Source of the DNA: Rhodococcus gordoniae
Lineage (GTDB): Bacteria > Actinomycetota > Actinomycetes > Mycobacteriales > Mycobacteriaceae
Length of the DNA stretch: 64,000 nucleotides
Direction: 5' to 3'
NCBI RefSeq assembly: GCF_001646655.1
Contig: NZ_LPZN01000050.1
Span: 62,001 to 126,000, forward strand
Below the pieces are notes generated by a model that ran no database searches, was not told where the DNA came from, and was given only the letters and a program-made list of their open reading frames with translations. Both the position numbers and the translations under genes were made by a program. Positions 1 to 64,000 of this stretch are shown here, one piece after another. How positions within the stretch are numbered: the first letter of the stretch is position 1; each line of letters opens with the position of its first letter.

Positions 1-203
1 GGTGCTTCGTCGCGTTCGTCGCGGACGCCGTACAGCGGCGCGACGGTGATGTCGTCGTAGGTCGTGGTCGCGAGCAGACGCTGCGGCTCGGGTCCGAGTT
101 CGGCCGGGTCGACGCGTCGGGACTTGGCCAACACCCCCGCCACCGCGTCCTGCCACTGCGCATATGCGCGCGCGGCATCCTCGGCTTCTGCAGCTAATGA
201 CAC
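1..203 (-). CDS. mutA: Methylmalonyl-CoA mutase small (beta) subunit, N-terminal fragment
   Basis: Partial gene: only the first 67 codons are present and the gene runs off the left edge. MutA is the non-catalytic partner of MutB in the B12-dependent mutase that interconverts methylmalonyl-CoA and succinyl-CoA. The visible N-terminus carries the family hallmarks: a WQDAVAGVLAKSRR stretch, then the TTTYDDITVAPLY segment that begins the barrel domain. The start is a GTG at 203-201, chosen because a strong GGAGGA Shine-Dalgarno (211-216) lies 7 nt upstream. It is divergent from the TVP38 gene, as Rv1491c/Rv1492 are in M. tuberculosis. The identification rests on a short fragment but the motif match is good. 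Confidence 0.85.
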   Translation of the reverse strand, partial: MSLAAEAEDAARAYAQWQDAVAGVLAKSRRVDPAELGPEPQRLLATTTYDDITVAPLYGVRDERDEA

Positions 204-376
204 GGGCGATTCCTCCTACTGCGGGTTTGCAGGCTTTGTACGGACGGCGTTGTCGGCCGGAGGTGGGCAACCTCGAAAAGGGTAGGTTGCCGTCGGTGTG
301 ATGCTATCCCTACACACCGTGCGGTCGTTGTGGGGATCACCACAGTTTTCCTAGCGCTCGATAATGACGTCCTCGA
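204..376. promoter_or_regulatory. Divergent mutA / TVP38 control region with three inverted repeats
   Basis: The 173-nt divergent intergenic region holds three dyads. They are GGCAACCT/AGGTTGCC (266-291, 10-nt spacer), CGGTGTG/CACACCG (294-319, 12-nt spacer) and a near-palindrome centred on GATC with TGTGG/CCACA arms (329-344). A GATAAT -10-like hexamer at 360-365 would place a transcript start a few bases before the ATG at 377. A TAGCAT hexamer on the minus strand (307-302) could serve mutA. Which protein binds is unknown; the reading as operators is inference. Confidence 0.45.
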
Positions 377-1159
377 ATGAAACGGTATCGTGCGCACTTC
401 CCGGCTCTGCTCCGGGGGAAGCGGACGCGTCGCCCGGTAGTGTGGGCGTCCGTGACGAGGCTTGCCGCATACCGCAGAGTGCTCGGAATTCTAGCCCTGG
501 TGGCGGCACTCGTCGTTGCAGCTCTCGTGGTGCCACATCCGTCGATCGCCCAGATCCGGCAGTGGTCCGAATCGGTGCACGGCCCCGCCCTGGTCCTGAC
601 GTTCTTCGCTGTCCACGCGCTCGTGACGATCGCCCCGGTGCCGCGCACGGTGTTCACGCTCAGCGCCGGCGTGCTGTTCGGCAGCGCCGTCGGCATCGGC
701 GTAACGGTCGCTGCGAGCACGGTCAGCGCTGTCCTGGCGTTCCTGCTCGTGCGCGCGGTCGGACGCAAGGTCGTAGAGTCGCGGCTCACGCACTCGGCGG
801 CGAGGGCGATCGATCTACGTCTCGCGCGTCGCGGATGGCTTGCGGTCGGCTCGCTACGGCTGATCGCCGCCGCCCCGTTCTTCGTCGTGAACTGTTGTTG
901 CGCCGTCTCGGCGGTCCGCCTCGTGCCCTACACGCTCGCCACGGTCGTGGGCATCCTGCCGGGCACCGTAGCGGTCGTGCTCCTCGGCGACGCTCTCACC
1001 GGGCAGACCGATCCGCGGCTGATGGTGATCACGGGCGTATGCATCGCGCTCGGTGTGGCGGGATTGCTCCTCGAAGCGCGCCTACCCGCACCTGCGGGCT
1101 CCGCACTCGATGCCGCCGGTACGGCAGCACCCACCACGAGGTCAAGCATGGAGGCTTGA
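377..1159 (+). CDS. TVP38/TMEM64 (DedA-like SNARE-associated) family membrane protein
   Basis: 260 aa integral membrane protein. Hydrophobic segments lie at about residues 33-53, 70-90, 95-115, 155-185 and 210-230. The centre has the TVP38/TMEM64 pattern: a re-entrant region with PVPRTVFTLSAGVLFG, then a conserved arginine-rich loop and an APFFVVNCCCA helix. Members of this superfamily are implicated in membrane-lipid handling, but the substrate here is unknown. The gene corresponds in position to Rv1491c. The start is uncertain: ATG 377 lies just after a GATAAT -10-like box, while GTG 452 follows TAGTGT by 8 nt and would also fit a leaderless start, giving 235 aa with a shorter cytosolic tail. 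Confidence 0.8.
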   Translation: MKRYRAHFPALLRGKRTRRPVVWASVTRLAAYRRVLGILALVAALVVAALVVPHPSIAQIRQWSESVHGPALVLTFFAVHALVTIAPVPRTVFTLSAGVLFGSAVGIGVTVAASTVSAVLAFLLVRAVGRKVVESRLTHSAARAIDLRLARRGWLAVGSLRLIAAAPFFVVNCCCAVSAVRLVPYTLATVVGILPGTVAVVLLGDALTGQTDPRLMVITGVCIALGVAGLLLEARLPAPAGSALDAAGTAAPTTRSSMEA

Positions 1160-1190
1160 TTTTCAGGAGTCAAGGCTCCACGATTGACCT
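1156..1190 (+). promoter_or_regulatory. Candidate leaderless promoter of the SatD-like gene
   Basis: TTGATT (1156-1161), a 17-nt spacer and CACGAT (1179-1184) form a sigma-70-like promoter that ends exactly 6 nt before the ATG at 1191. No Shine-Dalgarno is visible, so a leaderless mRNA is inferred. The -35 box overlaps the end of the preceding gene. Confidence 0.4.
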
Positions 1191-1772
1191 ATGTTCGTGC
1201 TTACCGTCGATCAGCGCGGAAGCCGGCGAGACGTGGATCGGGTCGAGGACCTGCTCATGGCCCTCGACGACCTGCCGCTGGTCCGCCGGTTCGATCGCAC
1301 CGCAGGCGACGAGGTCCAGGCCGTCGCCGACGATCCCGCCCTCGTCGTCGATCTCGTCCTCGAGCTGCTCCGCCGGGAACACTGGAGCATCGGGGTGGGG
1401 ATCGGCGCGGTGGAGACCCCCCTGCCCGAACAGACCCGAGCGGGTCGCGGGCGCGCGTTCGAACACGCCCGCACCGCGGTCGAACGGGCCAAGAACGCCC
1501 CTGGGCAGGTCGCGGCCGAGGGCGACGACACCGCGGCCACCGCAGATGTCGATGCCGCGCTCACCCTGCTCGCCACCGTCGTCCTGCGCCGGTCCGAACA
1601 GGGGCATCAGGCGATCGTCCTGGCCCGAGAGGGCCTGTCGCAGGCACGGATAGCCGAACACCTCGGCATCAGCAAGCAAGCGGTATCCCAGCGCCTCGCC
1701 ACCGCCGGATGGCAGGCCGAACTGGCCGGGCGCGAACTCGTGCGCCGACTCCTGGAAAGGGCCGACCGTTGA
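1191..1772 (+). CDS. SatD-like protein with C-terminal helix-turn-helix
   Basis: 193 aa soluble protein. The N-terminal half has a SatD-type pattern, with a TAGDEVQ motif at about residues 36-42 matching the GDExQ core of that family. The C-terminal part (about 145-168) is a clear helix-turn-helix, GLSQARIAEHLGISKQAVSQ. It probably binds DNA, but its molecular role is not known. The next gene overlaps its stop codon by 4 nt and encodes a small membrane protein, so the two are almost certainly translated together. SatD proteins are often encoded beside a small membrane partner. The name is a family resemblance from reading, not a search result. Confidence 0.6.
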   Translation: MFVLTVDQRGSRRDVDRVEDLLMALDDLPLVRRFDRTAGDEVQAVADDPALVVDLVLELLRREHWSIGVGIGAVETPLPEQTRAGRGRAFEHARTAVERAKNAPGQVAAEGDDTAATADVDAALTLLATVVLRRSEQGHQAIVLAREGLSQARIAEHLGISKQAVSQRLATAGWQAELAGRELVRRLLERADR

Positions 1773-2284
1773 CCGTCCTCTCACTGATGTGCCTGGCCGT
1801 CGCCGCCCTCGCACCCGCGCTCGTCCTGCGGCCGAGCCTGCCGGTGTGGCCGACCGCGTCGCTGAGCATTGCGGGTCTCGCCGGTTCCGCACTCGCCGCC
1901 ACCGCGACCACACCGGTTCAGGGCGTCACACTCGCGGCAACACTCGTTCTCACGGCGACGGCTGCGATCACCGGAGGTGGGCCCGCCGTCCTCGTCGCGT
2001 TCCGGATCGCTCGCCGGCAACCCGACGCCGGTCCCGCTCCCACTCCTCCCCCGGGTCCGCTGCGCGGCGGCCGCGTCATCGGAGTTCTCGAACGTGGGGC
2101 CGTCACCGCCTCGATCCTCGCCGGGTGGCCGGAGGGGATCGCCGTCGTCATGGCCGTCAAAGGCCTCGCCCGCTATCCCGAACTGCGCGAGCCGAACGCT
2201 TCGGAACAGTTCATCATCGGCACGTCCACGTCGGTGCTGTGGGCGGTCGCGGTGTGCGGCGTCGGTCAGGCACTGATCACCTGA
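1769..2284 (+). CDS. Small membrane protein, partner of the SatD-like protein
   Basis: 171 aa, about five hydrophobic segments, no signal peptide. I set the start at the TTG at 1769 because GGAAAGG (1754-1760) sits 8 nt upstream and the codon overlaps the previous stop, a typical coupled arrangement. The segment around residues 100-130 (GVLERGAVTASILAGWPEG followed by KGLARYPEL) and the later EQFIIGT resemble the C-terminal part of the DUF3307-type membrane proteins that accompany SatD elsewhere. Function unknown; a two-component membrane/DNA-binding unit is inferred from the pairing alone. Confidence 0.6.
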   Translation: MTVLSLMCLAVAALAPALVLRPSLPVWPTASLSIAGLAGSALAATATTPVQGVTLAATLVLTATAAITGGGPAVLVAFRIARRQPDAGPAPTPPPGPLRGGRVIGVLERGAVTASILAGWPEGIAVVMAVKGLARYPELREPNASEQFIIGTSTSVLWAVAVCGVGQALIT

Positions 2285-2300
2285 CCGTCGACTCTTCGCG

Positions 2301-2510
2301 TCAGATCTTCTGCAGCGCACTTCCCTTGTGCATCGCGACGTGATCCGTCTTGTCGCTCCGGATCTCGTACTGCGGCTCGTCTTCACTGCACCGCCGCATG
2401 CGTCCTTTGAATTCCACGTCCTTCGTGTGCTTGTCGATGATCACACCTTCGACATATCCGGCTTCCGAATTCCATCGGACGTGGTCACCGACGGAGAAGT
2501 GGGTCGTCAT
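2301..2510 (-). CDS. HVA1/DUF2945 family small TUDOR-like protein
   Basis: 69 aa cytosolic protein. It opens with FSVGDHVRWNSEAGYVEGVI and ends DKTDHVAMHKGSALQKI, the two conserved ends of the DUF2945 (hypervirulence-associated, TUDOR-like) family, at full family length. A GGGAGGA ribosome site lies 8 nt before the ATG. Members are common beside stress and membrane genes in soil bacteria, but no biochemical activity is established. It is transcribed convergently with the SatD pair and shares its strand with the DUF2254 gene upstream. Confidence 0.8.
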   Translation of the reverse strand: MTTHFSVGDHVRWNSEAGYVEGVIIDKHTKDVEFKGRMRRCSEDEPQYEIRSDKTDHVAMHKGSALQKI

Positions 2511-2586
2511 GTCTTCGTCCTCCCGATCGGCCGGTTCCTGTGACCGATGGATAGCCGCCGCCCACCGGTCCTACACGGCAGTCCGG

Positions 2587-3912
2587 TCAGACCGGTCGGT
2601 GTTCTGCGGGATCCGTCGCTCCCTCTGCGACGGCGCGGAACCGTTCCAGGTCGTCCGGATGGAATTCCGGCCGGGCGACGACCGCGTCGACGAGCATGCG
2701 CAACTGGTGTTGCAATGCCGGCACGTACTCGGTGCGTCCCTGCTCCGAGACGTAGTCGACGAGCATGCGCAGCACCCGGGCGAGCGCTGTGGCGACGTGC
2801 AACTGCGCCGAACCGGCTTGTCGGATCTGCTCGAAGGCATGCTCGATGTACTCCTCGGGAGAGAGGATCCACGGACGCAACAGGATCCGACCCTCCGCAC
2901 CCGCGATCGCCGGCGCCGGATTGTCGGTGACCAGTAATGTGCGCAGGAGACTTCCGAGCCGCAGCACCACTTCGGTCGCGGTCGTCGGATCGTTGATCGC
3001 CTGGCTCAGCGCGCGCAGCGCGATGTCGACGAGTTGCCGCAGCGCGAAGTCCACGTCCTGCTGCATGGTACGTACATTCGAAATCTCCACGGCCGCCTCG
3101 AGTCGCCGTAGCGTCACAGCCCGCTCCGGCGTCGGATGGATCCGGAGAAGAGGTTCCCCTCGGTGGATGTACGCGCCGGGTCGTGTCTCCATTCGTACAA
3201 CGGCCCTCGGTGGGACAACGGCGAGAACGAGCTCGGCCGGCGCCTGGGTCACCCAGCCGTCACGCGGGGCGTACACCGTCGCGCCTTCCGAGAAATCCGA
3301 TTCCGGCACCCGCTCCGCGTGGAGCTCGCGGTTCGCGCTGCGACCCGTGTGCGAGATGACATTCTCGGCTTCCGACGCGATGCTGCGCACGACCTCACCG
3401 ACCTGCAGACCGTGAGCCAGCCGATTCAGATAGGCGATGATGAGAACCACGGTCGACACTGCGAGGGCCACCGCGAGAGTGGTCGACAGTGTGGGGGCCG
3501 GCGCCGCCTCGTCCGCGCCGATGTGGCGCAGCGTCAGTACGCAGTAGACGAACGTCGCGACCAGCATTCCGATGACCGTCTGGCTGACGCGGTCCCGGAT
3601 GAAGGAGCGCATCACCCGCGGCGAGAACTGACTGCTGGCCAGCTGCAGGCTCACGACGGTCAACGAGAAGACGACACCGGCGGTGGTGATCGTGGCGCCC
3701 GCCACGGTGCTCAGCAGCCAGATCGCCGCATTGCTGTTCATCTTCATGCCCCAGGGGAAGGGGTCGACGCTCCGATCGATGTAGCCGCTCACCTCCGCGA
3801 GCACGGCTCCGGCGACGACGATGAGGGCGGGCAGAGCGAACAGACTCTCCCGAAATCGGTACACCCCCGCAGCGATCCGTAGCTGCATCCACGATCTCGG
3901 CAGAGTGCTCAT
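2587..3912 (-). CDS. DUF2254 family membrane protein
   Basis: 441 aa. Four hydrophobic segments occupy about residues 20-40, 60-90, 108-130 and 145-165, followed by a long soluble C-terminal domain with the family's LVDIALRALSQAINDPTTA block (about residues 300-320). That block and the FPWGMKMNSNAAIWLLST stretch are typical of DUF2254. Function unknown. The start was set at the ATG at 3912 (MSTLPRSW), because the open frame further upstream runs into the riboswitch leader and lacks coding character. The gene is divergent from the riboswitch-EamA unit. Confidence 0.8.
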   Translation of the reverse strand: MSTLPRSWMQLRIAAGVYRFRESLFALPALIVVAGAVLAEVSGYIDRSVDPFPWGMKMNSNAAIWLLSTVAGATITTAGVVFSLTVVSLQLASSQFSPRVMRSFIRDRVSQTVIGMLVATFVYCVLTLRHIGADEAAPAPTLSTTLAVALAVSTVVLIIAYLNRLAHGLQVGEVVRSIASEAENVISHTGRSANRELHAERVPESDFSEGATVYAPRDGWVTQAPAELVLAVVPPRAVVRMETRPGAYIHRGEPLLRIHPTPERAVTLRRLEAAVEISNVRTMQQDVDFALRQLVDIALRALSQAINDPTTATEVVLRLGSLLRTLLVTDNPAPAIAGAEGRILLRPWILSPEEYIEHAFEQIRQAGSAQLHVATALARVLRMLVDYVSEQGRTEYVPALQHQLRMLVDAVVARPEFHPDDLERFRAVAEGATDPAEHRPV

Positions 3913-4030
3913 GCCCACCAAGCTAACCACCGAGTGCCGGTACTGCGGGTACTCGCATCGAACGTCCCTGCGGATCGGTCGTTGCCGATCCATGAGATAC
4001 TCGACGGACAACTGAACAGCCACCGAACCG

Positions 4031-4256
4031 CGGCGGGAGAGTCCCGCACACAGCGGGCGCCGAAGGAGCAACCTCCCCGGGAATCTCTCAGGCCCCCAGA
4101 CCGCCACGGCGAGGCTCCTCTGGAAAGCAACTCTTCCGGGTTCACCGAAGGTGTAAGCGGATCACGTCCGCGAAAGCTCTCAGGTCCGATGACAGAGCGG
4201 GGAACGACATCACCCGCTGGTGCTCTCTTCGAGCACCCTGGACCCGAGGAAGACGT
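4031..4256 (+). ncRNA. Tandem glycine riboswitch (two aptamers) and leader of the EamA gene
   Basis: Aptamer I spans about 4031-4112: GGGAGAGT (4035-4042), CGCCGAAGGAGCAA (4059-4072) and AATCTCTCAGG (4082-4092). Aptamer II spans about 4113-4200: CTCTGGAAAGC (4118-4128), CACCGAAGGTGTAAGCGG (4143-4160), AAAGCTCTCAGG (4173-4184) and the closing GATGACAGAG. These are the conserved glycine-riboswitch elements, in the usual double arrangement. Downstream, GGTGCTC/GAGCACC (4219-4237) forms a hairpin just before the ribosome site GAGGA (4246-4250) and GTG 4257, a plausible expression platform. Glycine sensing implies that the EamA transporter below responds to excess glycine; whether control is on or off is not visible. 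Confidence 0.9.
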
Positions 4257-5267
4257 GTGACCGTTTCCCTGGGCGCGCCGCCGCGCGCCGGTACTTCGCT
4301 GTCCGCGCCGCCGCGCGCTGTCGATTCGCTGTCCGAGCCGAGTGGTCCTGTTCTCCCTCCCTCCCCCACTCCGACGTCGCCGCCGCGTGCGAACCGGCGG
4401 CTCGGAATCGCCGCGATCGTGTTGTCCGCGACGGCGATGGGTGCCGCCGGCCTGTTCGGCCGCAAGGCCACACCCGACGGCGCGGTTCTCGGCGAGGCAC
4501 TCACCCTCGGACGGATGGCGGTGGGGGCGATCGGCATGCTCGTCCTGATCGCGTTGTCCCGACGACTCGGGCAGGTGCGCCGAACCCGTTTGTCCTGGCC
4601 GGTCGTGGGAGGAGGCGTCTTCCTCGGACTGTCCCTCGCGACCTATCTGTCCGCCACGGTGTTGACCGACCTGTCCCGGGCCGTGGTGCTCCACTATCTC
4701 GGTCCCGTCGTCGCGACAATCCTCGCGCGGGTGTTCCTGAAGGAAGGGATCGGTCGCCTCGACGCGCTGTCGATCGGGATCGCGTTCGCCGGGATGCTCC
4801 TTGCCGCCGGTCTGGTGGGCGGTGATCCTTCCGGGGGCGAGCACGAGACGCTGGGCACGGTGCTGGGCGTGGCCTCGGGTCTCTTCTACGGTGCGGCTCT
4901 GCTGTGCTACCGCTGTCGCACCGACATGCCGTCCGACGTCCGGTCCCTGTGGAACTTCGTCTTCGGTGCCGTCGCGACGGGCGCGATGGTCGTGGTGACC
5001 CGACCCGACATGTCGGGGATGACCGTGACGCAGTGGCTGTGGGCCGCCGGGTTCTTCGTCGTCTGCGGTCTGTTCGCCCTCGGCCTGCTCGTGGTCGCGG
5101 GGAAGCATCTTCGTGCTGCGGAGCTGTCCGGACTGTCCTACCTCGAAGTCGTGGTCGCACTGATGATCGGCATGGCGGCGTTCGGAGAGTCCGTGACGGT
5201 GCTCGCCGCGGGAGGCGCCGGGCTGATCCTGGTGGCCATGGCGCTACCGATGCTCGGACGCCGATAG
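4257..5267 (+). CDS. EamA/DMT family transporter under glycine riboswitch control
   Basis: 336 aa with about ten transmembrane helices from residue 45 onward, arranged as two EamA repeats. The first ends near the HYLGPVVATILARVFLKEG motif (about 150-168), the second near LSYLEVVVALMIGM. The roughly 45-residue N-terminal tail is proline-rich and contains a 10-residue duplication. Drug/metabolite transporters of this kind export amino acids and other metabolites. The riboswitch directly upstream makes glycine or a glycine-linked amino acid the most likely cargo, by inference. The start is the GTG at 4257, 6 nt after GAGGA. A strong hairpin terminator follows the stop. Confidence 0.85.
   Translation: MTVSLGAPPRAGTSLSAPPRAVDSLSEPSGPVLPPSPTPTSPPRANRRLGIAAIVLSATAMGAAGLFGRKATPDGAVLGEALTLGRMAVGAIGMLVLIALSRRLGQVRRTRLSWPVVGGGVFLGLSLATYLSATVLTDLSRAVVLHYLGPVVATILARVFLKEGIGRLDALSIGIAFAGMLLAAGLVGGDPSGGEHETLGTVLGVASGLFYGAALLCYRCRTDMPSDVRSLWNFVFGAVATGAMVVVTRPDMSGMTVTQWLWAAGFFVVCGLFALGLLVVAGKHLRAAELSGLSYLEVVVALMIGMAAFGESVTVLAAGGAGLILVAMALPMLGRR
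4275..4334 (+). repeat. 30-bp tandem duplication in the EamA N-terminal tail
   Basis: Two adjacent 30-nt units (4275-4304 and 4305-4334) share their first 14 and last 12 bases apart from isolated changes. They encode APPRAGTSLS and APPRAVDSLS. The repeat lies in the disordered tail before the first membrane helix, so it probably has little effect on transport. Confidence 0.7.
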
Positions 5268-5307
5268 CGAGTGGGAGGCTGTGCCACTCGGCGCACCCTC
5301 CCACTCG
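5268..5307. terminator. Bidirectional hairpin terminator between eamA and the SPFH gene
   Basis: A perfect 11-bp stem, CGAGTGGGAGG (5268-5278) with CCTCCCACTCG (5297-5307), lies between two convergent genes. There is no clear U-tract on either side, as is common for actinobacterial terminators. Confidence 0.75.
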
Positions 5308-5318
5308 GATCCGTTGGG

Positions 5319-6560
5319 CTACTGCTGTTGTCGCGGCGGTTCGGCCGCCTCTTCGGCCGCATCGTTCGCCATCCAGCGTTGCGCCGGTGGCGGGGTGGGC
5401 AGAGCCGACCGGCCTCCGCCTGCGCCCTGCGCATCCTCTGTTGCGAGACCTGTCCGGACCGCAGGATCGACCGGCTTGCGCGCGACCGCCTCGGCTTCGG
5501 CGACAGCCTGGGCCACCTCCGGGTCGCGCTTGGTCGCGAACCAGTCCTCGACCTCGGCACTGTCGTCCTCGGGCCGCTGCAGCGCCTCTTCGACGGGACT
5601 CGGCTCGAACCGGAAGACACCGTCCTCACCGGGCGCGCCGAGGGTTCGCGCGAACCCTTCGAGCGCCTTACCGAAGTCGCTCGGCACCACCCACATCTTG
5701 TTGGCGTCGCCCTGCGCCATCTGCGGCAGCGTCTGCAGGTACTGGTAGGCGAGCAGTTCCGGAGTGGGCTTGCCGGCCTTGATCGCTGCGAACACCTTCT
5801 CGATGGACTTCGCCTCGCCCTGGGCCTCGAGATAGCGGGCCGCGCGATCACCCTGGGCGCGCAGAATCCGCGATTGCCGGTCGGCCTCGGCTTCGAGGAT
5901 CGCGGCCTGTTTGGCGCCTTCGGCGGAGAGGATGCGCGATTGTTTGTCGCCCTCGGCGGTCTTGATCGCCGATTCACGGTTGCCCTCGGCCGTGAGGATC
6001 ATGGCACGCTTCTCACGATCGGCCTTCATCTGCTTCTCCATCGATTCCTGGATCGACGGCGGCGGATCGATGCTCTTGAGTTCGACTCGGGCCACCCTCA
6101 GTCCCCACCGTCCGGTGGCCTCGTCGAGCACACCCCGCAGCTGGCCGTTGATCGAATCGCGGGAGGTGAGGGTCTCTTCGAGGGTCATTCCGCCGACGAC
6201 GTTGCGCAAGGTGGTGACGGTGAGCTGCTCGACGGCGGCGATGTAGTTGCTGATCTCGTAGACGGCGGCCTGCGGGTTCGTGACCTGGAAGTACACGACC
6301 GTATCGATGCTCAGCGTGAGGTTGTCCTGGGTGATGACCGGCTGCGGCGGGAACGAGACGACACGTTCGCGCAGATCGACCTTCGCCCGGATACGATCGA
6401 CGAAGGGCACCAGGAAGGTGAGCTGACCCGATGCCGTCCTGTAGTACCGGCCGAGACGTTCGATGACCGCGGCCTCCGCTTGAGGTACCAGCGATACCGA
6501 TTTCGCCACGACCACCACGACCAGTGCCACCACCACGGCGAGCACGATCAATGCTTCCAT
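5319..6560 (-). CDS. SPFH/Band 7 (stomatin/QmcA-like) membrane protein
   Basis: 413 aa. It has a single N-terminal membrane anchor (residues 3-23, rich in V/A), then an SPFH domain (about 25-200) with VPQAEAAVIERLGRY and the VTTLRNVVGGMTLEETL block. A long A/E/K/R-rich coiled coil follows (about 200-290), then a disordered proline/alanine-rich tail. Such proteins form oligomeric membrane scaffolds and often partner with NfeD proteins, as here: the nfeD stop lies 2 nt before this start. ATG 6560 was chosen because GGAGGGG precedes it at good spacing. Orthologous in position to Rv1488. Confidence 0.88.
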   Translation of the reverse strand: MEALIVLAVVVALVVVVVAKSVSLVPQAEAAVIERLGRYYRTASGQLTFLVPFVDRIRAKVDLRERVVSFPPQPVITQDNLTLSIDTVVYFQVTNPQAAVYEISNYIAAVEQLTVTTLRNVVGGMTLEETLTSRDSINGQLRGVLDEATGRWGLRVARVELKSIDPPPSIQESMEKQMKADREKRAMILTAEGNRESAIKTAEGDKQSRILSAEGAKQAAILEAEADRQSRILRAQGDRAARYLEAQGEAKSIEKVFAAIKAGKPTPELLAYQYLQTLPQMAQGDANKMWVVPSDFGKALEGFARTLGAPGEDGVFRFEPSPVEEALQRPEDDSAEVEDWFATKRDPEVAQAVAEAEAVARKPVDPAVRTGLATEDAQGAGGGRSALPTPPPAQRWMANDAAEEAAEPPRQQQ

Positions 6561-6562
6561 CC

Positions 6563-7003
6563 TCAGACACCCCTCCATACGACGGCTGTCGCGCCGTTTA
6601 TCTGCATCACTGTCACTGTCGTACCCGGCTCGTACACCTCGGTGGCATCCAGTGGTCGGGCGGTCCACACGTCGCCGTCGATCTTCACGCGCCCGGAATG
6701 CTCCCCTACCTGCTCCAGGACGAGGGCATGCTTTCCGGGGAGAGCGTCGATACCGGTCGGCAGAGCGGGCGGCAGGGAGTACCTCCGCCTCAGCATCGGC
6801 CGGACGCCGAGCAGCAGCACCACCGATGTCACCGCGAAGATCATCGCGTCGATCCAGACCGGAAGATCGGTCGCCGCGGAGACACCTCCGGTGAGGAGCG
6901 CAGCGGCGCCGAGCATCAGCAGCGCGAAATCGCCCGTGAGCGCTTCGCCGGCCGCCAACGCCGCTCCGGCGATCAACCAAATCAATGCGGCCACGGTCAC
7001 CAT
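6563..7003 (-). CDS. NfeD-like membrane protein
   Basis: 146 aa. Three to four membrane helices fill residues 3-70, followed by a C-terminal OB-fold domain (about 85-146) with GKHALVLEQVGEHSGRVKIDG and a VTVMQINGATAVVW strand pattern typical of the NfeD C-terminus. It belongs to the short NfeD class without a protease domain. These proteins assist their SPFH partners in membrane quality control; the partner is the next gene in the same operon. Position corresponds to Rv1487. The 190 nt upstream hold only its presumed promoter. Confidence 0.85.
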   Translation of the reverse strand: MVTVAALIWLIAGAALAAGEALTGDFALLMLGAAALLTGGVSAATDLPVWIDAMIFAVTSVVLLLGVRPMLRRRYSLPPALPTGIDALPGKHALVLEQVGEHSGRVKIDGDVWTARPLDATEVYEPGTTVTVMQINGATAVVWRGV

Positions 7004-7195
7004 CGAACCACAAATCGGACATCCCGGCAGACGCCCTGGTGGAACAGCTGCCGCACGCGTCGTTCCTCCATGCTCCGTGACGCACGAGCGATTCCGGGGG
7101 TGGAATTCTTTATTTCTTCGACTTCCGTCCTGTCCGGATTACATCACCGAGTCATCACGTAACCGCTCGTGTACCGGTCCGAGGTGCGCCGGTCC

Positions 7196-8029
7196 TCAGC
7201 CCTCGTCGGGTTCGGTCACGAAGTCCACGAGACGCTCCACCGCGCCGATGAGATGCGATTCGAGGTCCCGGAACGAGTTCACGGCGCCGTACACTCGTCG
7301 CCACCCCTCCTGCGGTGTGCCCCAGCCGAGTTCACGGCACACCCCGGTCTTCCAATCCTCGCCGCGCGGGATGGTGGGCCAGGCGTCGATGCCCACGGCC
7401 TTCGGCTGCACCGCCTGCCACACGTCGATGTAGGGATGGCCGGTGACCATGACGTGCGGACCGAGGTTCGCGGTGAGGCGCTCCTCCTTGGACCCGGTGA
7501 CCAGGTGGTCGGCGAGGACACCGACACGCCGGCCCGGTCCGGGCTCGAACTCGGCGAGGCGGGCACCGAGATTGTCGAGGCCCTCGAGCTGCTCGACGAC
7601 CACTCCCTCGACCCGCAGATCGTGTCCCCACACCCGTTCGACGAGGGCGGCGTCGTGCACGCCCTCCACCCAGATCCGGCTGCCCCGCGCCACGCGTGCC
7701 CGCGCACCGTCGACACGGGTCGATCCCGAGGCCGACCGGGTCGACCGCGCCGCGGGACGGGCCTTCGGCCGGACGAGGGTGACGGGCGTTCCGTCGACGA
7801 GGAACGCCGCGGGCCGCATCGCGAACAGCCGGGTACGTCCCTGCGCGTCCTCGAGTCGCACGAAATTGCCGTCGTAGGTCTTCTCGATGCCCACGATCGC
7901 ACCGCACCAACCGGATGCGGCGTCCTCGACGACGACACCGCGATCCGCTGCGAGTTCGGGAACGGCTTTCTTCTTCGTGCGGGCGTGACCGGCGTAGATG
8001 TCGCCGCCGTATATGTCGCGTGGGCTCAC
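7196..8029 (-). CDS. DUF3097 family protein
   Basis: 277 aa soluble protein. It contains the actinobacterial DUF3097 pattern: an N-terminal YGGDIYAGHARTKKK, the GIEKTYDGNFVRLEDAQGR strand region, then a large domain with VEGVHDAALVERVWGHDLRVEGVVVEQLEGLDNL (about residues 135-170) and HVMVTGHPYIDVWQ. The central part resembles a TOPRIM-like nuclease/primase fold (glutamate followed by a distant DHLV), but activity is unproven. Position matches Rv1486c. GTG 8029 was chosen over longer readings because it gives the family N-terminus and clears the divergent promoter of the next gene. Confidence 0.8.
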   Translation of the reverse strand: MSPRDIYGGDIYAGHARTKKKAVPELAADRGVVVEDAASGWCGAIVGIEKTYDGNFVRLEDAQGRTRLFAMRPAAFLVDGTPVTLVRPKARPAARSTRSASGSTRVDGARARVARGSRIWVEGVHDAALVERVWGHDLRVEGVVVEQLEGLDNLGARLAEFEPGPGRRVGVLADHLVTGSKEERLTANLGPHVMVTGHPYIDVWQAVQPKAVGIDAWPTIPRGEDWKTGVCRELGWGTPQEGWRRVYGAVNSFRDLESHLIGAVERLVDFVTEPDEG

Positions 8030-8097
8030 GCCGGTCGACCCTAGGACATCGCGCGGGGTGGCTCGCGCCGCCACGCCGACCACCGCCCGGGCCGCCG

Positions 8098-8109
8098 TAT
8101 GCTTTCGGG
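8098..8109 (+). promoter_or_regulatory. -10 hexamer of a leaderless transcript
   Basis: TATGCT at 8098-8103 ends 6 nt before the GTG at 8110, with no Shine-Dalgarno. This is the same geometry seen at other starts in the window. Confidence 0.45.
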
Positions 8110-8919
8110 GTGAGTTCTCCGAGCCTGACGCTGACCGTGTGGGCGGGGTCGTGGCTGTCCGGTCACACCTCCCCCGACGACGTGATCGACGCATTGCACG
8201 AATGGGCGCCGATGCATCTCGTGGGTGCCCACGATGCGGCGGCGGCCTCCGCAGCCGGCCTCCCCGACCGGGGGGTCGCCGACGGTGCCGCCCTGCTCCT
8301 CACCCTGATCCGCCGCGTCGACACCGCTGCCGGCGCGGGACTGCGTCTCGTCCTTCCCGCCCCGGGCGCCGTACACGCCCTGCCCGCCGGCACCGCGTTC
8401 GCATCGGCGGCACTCGCGGCAGGCGAAGGCGTCGTCGTGGGAGCGCCCGGTACCCCGGGACTGGGTCTGGTGCCCGTGATCGAGGGTCCGGACGTCCTGC
8501 GGTGGAATGTCTTCACCCTGCCCGCCGTCCTCGAGATCGCACTCGACGGTGGTCTGGGTGCGGCCGAGTACGCGATGAGGGAGGCGGTACGCGATGCCGC
8601 CTCCGCGCTGAGCGGTATCCCGACGGTCGGCACCGACGGTCGCCGTACCGACCCGCGAGCGGAGATCGCCGAGGAGGTCGCCGAACTCGCCCGGCACCGG
8701 TATCCCCCCTCACTGCCCGCACGTGCCGTGCGCATCCTCGACACCGCCGACCAGGTGGCGGCGATCCTCACCGTGGCGGGCCGCGGTGGGGGTCTGCGTG
8801 CCGGTTCGGTCTCGGGCACCGCCGGTCGCGAAGGCGCGCTGCAGCCGCTGTGGGCCGCGGTGCGCGAGGCCCGTGTCGGCGCGGTCGCGGCTGCTCTGCG
8901 GGCCGAGCATCATCGTTGA
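8110..8919 (+). CDS. Hypothetical actinobacterial protein
   Basis: 269 aa, alanine- and glycine-rich, soluble, no signal peptide or membrane helix. I recognise no domain. The sequence is orderly, with conserved-looking blocks (TVWAGSWLSGHTSPDDVIDA at the start, LRLVLPAPGAVHALP in the middle), and codon use is typical of the neighbours, so it is a real gene. It is divergent from DUF3097 across 80 nt. GTG 8110 was chosen because TATGCT lies 6 nt upstream, indicating a leaderless mRNA. No function is assigned. Confidence 0.7.
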   Translation: MSSPSLTLTVWAGSWLSGHTSPDDVIDALHEWAPMHLVGAHDAAAASAAGLPDRGVADGAALLLTLIRRVDTAAGAGLRLVLPAPGAVHALPAGTAFASAALAAGEGVVVGAPGTPGLGLVPVIEGPDVLRWNVFTLPAVLEIALDGGLGAAEYAMREAVRDAASALSGIPTVGTDGRRTDPRAEIAEEVAELARHRYPPSLPARAVRILDTADQVAAILTVAGRGGGLRAGSVSGTAGREGALQPLWAAVREARVGAVAAALRAEHHR

Positions 8920-9062
8920 CCGTTCCCGGGCCGCGCGGTGACCGATCGGTGAACGGCGCCCTCCCCCGTCGGTGACGCCGGGATGAACGGTGAGCACCCG
9001 CAGCCCGATCGGCCCGGAGCGTCGTTAACCTGACGATCCTGAGCTCGCCGGAGTCCGCCGGC

Positions 9063-9944
9063 GTGGGGACGAACAGGACAGTTCTCGATATGTCGCATCC
9101 TTCCGACCGATCCTGGCGTTCGAGCGCCACCCTCGCCCGTCTGCGCTCCGGACTCGCAACGCTCGGACCCGGCGAACAGCGCGTCGTGCGCACCGTGTTG
9201 ACCGAGCCCGCCGCGGTGGTGGAGTTGTCCACCGCCGAGCTGGCGGCAGCATCGGGCACCTCCCCGGCGACCGTCGTACGCGCCTGCCAGAGTCTCGGTT
9301 TCCGCGGTTTCCACCATCTTCGTCTCGAACTGGCCCGGGCGGCACCGGATCCCGAGCACCCTCCTGCTACTCCTCTGGATTCGGCGTTCTCGGCCGCGAC
9401 GGAAGCACTCACCGCGACCCGCGCAACCGTCGACGAGGCCGGTTTTGCACAGGTCGTCGACCTCGTCGTGAGAGCCCGTCGAATCCTGTTGGTAGGAAAC
9501 GGTTTCTCGTCGCCGCCGATCCAGGACGCGGCCCTGCGCCTCACCACGGCCGGTCGCAGTGTCGAGGCTCCGGTCGACATTCTCGGTCAGCAGTTCTCGG
9601 CCCGGCTCCTGACCGCCGACGACCTGTGTCTCGCGGTCAGCTATTCGGGCGCGAACACACACACTCTCCGGGCATGTACCGCCGCACACGAGCGCGGTGC
9701 CACGATCGTGTCGGTGACGAGCTACCCCGGCACACCACTGACACGCATCTCGGATCATGTGCTGATCGCCGGTGCAGGTGCCCACGAGAACGAAGCGGAC
9801 TCGTTCTCGGCACGCGTGTCGCAGAGCACGATCCTGTACGCGCTGCAACGAGCCGTGCTCGCCCACCCGGAGCATCCGGAGGTTCACACCGGCGCCCACG
9901 ACGTGGTGGCGGCAGCGCTGACCGACACACTTCCCGATTGTTAA
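9063..9944 (+). CDS. MurR/RpiR family transcriptional regulator
   Basis: 293 aa. An N-terminal HTH_6 domain (about residues 20-90) contains ELAAASGTSPATVVRACQSLGFRGFHHLRLEL. A C-terminal SIS domain (about 120-260) contains RRILLVGNGFSS and the phosphosugar-site pattern LAVSYSGANTHTL. RpiR proteins usually sense phosphorylated sugars through the SIS domain and control nearby uptake or catabolic genes. Here the next genes are a phosphatase fusion, an ABC importer and another phosphatase, which suggests the ligand is the imported organophosphate. The start is uncertain between GTG 9063 (GGAG 9 nt upstream) and ATG 9090. A TAACCT -10-like box lies at 9026-9031. Confidence 0.85.
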   Translation: MGTNRTVLDMSHPSDRSWRSSATLARLRSGLATLGPGEQRVVRTVLTEPAAVVELSTAELAAASGTSPATVVRACQSLGFRGFHHLRLELARAAPDPEHPPATPLDSAFSAATEALTATRATVDEAGFAQVVDLVVRARRILLVGNGFSSPPIQDAALRLTTAGRSVEAPVDILGQQFSARLLTADDLCLAVSYSGANTHTLRACTAAHERGATIVSVTSYPGTPLTRISDHVLIAGAGAHENEADSFSARVSQSTILYALQRAVLAHPEHPEVHTGAHDVVAAALTDTLPDC

Positions 9945-10013
9945 CCCGTTCGACAACGCCCGTTCCGGACGAAGGGGCCGAACGTTCGATCCAACCGCCC
10001 ACGATATGCCTTG

Positions 10014-10030
10014 CCGGAACGGTGTTCCGG
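10014..10030. promoter_or_regulatory. Inverted repeat, candidate operator of the RpiR regulator
   Basis: CCGGAAC (10014-10020), GGT, GTTCCGG (10024-10030) is a perfect 7-bp dyad in the 115-nt gap between the regulator gene and the phosphatase-fusion gene. It lies 30 nt before the GTG at 10060 and shortly after a TATGCC -10-like hexamer, where a bound repressor would block transcription. The assignment to RpiR is inference from location. Confidence 0.45.
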
Positions 10031-10059
10031 AGGCAGTGGAACGGTGAGAGAGGCAAATC

Positions 10060-11553
10060 GTGGAGTCCATCGAGGTCGACGGTGTGTTCAATGTGCGCTC
10101 GGTGTCGGGGCCGTACCTGGCCCCCGGCCGACTGTTCCGTTCCGCCACGCTCGACCACCTGACGGACGAAGGGCGGAAGGTGCTCGAGCAGATCGGGATC
10201 CGAACGGTCATCGATCTGCGGGACAACCGCGAGCGACCGGGGAGCACGGCCACCGCATCGTGGAACGTCCTGCACCATCCGCTCTACGATCCGGCGACCG
10301 GCCCACCCCGAAGCGGTGAGATCACCGCGATCTACCGCACCCTGCTCGACGAGCGCGGCACCGCTCTCACCGACGCCGTCCGGACCCTCGCGTACTCTCC
10401 CGCCCCGGCGCTCGTGCACTGCACCGCAGGCAAGGACCGCACCGGACTCGTCGTCGCAGTGGCGGCGGCCGCGGTCGGAGTACCCGACTCGGCGATCCTC
10501 GACGACTACTCGTGCTCGGGGCCTCGGCTGCGACCGTACCGCGAGAATGCGGTGCGGATTCTGCTCTCCGATCTGACGCTCGACCCGGCACAGTACGCGG
10601 AATCCGTGGAACTGCACCTGGATTCCCCGGCCCCGGCCCTGCAGTCGGCACTCGACCACATTCGTCGGCGACACGGGTCGGTGACGGGATATCTCGATGC
10701 CCACGGCTTCACCGCGGACGATCTCGCTGCTCTGCGAACCCGCCTGCTCGGCGAACCGGAACTGACGGTGTTGCACCTGAGCGACGTCCATGCACGCGGT
10801 ACCGAGGACCCCTCAGGGCGCGGTACCGAAGAATTCTTCTTCGGTGTCGACGGCGTGGGACGTCTCCGTGCGGTGATCGAGGGAGCCTCGACGTCGCGTC
10901 TACGGCCGGACATCGTGGTCGTCACAGGTGATCTCGCACATCGGCGGGCGGCCTCCACCTATCCGCGACTCGCTGCGGTCTTCGACGAGATCCGCACGCG
11001 TCTGCAGTGCCCGGTGCTCACGGTGCCGGGCAACCACGACGACCCGGTCGCCTTCGCGTCGGTGTTCGGCACGAATCCTGAGGAACACCTTCGAGGGTTC
11101 CGGGTGCTCGGTGTCGACACGAGTCCGGGGTCGCTCTCATCGGACGAGCTCGAGCGGTTGTCGCACGAACTCGCGACTCCGGCTCCGTACGGGACGGTGG
11201 TCGTGATGCACCATCCGCCGGTTCCGTCGCCTGCCGCCACGTTGACGGGCCGTGAACTCGCCCGCGCCGACGAATTCGCCGCGGTACTGCATGGTTCCGA
11301 TGTCACCGCGATCCTCGCCGGCCATTTCCATCACCCGATGGCCGGTGTGTTCGCGGGGGTCCCCGTCTGGGTCGGCGGCTCTCTGGCCTACCTGCAGGAC
11401 ATCGGAACGCCGGGGGACTCCCTCGTCGCCTTCGACGACCCTGCCTACTCGCTCGTGCAGTGTTCCCGTTCCGGTGTCCGTGCCCTACCCGTGGCACTGC
11501 GCACCCCCGAGGTGCTGTTCCGGTCGAGCCCTACGCTCACCGTCGCCTCCTGA
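10060..11553 (+). CDS. Tyrosine-phosphatase / calcineurin-like metallophosphoesterase fusion
   Basis: 497 aa, cytosolic, two enzymes in one chain. Residues 1-230 are a Y_phosphatase3-type phosphatase with FRSATLDHL, VIDLRDNRE and the P-loop HCTAGKDRTG (nucleophile C121, arginine R127). Residues 235-460 are a class III (GpdQ/CpdA-like) metallophosphoesterase with all metal-ligand motifs: D242-x-H244, GDLAH (D291), GNHD (N325, H326), H384/H385 and GHFHH (H422, H424). The phosphodiesterase could open a diester and the phosphatase could then remove phosphate from the monoester. The gene lies between an RpiR regulator and an ABC importer. GTG start, GAGAGG upstream. Substrate unknown. Confidence 0.85.
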   Translation: MESIEVDGVFNVRSVSGPYLAPGRLFRSATLDHLTDEGRKVLEQIGIRTVIDLRDNRERPGSTATASWNVLHHPLYDPATGPPRSGEITAIYRTLLDERGTALTDAVRTLAYSPAPALVHCTAGKDRTGLVVAVAAAAVGVPDSAILDDYSCSGPRLRPYRENAVRILLSDLTLDPAQYAESVELHLDSPAPALQSALDHIRRRHGSVTGYLDAHGFTADDLAALRTRLLGEPELTVLHLSDVHARGTEDPSGRGTEEFFFGVDGVGRLRAVIEGASTSRLRPDIVVVTGDLAHRRAASTYPRLAAVFDEIRTRLQCPVLTVPGNHDDPVAFASVFGTNPEEHLRGFRVLGVDTSPGSLSSDELERLSHELATPAPYGTVVVMHHPPVPSPAATLTGRELARADEFAAVLHGSDVTAILAGHFHHPMAGVFAGVPVWVGGSLAYLQDIGTPGDSLVAFDDPAYSLVQCSRSGVRALPVALRTPEVLFRSSPTLTVAS

Positions 11554-11593
11554 TCCTCATCTCCCTCCCCGTCGTCCCATCACAGGAGCACAA

Positions 11594-12625
11594 GTGACAT
11601 CCCTTCCCCGTCTCGTGTCGGTTGCCGCGCTCGGCACGGTCGCCGCATTCGCCCTCGCGGCCTGCTCGGAGCCGGCCGCCTCCGATTCGGAGCAGACCGG
11701 TTCGTCCACCGGCGACGCGCAGACCATCACGGTCTACACTTCCGAACCACAGGCCAAGATCGACGAGATCGCCGCAGTATTCACCGATGAGACAGGTATC
11801 GGTGTCGAGATCTTCCGGGCCGGCACCGGTGACCTGACGGCTCGGATCGAGGCCGAACGCACCACCGGTGAGATCGGCGCGGACGTGCTGCTCGCCGCCG
11901 ACGCCCCGACCTTCGAAGGCTACAAATCCGAAGGGCTCCTGCAGCAGTACACACCCACCGAGTCGAACGCGCTGAATCCCGATGTCGTCGACCCGGAGGG
12001 CTATTACGTCGGCACGCGGATCATCCCGACCGTCATCGCCTACAACACGACGGCCATCGAGACGCCCCCGACCTCGTGGAAGGAGCTCACCGATCCGGGC
12101 TATCTCGGACGCATCACCCTGCCGAACCCGAACGTCTCGGGTGCTGCGGCGTTCAACACCGCCGTCTGGCTCGACACCTCCGAGCTCGGCGAGCAGTGGC
12201 TCGCCGGTCTTGCCGCGAACGAGCCCGTCGTCGCCGAGAGCAACGGCCCGGTCGGCCAGGCGGTCGCGGCCGGGACGCAACCGGTCGGCATCGTCGTCGA
12301 CTATCTCGTCCGCGAACTCGCCGCGAAGGGATCTCCGATCGCGGTGTCCTATCCCACCGACGGTGTCCCGTACATCACCCAGCCCGCCGGCATCTTCACC
12401 GACTCCGACCGGACCGAAGCCGCCCAGAAGTTCGTCGATTTCCTCGTGAGCAGGAAGGGGCAGGAAATCGCGGTCTCACAGCAGTATCTTCCGGTGCGGG
12501 ACGACGTGGGCACACCTGCCGGTGCTCCCGCCCTGTCCGAACTCACGCTGCTGACACCGGACCTCCAGACGATCACGGACACCCAGGACGAGGCTGTCCG
12601 GAAGTTCGATGACCTCGTCGGCTGA
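11594..12625 (+). CDS. ABC transporter substrate-binding lipoprotein (Afu/Fbp/PhnS-like)
   Basis: 343 aa. A lipoprotein signal peptide ends in the lipobox LAACS (residues 18-22), then a type-II periplasmic binding fold with ITVYTSEPQAKIDEIAAVF, GADVLLAADAP and GTRIIPTVIAYNT. The family covers ferric-iron, 2-aminoethylphosphonate and sugar-phosphate binders (AfuA). At the position where ferric-binding members carry adjacent tyrosines this protein has VVDYLVREL, so iron is unlikely. With phosphatases and an RpiR regulator as neighbours, a phosphate ester is the better guess. GTG 11594 is preceded by AGGAG at 5 nt. The permease start lies inside its last codons. Confidence 0.8.
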   Translation: MTSLPRLVSVAALGTVAAFALAACSEPAASDSEQTGSSTGDAQTITVYTSEPQAKIDEIAAVFTDETGIGVEIFRAGTGDLTARIEAERTTGEIGADVLLAADAPTFEGYKSEGLLQQYTPTESNALNPDVVDPEGYYVGTRIIPTVIAYNTTAIETPPTSWKELTDPGYLGRITLPNPNVSGAAAFNTAVWLDTSELGEQWLAGLAANEPVVAESNGPVGQAVAAGTQPVGIVVDYLVRELAAKGSPIAVSYPTDGVPYITQPAGIFTDSDRTEAAQKFVDFLVSRKGQEIAVSQQYLPVRDDVGTPAGAPALSELTLLTPDLQTITDTQDEAVRKFDDLVG

Positions 12626-14276
12626 CCTCCGCACTCGGCCCGCCGCCCGCATGCCCTCCGGGCGGCGGGCCGATCCCGTCCTCGGTGTGCGGGTCGCGGT
12701 GTGGGTGTTCGTCGCCGCCGCGATCATCGCCCCACTCGCGACCGTGGTGGCGCTCGGCGCGAACGGGCGGCACATCGGGCAACTCCTCGACGACGATATC
12801 GCCGGGGCCGCGATCAACAGCGTCGTCTCGGCGGGATGCTCGGCGTTGTTCGCCGTCGTCCTGGCCACCGCGATGGCGTTGTTCCTCGACCGTACCGATC
12901 TACCCGGCCGAGGCTCCCTCCGCCTGATCATGCTGTCGCCCCTGTTGATTCCGCCGTTCGTCGGTGCCATCGCCTGGACGGGGCTGCTCGGCCCCAGCGG
13001 AATGGTCAACCGCTTCTGGACCGACCACGTCGGAGGCCCGCTCTGGAACATCTACGGGGGCGACGGGGTGGTGTTCCTCCTGACGGTGCACTCCTATCCG
13101 ATGGCATATCTCATCATTTCGACCGCGCTACGCAGGATCCCCGGAGACCTCGAGCAGGTGGCGCGCATCGGCGGAGCCTCGCCCTGGCAGGCGATGCACA
13201 CCGTGACGATCCCCCTGCTGCGACCGGCACTTCTCGCCGCGTTCACCCTCACTGCGGTGGGCAACCTCGCCGACTTCGGCATTCCGGCCCTCGTCGGGCT
13301 GCCCGAGCGATACACGACCCTGTCGACGATGGTCTACCGGTACATCCAGTCGGGGACGGTCGATCGTCCCCTCGAGGTGGTGTCCACCATCGGCGTCGCC
13401 CTGCTGGCGCTCGCAGTGCTCGCCGTGGTGACGGACCGCGGATTGTCCCGCCGGCACCGGCAACTCGACGGAGCCGTCACCGCACGACGACAGATCCGGC
13501 TCGGGCGTGCGCGCGTCCCGGCCGGTGTCGCCGCGTGGGTCGTCGGCCTCGGCCTGACCGTCCTGCCGGTCCTGGCTCTCGCGACGCAGGCGCTGCTACC
13601 GGCGCCGGGCGTTCCGCTGACCTGGGACAACTTGACCCTGGACAGCATGGTTGCGGCCGTGACCGCGCCGGGAACCTCGGTCGGAGTGAAGAATTCGCTG
13701 ATTTTGGCCGTCGGCGCAGGCGTCGTGTGCGCGGTGGCCGGCCTGGCGATCGGCGTGCTCACCACGCGCACCCGATCCCGCGACAATGCAGGGCTCGACC
13801 TGACGGTGATGCTCCCGCAGGCGGTGCCCGGCCTCGTCATCGCGGTCGGATGGCTCATTCTGGGCCGGTACACCGGATTGTTCGACACGCGGTGGGTGAT
13901 CCTCTGCGCCTATGTGACGGCTTTCCTCGCAGTCGTCGTCCAGGCCGTACGCGCCCCGCTGTCGACCACGTCCGAGTCCCTGGAAGAGGTGGCCCGCACA
14001 TCCGGCGCGTCGCGGCTTCGAGCGCTGCGGGACGTGCCGTGGGCGATGACCGTACCGGCCGCCGTGACCGGAGGCGTGCTGGTCGCCGTGACCGCGGTAC
14101 GTGAACTGACGATGTCGGTGCTGCTCGTCGCGCCGGGCACCCAGACGCTGGGTGTGTCGATCTTCAATCTGCAGCAGGCCGGCGACTACAACGCCGCATC
14201 GGCATTGTCCCTGCTCGTCGCGCTCGTGGGAATCGCCGGCCTCGGTGCGGTCACGGCTTCCCGTGCGGCTCGCTGA
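12609..14276 (+). CDS. ABC importer permease, duplicated FbpB/AfuB type
   Basis: 555 aa with about twelve transmembrane helices in two homologous halves, each with an ATPase-docking EAA loop. These are EQVARIGGASPWQAMHTVTI (about residues 182-201) and EEVARTSGASRLRALRDVPW (about 457-476). One chain therefore supplies both channel subunits, the normal layout for this importer class. It overlaps the binding-protein gene by 17 nt and is followed 26 nt later by the ATPase gene, so the three genes form one transporter. Often auto-labelled iron permease; context argues for an organic phosphate instead. Confidence 0.85.
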   Translation: MTSSADLRTRPAARMPSGRRADPVLGVRVAVWVFVAAAIIAPLATVVALGANGRHIGQLLDDDIAGAAINSVVSAGCSALFAVVLATAMALFLDRTDLPGRGSLRLIMLSPLLIPPFVGAIAWTGLLGPSGMVNRFWTDHVGGPLWNIYGGDGVVFLLTVHSYPMAYLIISTALRRIPGDLEQVARIGGASPWQAMHTVTIPLLRPALLAAFTLTAVGNLADFGIPALVGLPERYTTLSTMVYRYIQSGTVDRPLEVVSTIGVALLALAVLAVVTDRGLSRRHRQLDGAVTARRQIRLGRARVPAGVAAWVVGLGLTVLPVLALATQALLPAPGVPLTWDNLTLDSMVAAVTAPGTSVGVKNSLILAVGAGVVCAVAGLAIGVLTTRTRSRDNAGLDLTVMLPQAVPGLVIAVGWLILGRYTGLFDTRWVILCAYVTAFLAVVVQAVRAPLSTTSESLEEVARTSGASRLRALRDVPWAMTVPAAVTGGVLVAVTAVRELTMSVLLVAPGTQTLGVSIFNLQQAGDYNAASALSLLVALVGIAGLGAVTASRAAR

Positions 14277-14302
14277 ACTACTCACAGATCGGATAATTTT
14301 TC

Positions 14303-15400
14303 ATGTCCGCGATCACCCTGACCGGTGTCGACCTGCGCTTCCCCGACGGCACCGCAGGACTGTCCGGCATCGACCTCGACGTTCGGGACGGCGAATTCGT
14401 AGCCCTCGTCGGTCCGTCCGGATCGGGGAAGACGACCCTGCTCCGCACGGTGGCCGGCTTTGTCGACCCCACCGAGGGCACGATCCGGCTCGGTGAAGAC
14501 GTCGTTGCCGACGGCACTCGGAGTGTCCCCCCGGAGAAGCGCCGTCTGGGCATGGTGTTCCAGAACCACGCCATCTGGCCGCACCGGAACGTGGGCCGCA
14601 ATGTCGCGTATCCGCTGGAGATCGCGAAGCTCCCGCGTGCCCACCGCGCGTCGCGGGTCGCCGAGGTGCTCGAGCTGGTGGGGCTTCCGGGTCTGGAGAA
14701 GCGGGATCCGGCGACCCTGTCCGGCGGGCAGCGACAACGGGTGGCGCTCGCGCGCGCACTTGCCGGCCGGCCCCGCGCTCTGTTGCTCGACGAGGCGTTG
14801 TCCGCCCTCGACGAGCCGCTCCGCGACCGGTTGCGTCTCGAATTGCGCACCCTCACCCGCTCCCAGCAACTCACGGTCGTCCACGTGACACACGATCGTG
14901 CCGAGGCGCTGGCGCTCGCCGACCGCGTCGTGGTGCTCGACCACGGCCGGATCCTGCAGATCGGCACACCCGAGGATCTCGTGCTCCGCCCGCGGTCCGC
15001 CTTCGTCGCCTCGTTCTTGTCGGATGCGAATCTGCTGACCGGAAGCGTGTCGGCGGACGGCTTCGTCAGCGACGACGGTGCCGTCCGGCTGCGACCGGAT
15101 GCGATTCCGGACGATGCCTCCGGGCCGGGCACTCTCGCAGTTCTTCCCGGCGACATCACGTTGACGGCACCACAGGACGCGCCGAGGCAGGGCATCGTGA
15201 TGTCGTCGCTGTTCGGACGCGATGCCAGCGACGTCGTCGTCTCGTGCCACGGTATCGAATTCCGTTGTGCCGTCGCAGGGTTACGTCCGGCGGTCGGAGA
15301 CCGCGTGGGAGTGTCCGTCCACCGCGCGTTGTTCTACCCGTCGACCGGCAGGGTGACGACCGACGAGGACGCGAACGTGTTGTCCGGGGTGGGTCGATGA
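14303..15400 (+). CDS. ABC importer ATP-binding protein (FbpC/AfuC/PotA type)
   Basis: 365 aa. Residues 1-235 are the nucleotide-binding domain: Walker A GPSGSGKTTLL (about 34-44), signature LSGGQRQRVALARAL (about 135-149), Walker B LLLDEALSALDEP and switch histidine VHVTHDRAEAL. Note ALSALD where most have PLSALD. Residues 240-365 form a TOBE-like regulatory domain. It powers the permease encoded just upstream. Its stop overlaps the start of the histidine-phosphatase gene by the ATGA arrangement, so that enzyme is translationally coupled to the transporter. Confidence 0.87.
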   Translation: MSAITLTGVDLRFPDGTAGLSGIDLDVRDGEFVALVGPSGSGKTTLLRTVAGFVDPTEGTIRLGEDVVADGTRSVPPEKRRLGMVFQNHAIWPHRNVGRNVAYPLEIAKLPRAHRASRVAEVLELVGLPGLEKRDPATLSGGQRQRVALARALAGRPRALLLDEALSALDEPLRDRLRLELRTLTRSQQLTVVHVTHDRAEALALADRVVVLDHGRILQIGTPEDLVLRPRSAFVASFLSDANLLTGSVSADGFVSDDGAVRLRPDAIPDDASGPGTLAVLPGDITLTAPQDAPRQGIVMSSLFGRDASDVVVSCHGIEFRCAVAGLRPAVGDRVGVSVHRALFYPSTGRVTTDEDANVLSGVGR

Positions 15401-16008
15401 ACACCACCCGACTGGCTCTCGTACGGCACGGGCGTACCGACTGGAATCGGCGCGGCCTGCTGCAGGGCAGCACCGACGTCCCACTCGACGAGGTCGGCCG
15501 GGAGCAGGCACGGGGCGCCGCGCGCCTACTCGACCTCCTCGACCCCACCGGCTGGGACACCGTTGTGTCCTCGCCGCTGTCACGCGCGTACGACACCGGC
15601 CGAATCGTGGCCGCCCATCTGTGCATCGGGATGTCCGGAACGATTCCGGATCTGGCCGAACGTACCTACGGCGATGCCGAGGGCTCGACCCGGGAGGACG
15701 CCGAGGCGCGCTGGCCCGGCGGGAATTTCCCCGGACTCGAACCCCTGGGGGCAGTCGCCACGAGAGGCGTACGCGCACTCGACGTCGCTGCCGCGATGCA
15801 CCCCGGCTGCCGGATCGTGGTCGTCTCGCACGGCGCACTGATCCGCGCTGTACTCGACCGGTTGTCACCGGAACCCGCGCCGCGCATCGTCAACGGCGCC
15901 GTGAGCGAACTCGAATGGTCCGGCCGGTGGGTGGTGCGATCGGTCAACCGCACCGCGCCACCGGACCCGGACGCCCGCGCGGGGCGGGTCAGCTCCGCTG
16001 CGCGGTGA
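15397..16008 (+). CDS. Histidine phosphatase superfamily (phosphoglycerate-mutase-like) protein
   Basis: 203 aa. The catalytic LVRHGRTDWN lies at residues 7-16 (phospho-acceptor His10), the conserved acid region is DLAERTYGDAEG and the second histidine sits in VVVSHGALIRAV (about 143-154). The sequence fits a broad-specificity phosphomonoesterase rather than a glycolytic mutase, as it lacks the longer mutase insertions. ATG 15397 overlaps the ATPase stop, which makes it the third phosphatase activity in this operon. It ends tail-to-tail with the methyltransferase gene, overlapping by 20 nt. Confidence 0.85.
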   Translation: MNTTRLALVRHGRTDWNRRGLLQGSTDVPLDEVGREQARGAARLLDLLDPTGWDTVVSSPLSRAYDTGRIVAAHLCIGMSGTIPDLAERTYGDAEGSTREDAEARWPGGNFPGLEPLGAVATRGVRALDVAAAMHPGCRIVVVSHGALIRAVLDRLSPEPAPRIVNGAVSELEWSGRWVVRSVNRTAPPDPDARAGRVSSAAR

Positions 16009-16819
16009 CCAGCAGGTATTCCCAGTCCATCGCTCCGCCACCGAGATCGTGACGCTGGGCGAGTTCGAGGAGCTCACGATCGAGGGACGCGACCCGCTCC
16101 TGATCGTCGGCGATGTTGCGGTACACCGCGATCGTGGGACCGTATGCGGCCTTGAAGAAGTCCCGGAAGTCCGCACCGGTCGCGAAGCACTCGACGCGGA
16201 GATTCTCGGTGCGTGCCTGCAGGTCGGTGACGCGATCGCCGATCAGTTCTCGTACGTGCACCTCGTCGCCCCACAGCGGTGGCGGTTGCGCGCCCGGAGG
16301 AGGCGGCGGCGCATACGGTTTCATCGTCGCGAACATCTGTCCGATGAAGCCACCCGGTGTCCAGCTCAGCAGGCCGATTCGGCCACCCGGCCGTGTCACC
16401 CGGAGCAGCTGGTCGGCGGCGGCTCGGTGGTAGGGCGCGAACATCACTCCGACGCAGGAGATCACGGCGTCGAAGCTCGCATCGTCGAACGGGAGCGCTT
16501 CGGCGTCCGCCTCCTGCCAGTCGAGATCCGCACCGGCCGCCTCGGCGTCACGCCGACCGACCTCGAACAGTTCCGGTGTCAGGTCGGTGGCGACGACCGT
16601 CGCTCCGGTGAGCGCGGCCGGAATCGAGGCGTTGCCGGACCCCGCGGCGATGTCCAGGACGCGGTCGTCCGGACCGATTCCGGTTGCGGACACGAGTGCG
16701 GGTCCGAGTTCGGCGATGACCTGTGTCGCCACCGCCGGATAGTCGCCGAGTGCCCACATCGCCCGGTGCTTGGCCTTGAGGACGCGATCGGCGTCGTGTG
16801 TCGTGGAGATGTCGGTCAT
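15989..16819 (-). CDS. Class I SAM-dependent methyltransferase
   Basis: 276 aa. The Rossmann SAM site is VLDIAAGSGNASIPAAL (about residues 53-69), then VVATDLTPELFEVG (motif II) and LPFDDASFDAVISCVGVMFAP (motif IV/post). The central insert has a PPPPPGAQPPP loop. It resembles the UbiE/Methyltransf_11 group, with a small-molecule acceptor that cannot be predicted. It is divergent from the HxlR regulator, whose candidate operator lies between them, so it is probably the regulator's target. Confidence 0.8.
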   Translation of the reverse strand: MTDISTTHDADRVLKAKHRAMWALGDYPAVATQVIAELGPALVSATGIGPDDRVLDIAAGSGNASIPAALTGATVVATDLTPELFEVGRRDAEAAGADLDWQEADAEALPFDDASFDAVISCVGVMFAPYHRAAADQLLRVTRPGGRIGLLSWTPGGFIGQMFATMKPYAPPPPPGAQPPPLWGDEVHVRELIGDRVTDLQARTENLRVECFATGADFRDFFKAAYGPTIAVYRNIADDQERVASLDRELLELAQRHDLGGGAMDWEYLLVTAQRS

Positions 16820-16917
16820 CAGAGGATTCCTCCTGTCGAGGGACCCGGCTTCGGCACCGTCGGGCGGCGGCCCCGGGTCACAGATCGACTGTAGGAAGGC
16901 CGGGACGGTGTCCTCCA

Positions 16918-16932
16918 GTACACAATCTGTAC
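16918..16932. promoter_or_regulatory. GTACA-N5-TGTAC dyad, candidate HxlR operator
   Basis: A perfect inverted repeat, GTACA CAATC TGTAC, sits in the 169-nt divergent region between the methyltransferase (start 16819) and the HxlR gene (start 16989). HxlR regulators commonly bind GTAC-type dyads. The assignment is inference. Confidence 0.5.
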
Positions 16933-16976
16933 CGCATCGCCGTCCGTTCGTGCTGGTCGCGGCGGTCCGACCGGCC

Positions 16977-16988
16977 TACTATCCGATC
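16977..16988 (+). promoter_or_regulatory. -10 box of a leaderless hxlR transcript
   Basis: TACTAT at 16977-16982 ends exactly 6 nt before the ATG at 16989; no Shine-Dalgarno is present. Confidence 0.5.
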
Positions 16989-17669
16989 ATGGGCCCGCCC
17001 TACCAGCAGTTCTGTCCCGTCGCCAAGGCGATGGAACTGTTCGACGAGAGGTGGACGCTGCTCGTGGTGCGCGAACTCGTGCTCGGCAGCGAACGGTTCA
17101 ACGACCTCCGACGGGGCCTGCCCCGCATGTCACCGACGCTGTTGTCGAAGCGGTTGCACGGGCTCGCGGCGGCGGGCATCGTGCAGCGCCTCGAGGACGG
17201 AACCGACGTCCGGTACGTGCTCACACCCGCAGGACGCGACCTCGAGACCGTCGTCGACGCGCTCGGCGCCTGGGGGACGCGCTGGACCGGCAGGCTCGGC
17301 GACGCCGATCTCGATCCGAGGCTGCTGATGTGGGACATGCACCGGCACGTCGACCGTGCCGCCGTGCCGGGATCACGGACGGTCGTCGAGTTCGTCTTCC
17401 CAGCGGTCACCCACGCGGCGCGCCGGTGGTGGCTCGTCATCGGTCCCCACGAGGTCGACGTATGCGACGAGAACCCGGGATTCGAGGTCTCGGTCCGGGT
17501 GACGGCCGGGTTGCGGGAGCTGACCGAGATCCGGCGCGGCGAAGCCACCTGGTCGGACGCCGTGCGTTCGGGCACCGTCGTCGTCGACGGGCCGAGCGTC
17601 CTGCGTCGGTCTCTGCCGCGCTGGTTCCGCTTTCCCCTCGCCGTACCGGCCGGACAACCCGCCGGATGA
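16989..17669 (+). CDS. HxlR family winged-helix transcriptional regulator
   Basis: 226 aa. The N-terminal winged helix (residues 8-105) has QFCPVAKAMELFDERWTLLVVREL with the conserved redox-type cysteine C9, then RFNDLRRGLPRMSPTLLSKRL and a wing GTDVRYVLTPAGRDL. The C-terminal 110 residues are an extra domain resembling a SCP2/alkyl-sulfatase-like ligand fold, a common HxlR extension. The start at ATG 16989 follows TACTAT by 6 nt. Likely controls itself and the divergent methyltransferase. It converges with hemH across 24 nt. Confidence 0.85.
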   Translation: MGPPYQQFCPVAKAMELFDERWTLLVVRELVLGSERFNDLRRGLPRMSPTLLSKRLHGLAAAGIVQRLEDGTDVRYVLTPAGRDLETVVDALGAWGTRWTGRLGDADLDPRLLMWDMHRHVDRAAVPGSRTVVEFVFPAVTHAARRWWLVIGPHEVDVCDENPGFEVSVRVTAGLRELTEIRRGEATWSDAVRSGTVVVDGPSVLRRSLPRWFRFPLAVPAGQPAG

Positions 17670-17693
17670 GGCGGTGCGACAGATCAGTCCAGA

Positions 17694-18764
17694 TCAGTCG
17701 GCGGGCCGGGCCGGGCGTTTCGGCGGCTCGCAGCACCCGACGGCGCACAGGCTCCCGTTGCACCCGGCTCCGAGCAGCGGTTCGGTGCCGCAGCGGCGGG
17801 CGGTGACCCCGTCGCGCCGTTCGTCGACGAGTTCGCGGACGAGTCGAGCGAAGCGCGGGTCGGTTCCGGCCGTGGCCGCGCGCGAGAAGCCCATGCCCAG
17901 CTCGGCGGCGCGGTCGCGGGCTTCGGTGTCGAGATCCCACACGACCTCGAGGTGGTCGGAGACGAATCCGACCGGCACGACCACGACCGCAGCCACGCCG
18001 CGTTCGTGCAGGGCCTCGATATGGTCGACGATGTCGGGTTCGAGCCACGGCACCCGCGGCGGACCCGACCGCGACTGCCACACCAGGTCGTAGTCGTCCT
18101 CGCCGAGCGCCTCGGCCACCAGCCGCGCGGCCTCGGCGACCTGGCGACTGTAGAGATGTCCGCCTTCCTCCGGCGGACCACCCGTCGCGTCGAAGGAACT
18201 CGGGACGGAGTGGGCCGTGAAGACCACGCGTGCGGAGTCGCGCACCTCGTCCGCGAGTTCGACGCGCGCTGCGCGCACCGCATCGGTGACGGCGTCGACG
18301 AACAGCGGGTGATCGTAGAAGTGCCGCAGCTTCGTCAGCTGCGGAGCGTTCTCGACGGCGTCCCGAGCCCGCGCGATGTCCTCGTGGTACTGCCGGCATC
18401 CCGAGTAACCGCCCCAGGCGGACGTCGCGAACACCAGCGCGTTGCGGATCCCGTCGTCGCGCATCCGGGTGACGGTGTCCTCGACCATGGGATGCCAGTT
18501 GCGGTTGCCGAAGTAGATCGGCAGTTCGATGCCGTGCGCGTCGAACTCGACGCGCACGGCATCGATGATCGCCCGGTTGAGGGCATTGATCGGCGAGACA
18601 CCCCCGAAATGCAGGTAATGCTGCGCGACCTCGTCGAGCCGTTCCGGGGGGATACCTCGCCCGCGGGTGACGTTCTCGAGAAACGGCCGCACGTCGTCGG
18701 GACCTTCCGGTCCGCCGAACGACAACAGCATCAGCGCGTCGTACGCCTCGGGGGTGTTCGTCAT
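17694..18764 (-). CDS. hemH: Ferrochelatase (coproporphyrin ferrochelatase, CpfC/HemH)
   Basis: 356 aa. Motifs run in order: [20 protein letters not shown] (about residues 12-31), a FGGVSPIN site, [21 protein letters not shown] and catalytic-histidine segment [12 protein letters not shown] (about 180-191). The C-terminus is cysteine-rich (ARRCG then [12 protein letters not shown]), matching the [2Fe-2S] cluster ligands of mycobacterial ferrochelatase together with the SGC cysteine. In actinobacteria this family metallates coproporphyrin III in the coproporphyrin-dependent heme route. ATG 18764 follows GGAAGG. It is the last gene of the fabG-inhA-hemH operon, as in M. tuberculosis (Rv1483-1485). 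Confidence 0.93.
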
Positions 18765-18786
18765 CGAAATGCCTTCCGTGGTGCGG

Positions 18787-19593
18787 TCAGCCGCCGAAGC
18801 CGACCTGGGAGTGGAACCCGCCGTCGACGTAGACGATGGAACCCGTCGTCCCGGGTAGCCAGTCGGACAGCACCGCACACACGGTCTTCGCCACAGGCGT
18901 CGGATCATCGACGTCCCAGCCGATCGGGGACGCGGCCGACCAACCCTCGTTGAGCCGGTTCATCTCGGCGCCCGGACCGGTCGCGTCGCCGGCGATGGCC
19001 TTCGCGGCGAGCGTCTTGATCGGGCCGGCGGCGACGAGATTGGACCGGATACCGCGCGGGCCGACCTCCTTGGCCACGTAACGGTTCACCGACTCGAGCG
19101 TCGCCTTGGAGACACCCATCCAGTTGTAGAACGGCACGGCCCGGGACGGATCGAAATCCATTCCCACGATCGAACCGCCCTCGTTCATCACGGGAAGGAC
19201 GGCCTTGGCGAGCGCACCGTACGAGTAGGCCGACACCTCGAGTGCCACCGCGACGTCCGTCCACGGCGCGTCGAGGAAGGGGCTGCCCAGGCACGATCGG
19301 GGCGCGAAACCGATGGAATGGACGACACCGTCGATTCCTTCCGGTGCGAGTTCGCGGATCTTGTCGGCGAGACCGTCGAGATCCTCCTGGTTCTGCACGT
19401 CGAGGCTGATCGCCGGCGGCACAGGCTGCGGGAGACGCTGCGCGATCCGGTCGATCAACCGGAGACGTTCGAAACCGGTGATGATCACCTTCGCGCCCTG
19501 TTCCTGCGCGACCTTCGCGGTGTGGAAGGCGATGGAGGCATCGGTGATGATGCCGGTGACGAGAATGGTCTTGCCCTCGAGCAGTCCGCCCAT
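18787..19593 (-). CDS. inhA: NADH-dependent enoyl-ACP reductase InhA
   Basis: 268 aa, almost the same length as the mycobacterial enzyme (269). It reduces trans-2-enoyl-ACP in FAS-II during mycolic/fatty acid elongation. Visible features are [18 protein letters not shown] (NADH site), [12 protein letters not shown] (serine equivalent to Ser94 retained), catalytic Y-x6-K in YNWMGVSK, and [13 protein letters not shown]. The substrate loop after GFAPRS is shorter and differs from the M. tuberculosis MPQTGMG loop. It lies between fabG and hemH on one transcript. Confidence 0.95.
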
Positions 19594-19660
19594 GAGTGTG
19601 TCGGTCCTCCAGTGAGATTCGGATGTGGTCGGTGCGACCGCGGTATGGTTCGCCGGACCG

Positions 19661-22408
<2,748 letters not shown>

Positions 22409-22412
<4 letters not shown>

Positions 22413-23689
22413 CGCGCGCCCGCACCTCCCTGCGGACCGGGCGCACCGACGGGTGTCTGCGGGCCGGCCGCGGACCGCGGATCGACGGGAGCCGGTGTCG
22501 CCGACGGCACGGGTGCGTTCGCCTGCGGCGCGACCTGCGGAAGGCCGACCGTCTGCAGGATTCGGGTGATGATCTGATCCGCGGAGACATCGTCCGCGAG
22601 CGCGTCGTAGGACAGCACCAGACGGTGACGGAGCACATCGGGGATGACGTCGACGATGTCCTGCGGCACCACGTAGTCGCGGCCCCGCACGAGTGCGAGG
22701 GCACGTGCCGAGGAGATGATGCCCAGCGTCGCTCGGGGCGATGCGCCGTAGGCGATCCAGCCCTGCACGTCGTGCAGCCCGAGTTCGGTGGGCTGCCGCG
22801 TCGCGAAGATGACACGCACGACGTAGTCGACCAGCGCGTGGTGGACGAAGACACGTCCGGCGATCTTCTGCAGGCGCAGGAGCTGCTCGTTGTCGAGCAC
22901 CTGCTTCGGCTCCGGAGCGGCGACGCCCATCCGGTAGACGATCTCGCGCTCCTCCTCCACCGTCGGATAGTCGACGAGGACCTTGAACAGGAAGCGGTCG
23001 CGCTGCGCTTCCGGCAGCGGATAGACACCCTCGTTCTCGATGGGGTTCTGGGTTGCCATCACGAGGAACGGCTCAGGCATCGGGAAGGTCTTCCCGCCGA
23101 TGGTGACGTGCCGTTCGGCCATCACCTCGAGCAGAGCCGACTGCACCTTCGCCGGCGCGCGGTTGATCTCGTCGGCGAGCACGAAGTTCGCAACGACAGG
23201 GCCGAGTTCGGTGTCGAACTCCTCGCGTCCCTGACGGTAGATGCGAGTACCGACGAGGTCGGTCGGCACGAGGTCCGGAGTGAACTGCACCCGGGAGAAG
23301 GACCCGCCGACGACCTTCGCGAAAGTTTCGACGGCCAGCGTCTTCGCCACGCCCGGCACACCTTCGAGCAGCACGTGGCCGCGGGCGAGAACACCGACGA
23401 GCATCCGCTCCACCAGCAGGTCCTGGCCCACGATCACGCGTTTGACCTCGTAGACGGCCCGTTCGAGGAGACGGACGTCGTCGGCCGGGTCGTACGCCTT
23501 CGCAGGGGCGTCGCCGCCGGGCTCACGGGTATTCACACCGGACGCCCGCGGTGCCGGTGAGATGTTCACGCCGGTCGTCTTCGGCGCCGGCGCAGCACCC
23601 GCCGCAGCCTGGTTGTTCTTCCGCCCGTCGTTGCCACCCTGGTTGCCCGGCGTTGCCGAACCGGACGTTCCACCCTCGCGTGAGGTCAC
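22409..23689 (-). CDS. moxR: MoxR family AAA+ ATPase
   Basis: 426 aa. The first 75 residues are a disordered G/A/P/N-rich tail; the AAA_3 ATPase follows, with Walker A GVPGVAKT, Walker B VLADEINRAPAKVQSALLEVM and sensor ATQNPIENEGVYPLPEAQRDRF. A proline-rich C-terminal tail ends the protein. It acts as the chaperone ATPase of the MoxR/DUF58/VWA module and corresponds to moxR1/Rv1479. Start: GTG 23689 has GGTGG 7 nt upstream; a TTG at 23695 is in frame but badly spaced. Confidence 0.9.
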
Positions 23690-23859
23690 CGACAATCCAC
23701 CGCTTTCGCCTACGTCGCTCCGTTGGAAACACCTGCTGCACCACTATTGCAGGTGCCGGCTCGGTGTGTCGTCACCCCTGCACCGACCGGGAGACGCACC
23801 CGGATCGACCGGATGGGCGCCTGTCCTCGGCGGCACGAGGGCCGCGGCAAACCTCGCCC

Positions 23860-25755
23860 TCACGACACCATGCGCACCACGTACGGTGTCATGCCGCCCC
23901 AGCGTACCGGCGAGATCTTCACGTACGACCCCGACTGCGGCGCCTCGAGCATCTGTCCGTCACCGAGGTACAGCGCGACGTGCTGACTGGCGTTGGGTCC
24001 GTAGAAGATCATGTCGCCCCGTCTCATCTGCGACGACGGGATCTGTGAGCCTGCCGTGTACTGGTAGCCGGTGTAGTGCGGTAGCGAGACGCCGATGCCC
24101 GCGAACGCATAGATCATCAGTCCGGAACAGTCGAAGCCGACCTTGGCGTAGTCGCCGTGGACATCGGCGACACCGCCGTCGCGGATACCGCGGGTCGGTC
24201 CGTTCTCGTTCCCGCCGCCCCAGGCGTAGGGCACGCCGATCTGGGACATCGCGCGGTCGATGACGACCTCCACCGCGGCAGGACCGGTGACGCTCGGACG
24301 GGACGGGGCGCGAGGCGGCGAATCAGATGTGGAAGGACGGGAGCCCGTTCCGCCGGTGCCGGATCCCGGGCTCTCCACGACGGGGTCGCCCGGATCCGGG
24401 TTGTCCCAGTCGATCCCGCCGTCGTCGCTACCGGTGCCGTCGTCCACGTCGGGAACGGTGCCGCCGTCCGTGTCGTCCGGGACGGTCCCACCCTCGGTGT
24501 CGTCCGGGACGGTGCCACCACCCGTATCGTCCGGGACGGTCCCACCGTCCGTGTCGTCGTCCGTGTAGTCCGGGACGGTCCCACCCTCGGTGTAGTCCGG
24601 CAAATCCGTACCCGTACCGGTGCCGTCGTCCTGGGGTGCCCCGGACTCGGTGGTGACATCCGGCAACGCGACGTCGCCGTCGGTCGCCGCGGGTGACTCC
24701 TCGACCAGGGTGTGGGGGCGGCGGCCGTTGGCGAGTTCCGCCGCACGTGCCCGGGCTGCAGCGTCGGCCGCGACACGCTCGGCCGCCCCCGCAGCCGCGA
24801 CCCGCGCCGCCTCGGCAGCCGCCGCGGCAGCCGCTTCCTCGGCTGCACGGCGACGATCCCAGTCGAGATACTGCGCGCGTTGCCCCTCGAGTCCGGCGAC
24901 GTTCACACGGGCCGTGTCGAGCTCGCTCTGGGCGCCCGCACGTTCCTGCTCGATGCGCGACTTCTCGGCGGCCTGCCGGCCGAGTTCGGCACGGGCGACC
25001 GCGATCGCGGCCTCCGCTTCGGCCTTGCGTTGTTCGGCCGCATCCGCAGCCGCGTCGGCCTCGAGCTTGGCCGCCCGCGCCCGCGAGTGGGAGTTGGCCT
25101 CCGTGGCCCGGGCGCGCTGGAGCGCGTCGAGCACGGCGGTACGCCCGGCGGAGAGCACCCGCATCACCTGGGCACGGTCGAGCAGGTCGTCGGGACCGTC
25201 GACGTCGAGGAAGGCCGCGAGGGACACCGAATTGGCGCCGCGTGTGTAGCTGTCGCGGACGAACGCGTCGAAGTTCTGCTGCGCGGCGGCGATCCGATCG
25301 GCGGCGTCGTCGAGTGCACGACGGGAATCCGCGACCACCCGTTCGGCGAGATCTGCCGCATCGCGCGCGTTCTGCAGGTCGACAAGGGCCCGGTTGACAT
25401 CCTCGCGTCGGATCGCGACCTGCGCGTCGAGCTCGGCGAGTTGCTGATCGGCGTCGGCGATCCGGACGATCAGTTGCCCGACCCGATCGATATTGGCCGC
25501 CACGGCCGCTCCTGCGCGATCGATCTCCGCGTCGGACGGGTTCGGCGGCGGGGGCGGCGCGGCAGAGGCCGTCGTGGAGACGGTGAGAAGTACGGCTGTG
25601 ACCAGTCCCAAACCGGCGAGCAGCGTGCCGGTGCGCGCCCGCGGGGTACGGCGGGGCGTCGGACTGTCGGGCCGAGGGCCTGCAGTGAGCGCCCGGCCGG
25701 CACCGTCCGGCCCCGACCGTCGCGGAATCCCCCCGTGGATACCGAACCGTCTCAC
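23860..25755 (-). CDS. ripA: RipA-like NlpC/P60 peptidoglycan endopeptidase
   Basis: 631 aa. A basic N-terminus and signal peptide (about residues 30-62, ending ASA) are followed by an Ala/Glu/Arg-rich coiled coil (about 70-350). Then come a repetitive acidic linker and an NlpC/P60 domain (about 505-631) with catalytic Cys in VGFDCSGLMIYA and His in ASQHVALYLGDG. RipA-type enzymes cleave stem peptides to separate daughter cells. It is longer than M. tuberculosis RipA (472 aa) because of the linker. GTG 25755 has GGGAG at good spacing. No ripB follows: moxR comes directly next. Confidence 0.9.
   Translation of the reverse strand: MRRFGIHGGIPRRSGPDGAGRALTAGPRPDSPTPRRTPRARTGTLLAGLGLVTAVLLTVSTTASAAPPPPPNPSDAEIDRAGAAVAANIDRVGQLIVRIADADQQLAELDAQVAIRREDVNRALVDLQNARDAADLAERVVADSRRALDDAADRIAAAQQNFDAFVRDSYTRGANSVSLAAFLDVDGPDDLLDRAQVMRVLSAGRTAVLDALQRARATEANSHSRARAAKLEADAAADAAEQRKAEAEAAIAVARAELGRQAAEKSRIEQERAGAQSELDTARVNVAGLEGQRAQYLDWDRRRAAEEAAAAAAAEAARVAAAGAAERVAADAAARARAAELANGRRPHTLVEESPAATDGDVALPDVTTESGAPQDDGTGTGTDLPDYTEGGTVPDYTDDDTDGGTVPDDTGGGTVPDDTEGGTVPDDTDGGTVPDVDDGTGSDDGGIDWDNPDPGDPVVESPGSGTGGTGSRPSTSDSPPRAPSRPSVTGPAAVEVVIDRAMSQIGVPYAWGGGNENGPTRGIRDGGVADVHGDYAKVGFDCSGLMIYAFAGIGVSLPHYTGYQYTAGSQIPSSQMRRGDMIFYGPNASQHVALYLGDGQMLEAPQSGSYVKISPVRWGGMTPYVVRMVS
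24430..24610 (-). repeat. 27-bp/9-residue linker repeats in the RipA-like protein
   Basis: Five to six imperfect tandem units encode GGTVPDDT plus one variable residue (D, E or G), with two YT variants. The coding strand is a near-perfect 27-bp repeat, so unit number may change by slippage. It forms a flexible acidic linker between coiled coil and catalytic domain. Confidence 0.85.
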
Positions 25756-26087
25756 TTGCGTCTCCCTCGATCGCACCTGGTGGCCAAGGCATCCGGCCGG
25801 ACGACCCGAGGAAGGCAGGCAGCATCGGTCAGCCGTGGGTACCCCATGGCTCACACGCTGCGGTCGTACACCGGCTGTGGACAGCGTCCCCACGAACCGG
25901 GTTGTGACACACCTTCCCCAAGAGCGTCATGAGAACCGTACGACACCACAGGGGTATGTCGCATGACAGTCACGAAGATCGTTCGAAGAACACCGTGAGG
26001 ACACCGAACGGCATCATCTGCCGGATCTCGGCGGAATCGTCGGACGGGCGGCCCGGACAACCCCGCGGTGGTGACGGGAAAGAGACG
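25756..26087 (-). other. ripA upstream region
   Basis: 332 nt without a gene. It holds the ripA ribosome site (GGGAG, 7 nt before the GTG) and an imperfect hairpin at 25831-25851 (AGCC..GGG, loop, CCC..GGCT arms) about 76 nt upstream of the start. I could not find the conserved blocks of the c-di-AMP (ydaO) riboswitch that precedes some actinobacterial cell-wall hydrolase genes. Nothing else is recognisable. Confidence 0.4.
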
Positions 26088-26636
26088 TCAGGAGGCGTCG
26101 GGCGATGACATTCCGTTACCTCCGGCAACGGTCTGGTCACCATCCGTCCGGCGCCGCTTCGCCAGGAAGGTCGCACCGGCCGCAAGAGCGACGACGGCGA
26201 CGATCAGCAATGTCATCAGTGTCCAGGGGGGCGACGGCTCGAGCACCGAATCGACGAAGTTGCGCGTGGACACCACCGGATCGCCGGTATATGTGCGGTC
26301 CTGGGCCGCCTCGAGGGTGACCCGGTCGAGATCCGCGCTGAACGTCCCGACCCAGCCGGGGCTGAGGACCAGCACGGTCCCGCCGTCCTCGGCCCCCACC
26401 TCCGTCGCGAGGTCGCGAAGCTGCGAATCCATACGCGGGTCCCGGTCGAGTACGACCACACTCAGGTCGATCCCGTTCTCGTGCGCGCGCTGCACCTCTG
26501 CGACGAGATCGTCGACGTACTGCGACGGTGCCGCAACCTGATCGTCGGCAAGATCGGCGAGCACTTTGTCGACGGAGACCCCGGCAGGCAGATCCGTGAG
26601 CGCAGGGCCCGGTATACGAAGCAGTGGCGCAGACAT
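26088..26636 (-). CDS. Rv1476-like membrane protein (DUF6676-type)
   Basis: 182 aa. An N-terminal soluble domain (about residues 1-135) begins LLRIPGPALTDLPAGVSVDKVLADLADD and includes LSVVVLDRDPRMDSQLRDLA. One transmembrane helix at about 142-164 and a short basic tail follow. The topology suggests an extracytoplasmic or cytosolic domain tethered at the C-terminus. Homologues sit between acn and ripA throughout mycobacteria and rhodococci. Function unknown. GGAG lies 4 nt before the ATG at 26636. Confidence 0.78.
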   Translation of the reverse strand: MSAPLLRIPGPALTDLPAGVSVDKVLADLADDQVAAPSQYVDDLVAEVQRAHENGIDLSVVVLDRDPRMDSQLRDLATEVGAEDGGTVLVLSPGWVGTFSADLDRVTLEAAQDRTYTGDPVVSTRNFVDSVLEPSPPWTLMTLLIVAVVALAAGATFLAKRRRTDGDQTVAGGNGMSSPDAS

Positions 26637-26825
26637 CTCTCTCCGGTGGTACTGAACAAAGTCCGGGCGACCGGCGGTCCGGCCGCTCGGAAACGACACG
26701 AAGCGCCACACCCGTGCGGCAGTGCAGAACACTACGCGATCGCGCGACGGCGGCTCGCAGCACTCGTCGCGAACAGGACCGATACCCGTGACGCCCCGCG
26801 ACGGCACGACAAACCCCGGCTTCGG

Positions 26826-29783
<2,958 letters not shown>

Positions 29784-29825
29784 AGAGCACTGCACGTGAC
29801 CCGATCGGTCACACCTGTGTGAAGC

Positions 29826-29860
29826 GGCGGGCCCGGGACGAGACTCGTCTCGGGCCCGCC
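29826..29860 (+). terminator. Hairpin terminator between acnA and acnR
   Basis: A 15-bp GC-rich stem (29826-29840 with 29846-29860, one G-T wobble) with a 5-nt loop lies 43 nt after the acnA stop and before acnR. It lacks a U-tract; partial read-through into acnR would couple the repressor to its target. Confidence 0.75.
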
Positions 29861-29888
29861 GTCTCCTCGAGCGGAAAGGAAGTGGCGC

Positions 29889-30455
29889 GTGCCCAAGGTC
29901 AGTGAGGACCATCTCGCCGCGCGGCGCAGGCAGATCCTCGACGGTGCCCGTCGCTGTTTCGCCGAATACGGTTACGAAGGCGCGACCGTGCGACTGCTCG
30001 AAGATGCCACGGGCCTGTCCCGCGGTGCGATCTTCCACCATTTCAAGGACAAGGACGGCCTGTTCCTCGCGCTCGCGCAGGAGGACGCACGGCGCATGGC
30101 GGACGTCGCCGCCAACGAGGGTCTCGTGCAGGTCATGCGCGACATGCTGTCCACGCCCGACCAGTTCGACTGGCTGGGAACCCGACTCGAGATCACCCGC
30201 CGCCTGCGTACCGATCCCGAGTTCGCGAAGGCATGGACGCAGCATTCCGCAGAACTGACCGAGGCCACCGTGGGTCGTCTCGAACGACAGCGCGAAGCGG
30301 GCAGGCTCCGCGACGATGTGCCGACCGAAGTTCTCCTCGGATATCTCGACCTCGTCCTCGACGGTCTCGTCGCCCGCCTCGCCTCAGGGCACGCCGAACA
30401 GGATCTCGTCGCGGTCCTCGATCTCGTCGAGGAATCGGTGCGCCGACGCGACTGA
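29889..30455 (+). CDS. acnR: TetR-family aconitase repressor AcnR
   Basis: 188 aa, the family's usual length. The N-terminal HTH (about residues 10-55) is ARRRQILDGARRCFAEYGYEGATV and LEDATGLSRGAIFHHFKDKDGLFLAL. The C-terminal ligand domain begins with VQVMRDMLSTPDQFDWLGTRLEITRRLRTDP, which is diagnostic for AcnR. In C. glutamicum AcnR represses acn and responds to citrate. The conserved operator in the acnA promoter 3 kb upstream supports the same circuit here. Confidence 0.92.
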   Translation: MPKVSEDHLAARRRQILDGARRCFAEYGYEGATVRLLEDATGLSRGAIFHHFKDKDGLFLALAQEDARRMADVAANEGLVQVMRDMLSTPDQFDWLGTRLEITRRLRTDPEFAKAWTQHSAELTEATVGRLERQREAGRLRDDVPTEVLLGYLDLVLDGLVARLASGHAEQDLVAVLDLVEESVRRRD

Positions 30456-30472
30456 CACGCGCTGTCGCCTGC

Positions 30473-30724
30473 TCAGCCCGTCTCGTCGCCCGCTGCCGCC
30501 CTGCGGCGGTTCGGCCCGCCGCGGCCCCGCAGCCGTACCTGCGACTCCACGAGCACGTTGTGCACGAAACCGTAGGATCGACCGGTTTCCTGCGCGAGCG
30601 TCCGAATGCTCGCACCCTCCTCGTAGCGGCGCTTCAGATCCTCCTGCAAGCGGTCCCGCGATTCCCCCGTAACCCGGGCTCCCTTCGCGTAGGTCGTCTC
30701 TCCACCACCGGAATTTCGCGCCAT
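30473..30724 (-). CDS. Small helix-turn-helix protein (Rv1473A-like)
   Basis: 83 aa, basic. Residues 38-60 form an HTH, SIRTLAQETGRSYGFVHNVL, flanked by charged tails. This is a short actinobacterial DNA-binding protein found next to acn and the ABC-F gene (compare Rv1473A). No ligand domain is present. GGGAGG lies 5 nt before the ATG at 30724. It probably acts as a nucleoid-type or local regulator; targets unknown. Converges with acnR over 17 nt. Confidence 0.75.
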   Translation of the reverse strand: MARNSGGGETTYAKGARVTGESRDRLQEDLKRRYEEGASIRTLAQETGRSYGFVHNVLVESQVRLRGRGGPNRRRAAAGDETG

Positions 30725-30814
30725 CGGATCCTCCCTGCGCCCTCGCCAAAGGTCCCTTTCCCAGGCTAGAGGACCGCCCGGGTGCGCGGACGCAGATCGG
30801 ACCAGCGGAGCCGA

Positions 30815-32446
<1,632 letters not shown>

Positions 32447-32600
32447 GCACGGGCTCCTAGGAAGAAAGACGGTGGATGGGTGCCATGGTGGCAAACAGCC
32501 GGGCACACGAACCACTCATTTTACCGTGGCGCGGCCCCACCCTCACGGTGAGATTCGCTACCCTCCCGCGGCGCACCCCTGCCCCCACCGGCGGGCGACC

Positions 32601-32613
32601 TAGGCTGGCGCCC
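32601..32613 (+). promoter_or_regulatory. -10 box of a leaderless crtL transcript
   Basis: TAGGCT (32601-32606) is followed by 7 nt and the GTG at 32614, with no ribosome site. Confidence 0.5.
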
Positions 32614-33729
32614 GTGACGCACCGTCCCCCTACCGACCTCGTCGTGGCCGGGCTCGGCCCCGCCGGCCGGGCACTGGCGTTCCGCGCGGCCGCGGCCGGG
32701 TTGTCCGTGACGGCCGTCGACGTGCGCCCGCAGCGTCGGTGGACCGCGACCTACGCGGCGTGGGCCGACGAGCTGCCGGCCTGGTTACCTGCGGAGACGG
32801 TGGCGTCGCACATCGGCAGACCCGCCGTGTGGACGACCGGGCCCCGCCTCCTCGATCGCGTCTACCGGGTGCTGGATACGGCGCGGCTGCAGGACGTGCT
32901 CGACCTCGGCGCGGTCGCGGTGGTCCGGGGTCGCGTACGCGACGTCGGATCGGAGGGTGTCGTCCTCGAGGACGGGCGCCGAGTGTGTGCGCGCTACGTC
33001 GTCGACGCCCGCGGGGTTCCTGCCGATCCGCAGCGCGCCCAGCAGACGGCATTCGGCGTGATCGTGGACGACGCGACCGCGGCACCCGCCCTCGACGGGC
33101 ACGACGCCTGGTTCATGGACTGGCGTCGCGACAACGGGACCGCTCCGGACGATGTCCCGTCCTTCCTCTACGCGGTGCCGGTCGGTGACGGCCGCACGAT
33201 CCTCGAGGAGACCTGTCTCGTCGGGCGCCCGGCACTCGACCTCGGCGAACTCGAACGACGCCTCCGTGTCCGGCTCGCGGCACGAGGGGTGTGCACGACC
33301 GGCGACGAACGGGTCGAACGGGTGCGCTTCGCGGTGGAGGGCGCACCGACGTCGCCCGGGGTGATCGGTTTCGGTGCCCGCGGCGGTCTCATGCATCCGG
33401 CCACGGGATACGCGGTGGCCACGGCGCTGTCCACCGCGGATGCGGTGGTGGACGCGATGCGCCGCGGCGACGACCCGCAGCATGTCCTGTGGTCTGCCCG
33501 CGCCCGTTCGGTGGCGGCGATGCGGCAGATGGGACTGCGGGTCCTGCTGCGACTCGACGCGCACGGTGCGATCGAGTTCTTCGACGCGTTCTTCGACCTG
33601 CCGGTCGCGCAGCAACGGGCGTATCTGTCGGGTCGCGACGACGCGTCGGGTGTGGCGAGCGCGATGTGGCGGCTGTTCCGGGTGCTACCCCGGCCCCGGC
33701 GCATGACGATCCTGCGGTCGCTCCGCTGA
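32614..33729 (+). CDS. crtL: Lycopene beta-cyclase (CrtL/CrtY type flavoprotein)
   Basis: 371 aa. It has an N-terminal dinucleotide site LVVAGLGPAGRALAFRAAAAGL (about residues 10-31), a WTATYAAWADELP segment typical of cyclases (about 42-54), and FLYAVPVGDGRTILEETCLVGRP. The C-terminal signature is GGLMHPATGYAVATAL. It converts lycopene to monocyclic or bicyclic carotenes (gamma/beta-carotene), consistent with rhodococcal pigments. No other carotenoid gene is nearby, so it is an isolated locus. The start GTG 32614 follows a TAGGCT box by 7 nt. Divergent from the ABC-F gene. Confidence 0.87.
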   Translation: MTHRPPTDLVVAGLGPAGRALAFRAAAAGLSVTAVDVRPQRRWTATYAAWADELPAWLPAETVASHIGRPAVWTTGPRLLDRVYRVLDTARLQDVLDLGAVAVVRGRVRDVGSEGVVLEDGRRVCARYVVDARGVPADPQRAQQTAFGVIVDDATAAPALDGHDAWFMDWRRDNGTAPDDVPSFLYAVPVGDGRTILEETCLVGRPALDLGELERRLRVRLAARGVCTTGDERVERVRFAVEGAPTSPGVIGFGARGGLMHPATGYAVATALSTADAVVDAMRRGDDPQHVLWSARARSVAAMRQMGLRVLLRLDAHGAIEFFDAFFDLPVAQQRAYLSGRDDASGVASAMWRLFRVLPRPRRMTILRSLR

Positions 33730-33827
33730 TCTCCCGGCTACGACGGTGTGGTGAATGTCTCGACGAGCCGCCCGGTGAGTTTCGCAGCTTTCCAGCGTTC
33801 TCCCGGGGTGTCGATCATGATGGACAC

Positions 33828-34847
33828 ATGCGGTCGATCTGGAAAGGCTCACTCGCGTTCGGCCTCGTCAACGTGCCGGTGAAGGTGTACTCGGCCACCG
33901 AGTCGCACGACATCACCTTCCACCAGGTGCATGCGAAGGACGGCGGGCGGATCAAGTACCAGCGCGTGTGTACCGAGTGCGGTGAGGTCGTTCCCTACCA
34001 GGAGATCGACAAGGCCTACGACTCCGAGGACGGCGAGCGGGTCGTGCTCACCGACGAGGACTTCGAGAAGCTTCCCGCGGCGGAGAAGCACGAGATCCCG
34101 GTCCTGCAGTTCGTGCCCACCGAACAGATCGATCCGATCCTGTTCGAGAAGTCCTACTATCTCGAGCCCGATTCGTCGTCGCCGAAGGCCTACGGCCTGC
34201 TCGCCGCGACCCTCGAGCAGAGCGACCGGACGGCGCTGGTGCACTTCACGCTTCGTCAGCGCACGCGACTGGCGGCGCTGCGCACCCGCGACGGGTTGCT
34301 CATCCTGCAGACCCTGCTGTGGCCCGACGAGGTACGCGCGGCCGAGTTCGAGTCGCTCGACGACATCGAGAAGCCGAAACAACGCGAACTCGCGATGGCC
34401 GAGACCCTCGTCGAATCGATGTCCGACGATTTCGATCCCACCGAGTTCACCGACGAATACCAGGTGGAGCTGCGCACGCTGATCGACGAGGCCCTCGCGC
34501 GCGGTGGCGAGAAGGTCTTCCAGGTCGCCGAACCCGACACCGACGAGGAGGACGCCGAGGTGCTCGACCTCGTCGCTGCCCTGCAGCGCAGCGTCGACGC
34601 GGCGGGTAAGAAGGTTCCGTCTGGTTCGTCCTCGGACGGGAAGAAGTCCTCGAAGGACGACGAAGACGACGAGGGCGCGAAGAAGAAGGCTCCCGCGAAG
34701 AAGACCGCATCGAAGAGCACGGCGAAGAAGAGTCCCGCGAAGAAGAGCACCGCGAAGAAGACCGCGTCCACGAGTACGGCGGCCAGGAAGAGTCCTGCGA
34801 AGAAGACAGCTGCCAAGAAGACCTCCGGCGAACGCAAAGGCGCCTGA
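33828..34847 (+). CDS. ku: Non-homologous end-joining protein Ku
   Basis: 339 aa. The Ku core (residues 1-255) begins MRSIWKGSLAFGLVNVPVKVYSATE and contains CTECGEVVPYQEIDKAYD and KSYYLEPD. The C-terminal 75 residues are a lysine-rich tail of repeated AKKS/AKKT units, a DNA-binding extension typical of actinobacterial Ku. Ku binds double-strand ends and recruits LigD, but no ligD is visible in the window. A CATGAT box 6 nt before the ATG suggests a leaderless message. A strong hairpin terminator starts in the last codons. Confidence 0.93.
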   Translation: MRSIWKGSLAFGLVNVPVKVYSATESHDITFHQVHAKDGGRIKYQRVCTECGEVVPYQEIDKAYDSEDGERVVLTDEDFEKLPAAEKHEIPVLQFVPTEQIDPILFEKSYYLEPDSSSPKAYGLLAATLEQSDRTALVHFTLRQRTRLAALRTRDGLLILQTLLWPDEVRAAEFESLDDIEKPKQRELAMAETLVESMSDDFDPTEFTDEYQVELRTLIDEALARGGEKVFQVAEPDTDEEDAEVLDLVAALQRSVDAAGKKVPSGSSSDGKKSSKDDEDDEGAKKKAPAKKTASKSTAKKSPAKKSTAKKTASTSTAARKSPAKKTAAKKTSGERKGA

Positions 34848-34877
34848 CCCCCGACGAGAAGTCGGAGATCAGGCGCC
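34839..34877. terminator. Bidirectional hairpin terminator between ku and sufT
   Basis: A 17-bp stem with two C/T mismatches (34839-34855 with 34861-34877) and a GAGAA loop overlaps the end of ku. It would stop both ku and the convergent suf transcript. Confidence 0.8.
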
Positions 34878-34903
34878 GGGGCTCGGAGCCGGAGGCAGCC
34901 GGA

Positions 34904-35323
34904 TCAGACGGTGAACCCGAGTGCGCGCAGCTGCTCGCGTCCGTCGTCGGTGATCTTGTCGGGACCCCACGGCGGCATCCACACCCAGTTGATACGCAGT
35001 TCGTCGCACAGACCGCTGCGCACGAGTGCGCCCTTGGCCTGATCCTCGATGACATCGGTGAGAGGGCACGCCGCCGACGTGAGGGTCATGTCGACGGTCA
35101 CGATCTCGTCGGCCTCGGAGATCCCGTAGACGAGACCGAGATCGACGACATTGATGCCGAGTTCGGGGTCGACGACGTCGCGCAGCGCTTCCTCGAGTTC
35201 GTCGAGGCGGCCCGGATCCAGCGGGGGGGCCGTGGCCGCGACGAGCGTCGAGGTCTCGTCCGCGCCGGCGTCGGCCGTCGGATCCTCGTCGGTGTTCACG
35301 GTGCCGGGTGCGGGTTCGGTCAT
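34904..35323 (-). CDS. sufT: SufT-like DUF59/MIP18 iron-sulfur assembly protein
   Basis: 139 aa. A 40-residue acidic, disordered N-terminus is followed by a DUF59 domain with EEALRDVVDPELGINVVDLGLVYG and the conserved cysteine in TSAACPLTDVIEDQ (about residue 87). It assists delivery or maturation of Fe-S clusters. Last gene of the suf operon; its start overlaps the sufU stop by 4 nt. Corresponds to Rv1466. Confidence 0.88.
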   Translation of the reverse strand: MTEPAPGTVNTDEDPTADAGADETSTLVAATAPPLDPGRLDELEEALRDVVDPELGINVVDLGLVYGISEADEIVTVDMTLTSAACPLTDVIEDQAKGALVRSGLCDELRINWVWMPPWGPDKITDDGREQLRALGFTV

Positions 35324-35814
35324 CGGTTCTGTCCTTCGCTCGAAAGGGTGTGCGCGCCGTCCGTCAGGGTGTCGGAGGCGGCGTCCACGGTCTGCGCGAC
35401 CGCGTCCTTGAAAGCCATCCAGCCCAGCAACGCGCACTTCACGCGCGCCGGGTACTTCGCCACGCCGGCGAACGCGATGCCGTCGCCGATCAACTCCTCG
35501 TCGCCGTCGACGGTGCCGCGACTGCTCACCATCTCGACGAACCCGTCGACCATCTTCAGCGCATCGCCCAGCGGAGCACCGATCACCTGGTCGGTGAGCA
35601 CGGACGTCGACGCCTGGCTGATCGAGCACCCCTGGCCGTCGTAGGAGACGTCGGCAACGGTGTCGCCGTCGAGATGCACACGCAGCGTCACCTCGTCGCC
35701 GCAGGTCGGGTTGACGTGATGTACTTCGGCGCCGAACGGTTCGCGCAGCCCGCGGTGATGCGGGTGCTTGTAGTGGTCCAGGATCACTTCCTGGTACATC
35801 TGCTCCATCCGCAT
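35320..35814 (-). CDS. sufU: SufU sulfur-transfer/scaffold protein
   Basis: 164 aa. It has three conserved cysteine sites, NPTCGDEV (about residues 37-44), DGQGCSISQAS (about 62-72) and ARVKCALLGW, with the Asp after the first cysteine. This is the SufU type that binds zinc and takes persulfide from SufS, rather than a classic IscU. ATG 35814 has GGGGAGG upstream. It lies 4 nt after sufS and overlaps sufT. Confidence 0.92.
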   Translation of the reverse strand: MRMEQMYQEVILDHYKHPHHRGLREPFGAEVHHVNPTCGDEVTLRVHLDGDTVADVSYDGQGCSISQASTSVLTDQVIGAPLGDALKMVDGFVEMVSSRGTVDGDEELIGDGIAFAGVAKYPARVKCALLGWMAFKDAVAQTVDAASDTLTDGAHTLSSEGQNR

Positions 35815-35818
35815 CGGA

Positions 35819-37865
<2,047 letters not shown>

Positions 37866-37916
37866 CGAAATGCGTTTCCTTAGTGGAGAGGTATCGGGAG
37901 TACGGGGAGACGGCCG

Positions 37917-39146
37917 TCAGGCGCCGACGGCGGCGAGTTCCGCCTCGATGGCGGCCTCGAGCCGTTCGCGGACCTCGGCGACCGTGATGCGCTCGAGCAG
38001 CTCGTGGAAGAATCCGCGGACGACGAGGCGACGCGCTTCCTCTTCGGGGATACCGCGAGCACGCAGGTAGAACAGCTGCTCGTCGTCGAAGCGGCCGGTC
38101 GCCGACGCGTGACCGGCACCGACGATCTCACCGGTCTCGATCTCGAGGTTCGGCACCGAGTCGGCGCGCGCTCCGTCGGTGAGCACCAGGTTGCGGTTGA
38201 GCTCGAAGGTGTCGGTGCCCTCGGCCTCGGCGCGGATGAGCACGTCGCCGATCCACACGGTGCGCGCGTCGGGCTTGCCGGAGGCCGGATCGCCCTGCAG
38301 CGCACCCTTGTACACGACGTTCGACTTGCAGTTCGGCTGCGAGTGGTCGACGAGCAGGCGCTGTTCGAAGTGCTGACCGGCGTCGGCGAAGTACAGGCCG
38401 AGCAGTTCGGCGTCGCCGCCGGGACCGTCGTACTTGGTGGTCGCCGACACGCGCACCAGATCGCCGCCGAGCGCGACCGTGAAGTGACGGAGCACGGCAT
38501 CGCGGCCGAGGCGGGCGTGGTGCGCGGCGACGTGCACGGCGTCGTCGGCCCAGTCCTGCACCGCGACGACCTTCAATTGCGCGCTGTCGCCGAGCACGAA
38601 CTCGATGTTCTCGGCGTAGGTGCCGCTACCGCGCTGGTCGATGACGAGCGTGAGGTTGGCGAACTCCTCGAGCCGGATCTGCACGTGACCGTAGGCGACG
38701 GCTCCCTCACCCGGTCCCGTGATCGTCACGGTGACGGGGTCGGCGACCACGACCTCGCGGCCGACGGTGAGGACGGTTGCGGTCTCGAACGCCGAGTAGG
38801 CCTGCGCTGCGATCCGGTCGAACGGCACACCGGCCTGTCCGAGCCGCGCGTCGTCGCGCGCGACGGTCTCGACCTGCACGCCGTCGACCGGGGTGACCTC
38901 GACGGTCGCGGTGCCGGTCGCGGTGGCGGTGCCGTCGTGCAGACCGCGCAGGCGGCGCAGCGGGGTGAACCGCCAGACCTCGTCGCGTCCCGAGGGAACC
39001 TCGAAGGCGTTCACATCGAACGACGTGAAGACCTCGCCCTTGTTGACTGCCGGCTTGCCGGCGTTGTCGATCGCCGGGGCACGGTTCTCCCCGCGCACGG
39101 CTTCCTGCACTCCGGTAGCCGGAGCGTTCTTCGCTTCCGCAGTCAT
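37917..39146 (-). CDS. sufD: Fe-S assembly scaffold SufD
   Basis: 409 aa. The C-terminal beta-helix SUF domain includes QPNCKSNVVYKGALQGDPASGKPDARTVWIGDVLIRAEAEGTDTFELNRNLVL-type repeats (about residues 270-325) and the conserved VGAGHASATGRFDDEQLFYLRARG with the SufBD histidine. It pairs with SufB on SufC. Its ATG directly abuts the sufB stop codon. Confidence 0.94.
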   Translation of the reverse strand: MTAEAKNAPATGVQEAVRGENRAPAIDNAGKPAVNKGEVFTSFDVNAFEVPSGRDEVWRFTPLRRLRGLHDGTATATGTATVEVTPVDGVQVETVARDDARLGQAGVPFDRIAAQAYSAFETATVLTVGREVVVADPVTVTITGPGEGAVAYGHVQIRLEEFANLTLVIDQRGSGTYAENIEFVLGDSAQLKVVAVQDWADDAVHVAAHHARLGRDAVLRHFTVALGGDLVRVSATTKYDGPGGDAELLGLYFADAGQHFEQRLLVDHSQPNCKSNVVYKGALQGDPASGKPDARTVWIGDVLIRAEAEGTDTFELNRNLVLTDGARADSVPNLEIETGEIVGAGHASATGRFDDEQLFYLRARGIPEEEARRLVVRGFFHELLERITVAEVRERLEAAIEAELAAVGA

Positions 39147-40592
39147 TTAGCCGACTGCCCCTTCCATCTGCAGTTCGATCAGGCGGTTGAGTTCGAGGGC
39201 GTACTCCATCGGCAGTTCCTTGGCGATGGGCTCGACGAACCCGCGCACCACCATGGCCATGGCCTCGTCCTCGTCGAGTCCGCGGCTCATGAGGTAGAAC
39301 AGCTGGTCGTCGCTCACCTTCGAGACGGTCGCCTCGTGACCCATCGTGACGTCGTCCTCACGGATATCGACGTACGGGTAGGTGTCGGAGCGGCTGATCT
39401 GGTCGACGAGCAGCGCGTCGCACTTGACCGTCGACTTCGAGCCGTGGGCTCCCTTGTTGACCTGCACGAGGCCGCGGTAGGAGGCACGTCCACCGCCGCG
39501 CGCCACCGACTTCGACACGATGGTCGAGGAGGTGTGCGGAGCCAGGTGCAGCATCTTCGCGCCGGTGTCCTGGTGCTGACCCTCGCCGGCGAAGGCCACG
39601 GAGAGCACCTCACCGCGAGCGTGCTCGCCCATCATCCACACGGCCGGGTACTTCATCGTCACCTTGGAACCGATGTTGCCGTCGATCCATTCCATCGAGC
39701 CGCCGGCCTCGACCTTGGTGCGCTTGGTCACCAGGTTGTAGACGTTGTTCGACCAGTTCTGGATCGTCGTGTAGCGGCAGTGACCGCCCTTCTTGACGAT
39801 GATCTCGACCACTGCGGAGTGCAGCGAGTCGGACTTGTAGATCGGCGCGGTGCAGCCCTCGACGTAGTGCACCGAGGCGCCCTCGTCGACGATGATCAGG
39901 GTCCGCTCGAACTGGCCCATGTTCTCCGTGTTGATGCGGAAGTAGGCCTGCAGCGGGATGTCGACGTGTACACCCGGCGGAACGTAGATGAACGAGCCTC
40001 CCGACCACACCGCGGTGTTCAGGGCGGAGAACTTGTTGTCGCCGGCCGGGATGACCGTGCCGAAGTACTCCTTGAACAGCTCGGGATGCTCACGCAGACC
40101 CGAGTCGGTGTCGAGGAAGATCACGCCCTGGCTCTCGAGGTCCTCGCGGATCTGGTGGTAGACCACCTCGGACTCGTACTGGGCGGCGACACCGGCGATC
40201 AGGCGCTGCTTCTCCGCCTCCGGGATGCCCAGCCGGTCGTAGGTGTTCTTGATGTCCTCGGGGAGCTCGTCCCAGCTCGCGGCCTGCTTCTCCGTCGAGC
40301 GCACGAAGTACTTGATGTTGTCGAAGTCGATCCCGTCGAGGTTCGAACCCCACACCGGCATCGGCTTCTTGTCGAAGGTGCGCAGCGCCTTGAGACGGAT
40401 GTCGAGCATCCACTCGGGTTCGTTCTTCTTCGACGAGATGTCCCGCACGACCTCTTCGGACAGCCCGCGCTGCGCCGTGGCACCGGCGGTGTCGGGGTCC
40501 GCCCAGCCGTATTCGTAGTGTCCGAGAGAATCGATCGTCTCTTCCTGCGTCAGCGGCGCGGCGCCGGACGTCTGATCCGATGCGACGGTCAT
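39147..40592 (-). CDS. sufB: Fe-S assembly scaffold SufB
   Basis: 481 aa, the ordinary SufB length, with no intein (the M. tuberculosis homologue Rv1461 carries one). It has [41 protein letters not shown], the cysteine-containing HYVEGCTAP and the C-terminal [20 protein letters not shown]. It receives sulfur and builds the cluster with SufC and SufD. ATG 40592 is preceded by AGGAG. First structural gene after sufR. Confidence 0.95.
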
Positions 40593-40707
40593 GCGAGCTC
40601 CTTCCGGAGTCTGGTGGGCGTCGGCGCGGGCTGTGCGTCGACGGTCGACGGGTGGGTGGATGTCTTCGTGTTGTGCCCGGTGTCTCGCAGCACTCGAGTG
40701 GGGGACG

Positions 40708-41490
40708 TCACGTGGGCGGCTCCGGCCGGGGCACATCCGCTCTGGGGAGAACGGGCACGTGGGTCGTGCAGAAGGCGTCGCCGTTGGCGATCGTCGCGAG
40801 GCGTTGCACGTGGGTTCCGAGGATCCGCACGAATGCCTCCTGCTCCGCCTCGCAGAGTTCGGGGAACTGCTCGGCGACATGCGAGACCGGGCAGTGGTGC
40901 TGGCAGATCTGCACGCCGGTGCCGACCCGCCGGGTCGAGGCCGCGAACCCGGAGGCGGTGAACGCGCCGGCGATCTCCTCGGCAACGCTCTCGACGTCGT
41001 CGACGTTCTCGTCGGCGGGCGCCACATTCCCGAGGATCGAGTCCACGCGGCGACGCGCGAAGTCCTCCACGGCGGCGTCGCCGCCGAGCTCGCGAAGGTG
41101 ACGCATCGCGGCGGTGGCGAGATCGTCGTAGGAGTGGCCGAGCCGGGCGCGCCCGACGGCGGTGAGCTGGAAACGACGTGCCGGTCGGCCGCGACCGCGG
41201 CCCTGCCTGCGCGGAGGTGCGGCAGCCTGCGCCTCGCCGGACTCGATGAGCGCGTCGAGATGGCGTCGCACACCGGCGGCACTCAGGCCGAGACGGTCGC
41301 CGATCTCCGGCGCGGTGATCGGGCCTTCTTCGAGCAGCAGCTGCACGACCGCGGCGCGCGTCTGACCCTCCGGGATCTCGCGACCGGTCGACGGAGGATT
41401 CCTGCGTACGTCCTCGACGCGCGACGCCACCGCGGCAGGTACGTGACCTGCGCGTTCTGCGGCATCGGTGGTGTCGGACGGGTATTTCAC
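40708..41490 (-). CDS. sufR: Fe-S cluster-sensing repressor SufR
   Basis: 260 aa ArsR/DeoR-like regulator. A winged helix (about residues 45-110) has [24 protein letters not shown]. The C-terminal cluster-binding region has three cysteines spaced C-x3-C-x12-C (CQHHC...ELC), as in M. tuberculosis SufR. It represses the suf operon when its cluster is present. GTG 41490 was chosen: it follows a CACACT hexamer by 6 nt and the known operator pattern covers it, implying a leaderless mRNA under autoregulation. A longer in-frame start 39 nt upstream is less likely. Confidence 0.9.
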
Positions 41491-41501
41491 AACACCAGTG
41501 T
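41487..41501 (-). promoter_or_regulatory. SufR operator ACACT-N5-TGTGA overlapping the sufR start
   Basis: On the minus strand the sequence reads ACACT (41501-41497), GGTGT, TGTGA (41491-41487). This matches the operator reported for M. tuberculosis SufR. It covers the GTG start codon and the presumed transcription start, so bound SufR would block initiation of the whole sufR-sufT operon. It lies 100 nt from the divergent mptB start. Confidence 0.8.
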
Positions 41502-41588
41502 GACGGAATTCAGGAGTACGGTCCACCAAGGGTGCCCTTTGTTACACCCTCATCACGGAGTCCGCGGAAACCACATCCACCCTCCCGT

Positions 41589-41600
41589 TACGCTTCTGAC
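41589..41600 (+). promoter_or_regulatory. -10 box of a leaderless mptB transcript
   Basis: TACGCT (41589-41594) ends 6 nt before the GTG at 41601; no Shine-Dalgarno is present. Confidence 0.5.
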
Positions 41601-43328
41601 GTGCCGTCGACTCCTTCCCTGTCAGCCCCGCGCACGACTCCTCCGTCGTCGGGTCGATCGGGAGTCCGCGAACACCTGCACGCGTGGGTCCGACGCGCCC
41701 TGGGGCTCGAGGCCCCCGGTCCCCATGCCGACGTCTCCGTCGTATTGCACGGCGACGAGGCCGAAGGTCGCGGACTCGACGCGACGGAGAACACGTATCT
41801 GCACCGTATCCGGCTGCTCGGCGCCACCGGTGCCGTGCTCATGGCGGTCGGCGCGCTCGGCGCCGGGGCGCAGCCGGTCCTGCAGAACCCTGTGCAGGGA
41901 GTACGAGCTCTCGGGCTGGCGGCGCGCATGCCGAGCGCCGCGCTCACCACGACCATGATCGGTACGGCGCTGGTGATCCTCGCCTGGCTGCTGCTCGGAC
42001 GATTCGCCATCGGCCGGAGCGCGCCGGACGGTCCCGTGCACCGACTGTCCCGGTCGCAACTCGACCGCACCCTGCTGTTGTGGATCCTCCCGCTCGTCGT
42101 GGCGCCACCGATGTTCAGCAAGGACGTGTACTCCTATCTCGCGCAGAGCGAGATCGCGGCACGCGGACTCGATCCCTACGCGATCGGACCGGCGGGAGCG
42201 CTGGGCGTCGACCACGTCCTGACCCGGACGGTGCCGAACATCTGGCGCGACACCTCGGCCCCCTACGGTCCGGCCTTCCTGTGGCTCGGCGAGAAGATCA
42301 CCTACGTCACAGGCGAGAACATCGTGGCCGGCATATTCGTCCACCGACTGCTCGCGCTCGTCGGTGTGGCCCTGATCGTGTGGGCGTTGCCTCGGCTGGC
42401 CCGCCGGTGCGGGGTGGCGTCGGTGAGCGCGTTGTGGCTCGGCGCAGCCAACCCGCTGTTGCTGTTCCACCTGGTCGCGGGCATCCACAACGAAGCCCTG
42501 ATGCTCGGCCTCATGCTCGCCGGCGTCGAACTCTCGTTGCGGGCGGTCCACCCGGGCGACGAGTCCGTGTCGCGTCTGCGTCTCGCGGGATGGCTCGCTG
42601 CCGGCACGGCGCTGATCGCCCTGTCGTCGATGATCAAGGTGCCCTCGCTGCTCGCGCTGGGATTCGTCGGCATGGCCCTGGCCCGCAAGTGGGGTGCCAC
42701 CTTCCGCGCCGTGATCCTCGCCGCCGTGATCCTCGGTGTCGGGACCGGCGTCGTGATCGTGGCCGTGAGCTGGGGCAGCGGTCTGGGCTTCGGCTGGACG
42801 AAGACCCTCGGGACCGCCACCGAGGTCCGCAGCTGGATGTCGATCCCGACCCTCCTGGGCATGGGCACGGGGCTCGGGGGCGTGCTGCTCGGCCTGGGCG
42901 ACCACACGACGGCCGTGCTGTCCATCACGCGCCCCATCGCCGCACTGGTGGCGGCCTTCATCACGGTGCGCATGCTGCTCGCGGTGCTGACAGGCCGGAT
43001 CCATCCCGTGGGTGCGCTGGGCGTGTCGCTGGGCGCGATCGTGCTTCTCTTCCCGGTGGTACAACCCTGGTATCTGCTGTGGGCGGTGATCCCGCTCGCC
43101 GCCTGGGCGACGCGCCCGGTGTTCCGGATCCCCACCATCGCGTTCTCGTCCGTGGTCGGCATGATCCTCATGCCCAACGGCAGCGAGTACCAACCGTTCA
43201 TCATCGTCCAGGCGTCGATAGCGACCATCGTCGTGGTCGGTCTGATCATCGTCGCGACACGCTCCCGACTGCCGTGGCGACTGCAGGAGCGCACACCACC
43301 GCGTCCGGCGGAAACAGCGGACGCCTAG
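41601..43328 (+). CDS. mptB: Alpha-(1,6)-mannosyltransferase MptB
   Basis: 575 aa polytopic membrane GT-C glycosyltransferase with about twelve helices after a 60-residue cytosolic tail. The catalytic loop acid pair appears in APPMFSKDVYSYLAQSEIAARGLDPY (about residues 172-197). MptB uses polyprenyl-phosphomannose to start the lipomannan/lipoarabinomannan backbone; the homologue Rv1459c occupies the same place beside sufR. GTG 41601 was chosen from its leaderless promoter geometry. The ABC exporter genes follow after 11 nt. Confidence 0.88.
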   Translation: MPSTPSLSAPRTTPPSSGRSGVREHLHAWVRRALGLEAPGPHADVSVVLHGDEAEGRGLDATENTYLHRIRLLGATGAVLMAVGALGAGAQPVLQNPVQGVRALGLAARMPSAALTTTMIGTALVILAWLLLGRFAIGRSAPDGPVHRLSRSQLDRTLLLWILPLVVAPPMFSKDVYSYLAQSEIAARGLDPYAIGPAGALGVDHVLTRTVPNIWRDTSAPYGPAFLWLGEKITYVTGENIVAGIFVHRLLALVGVALIVWALPRLARRCGVASVSALWLGAANPLLLFHLVAGIHNEALMLGLMLAGVELSLRAVHPGDESVSRLRLAGWLAAGTALIALSSMIKVPSLLALGFVGMALARKWGATFRAVILAAVILGVGTGVVIVAVSWGSGLGFGWTKTLGTATEVRSWMSIPTLLGMGTGLGGVLLGLGDHTTAVLSITRPIAALVAAFITVRMLLAVLTGRIHPVGALGVSLGAIVLLFPVVQPWYLLWAVIPLAAWATRPVFRIPTIAFSSVVGMILMPNGSEYQPFIIVQASIATIVVVGLIIVATRSRLPWRLQERTPPRPAETADA

Positions 43329-43339
43329 GCTGGAACCCT

Positions 43340-44284
43340 GTGATCCCGAGTTCTCCCGCCGGTGCGGTACCGGCCGTGCGCCTGGATGGCGTCGTCAAGA
43401 CCTACGGGGGCGTCACCGCCGTGAACGGTCTCGACCTGACCGTCGAACGCGCCCAGGTGCTCGCCCTTCTCGGTCCGAACGGCGCCGGTAAGACCACCAC
43501 CGTGGAAATGTGCGAGGGGTTCGTCACTCCCGACGCCGGCATCGTCCGCGTCCTGGGTCTCGACCCCGTCGCCGATTCCGACGCTCTCCGCCCCAGGATC
43601 GGGGTGATGCTGCAGGGCGGAGGCGCCTATCCGGGTTCACGGGCCGGCGAGATGCTCGACCTGGTCGCGGCGTACTCGGCCGACCCCCTCGATCCGGACT
43701 GGCTGCTCCGGCGCCTCGGACTCACGGACGCCCGCCGCACCCCCTACCGCCGACTGTCGGGCGGGCAACAGCAACGTCTCGCGCTCGCGTGCGCGCTGGT
43801 CGGGCGCCCCGAACTGGTGTTCCTCGACGAACCGACGGCCGGCCTCGACGCTCAGGCCCGGCTGCTCGTCTGGGAGTTGATCGACGCCCTGCGCCGCGAC
43901 GGCGTGAGCGTGCTGCTCACCACTCACCTCATGGACGAGGCCGAGGAACTCGCCGACGAGATCGTCATCATCGATCACGGCCGGGTGGTCGCTGCGGGTA
44001 CGCCCGACGAGGTCACCCGCGACGGCGCCGAGGGCCAGCTGTGGCTGACCGCGCCTGCCGGACTCGACCTGAGCGCACTGCAGTCGACCCTTGCCGGCAC
44101 TCATCGGGTCCGTGAGGACAATCCCGGGCGGTATCTCGTGGAGGGCACGATCGAACCGTCGGTCGTGGCGGCGGCAGCGACCTGGTGCGCGAGCCTGGGA
44201 GCACTGGCAACCGAGATCCGCGTGGATCAGCGCAGCCTCGAGGACGTCTTCCTCGAATTGACCGGTCGGGAGTTGAGAGGGTGA
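43340..44284 (+). CDS. ABC-2 type exporter ATP-binding protein (Rv1458c-like)
   Basis: 314 aa. The nucleotide-binding domain (about residues 12-225) has Walker A GPNGAGKTTTVEMCEGF, signature LSGGQQQRLALACAL, Walker B LVFLDEPTAGLDAQAR and switch LLTTHLMDEAEEL. A DrrA-like C-terminal domain follows. It energises the permease encoded next, whose start overlaps its stop. A TAGGCT box lies 8 nt before the GTG, suggesting its own leaderless transcript besides read-through from mptB. The cargo is unknown; the position beside mptB suggests an envelope component. Confidence 0.88.
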   Translation: MIPSSPAGAVPAVRLDGVVKTYGGVTAVNGLDLTVERAQVLALLGPNGAGKTTTVEMCEGFVTPDAGIVRVLGLDPVADSDALRPRIGVMLQGGGAYPGSRAGEMLDLVAAYSADPLDPDWLLRRLGLTDARRTPYRRLSGGQQQRLALACALVGRPELVFLDEPTAGLDAQARLLVWELIDALRRDGVSVLLTTHLMDEAEELADEIVIIDHGRVVAAGTPDEVTRDGAEGQLWLTAPAGLDLSALQSTLAGTHRVREDNPGRYLVEGTIEPSVVAAAATWCASLGALATEIRVDQRSLEDVFLELTGRELRG

Positions 44285-45078
44285 GCGTGACCCACGATCG
44301 TCTGGCGAACAACCGGTTCGCGGAGGGGACGTTCACCCCGCGACCGCAGCCGAATTCGCCGTCGAAGATGCTCGCGGCGCAGACAGTCATGGAACTGAAG
44401 TTGTTGCTGCGCAACGGCGAGCAACTCCTGCTGACCATGTTCATCCCGATCACCCTGTTGATCGGGCTGTCCCTGCTGCCGATCGGCGATCTCGGCGACT
44501 CGCGGGTCGATCGCGTGCTGCCTGCGGTGATGATGGTGGCGGTGATGTCGACGGCGTTCACCGGGCAGGCGATCGCCGTGGGCTTCGACCGGCGCTACGG
44601 CGCCCTCAAGCGGATCGGCGCGACAGCGCTTCCCAAGTGGGGAATCATCGCCGGGAAGAGCGCGGCCGTGGGGATAGTCGTCGCCCTGCAGTCCGTGCTG
44701 CTCGGAACGATAGGACTGGCGCTGGGTTGGCGACCCTCCCCCGTCGATCTGCTCATCGGGGCGGTCGTCATCGCCCTCGGCACGGTGATGTTCGCGACAC
44801 TGGGTCTGCTCCTCGGCGGAACGCTCCGTGCCGAGATCGTGCTCGCCCTCGCGAACATCGTGTGGTTCGTGCTGCTCGGGATCGGCAGCATCGTGGTACT
44901 CGGCGACGTGATCCCGGAAGCGGTGGCCCACCTGCTGCGGATCGTCCCGTCCGGGGCGCTGACCCTTGCGCTCGAGAGCGCCACGACGGGTGTGTTCGAC
45001 TGGCTGTCGATCGTCGCGCTCGTGGTGTGGACGGTGATCGGCGGCACCGCCGCGGCGAGATGCTTCCGGTTCACCTGA
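44281..45078 (+). CDS. ABC-2 type exporter permease (Rv1457c-like)
   Basis: 265 aa with six transmembrane helices (about residues 55-75, 85-105, 135-155, 165-190, 200-220, 238-258) and the ABC-2 pattern around FDRRYGALKRIGATALPKW. GTG 44281 overlaps the ATPase stop codon by 4 nt, so the two subunits are co-translated. No extracellular domain. The transported compound is not known. Confidence 0.86.
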   Translation: MSVTHDRLANNRFAEGTFTPRPQPNSPSKMLAAQTVMELKLLLRNGEQLLLTMFIPITLLIGLSLLPIGDLGDSRVDRVLPAVMMVAVMSTAFTGQAIAVGFDRRYGALKRIGATALPKWGIIAGKSAAVGIVVALQSVLLGTIGLALGWRPSPVDLLIGAVVIALGTVMFATLGLLLGGTLRAEIVLALANIVWFVLLGIGSIVVLGDVIPEAVAHLLRIVPSGALTLALESATTGVFDWLSIVALVVWTVIGGTAAARCFRFT

Positions 45079-45146
45079 GCGACGGGATACCCGATCCGGC
45101 GCAACCCAACTACAGCGTGTAGTGGTTCACGCCGTACCATCGAATC

Positions 45147-46112
45147 GTGTTGTATCGCGGCTACCTGAGCCTTGTCGACCGTCTTCCCCTGCCCTCGTTG
45201 CGGACGCAGAAGATCATCGCGTTCCTCACGATTCTCACCCAGGGTGGCATCGCCGTGACCGGCTCGGTCGTCCGCGTCACCGCCTCCGGACTGGGTTGCC
45301 CTACCTGGCCGCAGTGCTTCCCCGGCTCGTTGGTCCCGGTGGGTGTGTCGAGCGGGGTGAACACGCTTCACCAGATCGTCGAATTCGGCAACCGGCTGCT
45401 GACCTTCGTGGTCGTGGCCGTCGCCGCCGCGATCGTGCTGGCCGTCACCCGGGCCCGTCGCCGCAAGGAGGTCATCGCCTGGGCATGGGTGATGCCCGCG
45501 GGCACCGTGCTGCAGGCGATCATCGGCGGGATCACCGTGCTGGCCGGTCTCGCCTGGTGGACGGTCGCGATCCACCTGCTCGCGTCGATGCTCATGGTGT
45601 GGCTGGCAACGGTGCTCTACGCGAAGGTGAGCGAGCCGGACGACGGCACGGTGGTGCAGGTGCTGCCCCCGACGCTGCGATGGCTCACCGCACTGTCGGG
45701 AGTCGCACTCGGTGTGGTCCTCGTGCTCGGCACGATGGTCACCGGCGCCGGCCCGCACGCCGGCGACAAGAGCGTCGAGAATCCCGTCCCGCGCCTCGCG
45801 CTCGACATCACCAATCTCGTCCATCTGCACGCCGAGGCGCTCGTCGGCTATCTCGCGCTGCTGATCGGCCTGACCTTCGCCGTCTACGCGGTCCACGCCC
45901 CGCGAGCCGTCACGCTCCGTCTGAAGGTCGTGCTCGCCCTGGTGGTCGCGCAGGCCGGCATCGGCCTCGTGCAGTTCTGGACGGACGTGCCCGCCGTGCT
46001 GGTCGTCTGCCACGTCGCCGGGGCCGGACTGTGCACGGCGGCCACCGCCGCGGTCTGGGCCGCCGGACGGACACGCACGACGATCCCGGATCGCGAGCCC
46101 GTTCCGGTCTGA
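45147..46112 (+). CDS. ctaA: Heme A synthase CtaA
   Basis: 321 aa, eight transmembrane helices. Conserved heme-ligand histidines appear in NTLHQIVEFGNRLLT and the WWTVAIHLLASMLMVW helix of the first half, and NLVHLHAEALVGYLALL and VCHVAGAGL of the second. A cysteine pair, GLGCPTWPQC, lies in the first extracytoplasmic loop. It oxidises heme O to heme A for cytochrome aa3 oxidase; ctaB, which makes heme O, lies 1.5 kb downstream. The GTG at 45147 follows TACCAT by 6 nt, so a leaderless start is likely. Confidence 0.93.
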   Translation: MLYRGYLSLVDRLPLPSLRTQKIIAFLTILTQGGIAVTGSVVRVTASGLGCPTWPQCFPGSLVPVGVSSGVNTLHQIVEFGNRLLTFVVVAVAAAIVLAVTRARRRKEVIAWAWVMPAGTVLQAIIGGITVLAGLAWWTVAIHLLASMLMVWLATVLYAKVSEPDDGTVVQVLPPTLRWLTALSGVALGVVLVLGTMVTGAGPHAGDKSVENPVPRLALDITNLVHLHAEALVGYLALLIGLTFAVYAVHAPRAVTLRLKVVLALVVAQAGIGLVQFWTDVPAVLVVCHVAGAGLCTAATAAVWAAGRTRTTIPDREPVPV

Positions 46113-46123
46113 CCGACAGCCGG

Positions 46124-46159
46124 CGCGGCCCCCTTCCCGAATTCGGGAAGGGGGCCGCG
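46124..46159. terminator. Perfect 36-bp palindromic terminator between ctaA and the 46185 gene
   Basis: The 36-bp sequence is its own reverse complement (18-bp arms, centre AATT at 46140-46141) and lies between convergent genes. It should stop transcription from both sides. Confidence 0.85.
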
Positions 46160-46184
46160 ATCGTCGTACGGGGTGTCGGGTCCG

Positions 46185-46526
46185 TCAGCGCTCGTTGCGG
46201 GCCTTCGGGAACTTGGTCTGACGCGCCACCCAGCCGGCCATCCTCGCCCAGTGCCCCTTCTGCGGGTTCGCGATGCTGGTGACCTCACGGTCCCACTCCG
46301 AGACCGTGACGTCAGGGATTTCTTCGACGATGGCGCGCGCCGTCGGCAGATCCTTCGCGACACGGTCGCCGAGGGTGCCGTCGGCGGCGACCACGGTGAT
46401 CCGGACGCCCGACAGACCGATGGGCTGCAGCACGGCCTTGCCGGAACCTCCGTGCGCCGCGACGAAGCTGCGGATGGACGAGACGATGTCGGCCGGTGCG
46501 GCCACGACCTGGGTTTCCACGCTCAT
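46185..46526 (-). CDS. Hypothetical protein (Rv1455-like)
   Basis: 113 aa soluble protein with no recognisable catalytic motif. The sequence has an alternating pattern (KAVLQPIGLSGVRITVVAADGTLGDRVAKDLP) suggesting a small alpha/beta fold, and a basic C-terminus (ARMAGWVARQTKFPKARNER). It lies between ctaA and qor on the opposite strand, exactly as Rv1455 does. TATTCT ends 6 nt before the ATG at 46526, so it is probably leaderless. Only 23 nt separate it from qor. Confidence 0.7.
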   Translation of the reverse strand: MSVETQVVAAPADIVSSIRSFVAAHGGSGKAVLQPIGLSGVRITVVAADGTLGDRVAKDLPTARAIVEEIPDVTVSEWDREVTSIANPQKGHWARMAGWVARQTKFPKARNER

Positions 46527-46532
46527 GTCTGC

Positions 46533-46542
46533 AGAATACTGT
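46533..46542. promoter_or_regulatory. Overlapping divergent -10 boxes of the 46526 gene and qor
   Basis: TATTCT on the minus strand (46538-46533) lies 6 nt before the ATG at 46526. TACTGT on the plus strand (46537-46542) lies 7 nt before the ATG at 46550. The two hexamers share bases 46537-46538, so both promoters cannot be occupied at once. Confidence 0.5.
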
Positions 46543-46549
46543 GAGCCGC

Positions 46550-47515
46550 ATGCATGCGATCGAAGTGGCACAGCACGGTGGTCCCGACGTCCTCGTCTCC
46601 GTCGCAAGACCCGACCCCGAGCCCGGCCTCGGAGAACTGCTCGTCCGCACCGACGCGATCGGCGTGAACTTCATCGACACCTACTTCCGCACGGGTCTCT
46701 ATCCCACCGACCTGCCCTACATCCCCGGCTCGGAGGGCACCGGCACGGTCGTGGCGGTGGGCGAGGGCGTCCGCGACACCGCGGTGGGTGACCGCGTGTC
46801 GTGGTGCGCGGCGCCCGCTTCCTATGCCGAACTCGTCCGGGTCCCCGAGAACATCGCGGTCCCGGTCCCGGAGTCCGTACCGGCCGACCAGGCCGCCTCC
46901 GTCCTGCTCCAGGGCATGACAGCGCACTACCTCCTGAACTCCGTCTACGCGGCGCAGCCCGGCGAGACGGTGCTCGTCCACGCCGGTGCAGGCGGTGTGG
47001 GGCTGATCCTGACTCAGCTCGCCGTCGCGAAGGGTGTGCGGGTGATCACCACCGTGTCGTCCGACGAGAAGGAAGCCCTGTCACGGGAGGCCGGCGCCAC
47101 GGAGGTACTGCACTACGGCGACGACCTCGCCGGGCACGTGCGCGACCTCACGGGCGGCGAGGGGGTGGCCGCGGCGTACGACGGTGTCGGTGCCGCGACC
47201 TTCGAGTCGTCGCTGGCGTCGGTCCGCGTGCGCGGCACGGTCGCCCTGTTCGGTGCTGCGAGCGGGCCCGTCCCTCCCTTCGACCTGCAGCGCCTCAACC
47301 CGGCGGGATCATTGTTCGTCACCCGCCCGACCCTGGCGCACTACACCCGAGACCGCGACGAGCTGTTGTGGCGTGCGGGCGACGTGCTCGCGGCGCTCGC
47401 CGACGGGTCGCTGAAGCTCCGTGTCGGTGCGCGCTACCCCCTGGCGGAGGCCGCCCGTGCCCACACCGATCTCGAGGGACGCCGGACCACCGGCTCGATC
47501 GTCCTGATCCCGTGA
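46550..47515 (+). CDS. qor: NADPH:quinone oxidoreductase (zinc-independent MDR family)
   Basis: 321 aa. An N-terminal GroES-like domain has GVNFIDTYFRTGLYP (about residues 37-51) and the GSEGTGTVVAVGEGV motif; the Rossmann domain has VLVHAGAGGVGLILTQLA (about 143-160). The catalytic zinc cysteines are absent, as expected for quinone oxidoreductases. Likely a one-electron quinone or enone reductase. The start is ATG 46550 by leaderless geometry; a GTG 9 nt upstream is in frame. Corresponds to Rv1454c. A hairpin terminator follows. Confidence 0.87.
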   Translation: MHAIEVAQHGGPDVLVSVARPDPEPGLGELLVRTDAIGVNFIDTYFRTGLYPTDLPYIPGSEGTGTVVAVGEGVRDTAVGDRVSWCAAPASYAELVRVPENIAVPVPESVPADQAASVLLQGMTAHYLLNSVYAAQPGETVLVHAGAGGVGLILTQLAVAKGVRVITTVSSDEKEALSREAGATEVLHYGDDLAGHVRDLTGGEGVAAAYDGVGAATFESSLASVRVRGTVALFGAASGPVPPFDLQRLNPAGSLFVTRPTLAHYTRDRDELLWRAGDVLAALADGSLKLRVGARYPLAEAARAHTDLEGRRTTGSIVLIP

Positions 47516-47533
47516 TCGACCGAGCCCACACGA

Positions 47534-47563
47534 CGACGCCCCGACCGTTCGGCCGGGGCGTCG
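47534..47563. terminator. Hairpin terminator between qor and ctaB
   Basis: CGACGCCCCG (47534-47543) pairs perfectly with CGGGGCGTCG (47554-47563); the loop itself has a small CCG/CGG stem. It lies between convergent genes. Confidence 0.82.
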
Positions 47564-47592
47564 CTGTGGAGCAGTCGTCGTGTGAGTGACGA

Positions 47593-48570
47593 TCAGAAGT
47601 AGGAGCCGATCGTGGGCAGTGCGAGTACGGAATCGATCGCCAGACCGAGACATACCACCGCGAGGTAGTTGTTGGACTGCAGGAACAGTTTGAGCGGCTT
47701 GACCGACGCTCCGCCGCGCACGCTGTTGTACAGCTGGTGGGCGACGAGCAGGAACCAGGCGCCCGCGAGCAGCGCGACCGCCGCGTAGATCACCCCGGCG
47801 GCCGGGACGATCACCAGCGTCGCGATCACCGTCGCCCAGGTGTACATCAGAATCTGCTTGGTGACGTGCTGTTCGGTGGCGATCACCGGCAGCATCGGCA
47901 CGCCCGCGGCCTTGTAGTCCTCCTTGTAGCGCATCGCGAGCGCCCAGGTGTGCGGCGGCGTCCAGAAGAAGATGACCAGGAACAGCACGACCGGTTCCCA
48001 GCTCAGCGAACCGGTCACGGCAGCCCAGCCGACCATCACGGGCATACACCCGGCCGCCCCGCCCCAGACCACGTTCTGCCAGGTCCGGCGCTTGAGCACC
48101 ATCGTGTACACGAGCACGTAGAACGCGATGGTCGCCACGACCAGGACGCCGGCCAGCAGGTTGGCCCGCCACCACAACCACACGAACGACGCGACACCGA
48201 GCACCATGCCGAAGACGAAGGCGTTGCGCGTCGGCACCGTCTGCCGGGCCAGCGGACGCAACGCCGTGCGTTTCATCACCTTGTCGATGTCGGCGTCGAC
48301 GACACAATTGAGCGAGTTGGCGCTCGCGGCGCCCATCCAGCCGCCGAACAATGTGCTCAGGATGAGCACGATGTCGACGTTCCCGCGATCGGCGAACAGC
48401 ATCGCGGGAATGGTCGCGACCAGCAGAAGTTCGATCACGCGCGGCTTCGTCAACGCGATGTAGGCGAGGACGGTGCCGGAGATCCGGCCCCACGCGGTGT
48501 CGGAGCGCGGGGCGCTCGGCGCTTCGGGGGCGCCGAAGCCGTGTCCTCCCGGCCGTCGCCCTGCCCGCAC
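47593..48570 (-). CDS. ctaB: Protoheme IX farnesyltransferase CtaB
   Basis: 325 aa UbiA-family membrane enzyme with nine predicted helices. The prenyl-diphosphate/Mg site is visible as [15 protein letters not shown] (about residues 88-102) and the second loop as [17 protein letters not shown]. It adds farnesyl to heme B to give heme O, the substrate of CtaA. GTG 48570 is chosen because AAGGAGA sits 5 nt upstream; an ATG 30 nt earlier lacks a ribosome site. Divergent from tkt across 212 nt. Confidence 0.93.
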
Positions 48571-48709
48571 ACTGTCTCCTTGTCCCACGCGGATCCGCAC
48601 CTTCGTTTCGCCCGTTCACGGTCGCCCGGTTCCGGACGCTCCTCTACTACGAACGATGGTAGACCGGACCGTTGCCCGGACCGAATCGACCCGTTCGGAG
48701 CAGCGCACT

Positions 48710-48782
48710 AGTCTGAAGTAGCGCGCGGGCCGACTTCCACCCGCCGGGACCCCGTACACCCATGTCAGGAGACTTCACGCTC
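48710..48782 (+). promoter_or_regulatory. tkt operon promoter and start-deciding ribosome site
   Basis: TAGTCT (48710-48715) is a good -10 hexamer, giving a leader of about 60 nt. GGAGA (48768-48772) lies 10 nt before GTG 48783, which fixes that codon as the start. The ATG at 48762 would place the ribosome site inside the gene. Confidence 0.5.
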
Positions 48783-50885
48783 GTGTCGATCACAGACGAG
48801 ATCCGCACCCTCACCCAGCCTGCGCATCCTGCCGACTGGACCGACCTGGACACCAAGGCGGTCGACACCGCGCGCGTGCTCGCCGCCGACGCCGTGCAGA
48901 AGGTCGGAAACGGGCATCCCGGTACCGCGATGAGCCTCGCTCCTCTCGCGTACACCCTCTACCAGCGTGTGATGCGCCACGATCCGACCGACCACGAGTG
49001 GGTCGGCCGCGACCGCTTCGTACTCTCGTGCGGACATTCGAGCCTGACGCTGTACGTCCAGCTGTACCTGTCCGGCTACGGTCTCGAACTCGCCGACCTC
49101 GAGGCACTGCGCACGTGGGGTTCGCTCACCCCGGGCCACCCCGAGTACGGGCACACCGCCGGGGTCGAGATGACCACCGGCCCGCTCGGCCAGGGTCTCG
49201 CGTCCGCGGTCGGCATGGCGATGGCTGCCCGCCGCGAGCGCGGCCTGTTCGATCCCGAGGCGCCCGCAGGCAAGAGCCCGTTCGACCACTACGTCTACGT
49301 GATCGCCTCCGACGGCGACATCGAGGAGGGCGTGACCTCCGAGGCGTCGTCGCTCGCCGGTGTCCAGCAGCTCGGCAACCTGATCGTCTTCTACGACGAC
49401 AACAAGATCTCCATCGAGCACGACACCGCGATCGCTCTCGGTGAGGACGTCGCCAAGCGCTACGAGGCGTACGGCTGGCACGTACAGACCGTCGAGGGCG
49501 GCGAGAACGTCACCGCACTGCTCGAGGCCGTCGAGGCCGCGAAGGCCGTCACCGACCGTCCGTCCTTCATCTCCGTCCGCACGATCATCGGCTACCCGGC
49601 CCCGACGAAGATGAACAGCGGCGACGCGCACGGTGCCGCGCTCGGCGCCGACGAGGTCGCCGAGATCAAGAAGATCCTCGGCTTCGACCCCGAGAAGAAC
49701 TTCGACGTCGATCCGGCGGTGATCGAGCACACCCGGCAGGTCGTGACGCGTGGCGCCGAGGCGCGCGCGGCGTGGCAGGCCGACTTCGACGCGTGGGCCA
49801 CCCGCGAGCCGCAACGCAAGGAGCTGTTCGACCGCCTGTACGCCGGTGAGTTCCCGGAGGGCTGGGTCGACGCCCTGCCGACCTACGAGCCCACCGAGAG
49901 CGGTCCCGCGACCCGCTCGGCGTCCGGCAAGGCCCTCGCCGCGCTCGGACCGGTGCTGCCCGAGCTGTGGGGCGGCTCCGCCGACCTCGCCGGCAGCAAC
50001 AACACCACGATCCCCGGTTCCGACTCCTTCGGCCCCGAGGCGATCTCCACGAAGGACTGGAACGCGCAGCCCTACGGACGCACCCTGCACTTCGGTGTGC
50101 GCGAGCACGCCATGGGTTCGATCCTCAACGGCATCGCCCTGCACGGCCCGACCCGCCCCTACGGCGGCACCTTCCTCGTCTTCTCCGACTACATGCGACC
50201 CGCGGTGCGTCTCGCGGCCCTCATGCAGACCCCGTCGATCTACGTGTGGACGCACGATTCGATCGGTCTCGGTGAGGACGGCCCGACCCACCAGCCGATC
50301 GAGCACCTCGCGGCGCTGCGAGCGATCCCGAACCTCGCGGTGATCCGCCCGGCCGACGCCAACGAGACGTCGTTCGCGTGGAAGGCCGCGTTGGAGAACC
50401 GCACGGGCCCGACCGCGCTCGCGCTGACCCGCCAGAACGTCCCCGTGCTCGAGGGCACGCGGGAGAAGGCCGCCGAGGGTGTCGCCCGCGGCGCCTACGT
50501 CCTGGCCGAGGCGGCCTCGGGGACCCCGGAGGTCGTGATCCTCGCGACCGGATCCGAGGTCCAGCTCGCCGTCGCCGCCCGCGAGACCCTCGAGGCCGAC
50601 GGTGTGGCCACCCGCGTCGTCTCCGTGCCGGTGCTCGACCGCTTCCTCGAGCAGGACCAGGCCTACCGCGACGAGGTCCTGCCCCCGTCGGTGCGCGCCC
50701 GCGTGTCCGTCGAGGCCGGGCTCGCCATGCCGTGGTACCGCCTGATCGGCGACGCCGGTGAGCCGGTCTCGCTCGAGCACTACGGCGCTTCCGCCGACTA
50801 CAAGACCCTGTACCGCGAGTTCGGCATCACCGCCGAGGCCGTCGTCGACGCTGCGCGCCGCTCGCTGACCCGAGTGAAGGGATGA
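48783..50885 (+). CDS. tkt: Transketolase
   Basis: 700 aa, the same length as the mycobacterial enzyme. It transfers two-carbon units in the non-oxidative pentose phosphate pathway using thiamine diphosphate. Signature [20 protein letters not shown] (about residues 38-57) includes the conserved His. The ThDP/Mg motif is [18 protein letters not shown]..., ending [12 protein letters not shown]. The C-terminal part has [20 protein letters not shown]. First gene of the tkt-tal-zwf-opcA-pgl operon; tal follows after 4 nt. Start reasoning is given with the promoter. Confidence 0.96.
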
Positions 50886-50889
50886 TCCG

Positions 50890-52035
50890 ATGACCCAGCA
50901 GACCTCCACGCAGAACGCTGCGCTGGCCGAACTGTCCGCCCAGGGTGTGTCGGTGTGGCTGGACGACCTGTCGCGCGACCTCATCGACTCCGGCAAGCTC
51001 GCCGAGCTCGTCGCCACCCGCAGCGTCGTCGGTGTGACGACCAATCCGTCGATCTTCCAGGCCGCCCTGTCGAAGGGCCACGCCTACGACGCGCAGATCC
51101 GCGACCTCGCCGGAGCCGGCGCCGACGCCACCGAGGCGATCCGCACGGTCACCACCGACGACGTCCGTTCGGCCTGCGACGTCCTCGCACCGGTGTTCGA
51201 GGCGACCGGCGGTCTCGACGGACGGGTGTCGATCGAGGTCGACCCGCGTCTGGCGCACAAGACGGACGACACCGTCCAGCAGGCCCTCGACCTGTGGCGC
51301 GTCGTCGACCGCCCGAACCTGTTCATCAAGATCCCCGCGACGGTGGCGGGCCTGCCGGCCATCGCCCGGGTGATCGGTGAGGGTGTCAGCGTCAACGTCA
51401 CCCTGATCTTCTCGGTCGAGCGCTACGAGCGGGTCATCGAGGCCTACCTCGACGGTCTCACCGCGGCGAAGGCCGCCGGGCACGACCTGTCGGCGATCCG
51501 CTCGGTGGCGTCGTTCTTCGTCTCGCGTGTCGATACCGAGATCGACCCGCGCCTCGAGGAGATCGGCACCGATCAGGCGCTGGCTCTGCGCGGCAAGGCC
51601 GGCTTGGCCAACGCGCGACTCGCGTACGCCGCCTACCAGCGGGCGTTCGAAGGCGGAACGCGCTTCGAGCAGCTCGCCGAGGCCGGTGCCGTTCCCCAGC
51701 GTGCGCTGTGGGCGTCGACGGGTGTGAAGAACCCCGACTACCCCGACACGCTCTACGTCACCGAGCTGGTCGCGCCGAATACCGTCAACACGATGCCGGA
51801 GAAGACCCTCGAGGCCGTCGCCGACCACGGCGAGGTCACGGGCGACACCGTGACACGCAACGTCGCCGCTTCCCAGCAGGTGTTCGACGCGCTGACCTCG
51901 GTCGGCGTGGATCTTCCCGACGTCTTCCGCAAGCTCGAGGACGAGGGCGTGGAGAAGTTCGTCGTGTCCTGGAAGGACCTGCTCGCGGCAACGGCGGAAC
52001 AGCTCGCGGCTCACGCGCCGGGCGCGGAGGGCTGA
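50890..52035 (+). CDS. tal: Transaldolase
   Basis: 381 aa, the long actinobacterial type. Motifs are [13 protein letters not shown] (about residues 21-33), [15 protein letters not shown] (about 48-62) and the Schiff-base lysine in [16 protein letters not shown] (about 141-156). It exchanges three-carbon units between sugar phosphates, completing the non-oxidative branch with transketolase. Separated by 4 nt from tkt and 2 nt from zwf, so one transcript. Confidence 0.95.
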
Positions 52036-52037
52036 AC

Positions 52038-53579
52038 GTGCCCGAATCCGGTGCGGCGGAGTGGGTGAATCCGCTCCGGGACAACAGAGATCGCAGACTG
52101 CCCCGTATCGCCGGCCCGTGCGCGCTGGTGATCTTCGGTGTGACCGGCGATCTCGCCCGGCGCAAGTTGATGCCCGCCGTCTACGATCTCGCCAACCGCG
52201 GTCTCCTGCCGCCCGGATTCGCGCTCGTCGGTTTCGCCCGGAGGGATTGGGCCGACGAGGATTTCGGTCAGGTGGTCCACGACGCGGTGCGTGAACATTC
52301 GCGTACCCCCTTCCGCGAGGAGGTCTGGCAGCGCCTCGCGGAAGGGATCCGCTTCGTGCAGGGCACCTTCGACGACGACGCGGCATTCGCGGAACTCGCG
52401 ACGACCCTCGAGAAGCTCGACCGCGAACGGGGTACGGGCGGCAACCACGCGTTCTACCTGTCGGTCCCGCCGGACGCCTTCCCCGTGGTGTGCGGGCAGC
52501 TGTCGCGTTCGGGTCTGGCCGCGCAACGCAACGGCTCGTGGAGCCGCGTCGTGATCGAGAAGCCCTTCGGGCACGACCTCGAGAGCGCACGCGAACTCAA
52601 TTCGGTTGTCGGTGAGGTGTTCTCCGAGGAATCCGTCTTCCGCATCGATCACTATCTCGGCAAGGAGACGGTTCAGAACATCCTCGCGTTGCGTTTCGCG
52701 AACCAGATGTTCGAGCCGGTGTGGAACGCACACTACGTCGACCACGTGCAGATCACGATGGCCGAGGACATCGGCCTCGGTGGTCGCGCCGGCTACTACG
52801 ACGGCATCGGAGCAGCCCGCGACGTCATCCAGAATCACCTGCTTCAGCTGCTCGCCTTCACCGCGATGGAGGAGCCGGTGAGCTTCGCGGCGTCGGAGCT
52901 GCACGCGGAGAAGATCAAGGTGCTGTCGGCGACCCGGCCGGCCGAGCCGTTCGAGGAGACCACCGCGCGCGGCCAGTACGCATCCGGGTGGCAGGGCGGC
53001 GAGAAGGTCGTCGGTCTGCTCGAGGAGAAGGGCTTCGCGGCGGATTCGACCACCGAGACGTACGCGGCCATCACCCTCGAGGTCGACACCCGCCGCTGGG
53101 CGGGTGTGCCCTTCTACTTGCGCACCGGCAAGCGCCTCGGCCGCCGCGTCACCGAGATCGCAGTGGTCTTCAAGCGGGCCCCGCACCTGCCGTTCGACAA
53201 GACCATGACCGAGGAGCTCGGTCAGAACGCGCTGGTGATCCGCGTACAACCCGACGAAGGCATCACGATGCGCTTCGGGTCGAAGGTGCCCGGCTCCGAG
53301 ATGGAAGTCCGGGACGTGAACATGGACTTCAGCTACGGCCAGGCGTTCACGGTCTCCTCCCCCGAGGCCTACGAGCGACTGATCCTGGATGTGCTCCTCG
53401 GCGTCCCGTCGTTGTTCCCGGTGGACGAGGAAGTCGAATTGTCCTGGAAGATCCTCGATCCGGTGCTCGAGCACTGGGCGGCGAACGGGCGACCGGAACC
53501 CTACGAGTCCGGTACGTGGGGTCCGCATTCGGCCGACGAGATGCTCCGTCGTACGGGCCGGGAATGGAGGCGTCCGTGA
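52038..53579 (+). CDS. zwf: Glucose-6-phosphate 1-dehydrogenase
   Basis: 513 aa. The NADP site is ALVIFGVTGDLARRKLMPAVYDL (about residues 29-51). The substrate/catalytic signature is FRIDHYLGKETVQNILALRFAN (about 197-218), followed by VQITMAEDIGLGGRAGYYDGIGAARDVIQNHLLQ. It is the first oxidative step of the pentose phosphate pathway and a major NADPH source. GTG 52038 has GGAGG 7 nt upstream. Its stop overlaps the opcA start; OpcA activates this enzyme. Confidence 0.96.
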   Translation: MPESGAAEWVNPLRDNRDRRLPRIAGPCALVIFGVTGDLARRKLMPAVYDLANRGLLPPGFALVGFARRDWADEDFGQVVHDAVREHSRTPFREEVWQRLAEGIRFVQGTFDDDAAFAELATTLEKLDRERGTGGNHAFYLSVPPDAFPVVCGQLSRSGLAAQRNGSWSRVVIEKPFGHDLESARELNSVVGEVFSEESVFRIDHYLGKETVQNILALRFANQMFEPVWNAHYVDHVQITMAEDIGLGGRAGYYDGIGAARDVIQNHLLQLLAFTAMEEPVSFAASELHAEKIKVLSATRPAEPFEETTARGQYASGWQGGEKVVGLLEEKGFAADSTTETYAAITLEVDTRRWAGVPFYLRTGKRLGRRVTEIAVVFKRAPHLPFDKTMTEELGQNALVIRVQPDEGITMRFGSKVPGSEMEVRDVNMDFSYGQAFTVSSPEAYERLILDVLLGVPSLFPVDEEVELSWKILDPVLEHWAANGRPEPYESGTWGPHSADEMLRRTGREWRRP

Positions 53580-54484
53580 GGCTGCAGTTGCGTAACACCT
53601 CCGCCAACGCCATCAGCCGCAAGCTGGTGGAGTTGCGACGATCGAGCGGAATGGTCACGCAGGGACGTGTTCTCACGTTCATCGTGTGCGCCGGCGACGC
53701 CCGTGGCCTCGACGCCGCGATCACCGCGGCCACCGAGGCGTCGAAGGAACATCCCTGCCGCGTCATCGTCGTCGGTCGCGGTCGCCAGGACGGCCCGTCG
53801 AGGCTCGACGCGGAGATCCGGGTCGCCGGTGAGGCGGGCGCGTCCGAGGCGTTGATCCTCGCCCTGCACGGCGAACTCGGTGAGCACCAGGAATCGGTTG
53901 TGGTGCCGTTCCTGCTGCCGGACACGCCCGTCGTCGCGTGGTGGCCCAACCAGGCCCCTGCGGTACCGGCCGAGGATCCGGTGGGACGTCTCGCCGTCCG
54001 CCGCATCACCGACGTGACCAACTCCGACGACCCGCAGGCCGATCTCGCCACCCGTTTGTCCGGTTATCGGCCGGGCGACACGGATCTGGCCTGGGCACGG
54101 ATCACCTACTGGCGGGCACTGCTGGTCTCGGCGCTCGACCAGCCACCGCACGAGCCGGTGCTCTCGGCCCGTGTCTCGGGGCTGCGAACCGAGCCCGCGG
54201 TCGATCTGCTCGCAGGCTGGCTCGCGAGCCGTCTCGACTGTCCCGTCGAGCGAACGATCGGCGAACTGAGGGTGGAATTGCGCACGGCCTCGCAGACGAT
54301 CGCTCTGGAGCGACCGCAGGAAGGCCGCGTGGCAACCCTCGAACGTACCCACAAACCCGATTCGCTGATCAGCCTGGCGCGCCGGAACTCGGCCGAATGC
54401 CTCGCCGAGGAACTGCGCCGACTCGATCCCGACGAAGTCTACGAAGCCGCGTTGTCGGCCCTGCCGAAGGTGGAATATGCCTGA
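53576..54484 (+). CDS. opcA: G6PDH assembly/activator protein OpcA
   Basis: 302 aa. Conserved OpcA blocks are an N-terminal NTSANAISRKLVELR helix, GRVLTFIVCA, a VVVPFLLPDTPVVAWWPNQAP core (about residues 105-125) with RRITDVTNS, and DLAWARITYWRALL. It is an allosteric activator that promotes the active form of Zwf. GTG 53576 is preceded by GGAGG at 5 nt and overlaps the zwf stop; pgl starts inside its last codons. Such tight coupling implies stoichiometric production with Zwf. Confidence 0.94.
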   Translation: MRLQLRNTSANAISRKLVELRRSSGMVTQGRVLTFIVCAGDARGLDAAITAATEASKEHPCRVIVVGRGRQDGPSRLDAEIRVAGEAGASEALILALHGELGEHQESVVVPFLLPDTPVVAWWPNQAPAVPAEDPVGRLAVRRITDVTNSDDPQADLATRLSGYRPGDTDLAWARITYWRALLVSALDQPPHEPVLSARVSGLRTEPAVDLLAGWLASRLDCPVERTIGELRVELRTASQTIALERPQEGRVATLERTHKPDSLISLARRNSAECLAEELRRLDPDEVYEAALSALPKVEYA

Positions 54485-55238
54485 CCTCGCCCGGAACCCG
54501 TCCGAGATCCTGCGTTTCGCCGATGCCGACGAGGTCGCGAGCGCGGCGGCGTCCGCCTTCGTCGACGCGGTCGTCGCCGCGCAGCGCGAGCGGGTGCAGG
54601 CCCATGTCGTGCTCACCGGCGGCGGCACCGGTATCGCGATGCTCGAGCATGTGCGCCGCGCCCAGGGCGGTATCGACTGGTCGGCAGTGAACGTCTACTT
54701 CGGCGACGAGCGTTTCCTCCCGCCCGGCGATCCGGATCGCAACGAGGTGCAGGCCCGGCACGCTCTGCTCGACCACGTGCCGATCGACCCGACCCGCATC
54801 CACGCCATGCCGGCGCTCGGCGAGGACGGGTGCAGCACGCCGCAGGACTCGGCGCAACGGTACTCCGAACTCCTGGCCGCACACTCCCCCGACGGCACCG
54901 TGCCGGTGTTCGACGTGCACCTGCTCGGCATGGGCGGTGAGGGACACATCAATTCGCTGTTCCCCCATACCGATGCGGTGCGCGAGTCCGAGCGTTTCGT
55001 GGTGGGTGTCGACGATTCACCGAAGCCGCCGCCGGCGCGGGTGACGTTGACGCTGCCCGCCGTACAACGGGCGCGCCAGGTGTGGCTGCTGGTCACCGGC
55101 TCCGCCAAGGCCGAGGCCGTCGCGGCGGCCGTGGCCGGTGCCGCACCGGAGGATTTCCCCTCGGCGGGCGCCCGTGGCACCGAACGCACCGTGTGGTTCC
55201 TCGATCCGGAGGCCGCCGCGCAACTTCCGGCCTCATGA
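54477..55238 (+). CDS. pgl: 6-phosphogluconolactonase
   Basis: 253 aa, DevB/SOL type. It contains HVVLTGGGTGIAMLEHV (about residues 43-59), VNVYFGDERFLPPGDPDRNE (about 71-90) and the catalytic-site GMGGEGHINSLFPHTDA (about 151-167). It hydrolyses 6-phosphogluconolactone, the product of Zwf. It overlaps opcA by 8 nt and is the last gene of the operon. Confidence 0.95.
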   Translation: MPDLARNPSEILRFADADEVASAAASAFVDAVVAAQRERVQAHVVLTGGGTGIAMLEHVRRAQGGIDWSAVNVYFGDERFLPPGDPDRNEVQARHALLDHVPIDPTRIHAMPALGEDGCSTPQDSAQRYSELLAAHSPDGTVPVFDVHLLGMGGEGHINSLFPHTDAVRESERFVVGVDDSPKPPPARVTLTLPAVQRARQVWLLVTGSAKAEAVAAAVAGAAPEDFPSAGARGTERTVWFLDPEAAAQLPAS

Positions 55239-55623
55239 TCGAGCCGAGTACTGCCGAGATCGCTGCCTGCGTCGTGAGGCCGCGATCGGCGACTCGGCGC
55301 TCACGCGCCGGCACCGTCGAAGTCGGGGTCGTCGGCCTCGTCCGTCTCCGTGCGACGATCCCCTGCGGAGTGGCCACCGCTGCGGTCGTCGAGACCGCTT
55401 CGCACACAACGCATCCGAATCGACGATCGCGGACCTGCCGTCGACCGTAGTGCTCGTAGTGGTGATCGACCCGGGACACATCGCACCGTTCGTGGGTCCA
55501 TGCCGGTGAACTCCTCCCGTCGTGGACCGTTGTCGTCACGGCCCTCTGTCTCGTTCGACGCGCCGGGACGCCCGACGGTTCCATTCGGAACGAAATCGAC
55601 GGTTCCGATTCGGGAGCGAGCGG
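55239..55623 (-). other. 385-nt region without a supported gene, possible decayed small gene
   Basis: No complete gene is convincing. On the minus strand, third-position GC is high from about 55481 to 55400 in one frame (product reading ITTTSTTVDGRSAIVDSDALCAK). It is high again from about 55400 to 55301 in another frame, which ends in an acidic DRRTETDEADDPDFDGAGA and a stop. This pattern suggests a small gene broken by a frameshift, or chance. I found no clear terminator for the pgl operon here. Confidence 0.3.
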
Positions 55624-57393
55624 TCAGATACCCCGTTCGATCACCGCGGCGGTGACGCGGTCGTCGATCGACGACACGGGGTTCTCACGTGCCACCCAGG
55701 GATCGCCACCGAAGTACTTCGCGAAGATCTTCTCGGCTGTGCGGGTGGCGAGCGCCTGCGTCGTCAACGTCGGGTTCGGACCTCCCAGACTGTTGGCGAG
55801 CGCCGAATTGTCGGCGACGAACAGCCTTTTCACCCACCGCGCTTCGGCGTCGGCATCGAGCACCGAATCCCGGTCGCTCACCCCCATCCTCATGCTCGAC
55901 TGCGAGTGCAGGATCAGCGGCGGCCAATCGCAGCGATGCACCCTCTTCGCACCCGCCGCCCTCATCAACTCGACGGCCTTGCGGGTCGCGTAGTCACGAT
56001 TGCGGCGGGTACGAGCCGAGCGCCGACGATGCTGCACGGTCACCCGCGGCGCCGGACCTCCTTCGTCCGGATACAGGATCGGTGAGAGCGTCACGCGGTT
56101 GTCAGGTTCGACGTCGTCGTCCGAGATGACGAGCGCCGCGAGGACGCGGTCGGCGTCCGCCATCGTGTCGAGCAGGTCGCGTCCGACGAGCCGCCCCATA
56201 CTGTCGGCCCCCGCGGAATCGACGACACCGCCGGCACGTCCGTACCCGTGGATGCCGGAGTCGCTGAAGTTCAGCGCATACGCGATCAACGCCGGGGGCA
56301 GACCGACCTGCTCGATCCCGCCGTAGCCGGGCAGATCGACGCGAGCGTTGGAACCCGGTCCGCGCGTCTGTCCGGTGTACTCGTCGAAGACGCCGAAGAC
56401 CGCGTCCATGTGGTGGTCGGTGAGACCGCGGCCGACCCAACCGTTCGGATTCGGCAGCGTCGAGTTCAGCCACAATCGCGGGCTCTCGATGCACCCGGCT
56501 GCCAGCACCACCACCGGGGCGGTCGCCTCGTGCTCCTCCCCCGCTGTCGTGAACCGCACGCCGCGTGCCACGGTCTCCCCGTTCACCTCGTCGACGAGAA
56601 TCTCGGAGACCACCGCATCGGCGATCAGAGTGACGGCACGCCCCGGGGATGACCACGCGTCTGCGGTGAGCATCATCGGGACGTACGAGTTGTCGGTGGA
56701 CCGTTTGGCCTTGAGATTGCGCGGCGCCCCCAGCGGCAGGAAACAGCCCTGATAGCAGTGCCCGCACATCGTGCAACCCCGTGCTTCGGGATGGTGCAGA
56801 CGCGCGCGGTCGCGGGTGCGTCCGGCGGTGCCACCGGGTTGGAGGATCGCGTTCTGCTGGGCGCGGTGGGCTGCCCCGGTGGTGTCGAGCGAGGTCTGGT
56901 GCGGCAGACCCATGGCGGCTGCGCCCCGCAGGAACAATTGCTCCTTGGCGCCCATCGGTGCGGTCTGCACGGGCAACGTGGCCTCCACCCACTCGTAGTA
57001 GGGACGTAGATCGTCGTAGCCGAAGGGGAACAGGTGCGCCGTGTCGTACATGTCGCGGTCGGCGCCGTCGTATCCGGAGAACGCGCCGGGTGCCGCCCGC
57101 GGTGAGTTGCCGAAGAAGTGGAGCGTGGTGCCCCCCACGCCGGACACCTGCCACACGAACGAGTTCTGAGGCAGATCACGCAGCCACGGCGTGCCCGAGC
57201 GGTCTCCCGGCCCGTGGCGGAACAGCCCGGTGATCGGATTGTTGATGTCGTCCTCGAAGTGGGTCCACTCGTTCTCCGGGTCGGCGAAGCGAGGTCCTGC
57301 CTCGAGAACGAGCACGTCGAGGCCGCGCGCTGCGAGCTCCTTGGCCACGACGGGTCCGCCGCCACCGGCCCCGATGACGATGACGTCGGTCAT
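55624..57393 (-). CDS. GMC family FAD-dependent oxidoreductase
   Basis: 589 aa. An N-terminal FAD site reads DVIVIGAGGGGPVVAKELAARGLDVLVLEAG (residues 3-33, split here for clarity as GAGGGG...VLEAG). The C-terminal GMC domain has RDSVLDADAEARWVKRLFVADNSALANSLGGPNPTLTTQALA. A four-cysteine cluster, CTMCGHCYQGC (about residues 210-220), is seen in gluconate-dehydrogenase-like members. The substrate is probably a sugar, alcohol or sterol; not determinable. It overlaps by 4 nt the preceding gene, a Tat-exported protein resembling the small subunit of such dehydrogenases, so a two-subunit enzyme is likely. Confidence 0.85.
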   Translation of the reverse strand: MTDVIVIGAGGGGPVVAKELAARGLDVLVLEAGPRFADPENEWTHFEDDINNPITGLFRHGPGDRSGTPWLRDLPQNSFVWQVSGVGGTTLHFFGNSPRAAPGAFSGYDGADRDMYDTAHLFPFGYDDLRPYYEWVEATLPVQTAPMGAKEQLFLRGAAAMGLPHQTSLDTTGAAHRAQQNAILQPGGTAGRTRDRARLHHPEARGCTMCGHCYQGCFLPLGAPRNLKAKRSTDNSYVPMMLTADAWSSPGRAVTLIADAVVSEILVDEVNGETVARGVRFTTAGEEHEATAPVVVLAAGCIESPRLWLNSTLPNPNGWVGRGLTDHHMDAVFGVFDEYTGQTRGPGSNARVDLPGYGGIEQVGLPPALIAYALNFSDSGIHGYGRAGGVVDSAGADSMGRLVGRDLLDTMADADRVLAALVISDDDVEPDNRVTLSPILYPDEGGPAPRVTVQHRRRSARTRRNRDYATRKAVELMRAAGAKRVHRCDWPPLILHSQSSMRMGVSDRDSVLDADAEARWVKRLFVADNSALANSLGGPNPTLTTQALATRTAEKIFAKYFGGDPWVARENPVSSIDDRVTAAVIERGI

Positions 57394-58073
57394 CTGTCCC
57401 CCACCTCGTCGATTCCGCCGTAGTAGCCCAGGAACTCGTCCCACCCGTCGCTCGGCCCGGCATAGCGGCTCAGCTCCCAGCCGACCGGGCGTCCCGTGAT
57501 CTGCCGGCGCGCGCGGTCGTAAGCGGAGACCTCCGCGAAGGCCGCGAAGGCCGCCAGGGTGGGGATCGCGTTGACCATGAACTTCAGCACCAGACCTTCG
57601 AAACGCGGGTCGGTGTCGAGCCATTCCAAGACCTGCGCTTTCGCGGCGTGACTCAGGTTCGCGAAGGGCGCCGCGAACGGCCCACTCACCGAACGCGGGT
57701 CGGCGGTGACACCGAAGGTGTTGAGCAGCACCGCGATCGCCGCGGCGCCGGGCAGGTTGCCCGCCTCGGGGCCGAGCAGCGGCATCGGCGACGCCTGGTC
57801 CAAAGTTCGCTCGAGGGATTCCGCCGTGCCGACGGTGACGCCACCGGGCCTGTCGGTCCACACGCCCTGCTGGTGCGAGTACAGGTCGTTGCCGGGTACG
57901 ACGAACGCGAGCACTCCGTTGATCGTGTCGCGCACCGGAGGCGTCTCGCTCGGCGGACTCGCGGCCGACTCCCGCGCGAACACCCCTGCGGTGCCGACCA
58001 GGGCCGCCATGGTCGTGGCCATTCCGGCGAGAAAACGCCGCCTGTTCCAGTACCCCTGTTGCGCGTCGTCCAC
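57390..58073 (-). CDS. Tat-exported protein, likely GMC dehydrogenase small subunit
   Basis: 227 aa. A twin-arginine signal (RRRFLAGMA at residues 11-19, then a hydrophobic stretch ending near ESAASPP) directs folded export. The mature part has INGVLAFVVPGNDLYSHQQGVW and a helical region LVLKFMVNAIPTLAAFAAFAEVSAYD, resembling gluconate 2-dehydrogenase subunit 3. Such subunits carry the flavin subunit across the membrane as a complex, which fits the 4-nt overlap with the GMC gene, whose own product lacks a signal peptide. Assignment is by resemblance. Confidence 0.72.
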   Translation of the reverse strand: MDDAQQGYWNRRRFLAGMATTMAALVGTAGVFARESAASPPSETPPVRDTINGVLAFVVPGNDLYSHQQGVWTDRPGGVTVGTAESLERTLDQASPMPLLGPEAGNLPGAAAIAVLLNTFGVTADPRSVSGPFAAPFANLSHAAKAQVLEWLDTDPRFEGLVLKFMVNAIPTLAAFAAFAEVSAYDRARRQITGRPVGWELSRYAGPSDGWDEFLGYYGGIDEVGDR

Positions 58074-58179
58074 GTCGCCCCCTCGTCGCTTCCGGCGTGC
58101 AGCGTACGAGATGTCACGGAACGGGTGCGGTATTTCGCCCGAATCCCACTTCCCAGCACCCCCGTAGTGCGAACACGGA

Positions 58180-58749
58180 TCAAGGTTCCGGCACGAGATC
58201 GTCCTCGCTCGATGTGCTCACAGGGACCCGATCGGACACTCCGGGAGTGCTCGGCACCGAAGGCGAGCTGCCGGTCGTCACACCGCCGCAGTCGTCCCCG
58301 TTCGAGGATTCGGTAGTGCACGACGCGGCACCGGAGAGTGTCACGTAGGTCGGTGGCCCGGGCAGGTTCTGGTTGATGACGAGCACCGCATCGAACTCCC
58401 CTTCGTCCACTGCGGAGTAGATCGTGACGAGGAGGCTGCACGATGATCCCGACACCACAGAGGAGCAATCACCGGAGTAGTCGAACCCGGCGACATTCGG
58501 GCCCTCGAGTTCGAGCGACGTAACCTGCAGGTCCTCTGTTCCCACACTGAGAACTTCTATCGGTCCGCACGTCGAGCCGCTACCACTGGGCTCGCATTCG
58601 ACGGCGGAACCCACTTGTATGCCTGGTCCGGGCATCGACGTGCCATCCGGGTGGACCTCGGAAGCCGAACTCGTCCGGCCGGAAGCGGCGATGCTGTCCG
58701 TCTCGACGAACGTTCCTTGCCGGTCGGTAGCGAATGCCTGTCCCCCCAC
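58180..58749 (-). CDS. Secreted Ig-like (ASH-type) domain protein, C-terminal part of a frameshifted gene
   Basis: 189 aa in this frame. It contains one domain resembling the ASH/choice-of-anchor-D fold: GPIEVLSVGTEDLQVTSLEL, FDYSGDCSSVVSGSSCSLLV and GPPTYVTLSGAASC, with paired cysteines suited to an oxidising exterior. A Ser/Thr/Pro-rich tail follows. It has no signal of its own. The hydrophobic N-terminus it needs lies in another frame just upstream, joined across a C6 tract (58742-58747), so this is probably the second half of a gene of about 290 codons. Function unknown. Confidence 0.55.
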   Translation of the reverse strand: MGGQAFATDRQGTFVETDSIAASGRTSSASEVHPDGTSMPGPGIQVGSAVECEPSGSGSTCGPIEVLSVGTEDLQVTSLELEGPNVAGFDYSGDCSSVVSGSSCSLLVTIYSAVDEGEFDAVLVINQNLPGPPTYVTLSGAASCTTESSNGDDCGGVTTGSSPSVPSTPGVSDRVPVSTSSEDDLVPEP

Positions 58750-59047
58750 CAGCCAGTTCGGTTGCCGTGAACCCGGTCACCGTGATCAGCAGGGCTACGA
58801 GCGCCAATCCGCAGATTCCGGCGATTCGAGCGGGACCGCGGCCATGAGTCGTGATGATCGCAGCCACTACTGGTCCTGCAGCCGCAGCTGCCGGCGTGCC
58901 CGCGCGGCCGGCACCGAAGGCCGGTGTGATCACCGTGCACACCACGGAGGCGAGGACCGCGAACATCAATGACGAAGGATTCAGCACATTCGTCTCTTTC
59001 AGCGTGCCGGTGATCGACTCTGTCGTCTGCCCATCCTTCGAAGTCAT
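58580..59047 (-). pseudogene. Membrane N-terminal part of the same frameshifted gene
   Basis: 155 codons are open. The first 100 or so encode two transmembrane helices (LMFAVLASVVCTVITPAF, and GICGLALVALLITVTGF followed by TATELAGG). After the G6 tract this frame turns arginine-rich with poor third-position GC, while coding character continues in the frame of the 58180-58749 part. The ATG at 59047 lies 4 nt after the upstream membrane-protein stop, so both belong to one operon. Either a true inactivating frameshift, slippage during expression, or a base-calling error in the homopolymer. Confidence 0.5.
58742..58747. repeat. C6 homopolymer at the frameshift site
   Basis: Six consecutive C on the plus strand (G on the coding strand), exactly where coding potential changes frame. 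A one-base length change would join the two halves. Confidence 0.7.
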
Positions 59048-59051
59048 GATT

Positions 59052-60257
59052 TCAGTCCGAACTCGTTCCGGTTTCTCGTTTGTCGGCACCACGCACGGTC
59101 TCGAGTACGACTTGCCCCTGCTGGTCGACGAGTCTCGTGAACAGTTGCTGCCCGTAGCCGAATACCAGCGCCCAGGCGACGATCTGCGCCGAGGTGTCCA
59201 GTGCGCCGAGTCCCGGGACGAACTGGCCGCGCAGCAACAACAACCCCAGGAACGCAGTGATCGCGCCCATCGGGAGCTTGAGTGCAACAAGTGCAACCGG
59301 TAGGCCGTACCGCTCGGACGAGCCCTTGAGACCGCGTATCGCGGCTGCGGCGGCTATGGCAGCAGCCGTCGTTCCGACCAGTTCGATGACGAGGAGATCC
59401 GCCGGTCGAACGGTAGCTCTGACCATGTCGTCGACCCCCTGCCCACCCGATGCCATGCCCCCGCTCGGGAGGAAGGGTCCGGACTGGCCGTTCGGGCACA
59501 CCACCATTGCCCTGCCCGATTCCTCCGGCGCGAAGCACATCGGAACCAACTGTGGGTAGATCAGGCCGGTGATCGCGATTCCCACGGCGAGGAGCGTCAA
59601 GAGCACGGTCGTGGTCACCACAATGTTTCGAAAACTGCGGAGCCGCACTTGCTCTCGGAGACCGGCCGAACTCGCTGCCCGCACGATGGCGACGATCTTC
59701 CGTCGCTCCTCCTCTACCATCCGTTCCTGATCTGCCCGATTGGGTTCGGTGGGAGTCGGCAGCGACTGATCGAACTCTCCCATCCCGAGCCTCCGCGCGA
59801 AGCGCTCGAATTCCTGCCTACGGGGATCGTTCGGACGCAGGTGGCACTGCACGTGCCTGAGCAAACAGGGCATCCGACCGAGTACATCCGCAGCCGGCTC
59901 CAGGTTCAACAGATGGGCTTCGCCGGCGTCGAGGTTGCTCATCGCGCGTTCCATCAATGGACCGCTGTGCAGAACGAGGAGTGGTCGGCGCAACCGCGAC
60001 TTTCCCCATTCTGCAGCGCCGCGAGCTGCTTCGAGATGCCGACGAACGGCTCCGCACAGGACGCGTCCCTCCGTATGTGTCTGCTGCTGTTCCACGCATT
60101 CGCAGATCGCTTCGAGTTCCGCAGCACGCGTCAGCGTGCCCTCCTGCCATCCGGCACTCACGGGACCGCCCATGTCGGGAAACTCGACAGTCTTCCCGCC
60201 GGAGGCGAGGAGCACCGGGGGTGGTTGTCCGTCGGATCGTGTGGTCGCGGTAGACAT
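59052..60257 (-). CDS. Hypothetical multi-pass membrane protein
   Basis: 401 aa. The N-terminal 185 residues are soluble, with several Glu/Cys-rich helices (ELEAICECVEQQQ) and an acidic-basic stretch. Four transmembrane helices follow at about residues 205-230, 290-312, 320-345 and 360-378. I recognise no family. The gene has a strong ribosome site (GGAGG, 6 nt before ATG 60257). It lies 4 nt upstream of the membrane-anchored Ig-like gene, so their products may act together at the cell surface. No function assigned. Confidence 0.65.
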   Translation of the reverse strand: MSTATTRSDGQPPPVLLASGGKTVEFPDMGGPVSAGWQEGTLTRAAELEAICECVEQQQTHTEGRVLCGAVRRHLEAARGAAEWGKSRLRRPLLVLHSGPLMERAMSNLDAGEAHLLNLEPAADVLGRMPCLLRHVQCHLRPNDPRRQEFERFARRLGMGEFDQSLPTPTEPNRADQERMVEEERRKIVAIVRAASSAGLREQVRLRSFRNIVVTTTVLLTLLAVGIAITGLIYPQLVPMCFAPEESGRAMVVCPNGQSGPFLPSGGMASGGQGVDDMVRATVRPADLLVIELVGTTAAAIAAAAAIRGLKGSSERYGLPVALVALKLPMGAITAFLGLLLLRGQFVPGLGALDTSAQIVAWALVFGYGQQLFTRLVDQQGQVVLETVRGADKRETGTSSD

Positions 60258-60540
60258 CGGTACCTCCGGTCGACGTCTTGCGTCGATACCGAGGGTGCCG
60301 CACTTCGAACTCCGAGGCACGGGTAGTTCCCTACCTGATTGCGGTCGACAGGTGGAGGGCCTGCGTGCAGAGAGCAGGTCTTCACCCGTCTGGTCCTCCT
60401 TCACTCACACGCGCCACAGGATGTCGAGAACAGACCGACGTCGGTGCGCCTTGCTGCGGTTTGCCACCTTCCCATCCGGTGGTAATCATCATTCGAACGA
60501 CGTTGCGAGATGCGGTCTCGCAAATGCTCTTCTCGATCAG

Positions 60541-60560
60541 GTCCGGTCCGGTCCGGTCCG
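60541..60560. repeat. Four tandem copies of GTCCG
   Basis: Exact (GTCCG)x4 microsatellite directly upstream of the shared 20-bp element. The copy number could vary by slippage and change promoter spacing. Confidence 0.85.
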
Positions 60561-60567
60561 ACGGGAT

Positions 60568-60587
60568 CGAGTAACGCACTACTCGTG
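60568..60587 (+). promoter_or_regulatory. 20-bp shared upstream element, copy 1
   Basis: It matches the element at 62861-62880 at 17 of 20 positions, with the common core GCACTAC and flanks CGAGTA and CGTG. It lies 77 nt before the leader ORF and about 230 nt before the MFS start. Confidence 0.5.
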
Positions 60588-60664
60588 CTGATGCCTGCCG
60601 ACGGCGCACACTGGGAATATCGATTCGGTGGACACGGAAGCGTCCACCCGTCCGAGGAGAAGTA

Positions 60665-60706
60665 ATGCGAATGCAGAAGACGGAGCGACGAGTATCGCAT
60701 CGGTGA
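60665..60706 (+). CDS. Possible 13-residue leader peptide
   Basis: ATG at 60665 has an excellent ribosome site (GAGGAG, 5 nt upstream) and encodes MRMQKTERRVSHR before a TGA. It lies 108 nt before the MFS exporter start on the same strand. Its four arginines and good start signal suggest a translated leader that could set exporter expression by ribosome stalling. This is inference; it may also be a chance ORF. Confidence 0.3.
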   Translation: MRMQKTERRVSHR

Positions 60707-60814
60707 TCCCGCCTTCCGGCGGTCCGATCCCCGTGCGCCCTCACTTCGTGTCGCATTCGGTTCCGGCCCTGCCCTCGACTCCGTCGAACGCCGACTTCGT
60801 CCAAGGACCCCGTC

Positions 60815-62251
60815 ATGTCCTCGCACCGAGCTGCGGTTCCGCAGCTCTCGTCACCGACATCCGTCGACCCACCACCCACCCATCACGACATCCTCGCGGT
60901 GCTGCTCCCCCTGCTCGCAGCGCTGTTCGCCGCATTGCTCTCGGGCACCGTCGCGATCCCCGCACTACCTGCCGTCACAGCAGAACTCGGTGGCGGCTCC
61001 GTCGGCCTGACCTGGATCATCACGGTCGCTCTCCTCGCCAACGCGACCACCACCCCGGTCTGGGGATCGATATCCGACCGCTACGACACGCGTCTTCTCG
61101 TCCAGGCGGCGCTGTTGACATTGACGGCGGGGTCGGTGATCTCGGCCTGCGCTCCGGCTCTGTCCGTTCTCCTCGCCGGTCGCGTGGTGCACGGGGTCGG
61201 TCTCGGCGGCGTCGTGGCCGTGACCGTGGCGGTGCTCGGCGCTCTCATCCCGCCGCGGGAACAGGGCCGTTATGCCGGGTACGGCGCCGTGGTCATGGCG
61301 GTGTCGATGGCGGGCGGTCCGCTCCTCGGCGGCGCACTCGTCGACACTCCTCTCGGTTGGCGGGCCTGTTTCCTCGTGCCCGCGGTACCGGCCGGCGTGG
61401 CGCTGGTCGCACTGCGACGCAGGCTGAAGTCGCGGCCGCGCAGCTCGTCGGATGCGCGGGTCGATTGGGCCGGCGCGGTACTGCTCACAGCCGGGGTGAC
61501 GCTGGTGCTCGTGTGGGTCAGCTCCGGCGGCAGCCGGTTGTCGTGGCCGCAGGTCGGATACCTCGTCGTCGGCGGGGTCCTGCTCGTCGCTGCGCTCGCG
61601 GTCGAACGCCGCACTCCCGTCCCTGTGGTGCCGGTGGATCTGCTCGGGCAGCGCACCGTCGCGTGCGCTCTGATCACGTCCGTGTCGTCCGGGTTCGCGT
61701 TCTACGCAACGCTGTCCTTCCTCAGCGAGTACTTTCAGGCGGTGCGCCACCACACGGCCACTGCCACAGGGATCCTGCTGACCCCCTTGGTGTTCGGACT
61801 CGCGTCCTCCTCCTACACCTCGGGTCGTCTCATCGCTCGCTCCGGCAGGTGGAAGGCACTGCTCGTGGCCGGGTCCGTGCTCCAGGTCGCCGGATGCGCG
61901 ATGCTCGCGTGCGCCGACGGCAACACCGCTCCGTGGTGGATCGAGCTCGCAGTCCTGCTGCTCGGTCTGGGGATCGGGGTCCTGCTGCAGAACCTCGTGA
62001 CGCTGGTCCAGAACGCCGTCGCCCCGGAGCGTTTCGGTGCGGCCGGTGCGGCGGTCTTCTTCTTCCGCCTCATCGGAGCGGCCGTGGGTCTGCCCCTCCT
62101 CGCCGCGACGGTCCCGCCCCACGGCGAGGGCACCGACCGGGTCTTCCTCCTGCTGGCGGTGCTGTCCGTCGTCGGACTCGTCGCGGTCGCCCTGCTGCCG
62201 AACCAACGGCTGCGCACCTCCTTGGCCACAGCGGAGGAACCATCGCGGTGA
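60815..62251 (+). CDS. MFS drug/metabolite exporter, DHA2 (14-helix) type
   Basis: 478 aa with about fourteen membrane helices from residue 28. Motif A reads TTTPVWGSISDRYDTR (about residues 77-92), and the motif C-like GGPLLGGALVDTPLGWRACF follows (about 166-185). This is the EmrB/QacA branch of proton-driven multidrug exporters. The natural substrate is unknown and no TetR regulator adjoins it. ATG 60815 has AAGGA 7 nt upstream. A SRPBCC gene follows on the same strand after 68 nt. Confidence 0.87.
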   Translation: MSSHRAAVPQLSSPTSVDPPPTHHDILAVLLPLLAALFAALLSGTVAIPALPAVTAELGGGSVGLTWIITVALLANATTTPVWGSISDRYDTRLLVQAALLTLTAGSVISACAPALSVLLAGRVVHGVGLGGVVAVTVAVLGALIPPREQGRYAGYGAVVMAVSMAGGPLLGGALVDTPLGWRACFLVPAVPAGVALVALRRRLKSRPRSSSDARVDWAGAVLLTAGVTLVLVWVSSGGSRLSWPQVGYLVVGGVLLVAALAVERRTPVPVVPVDLLGQRTVACALITSVSSGFAFYATLSFLSEYFQAVRHHTATATGILLTPLVFGLASSSYTSGRLIARSGRWKALLVAGSVLQVAGCAMLACADGNTAPWWIELAVLLLGLGIGVLLQNLVTLVQNAVAPERFGAAGAAVFFFRLIGAAVGLPLLAATVPPHGEGTDRVFLLLAVLSVVGLVAVALLPNQRLRTSLATAEEPSR

Positions 62252-62319
62252 AACGGCTCGCGCCGACAGCCGGATACAGGACAATTTCGGTGAGGCGAGC
62301 GCCCATGAGAGGAGCCGTG

Positions 62320-62808
62320 ATGAGCACGCCGAGGACGATCACAGGCGAAGTGAACCCGGAACGTGATTGCCCGAGCGACTCGTCGCTGGTGCGGCTGAGC
62401 TACCACCGCAACTTCCCGCTCCCGATCGGCGAGGTCTGGGCGGCACTCACCGACTCCGAGAAGCTGGGTCGCTGGTACGGCACATACACCGGCGACCCGG
62501 CCACGGGCCGTGTGCGGTTGACGATGACCGACGACCACGACTCGGCCACCACATACGTGGACATCCTTCGGTGTTCTCCCCCGGACGGATTCGCCGTCGA
62601 CGTGGACGGGTGGCAGCTCGAGGTTGCGCTGCACCAGGTCGGAAAGGTCACCACCCTTGAGTTCACGCACCGTCACGTTCCGCGCTCGGAAGCCGGAGAG
62701 ATCGGGCCGGGCTGGCAGTACTACCTCGACCGTCTCGACGCAGCACTGGCCGGCACCCGCCCACCGTCATGGGACGACTATCTCGACCTGGTCGACGAAT
62801 ACCGCTGA
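62320..62808 (+). CDS. SRPBCC/AHSA1-like domain protein
   Basis: 162 aa. It has the START-like beginning LSYHRNFPLPIGEVWAALTDSEKLGRWYG (about residues 26-54), a TGRVRLTM strand and a long C-terminal helix ending GWQYYLDRLDAALAG and WDDYLDLVDEYR. Members bind hydrophobic ligands or act in stress responses; specific role unknown. ATG 62320 has AGGAG 5 nt upstream, preferred over upstream in-frame ATG and GTG codons. Likely co-transcribed with the MFS exporter. Confidence 0.8.
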   Translation: MSTPRTITGEVNPERDCPSDSSLVRLSYHRNFPLPIGEVWAALTDSEKLGRWYGTYTGDPATGRVRLTMTDDHDSATTYVDILRCSPPDGFAVDVDGWQLEVALHQVGKVTTLEFTHRHVPRSEAGEIGPGWQYYLDRLDAALAGTRPPSWDDYLDLVDEYR

Positions 62809-62837
62809 CCGGCACGGACGCGTCCGATGCAGGAACG

Positions 62838-62857
62838 CCGTCCGACGCGTCGGACGG
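62838..62857. terminator. 20-bp perfect palindrome after the SRPBCC gene
   Basis: CCGTCCGACG (62838-62847) and CGTCGGACGG (62848-62857) are exact reverse complements with no loop. It lies 30 nt after the SRPBCC stop and directly before the shared upstream element. It could act as a cruciform terminator or a protein-binding dyad. Confidence 0.4.
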
Positions 62858-62860
62858 ATT

Positions 62861-62880
62861 CGAGTAGTGCACTACCCGTG
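62861..62880 (+). promoter_or_regulatory. 20-bp shared upstream element, copy 2
   Basis: Contains the perfect 12-bp palindrome GTAGTGCACTAC (62864-62875) and matches 60568-60587 at 17 of 20 positions. It lies 63 nt before the DUF2235 gene start. Confidence 0.5.
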
Positions 62881-62943
62881 AGACGTCCTGTCAGGGCTCC
62901 TAGCGTCGGGTCTACCAGCCGGACGCATTCAGGGAGTCCTACT

Positions 62944-64000
62944 ATGCCGCAGCCCGGAACAGACACACAGCAGACCGAAACAACGACGAAGAAAGGATCG
63001 AAGAACATCGTCCTGTGCTTCGACGGCACCGGGAACGAAATTCGCGCCACGGGGAACACCAACGTCGTCCGATTGTTCCGAGCACTCGAGAACACCACGG
63101 GCGAACAGATCGTCTACTACGACCCGGGGGTCGGCACATTCTCGTCGGCCGGCGCGTCGACACGCGTCGGGCAGAAGATCTCGCGCACGCTCGGGCTCGC
63201 ATTCGGCGTCGGAATCAAGACGAATCTCGCGGAGGCCTACGCCTTCCTGATGAACCAGTGGGAGCCGGGAGATCGAATCTATCTCTTCGGGTTCAGCCGA
63301 GGTGCGTACACGGCCCGGGCGTTTGCGGGCATGTTGCACGTCATCGGCATTCCACGACCGGCGGCAGAAAACCTCGTCCAGTATGCGATCGCCAGGTATG
63401 CGCCCCGGGGCGAGTGGACAGAGGAGAACGAGAAAGCCGCCCAGGAATTCTCCGCCACCGTGTGCCGTGCGCCGAACGGCTCGTTCTCCGTTCCTGTGCA
63501 CTACCTCGGCATCTGGGACACTGTCAGCGCCCCCGGCCTGTTCCGGCGAGACCTTCACTTCGTGAAGACCGAGGACCTCCCGAATGTGGAAGCAGGTCGG
63601 CATGCCGTCTCGATCGACGAATATCGCAGGCCGTACAAGGCGGACTTGGTGACGAACGCGGCGATCCAAGAAGCCTGGTTCACCGGCGTCCATTCCGACG
63701 TGGGTGGCGGATTCAAGGACGACAGACTCGCCAACATCTCGCTTCTGTGGGTGCTCGACGGGGCACGTGAGCACGGGGTACTGCTGCGTCGGAAAGCGGA
63801 GTTGCGTGGACTTCCCCAGCGGGACAAAGAGTACGCAAAGGCGAAGCCGAATCGTATGGGCCGGATCTGGATCCTTGCCGGTCGCACACGGCGCCCGATC
63901 CCACCCGACGCGAACTTCCACGCGAGCGTGCTGTTCCGGTGGGACGACTTCCGAGACGGCCCGGACGATCCGGCATGCATCGACGACGGCTGGTGCGACC
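62944..64000 (+). CDS. DUF2235 alpha/beta-hydrolase (Tle1-like phospholipase fold), 3' end missing
   Basis: 352 codons are present and the gene runs off the right edge. A 20-residue Thr/Lys/Gln-rich tail precedes NIVLCFDGTGNEIR, the DUF2235 opening. The nucleophile elbow is GFSRG (Ser118), the acid candidate lies in GIWDTVSAPG and the histidine in GVHSDVGGGF. The fold is that of type VI effector phospholipases (Tle1), but no secretion genes or signal peptide are seen, and free-standing DUF2235 proteins are widespread in actinobacteria. Substrate unknown. GGGAG lies upstream of the ATG at 62944. Confidence 0.85.
   Translation, partial: MPQPGTDTQQTETTTKKGSKNIVLCFDGTGNEIRATGNTNVVRLFRALENTTGEQIVYYDPGVGTFSSAGASTRVGQKISRTLGLAFGVGIKTNLAEAYAFLMNQWEPGDRIYLFGFSRGAYTARAFAGMLHVIGIPRPAAENLVQYAIARYAPRGEWTEENEKAAQEFSATVCRAPNGSFSVPVHYLGIWDTVSAPGLFRRDLHFVKTEDLPNVEAGRHAVSIDEYRRPYKADLVTNAAIQEAWFTGVHSDVGGGFKDDRLANISLLWVLDGAREHGVLLRRKAELRGLPQRDKEYAKAKPNRMGRIWILAGRTRRPIPPDANFHASVLFRWDDFRDGPDDPACIDDGWCD

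Follow-up and report, generated by a model that had tools for sequence, protein, structure and literature searches.

Bacterial use of phosphodiesters has mostly been described via enzymes that lie outside the cytoplasm (GlpQ, PhoD, PhoX). In the agrocinopine acc operon of the Agrobacterium Ti plasmid, the substrate-binding protein (SBP), AccA, belongs to family 5. As described in the accessible part of its source, this operon (AccABCDE, AccF, AccG, AccR) combines an importer of an intact sugar phosphodiester with an intracellular phosphodiesterase, a phosphatase and a monoester-sensing repressor, the same combination that we propose here for an operon of Rhodococcus gordoniae; AccF produces the sugar phosphate to which the repressor, AccR, responds (PMC4526662). 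The two differ in that the acc importer has four ABC subunits (AccB–E), whereas the operon described here has one SBP of the SBP_bac_6 type, one dual permease and one ATPase. In addition, the acc ligand is a known opine, and we liken the acc enzymes and regulators to ours by description, not by sequence. An Acc-like course from diester import through phosphodiesterase and phosphatase to sensing by a repressor is suggested for this operon by analogy only.

Other described importers share single features with the locus. The SBPs of AfuABC (PMC4546632) and P5PA (PMC8427247) are homologous to ours, and the positions of Ser37, Ser148, Gly149 and Asp206 correspond to residues kept here; in contrast, the His205, Glu229 and Thr150 positions are changed, and the available parts of those sources mention no linked hydrolases. 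The Phaeobacter glycerol-1/3-phosphate importers GpxB and UgpB take up a phosphate ester whole, as proposed here, but their SBPs belong to the PhnT and CUT1 families, their ligands are monoesters and the accessible text mentions no hydrolase partners (PMC12718374). Also in Phaeobacter, MED193_11288–11308 comprises a PhoB-dependent 'predicted phosphodiesterase' beside a 'sugar ABC transporter', induced by P starvation and likened to our operon by its description in Table 1 of PMC10132767. For P. putida, the part of the source available reports two 'Fe3+ ABC transporter' proteins that P starvation induces and that a phoBR mutant lacks (PMC5082522). An earlier, sequence-only reading of the R. gordoniae DNA knew of no described pathway with this exact gene set. 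We likewise found no description of the six-gene operon in the open-access literature, a scope outside which most subscription journals fall; its logic, however, resembles known systems and has a precedent in the acc operon.

The window that we analysed is a stretch of 64,000 nucleotides, in which the six genes occupy positions 9063–16008 of the forward strand. The first (9063..9944) encodes an RpiR-family regulator with both HTH_6 (1.5e-15) and SIS (6.6e-15) domains in Pfam, the SIS motif pattern being present in 32/33 orthologues; ATG at 9090 is a possible start codon instead of GTG at 9063. The second (10060..11553) is a single open reading frame of 497 residues that fuses an N-terminal Y_phosphatase3 domain (PTP; PF13350, 4.4e-47) to a C-terminal calcineurin-like phosphoesterase domain (MPE; Metallophos, PF00149, 6.1e-15). 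A substrate-binding lipoprotein of the Afu/Fbp/PhnS2 type follows (11594..12625; SBP_bac_6, 9.4e-31), its most likely start being GTG 11594 with AGGAG directly upstream. The gene of a dual-domain ABC permease (12609..14276; 555 residues, two stretches of BPD_transp_1, PF00528) overlaps that of the SBP by 17 nt. The ABC ATPase (14303..15400; ABC_tran, PF00005, 8.3e-35), whose LSGGQ motif is present in 32/32 orthologues, shares an ATGA overlap at 15397–15400 with a branch 1 histidine phosphatase (15397..16008; His_Phos_1, PF00300, 5e-37). All of these parts, from the RpiR/SIS regulator and the phosphatase/phosphodiesterase fusion to the full Afu/Fbp importer and the histidine phosphatase, lie at the positions, on the strand and with the domains that the sequence-only reading had given them. 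A scan of the locus for sigma-70 promoters returned 0 sites, and a terminator scan returned 1 site against 1.9 expected.

That reading had proposed a search for co-occurrence of the six genes in other genomes. We refer to loci with a close SBP orthologue of this operon as type A; outside the window there are 34, in Rhodococcus, Leucobacter, Microbacterium and other genera. The complete six-gene set is present in 28 of the 34, RpiR in 33, and the histidine phosphatase in 29 of the 32 loci with enough contig. The fusion, real in the window, turned out to be confined to 6/34 loci, PTP and MPE being separate adjacent genes in the other 28. In a search seeded with the SBP alone, MPE adjoined the SBP in 28/31 testable places and PTP in 26/31, so that the phosphatase genes are co-conserved with the importer and MPE is the most constant enzyme. 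PTP is missing from L151 and L152. The same gene order recurs at 55–88% SBP identity amid changing surroundings, which rules out chance neighbours; the six genes are a conserved operon. The enzymes are nevertheless not obligatory, since 3/31 places hold the importer alone (SBP, permease and ATPase), one of them (G001) at the same chromosomal site, and two of these three retain all ligand positions inspected. Within 6 kb of the operon, just two gene families were shared by three genera, which by our own reading of the sequences are ABC-ATPase-like and LacI-like, with an ORF filter that may miss genes; these flanks contained no recurring catabolic gene from which the substrate could be named, nor one for using a freed alcohol.

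On the chromosome, the operon is flanked on one side by orf8, the neighbour of the DUF3097 gene, and on the other by a methyltransferase gene. This corrects the insertion site, which had been placed between hemH and DUF3097. We compared the site in 12 of 13 operon-free Rhodococcus genomes (all except G005): orf8 and the methyltransferase gene were at most 170 bp apart in 7/12, orf8 was within 180 bp of hemH in 2/12, and gaps were larger in 3/12. None of these neighbouring genes was found within the flanks retrieved from R. koreensis and R. jostii, indicating that the operon is sited elsewhere in these species.

The gap between the RpiR and PTP genes contains a conserved element, GTTYC-N9-GRAAC. 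In the window it reads GTTCC-N9-GGAAC (10024..10042, forward strand), and 17 nt separate it from the start codon of the downstream PTP-MPE gene. Across 34 regions (the window and 33 loci), the consensus was exact in 16, within one mismatch in 28 and within two mismatches in all 34, while shuffled controls gave means of 0.02 and 1.06 regions. The corresponding counts for ten held-out loci were 5, 9 and 10. At one mismatch or fewer, the element was found in 0/33 of the 200-bp regions upstream of RpiR, and elsewhere within these operons it is rare. We presume that it is the binding site of RpiR, and the importer, diesterase and phosphatases look to be jointly controlled behind this one conserved operator.

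The catalytic motifs of the hydrolases are intact. The fusion protein carries HCTAGKDRTG in its PTP domain and SDVH, TGDL, GNHD and GHFH in its MPE domain, and its closest solved chains are Rv0805 (1.6e-31) and PtpB (7.5e-17). The MPE metal-binding motifs GNHD, GHxH and [TS]GD[LI] are each present in 34/34 sequences; DxH was matched by pattern in 27/34, and the other seven have it just upstream of the trimmed start. The histidine phosphatase retains RHG in 29/29 and its second histidine, as [ST/A]HG in 26/29 by the first pattern and as THG in the remaining three. Homologues of PTP and MPE occur outside such operons too.

The PTP-MPE pair is also found with other importers. Among 79 loci retrieved with the fusion protein, PTP and MPE lie side by side in 77, and ABC importer genes adjoin them in 77/77; besides the importer class of this operon, the pair stands beside CUT1 importers and, on roseobacter plasmids, beside a peptide-type importer. 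In the type-B order, RpiR, ATPase, SBP, PTP, MPE and two permeases follow one another, as on the Arthrobacter plasmid NZ_CP084557. Type B thus shares RpiR, PTP, MPE and an importer with our operon, but its importer is CUT1 (SBP_bac_1/8), its MPE mostly groups with Rv0805-like sequences and the type-A operator is rare: we rejected that operator as common to type-B loci on finding it in 2/29 gaps at one mismatch or fewer (11/29 at two or fewer). In an MPE tree, midpoint-rooted and with long branches, type A forms one clade (98/77) apart from the Rv0805-like enzymes, while 35/37 type-B sequences group with 14/15 Rv0805-like ones (100/98).

What, then, does the importer carry? The iron ligands of FbpA are a tandem pair of tyrosines and a histidine. 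The SBP is homologous to FbpA and HitA, but in an alignment with HitA all 35 SBPs have Y/S237 and L238 at the tandem tyrosines and P52 at the histidine position; we therefore rejected Fe3+ import, and a ferric importer of the Fbp/Hit type with the phosphatases as bystanders is extremely unlikely. RpiR/SIS proteins, such as the regulator here, usually sense phosphosugars, which favours an AfuABC-like importer of a sugar phosphate or another phosphomonoester, with MPE as an accessory enzyme or a monoesterase. A profile of the 35 SBP orthologues scores highest with AfuA (1.2e-21) and P5PA (3.3e-19) among the ligand-bound solved chains whose ligand was known to us, and the SBPs retain a large part of the phosphate cradle (for P5PA, as given in the accessible part of PMC8427247): AfuA Ser37, Ser148 and Gly149 correspond to T78, S182 and G183 in 35/35 SBPs, Thr150 being replaced by A184 in all. 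The sugar motif His205-Asp206-Glu229, however, reads V235, D236 and I/V261 in 35/35, and His205 and Glu229 are each reported as essential for G6P binding (PMC4546632, in the part available). Of the three sugar residues of AfuA, with which the sequence-only reading had drawn a parallel, only Asp206 is thus retained, and the replacements at His205, Glu229 and Thr150 indicate that the non-phosphate part of the ligand differs from AfuA's. Since, in addition, MPE is more constant than PTP and two or three hydrolases would be superfluous for a monoester, we regard monoester import as unlikely.

Salvage of cyclic or other nucleotides, with MPE as a cyclic-nucleotide phosphodiesterase and PTP or the histidine phosphatase as a nucleotidase, would fit the homology of MPE to Rv0805 and, weakly, to SpdA. 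It is improbable given the separate type-A clade, scores far below the cut-offs of the SpdA and CpdA models (76.5 of 400 and 60.9 of 225 bits) and the lack of a nucleoside gene family among the two recurring neighbour families. For 2-aminoethylphosphonate (2-AEP), the putative importer models PhnS2, PhnU2 and PhnT2 (TIGR03261, TIGR03262, TIGR03265) are the best NCBIfam matches of all three subunits, but the scores are far under the curated cut-offs (124.9 of 392.75, 156.6 of 593.25 and 282.3 of 457.7 bits). A search of 24 of the 31 SBP-positive genomes, confined to TIGR01422 and PhnJ, gave sub-threshold phosphonatase matches in 24/24 (the best, from G001, G662 and G798, scoring 106–112 of 220 bits) and none above the TIGR01422 cut-off, a count with no positive control as the controls too were 0/14. 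PhnJ, detected in E. coli, was present in 4/24 and absent from the genome of the window. With operon enzymes that are phosphoester hydrolases, 2-AEP is disfavoured as a general explanation and quite improbable. The domain names and the homology to PtpB and Rv0805 could also point to a signalling module, a protein tyrosine phosphatase and a cyclic-nucleotide phosphodiesterase that share an operon with a transporter by coincidence; with importer genes of two classes beside the paired enzymes in 77/77 loci, and a third class on roseobacter plasmids, this is very improbable.

Uptake of an intact phosphate ester or diester followed by intracellular hydrolysis, as the sequence-only reading had suggested, remains the best reading because importer, diesterase and phosphatases are co-conserved behind one operator, although the enzymes are not obligatory and we infer the ligand and the activities. 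We lean, by a little, towards an inducible organophosphate scavenging operon that imports a small phosphodiester intact and dismantles it inside the cell. The lipoprotein would capture the diester, our guess being a glycerophosphodiester or a sugar or polyol phosphodiester, and the ABC importer would carry it in. The MPE domain may then cleave it to an alcohol and a phosphomonoester, from which the Y_phosphatase3 domain, the histidine phosphatase or both would free phosphate. The SIS domain of RpiR, as the putative repressor, would sense the monoester and release the operator upstream of the enzyme gene.

More broadly, though we put this at somewhat short of even, the PTP-MPE pair may be a portable two-step module for dismantling phosphodiesters, which bacteria of the Actinomycetota and Alphaproteobacteria have repeatedly joined to ABC importers of at least three unrelated kinds (Afu/Fbp-like, CUT1/Ugp-like and peptide/Acc-like). 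The module would then represent a widespread, undescribed route of phosphodiester uptake, for P or C, served in type A by a dedicated RpiR circuit. If so, many soil and marine bacteria would import phosphodiesters whole, by a repeatedly assembled set of importer, intracellular diesterase and phosphatase, and importers currently named as ferric or 2-AEP transporters would need correcting. The SBP, the fused enzyme and the operator offer concrete handles for finding the substrate.

The operon at window positions 9063–16008 (+) comprises six open reading frames whose make-up matches the earlier description: an RpiR regulator with a SIS domain, a fusion of a Y_phosphatase3 phosphatase (PTP) and a calcineurin-like metallophosphoesterase (MPE), a substrate-binding lipoprotein (SBP) of the Afu/Fbp type, a dual permease, an ATPase and a histidine phosphatase. 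Spacing among the importer genes is close: 40 bp separate the fusion and SBP genes, the SBP and permease genes overlap by 17 nt, 26 bp lie between permease and ATPase, and the ATGA overlap described by the sequence-only reading couples the ATPase to the histidine phosphatase. The motifs of the phosphatase (HCTAGKDRTG), phosphoesterase (SDVH, TGDL, GNHD, GHFH) and histidine phosphatase (RHG) are intact, and the GC content of the block (~0.67–0.70) resembles that of its surroundings. The neighbouring gene that adjoins DUF3097 (orf8; 7915–8919, +) was kept in 12/12 operon-free Rhodococcus stretches examined (59–93% identity) and had no match at E ≤ 0.001 among the families of Pfam or NCBIfam.

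We searched genome contigs with the fusion protein and took the best 79 loci; more exist. PTP and MPE lay side by side in 77 of these (only the PTP part matched in L082 and L087), and ABC importer genes adjoined them in 77/77: 34 loci carried a close SBP orthologue (type A), 35 a CUT1-type SBP and permease (as in type B), and in 8 a partial CUT1 set was detected. The gene set was complete in 28 of the 34 type-A loci. RpiR was present in 33 (absent from L025), up to 1.1 kb from PTP (L069), and the histidine phosphatase in 29 of the 32 with enough contig (absent from L070, L071 and L072; the contigs of L060 and L063 end too early). PTP and MPE were fused in six type-A loci (four Rhodococcus, L025 and L049) and were separate adjoining genes in 28. 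Several motif patterns were kept throughout (PTP, GNHD and GHxH 34/34; RHG 29/29; LSGGQ 32/32). Others had misses (DxH 27/34, TGD[LI] 29/34, [SA]HG 26/29, Walker A 31/32, SIS 32/33); apart from the SIS miss in L077, these trace to start trimming or to conservative variation (for example SGDL, THG, GASGSGKTT). Because only two families recurred in three genera within 6 kb, conservation sets the borders of the operon.

Since these loci had been found via the enzymes, genomes were also searched with the SBP profile alone (E ≤ 1e-60 for the class and the family of genome G213, E ≤ 1e-40 for the genus). Matches occurred in at least 4/394 genomes of the class and at least 25/398 of the family (Microbacteriaceae records, at least 26 places), tallies that may be low as the five best candidates per genome were scored, and in 5/18 genomes of the genus. 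Pooling gave 32 distinct places, window included, many in the same species as in the fusion-protein search; L163, whose contig ends right upstream of the SBP gene, was not judged. The expected co-conservation of phosphatases with importer held at most of the 31 testable places, with MPE adjoining the SBP gene in 28 and PTP in 26, and failed at three, where the importer stands without enzymes or regulator (L136 in G339, L137 in G001, L162 in G525). RpiR was beside it in 27/31 (all three counts include the window); in L149 and L150 its distance is 1.7 and 3.0 kb. L151 and L152 have RpiR, MPE and importer without PTP. The histidine phosphatase was found in 23 of the 26 MPE-bearing places with enough contig (28 with MPE in all). 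The enzymes are thus strongly linked to the importer, yet not obligatory. In the Rhodococcus genome G001, the bare importer occupies the same chromosomal site, between orf8 and a methyltransferase gene, as the full operon of the window. In the SBP tree, which is midpoint-rooted and has long rows for L136 and L162, the Rhodococcus group nests beside Micrococcales proteins (98/93); L137 branches basally in this group and L136 falls within it. The arrangement is consistent with transfer from Micrococcales and later enzyme losses.

An inverted-repeat search led to the pattern GTTYC-N9-GRAAC in the gap that separates RpiR from the first enzyme gene. Across 34 regions (window and 33 loci) it was exact in 16, within one mismatch in 28 and within two in 34, against means of 0.02 and 1.06 regions and maxima of 1 and 6 in shuffled controls of these regions. 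As the pattern had been chosen on those same regions, we scanned 10 further loci with gap sequences not among them: 5 were exact, 9 within one mismatch and 10 within two, in a set of which some members (L140, L164) are closely related to loci used in choosing the pattern. At 1.7 and 3.0 kb, two of these gaps are long, with sites near the PTP end. In 200-bp control stretches, matches within one mismatch numbered 0/33 before RpiR, 1/34 before SBP, 1/33 before permease and 0/32 before ATPase (6, 4, 4 and 1 within two), compared with 27/33 before PTP (33/33 within two). Only 2/29 type-B gaps had a match within one mismatch. Among the bare importers, a 500-bp stretch about the SBP start of L137 contained no match at up to two mismatches, and the pattern was not found in 500 bp in L162. 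L136 had two matches: one with a single mismatch, which falls within the SBP reading frame, and one with two mismatches, which lies upstream. L025, without RpiR, has only a two-mismatch site, and in L151 and L152 the site stands before MPE instead (two and one mismatches). This distribution ties RpiR to the enzymes and importer as one regulated unit, and we infer that RpiR binds the pattern. Separately, the RpiR–PTP gap of Leucobacter celer (L057, 9671–9725) contains a perfect 27-bp inverted repeat.

An SBP profile of 35 sequences (window and 34 type-A loci) scored best in the PDB against 8x1a (6.2e-23), AfuA of the sugar-phosphate importer (1.2e-21) and P5PA (3.3e-19), and lower against ferric HitA (6.4e-17) and PhnS (3.2e-13). 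Residues were matched by sequence alignment, with excerpts of PMC4546632 (roles in AfuA) and PMC8427247 (P5PA) as sources. AfuA Ser37, Ser148, Gly149 and Asp206 correspond to T78, S182, G183 and D236, kept in 35/35. At the positions of Thr150, His205 and Glu229, by contrast, all 35 proteins have other residues, namely A184, V235 and I/V261. Iron, the ligand of ferric SBPs, is implausible, the tandem tyrosines being Y/S237 and L238 and the histidine P52. The same comparison makes a phosphate cradle plausible and indicates that the non-phosphate part of the ligand differs from AfuA's; R75 and R142, which do not vary, may contribute further charge there. Every inspected ligand position is kept in the bare-importer proteins of L136 and L137, and that of L162 differs at G77A and D80E.

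The enzymes also accompany other importers. Thirteen type-B-like loci (L030–L042) are near-identical, non-independent copies of one recently moved element, with near-equal match scores in Microbacterium, Leucobacter, Brevibacterium, Arthrobacter, Herbiconiux and Microcella. On an M. paraoxydans plasmid (NZ_CP064874, L100), a related cluster with several apparently broken genes lies amid transposases near a chloramphenicol efflux gene. Annotated neighbourhoods read RpiR-ATPase-SBP-PTP-MPE-permease-permease on an Arthrobacter plasmid, MPE-SBP-permeases-PTP on Agrobacterium pAt and a Rhizobium plasmid, and a peptide-type importer followed by MPE-PTP on two roseobacter plasmids; a Pfam check assigned L101, L083 and L102 to SBP_bac_1/8 and L103 to SBP_bac_5. 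Ten further plasmid neighbourhoods (L167–L176) included both enzymes plus importer (L174, L175), MPE with an importer but, within the stretch covered, no PTP (L169, L170, L176), MPE away from any importer operon (L167, L168, L172, L173) and PTP without MPE (L171), so neither family is confined to an importer role. In L174 (Sulfitobacter alexandrii, 1–7729), a Na/Pi cotransporter gene directly precedes the peptide-type importer and MPE-PTP operon, fitting phosphate release. In L169 (Nitratireductor plasmid pOM-1), an endonuclease/exonuclease/phosphatase-family gene follows the importer of a related operon, as if substituting for PTP.

Type A formed one clade in both the MPE (96 rows; 98/77) and PTP (78 rows; 100/99) trees. 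In the former, a midpoint-rooted tree with long branches and poorly supported deep forks, 35/37 type-B rows grouped with 14/15 rows from loci with MPE-only matches, termed Rv0805-like (100/98), and most alphaproteobacterial rows lay apart; CUT1-type importer genes lay within ~1.5 kb in 1 of the 15 Rv0805-like loci. In the PTP tree, a group supported at 97/85 united types A and B; it took in three other rows but not B_L094. The alphaproteobacterial rows stood apart (99/95), together with L171. At least MPE was probably recruited more than once beside PTP and an importer.

The sequence-only reading knew of no described pathway with this exact set. In the open-access literature we likewise found no description of the gene combination, the operator or the repeated assembly; the individual components are familiar, and there is a precedent for the logic. 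According to excerpts of PMC4526662, the acc operon of Agrobacterium imports agrocinopine through AccA and AccBCDE and cleaves it with AccF, AccG is named as a phosphatase, and AccR answers to the arabinose-2-phosphate product, not the intact opine; by analogy, type A would follow the same working scheme. Table 1 of PMC10132767 lists for Phaeobacter a PhoB-dependent, P-starvation-induced 'predicted phosphodiesterase' and 'sugar ABC transporter' whose locus tags are close together, a set that, judging by gene names, seems to resemble type B. The most economical reading is that an intact phosphodiester would be taken up via the SBP and ABC importer and hydrolysed by MPE, that PTP and/or the histidine phosphatase would then dephosphorylate the product, and that the SIS domain of RpiR would sense the phosphomonoester. 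Of the enzymes, MPE accompanies the importer most consistently, which favours a diester, and we lean towards glycerophosphodiesters or sugar/polyol phosphodiesters as candidate ligands.
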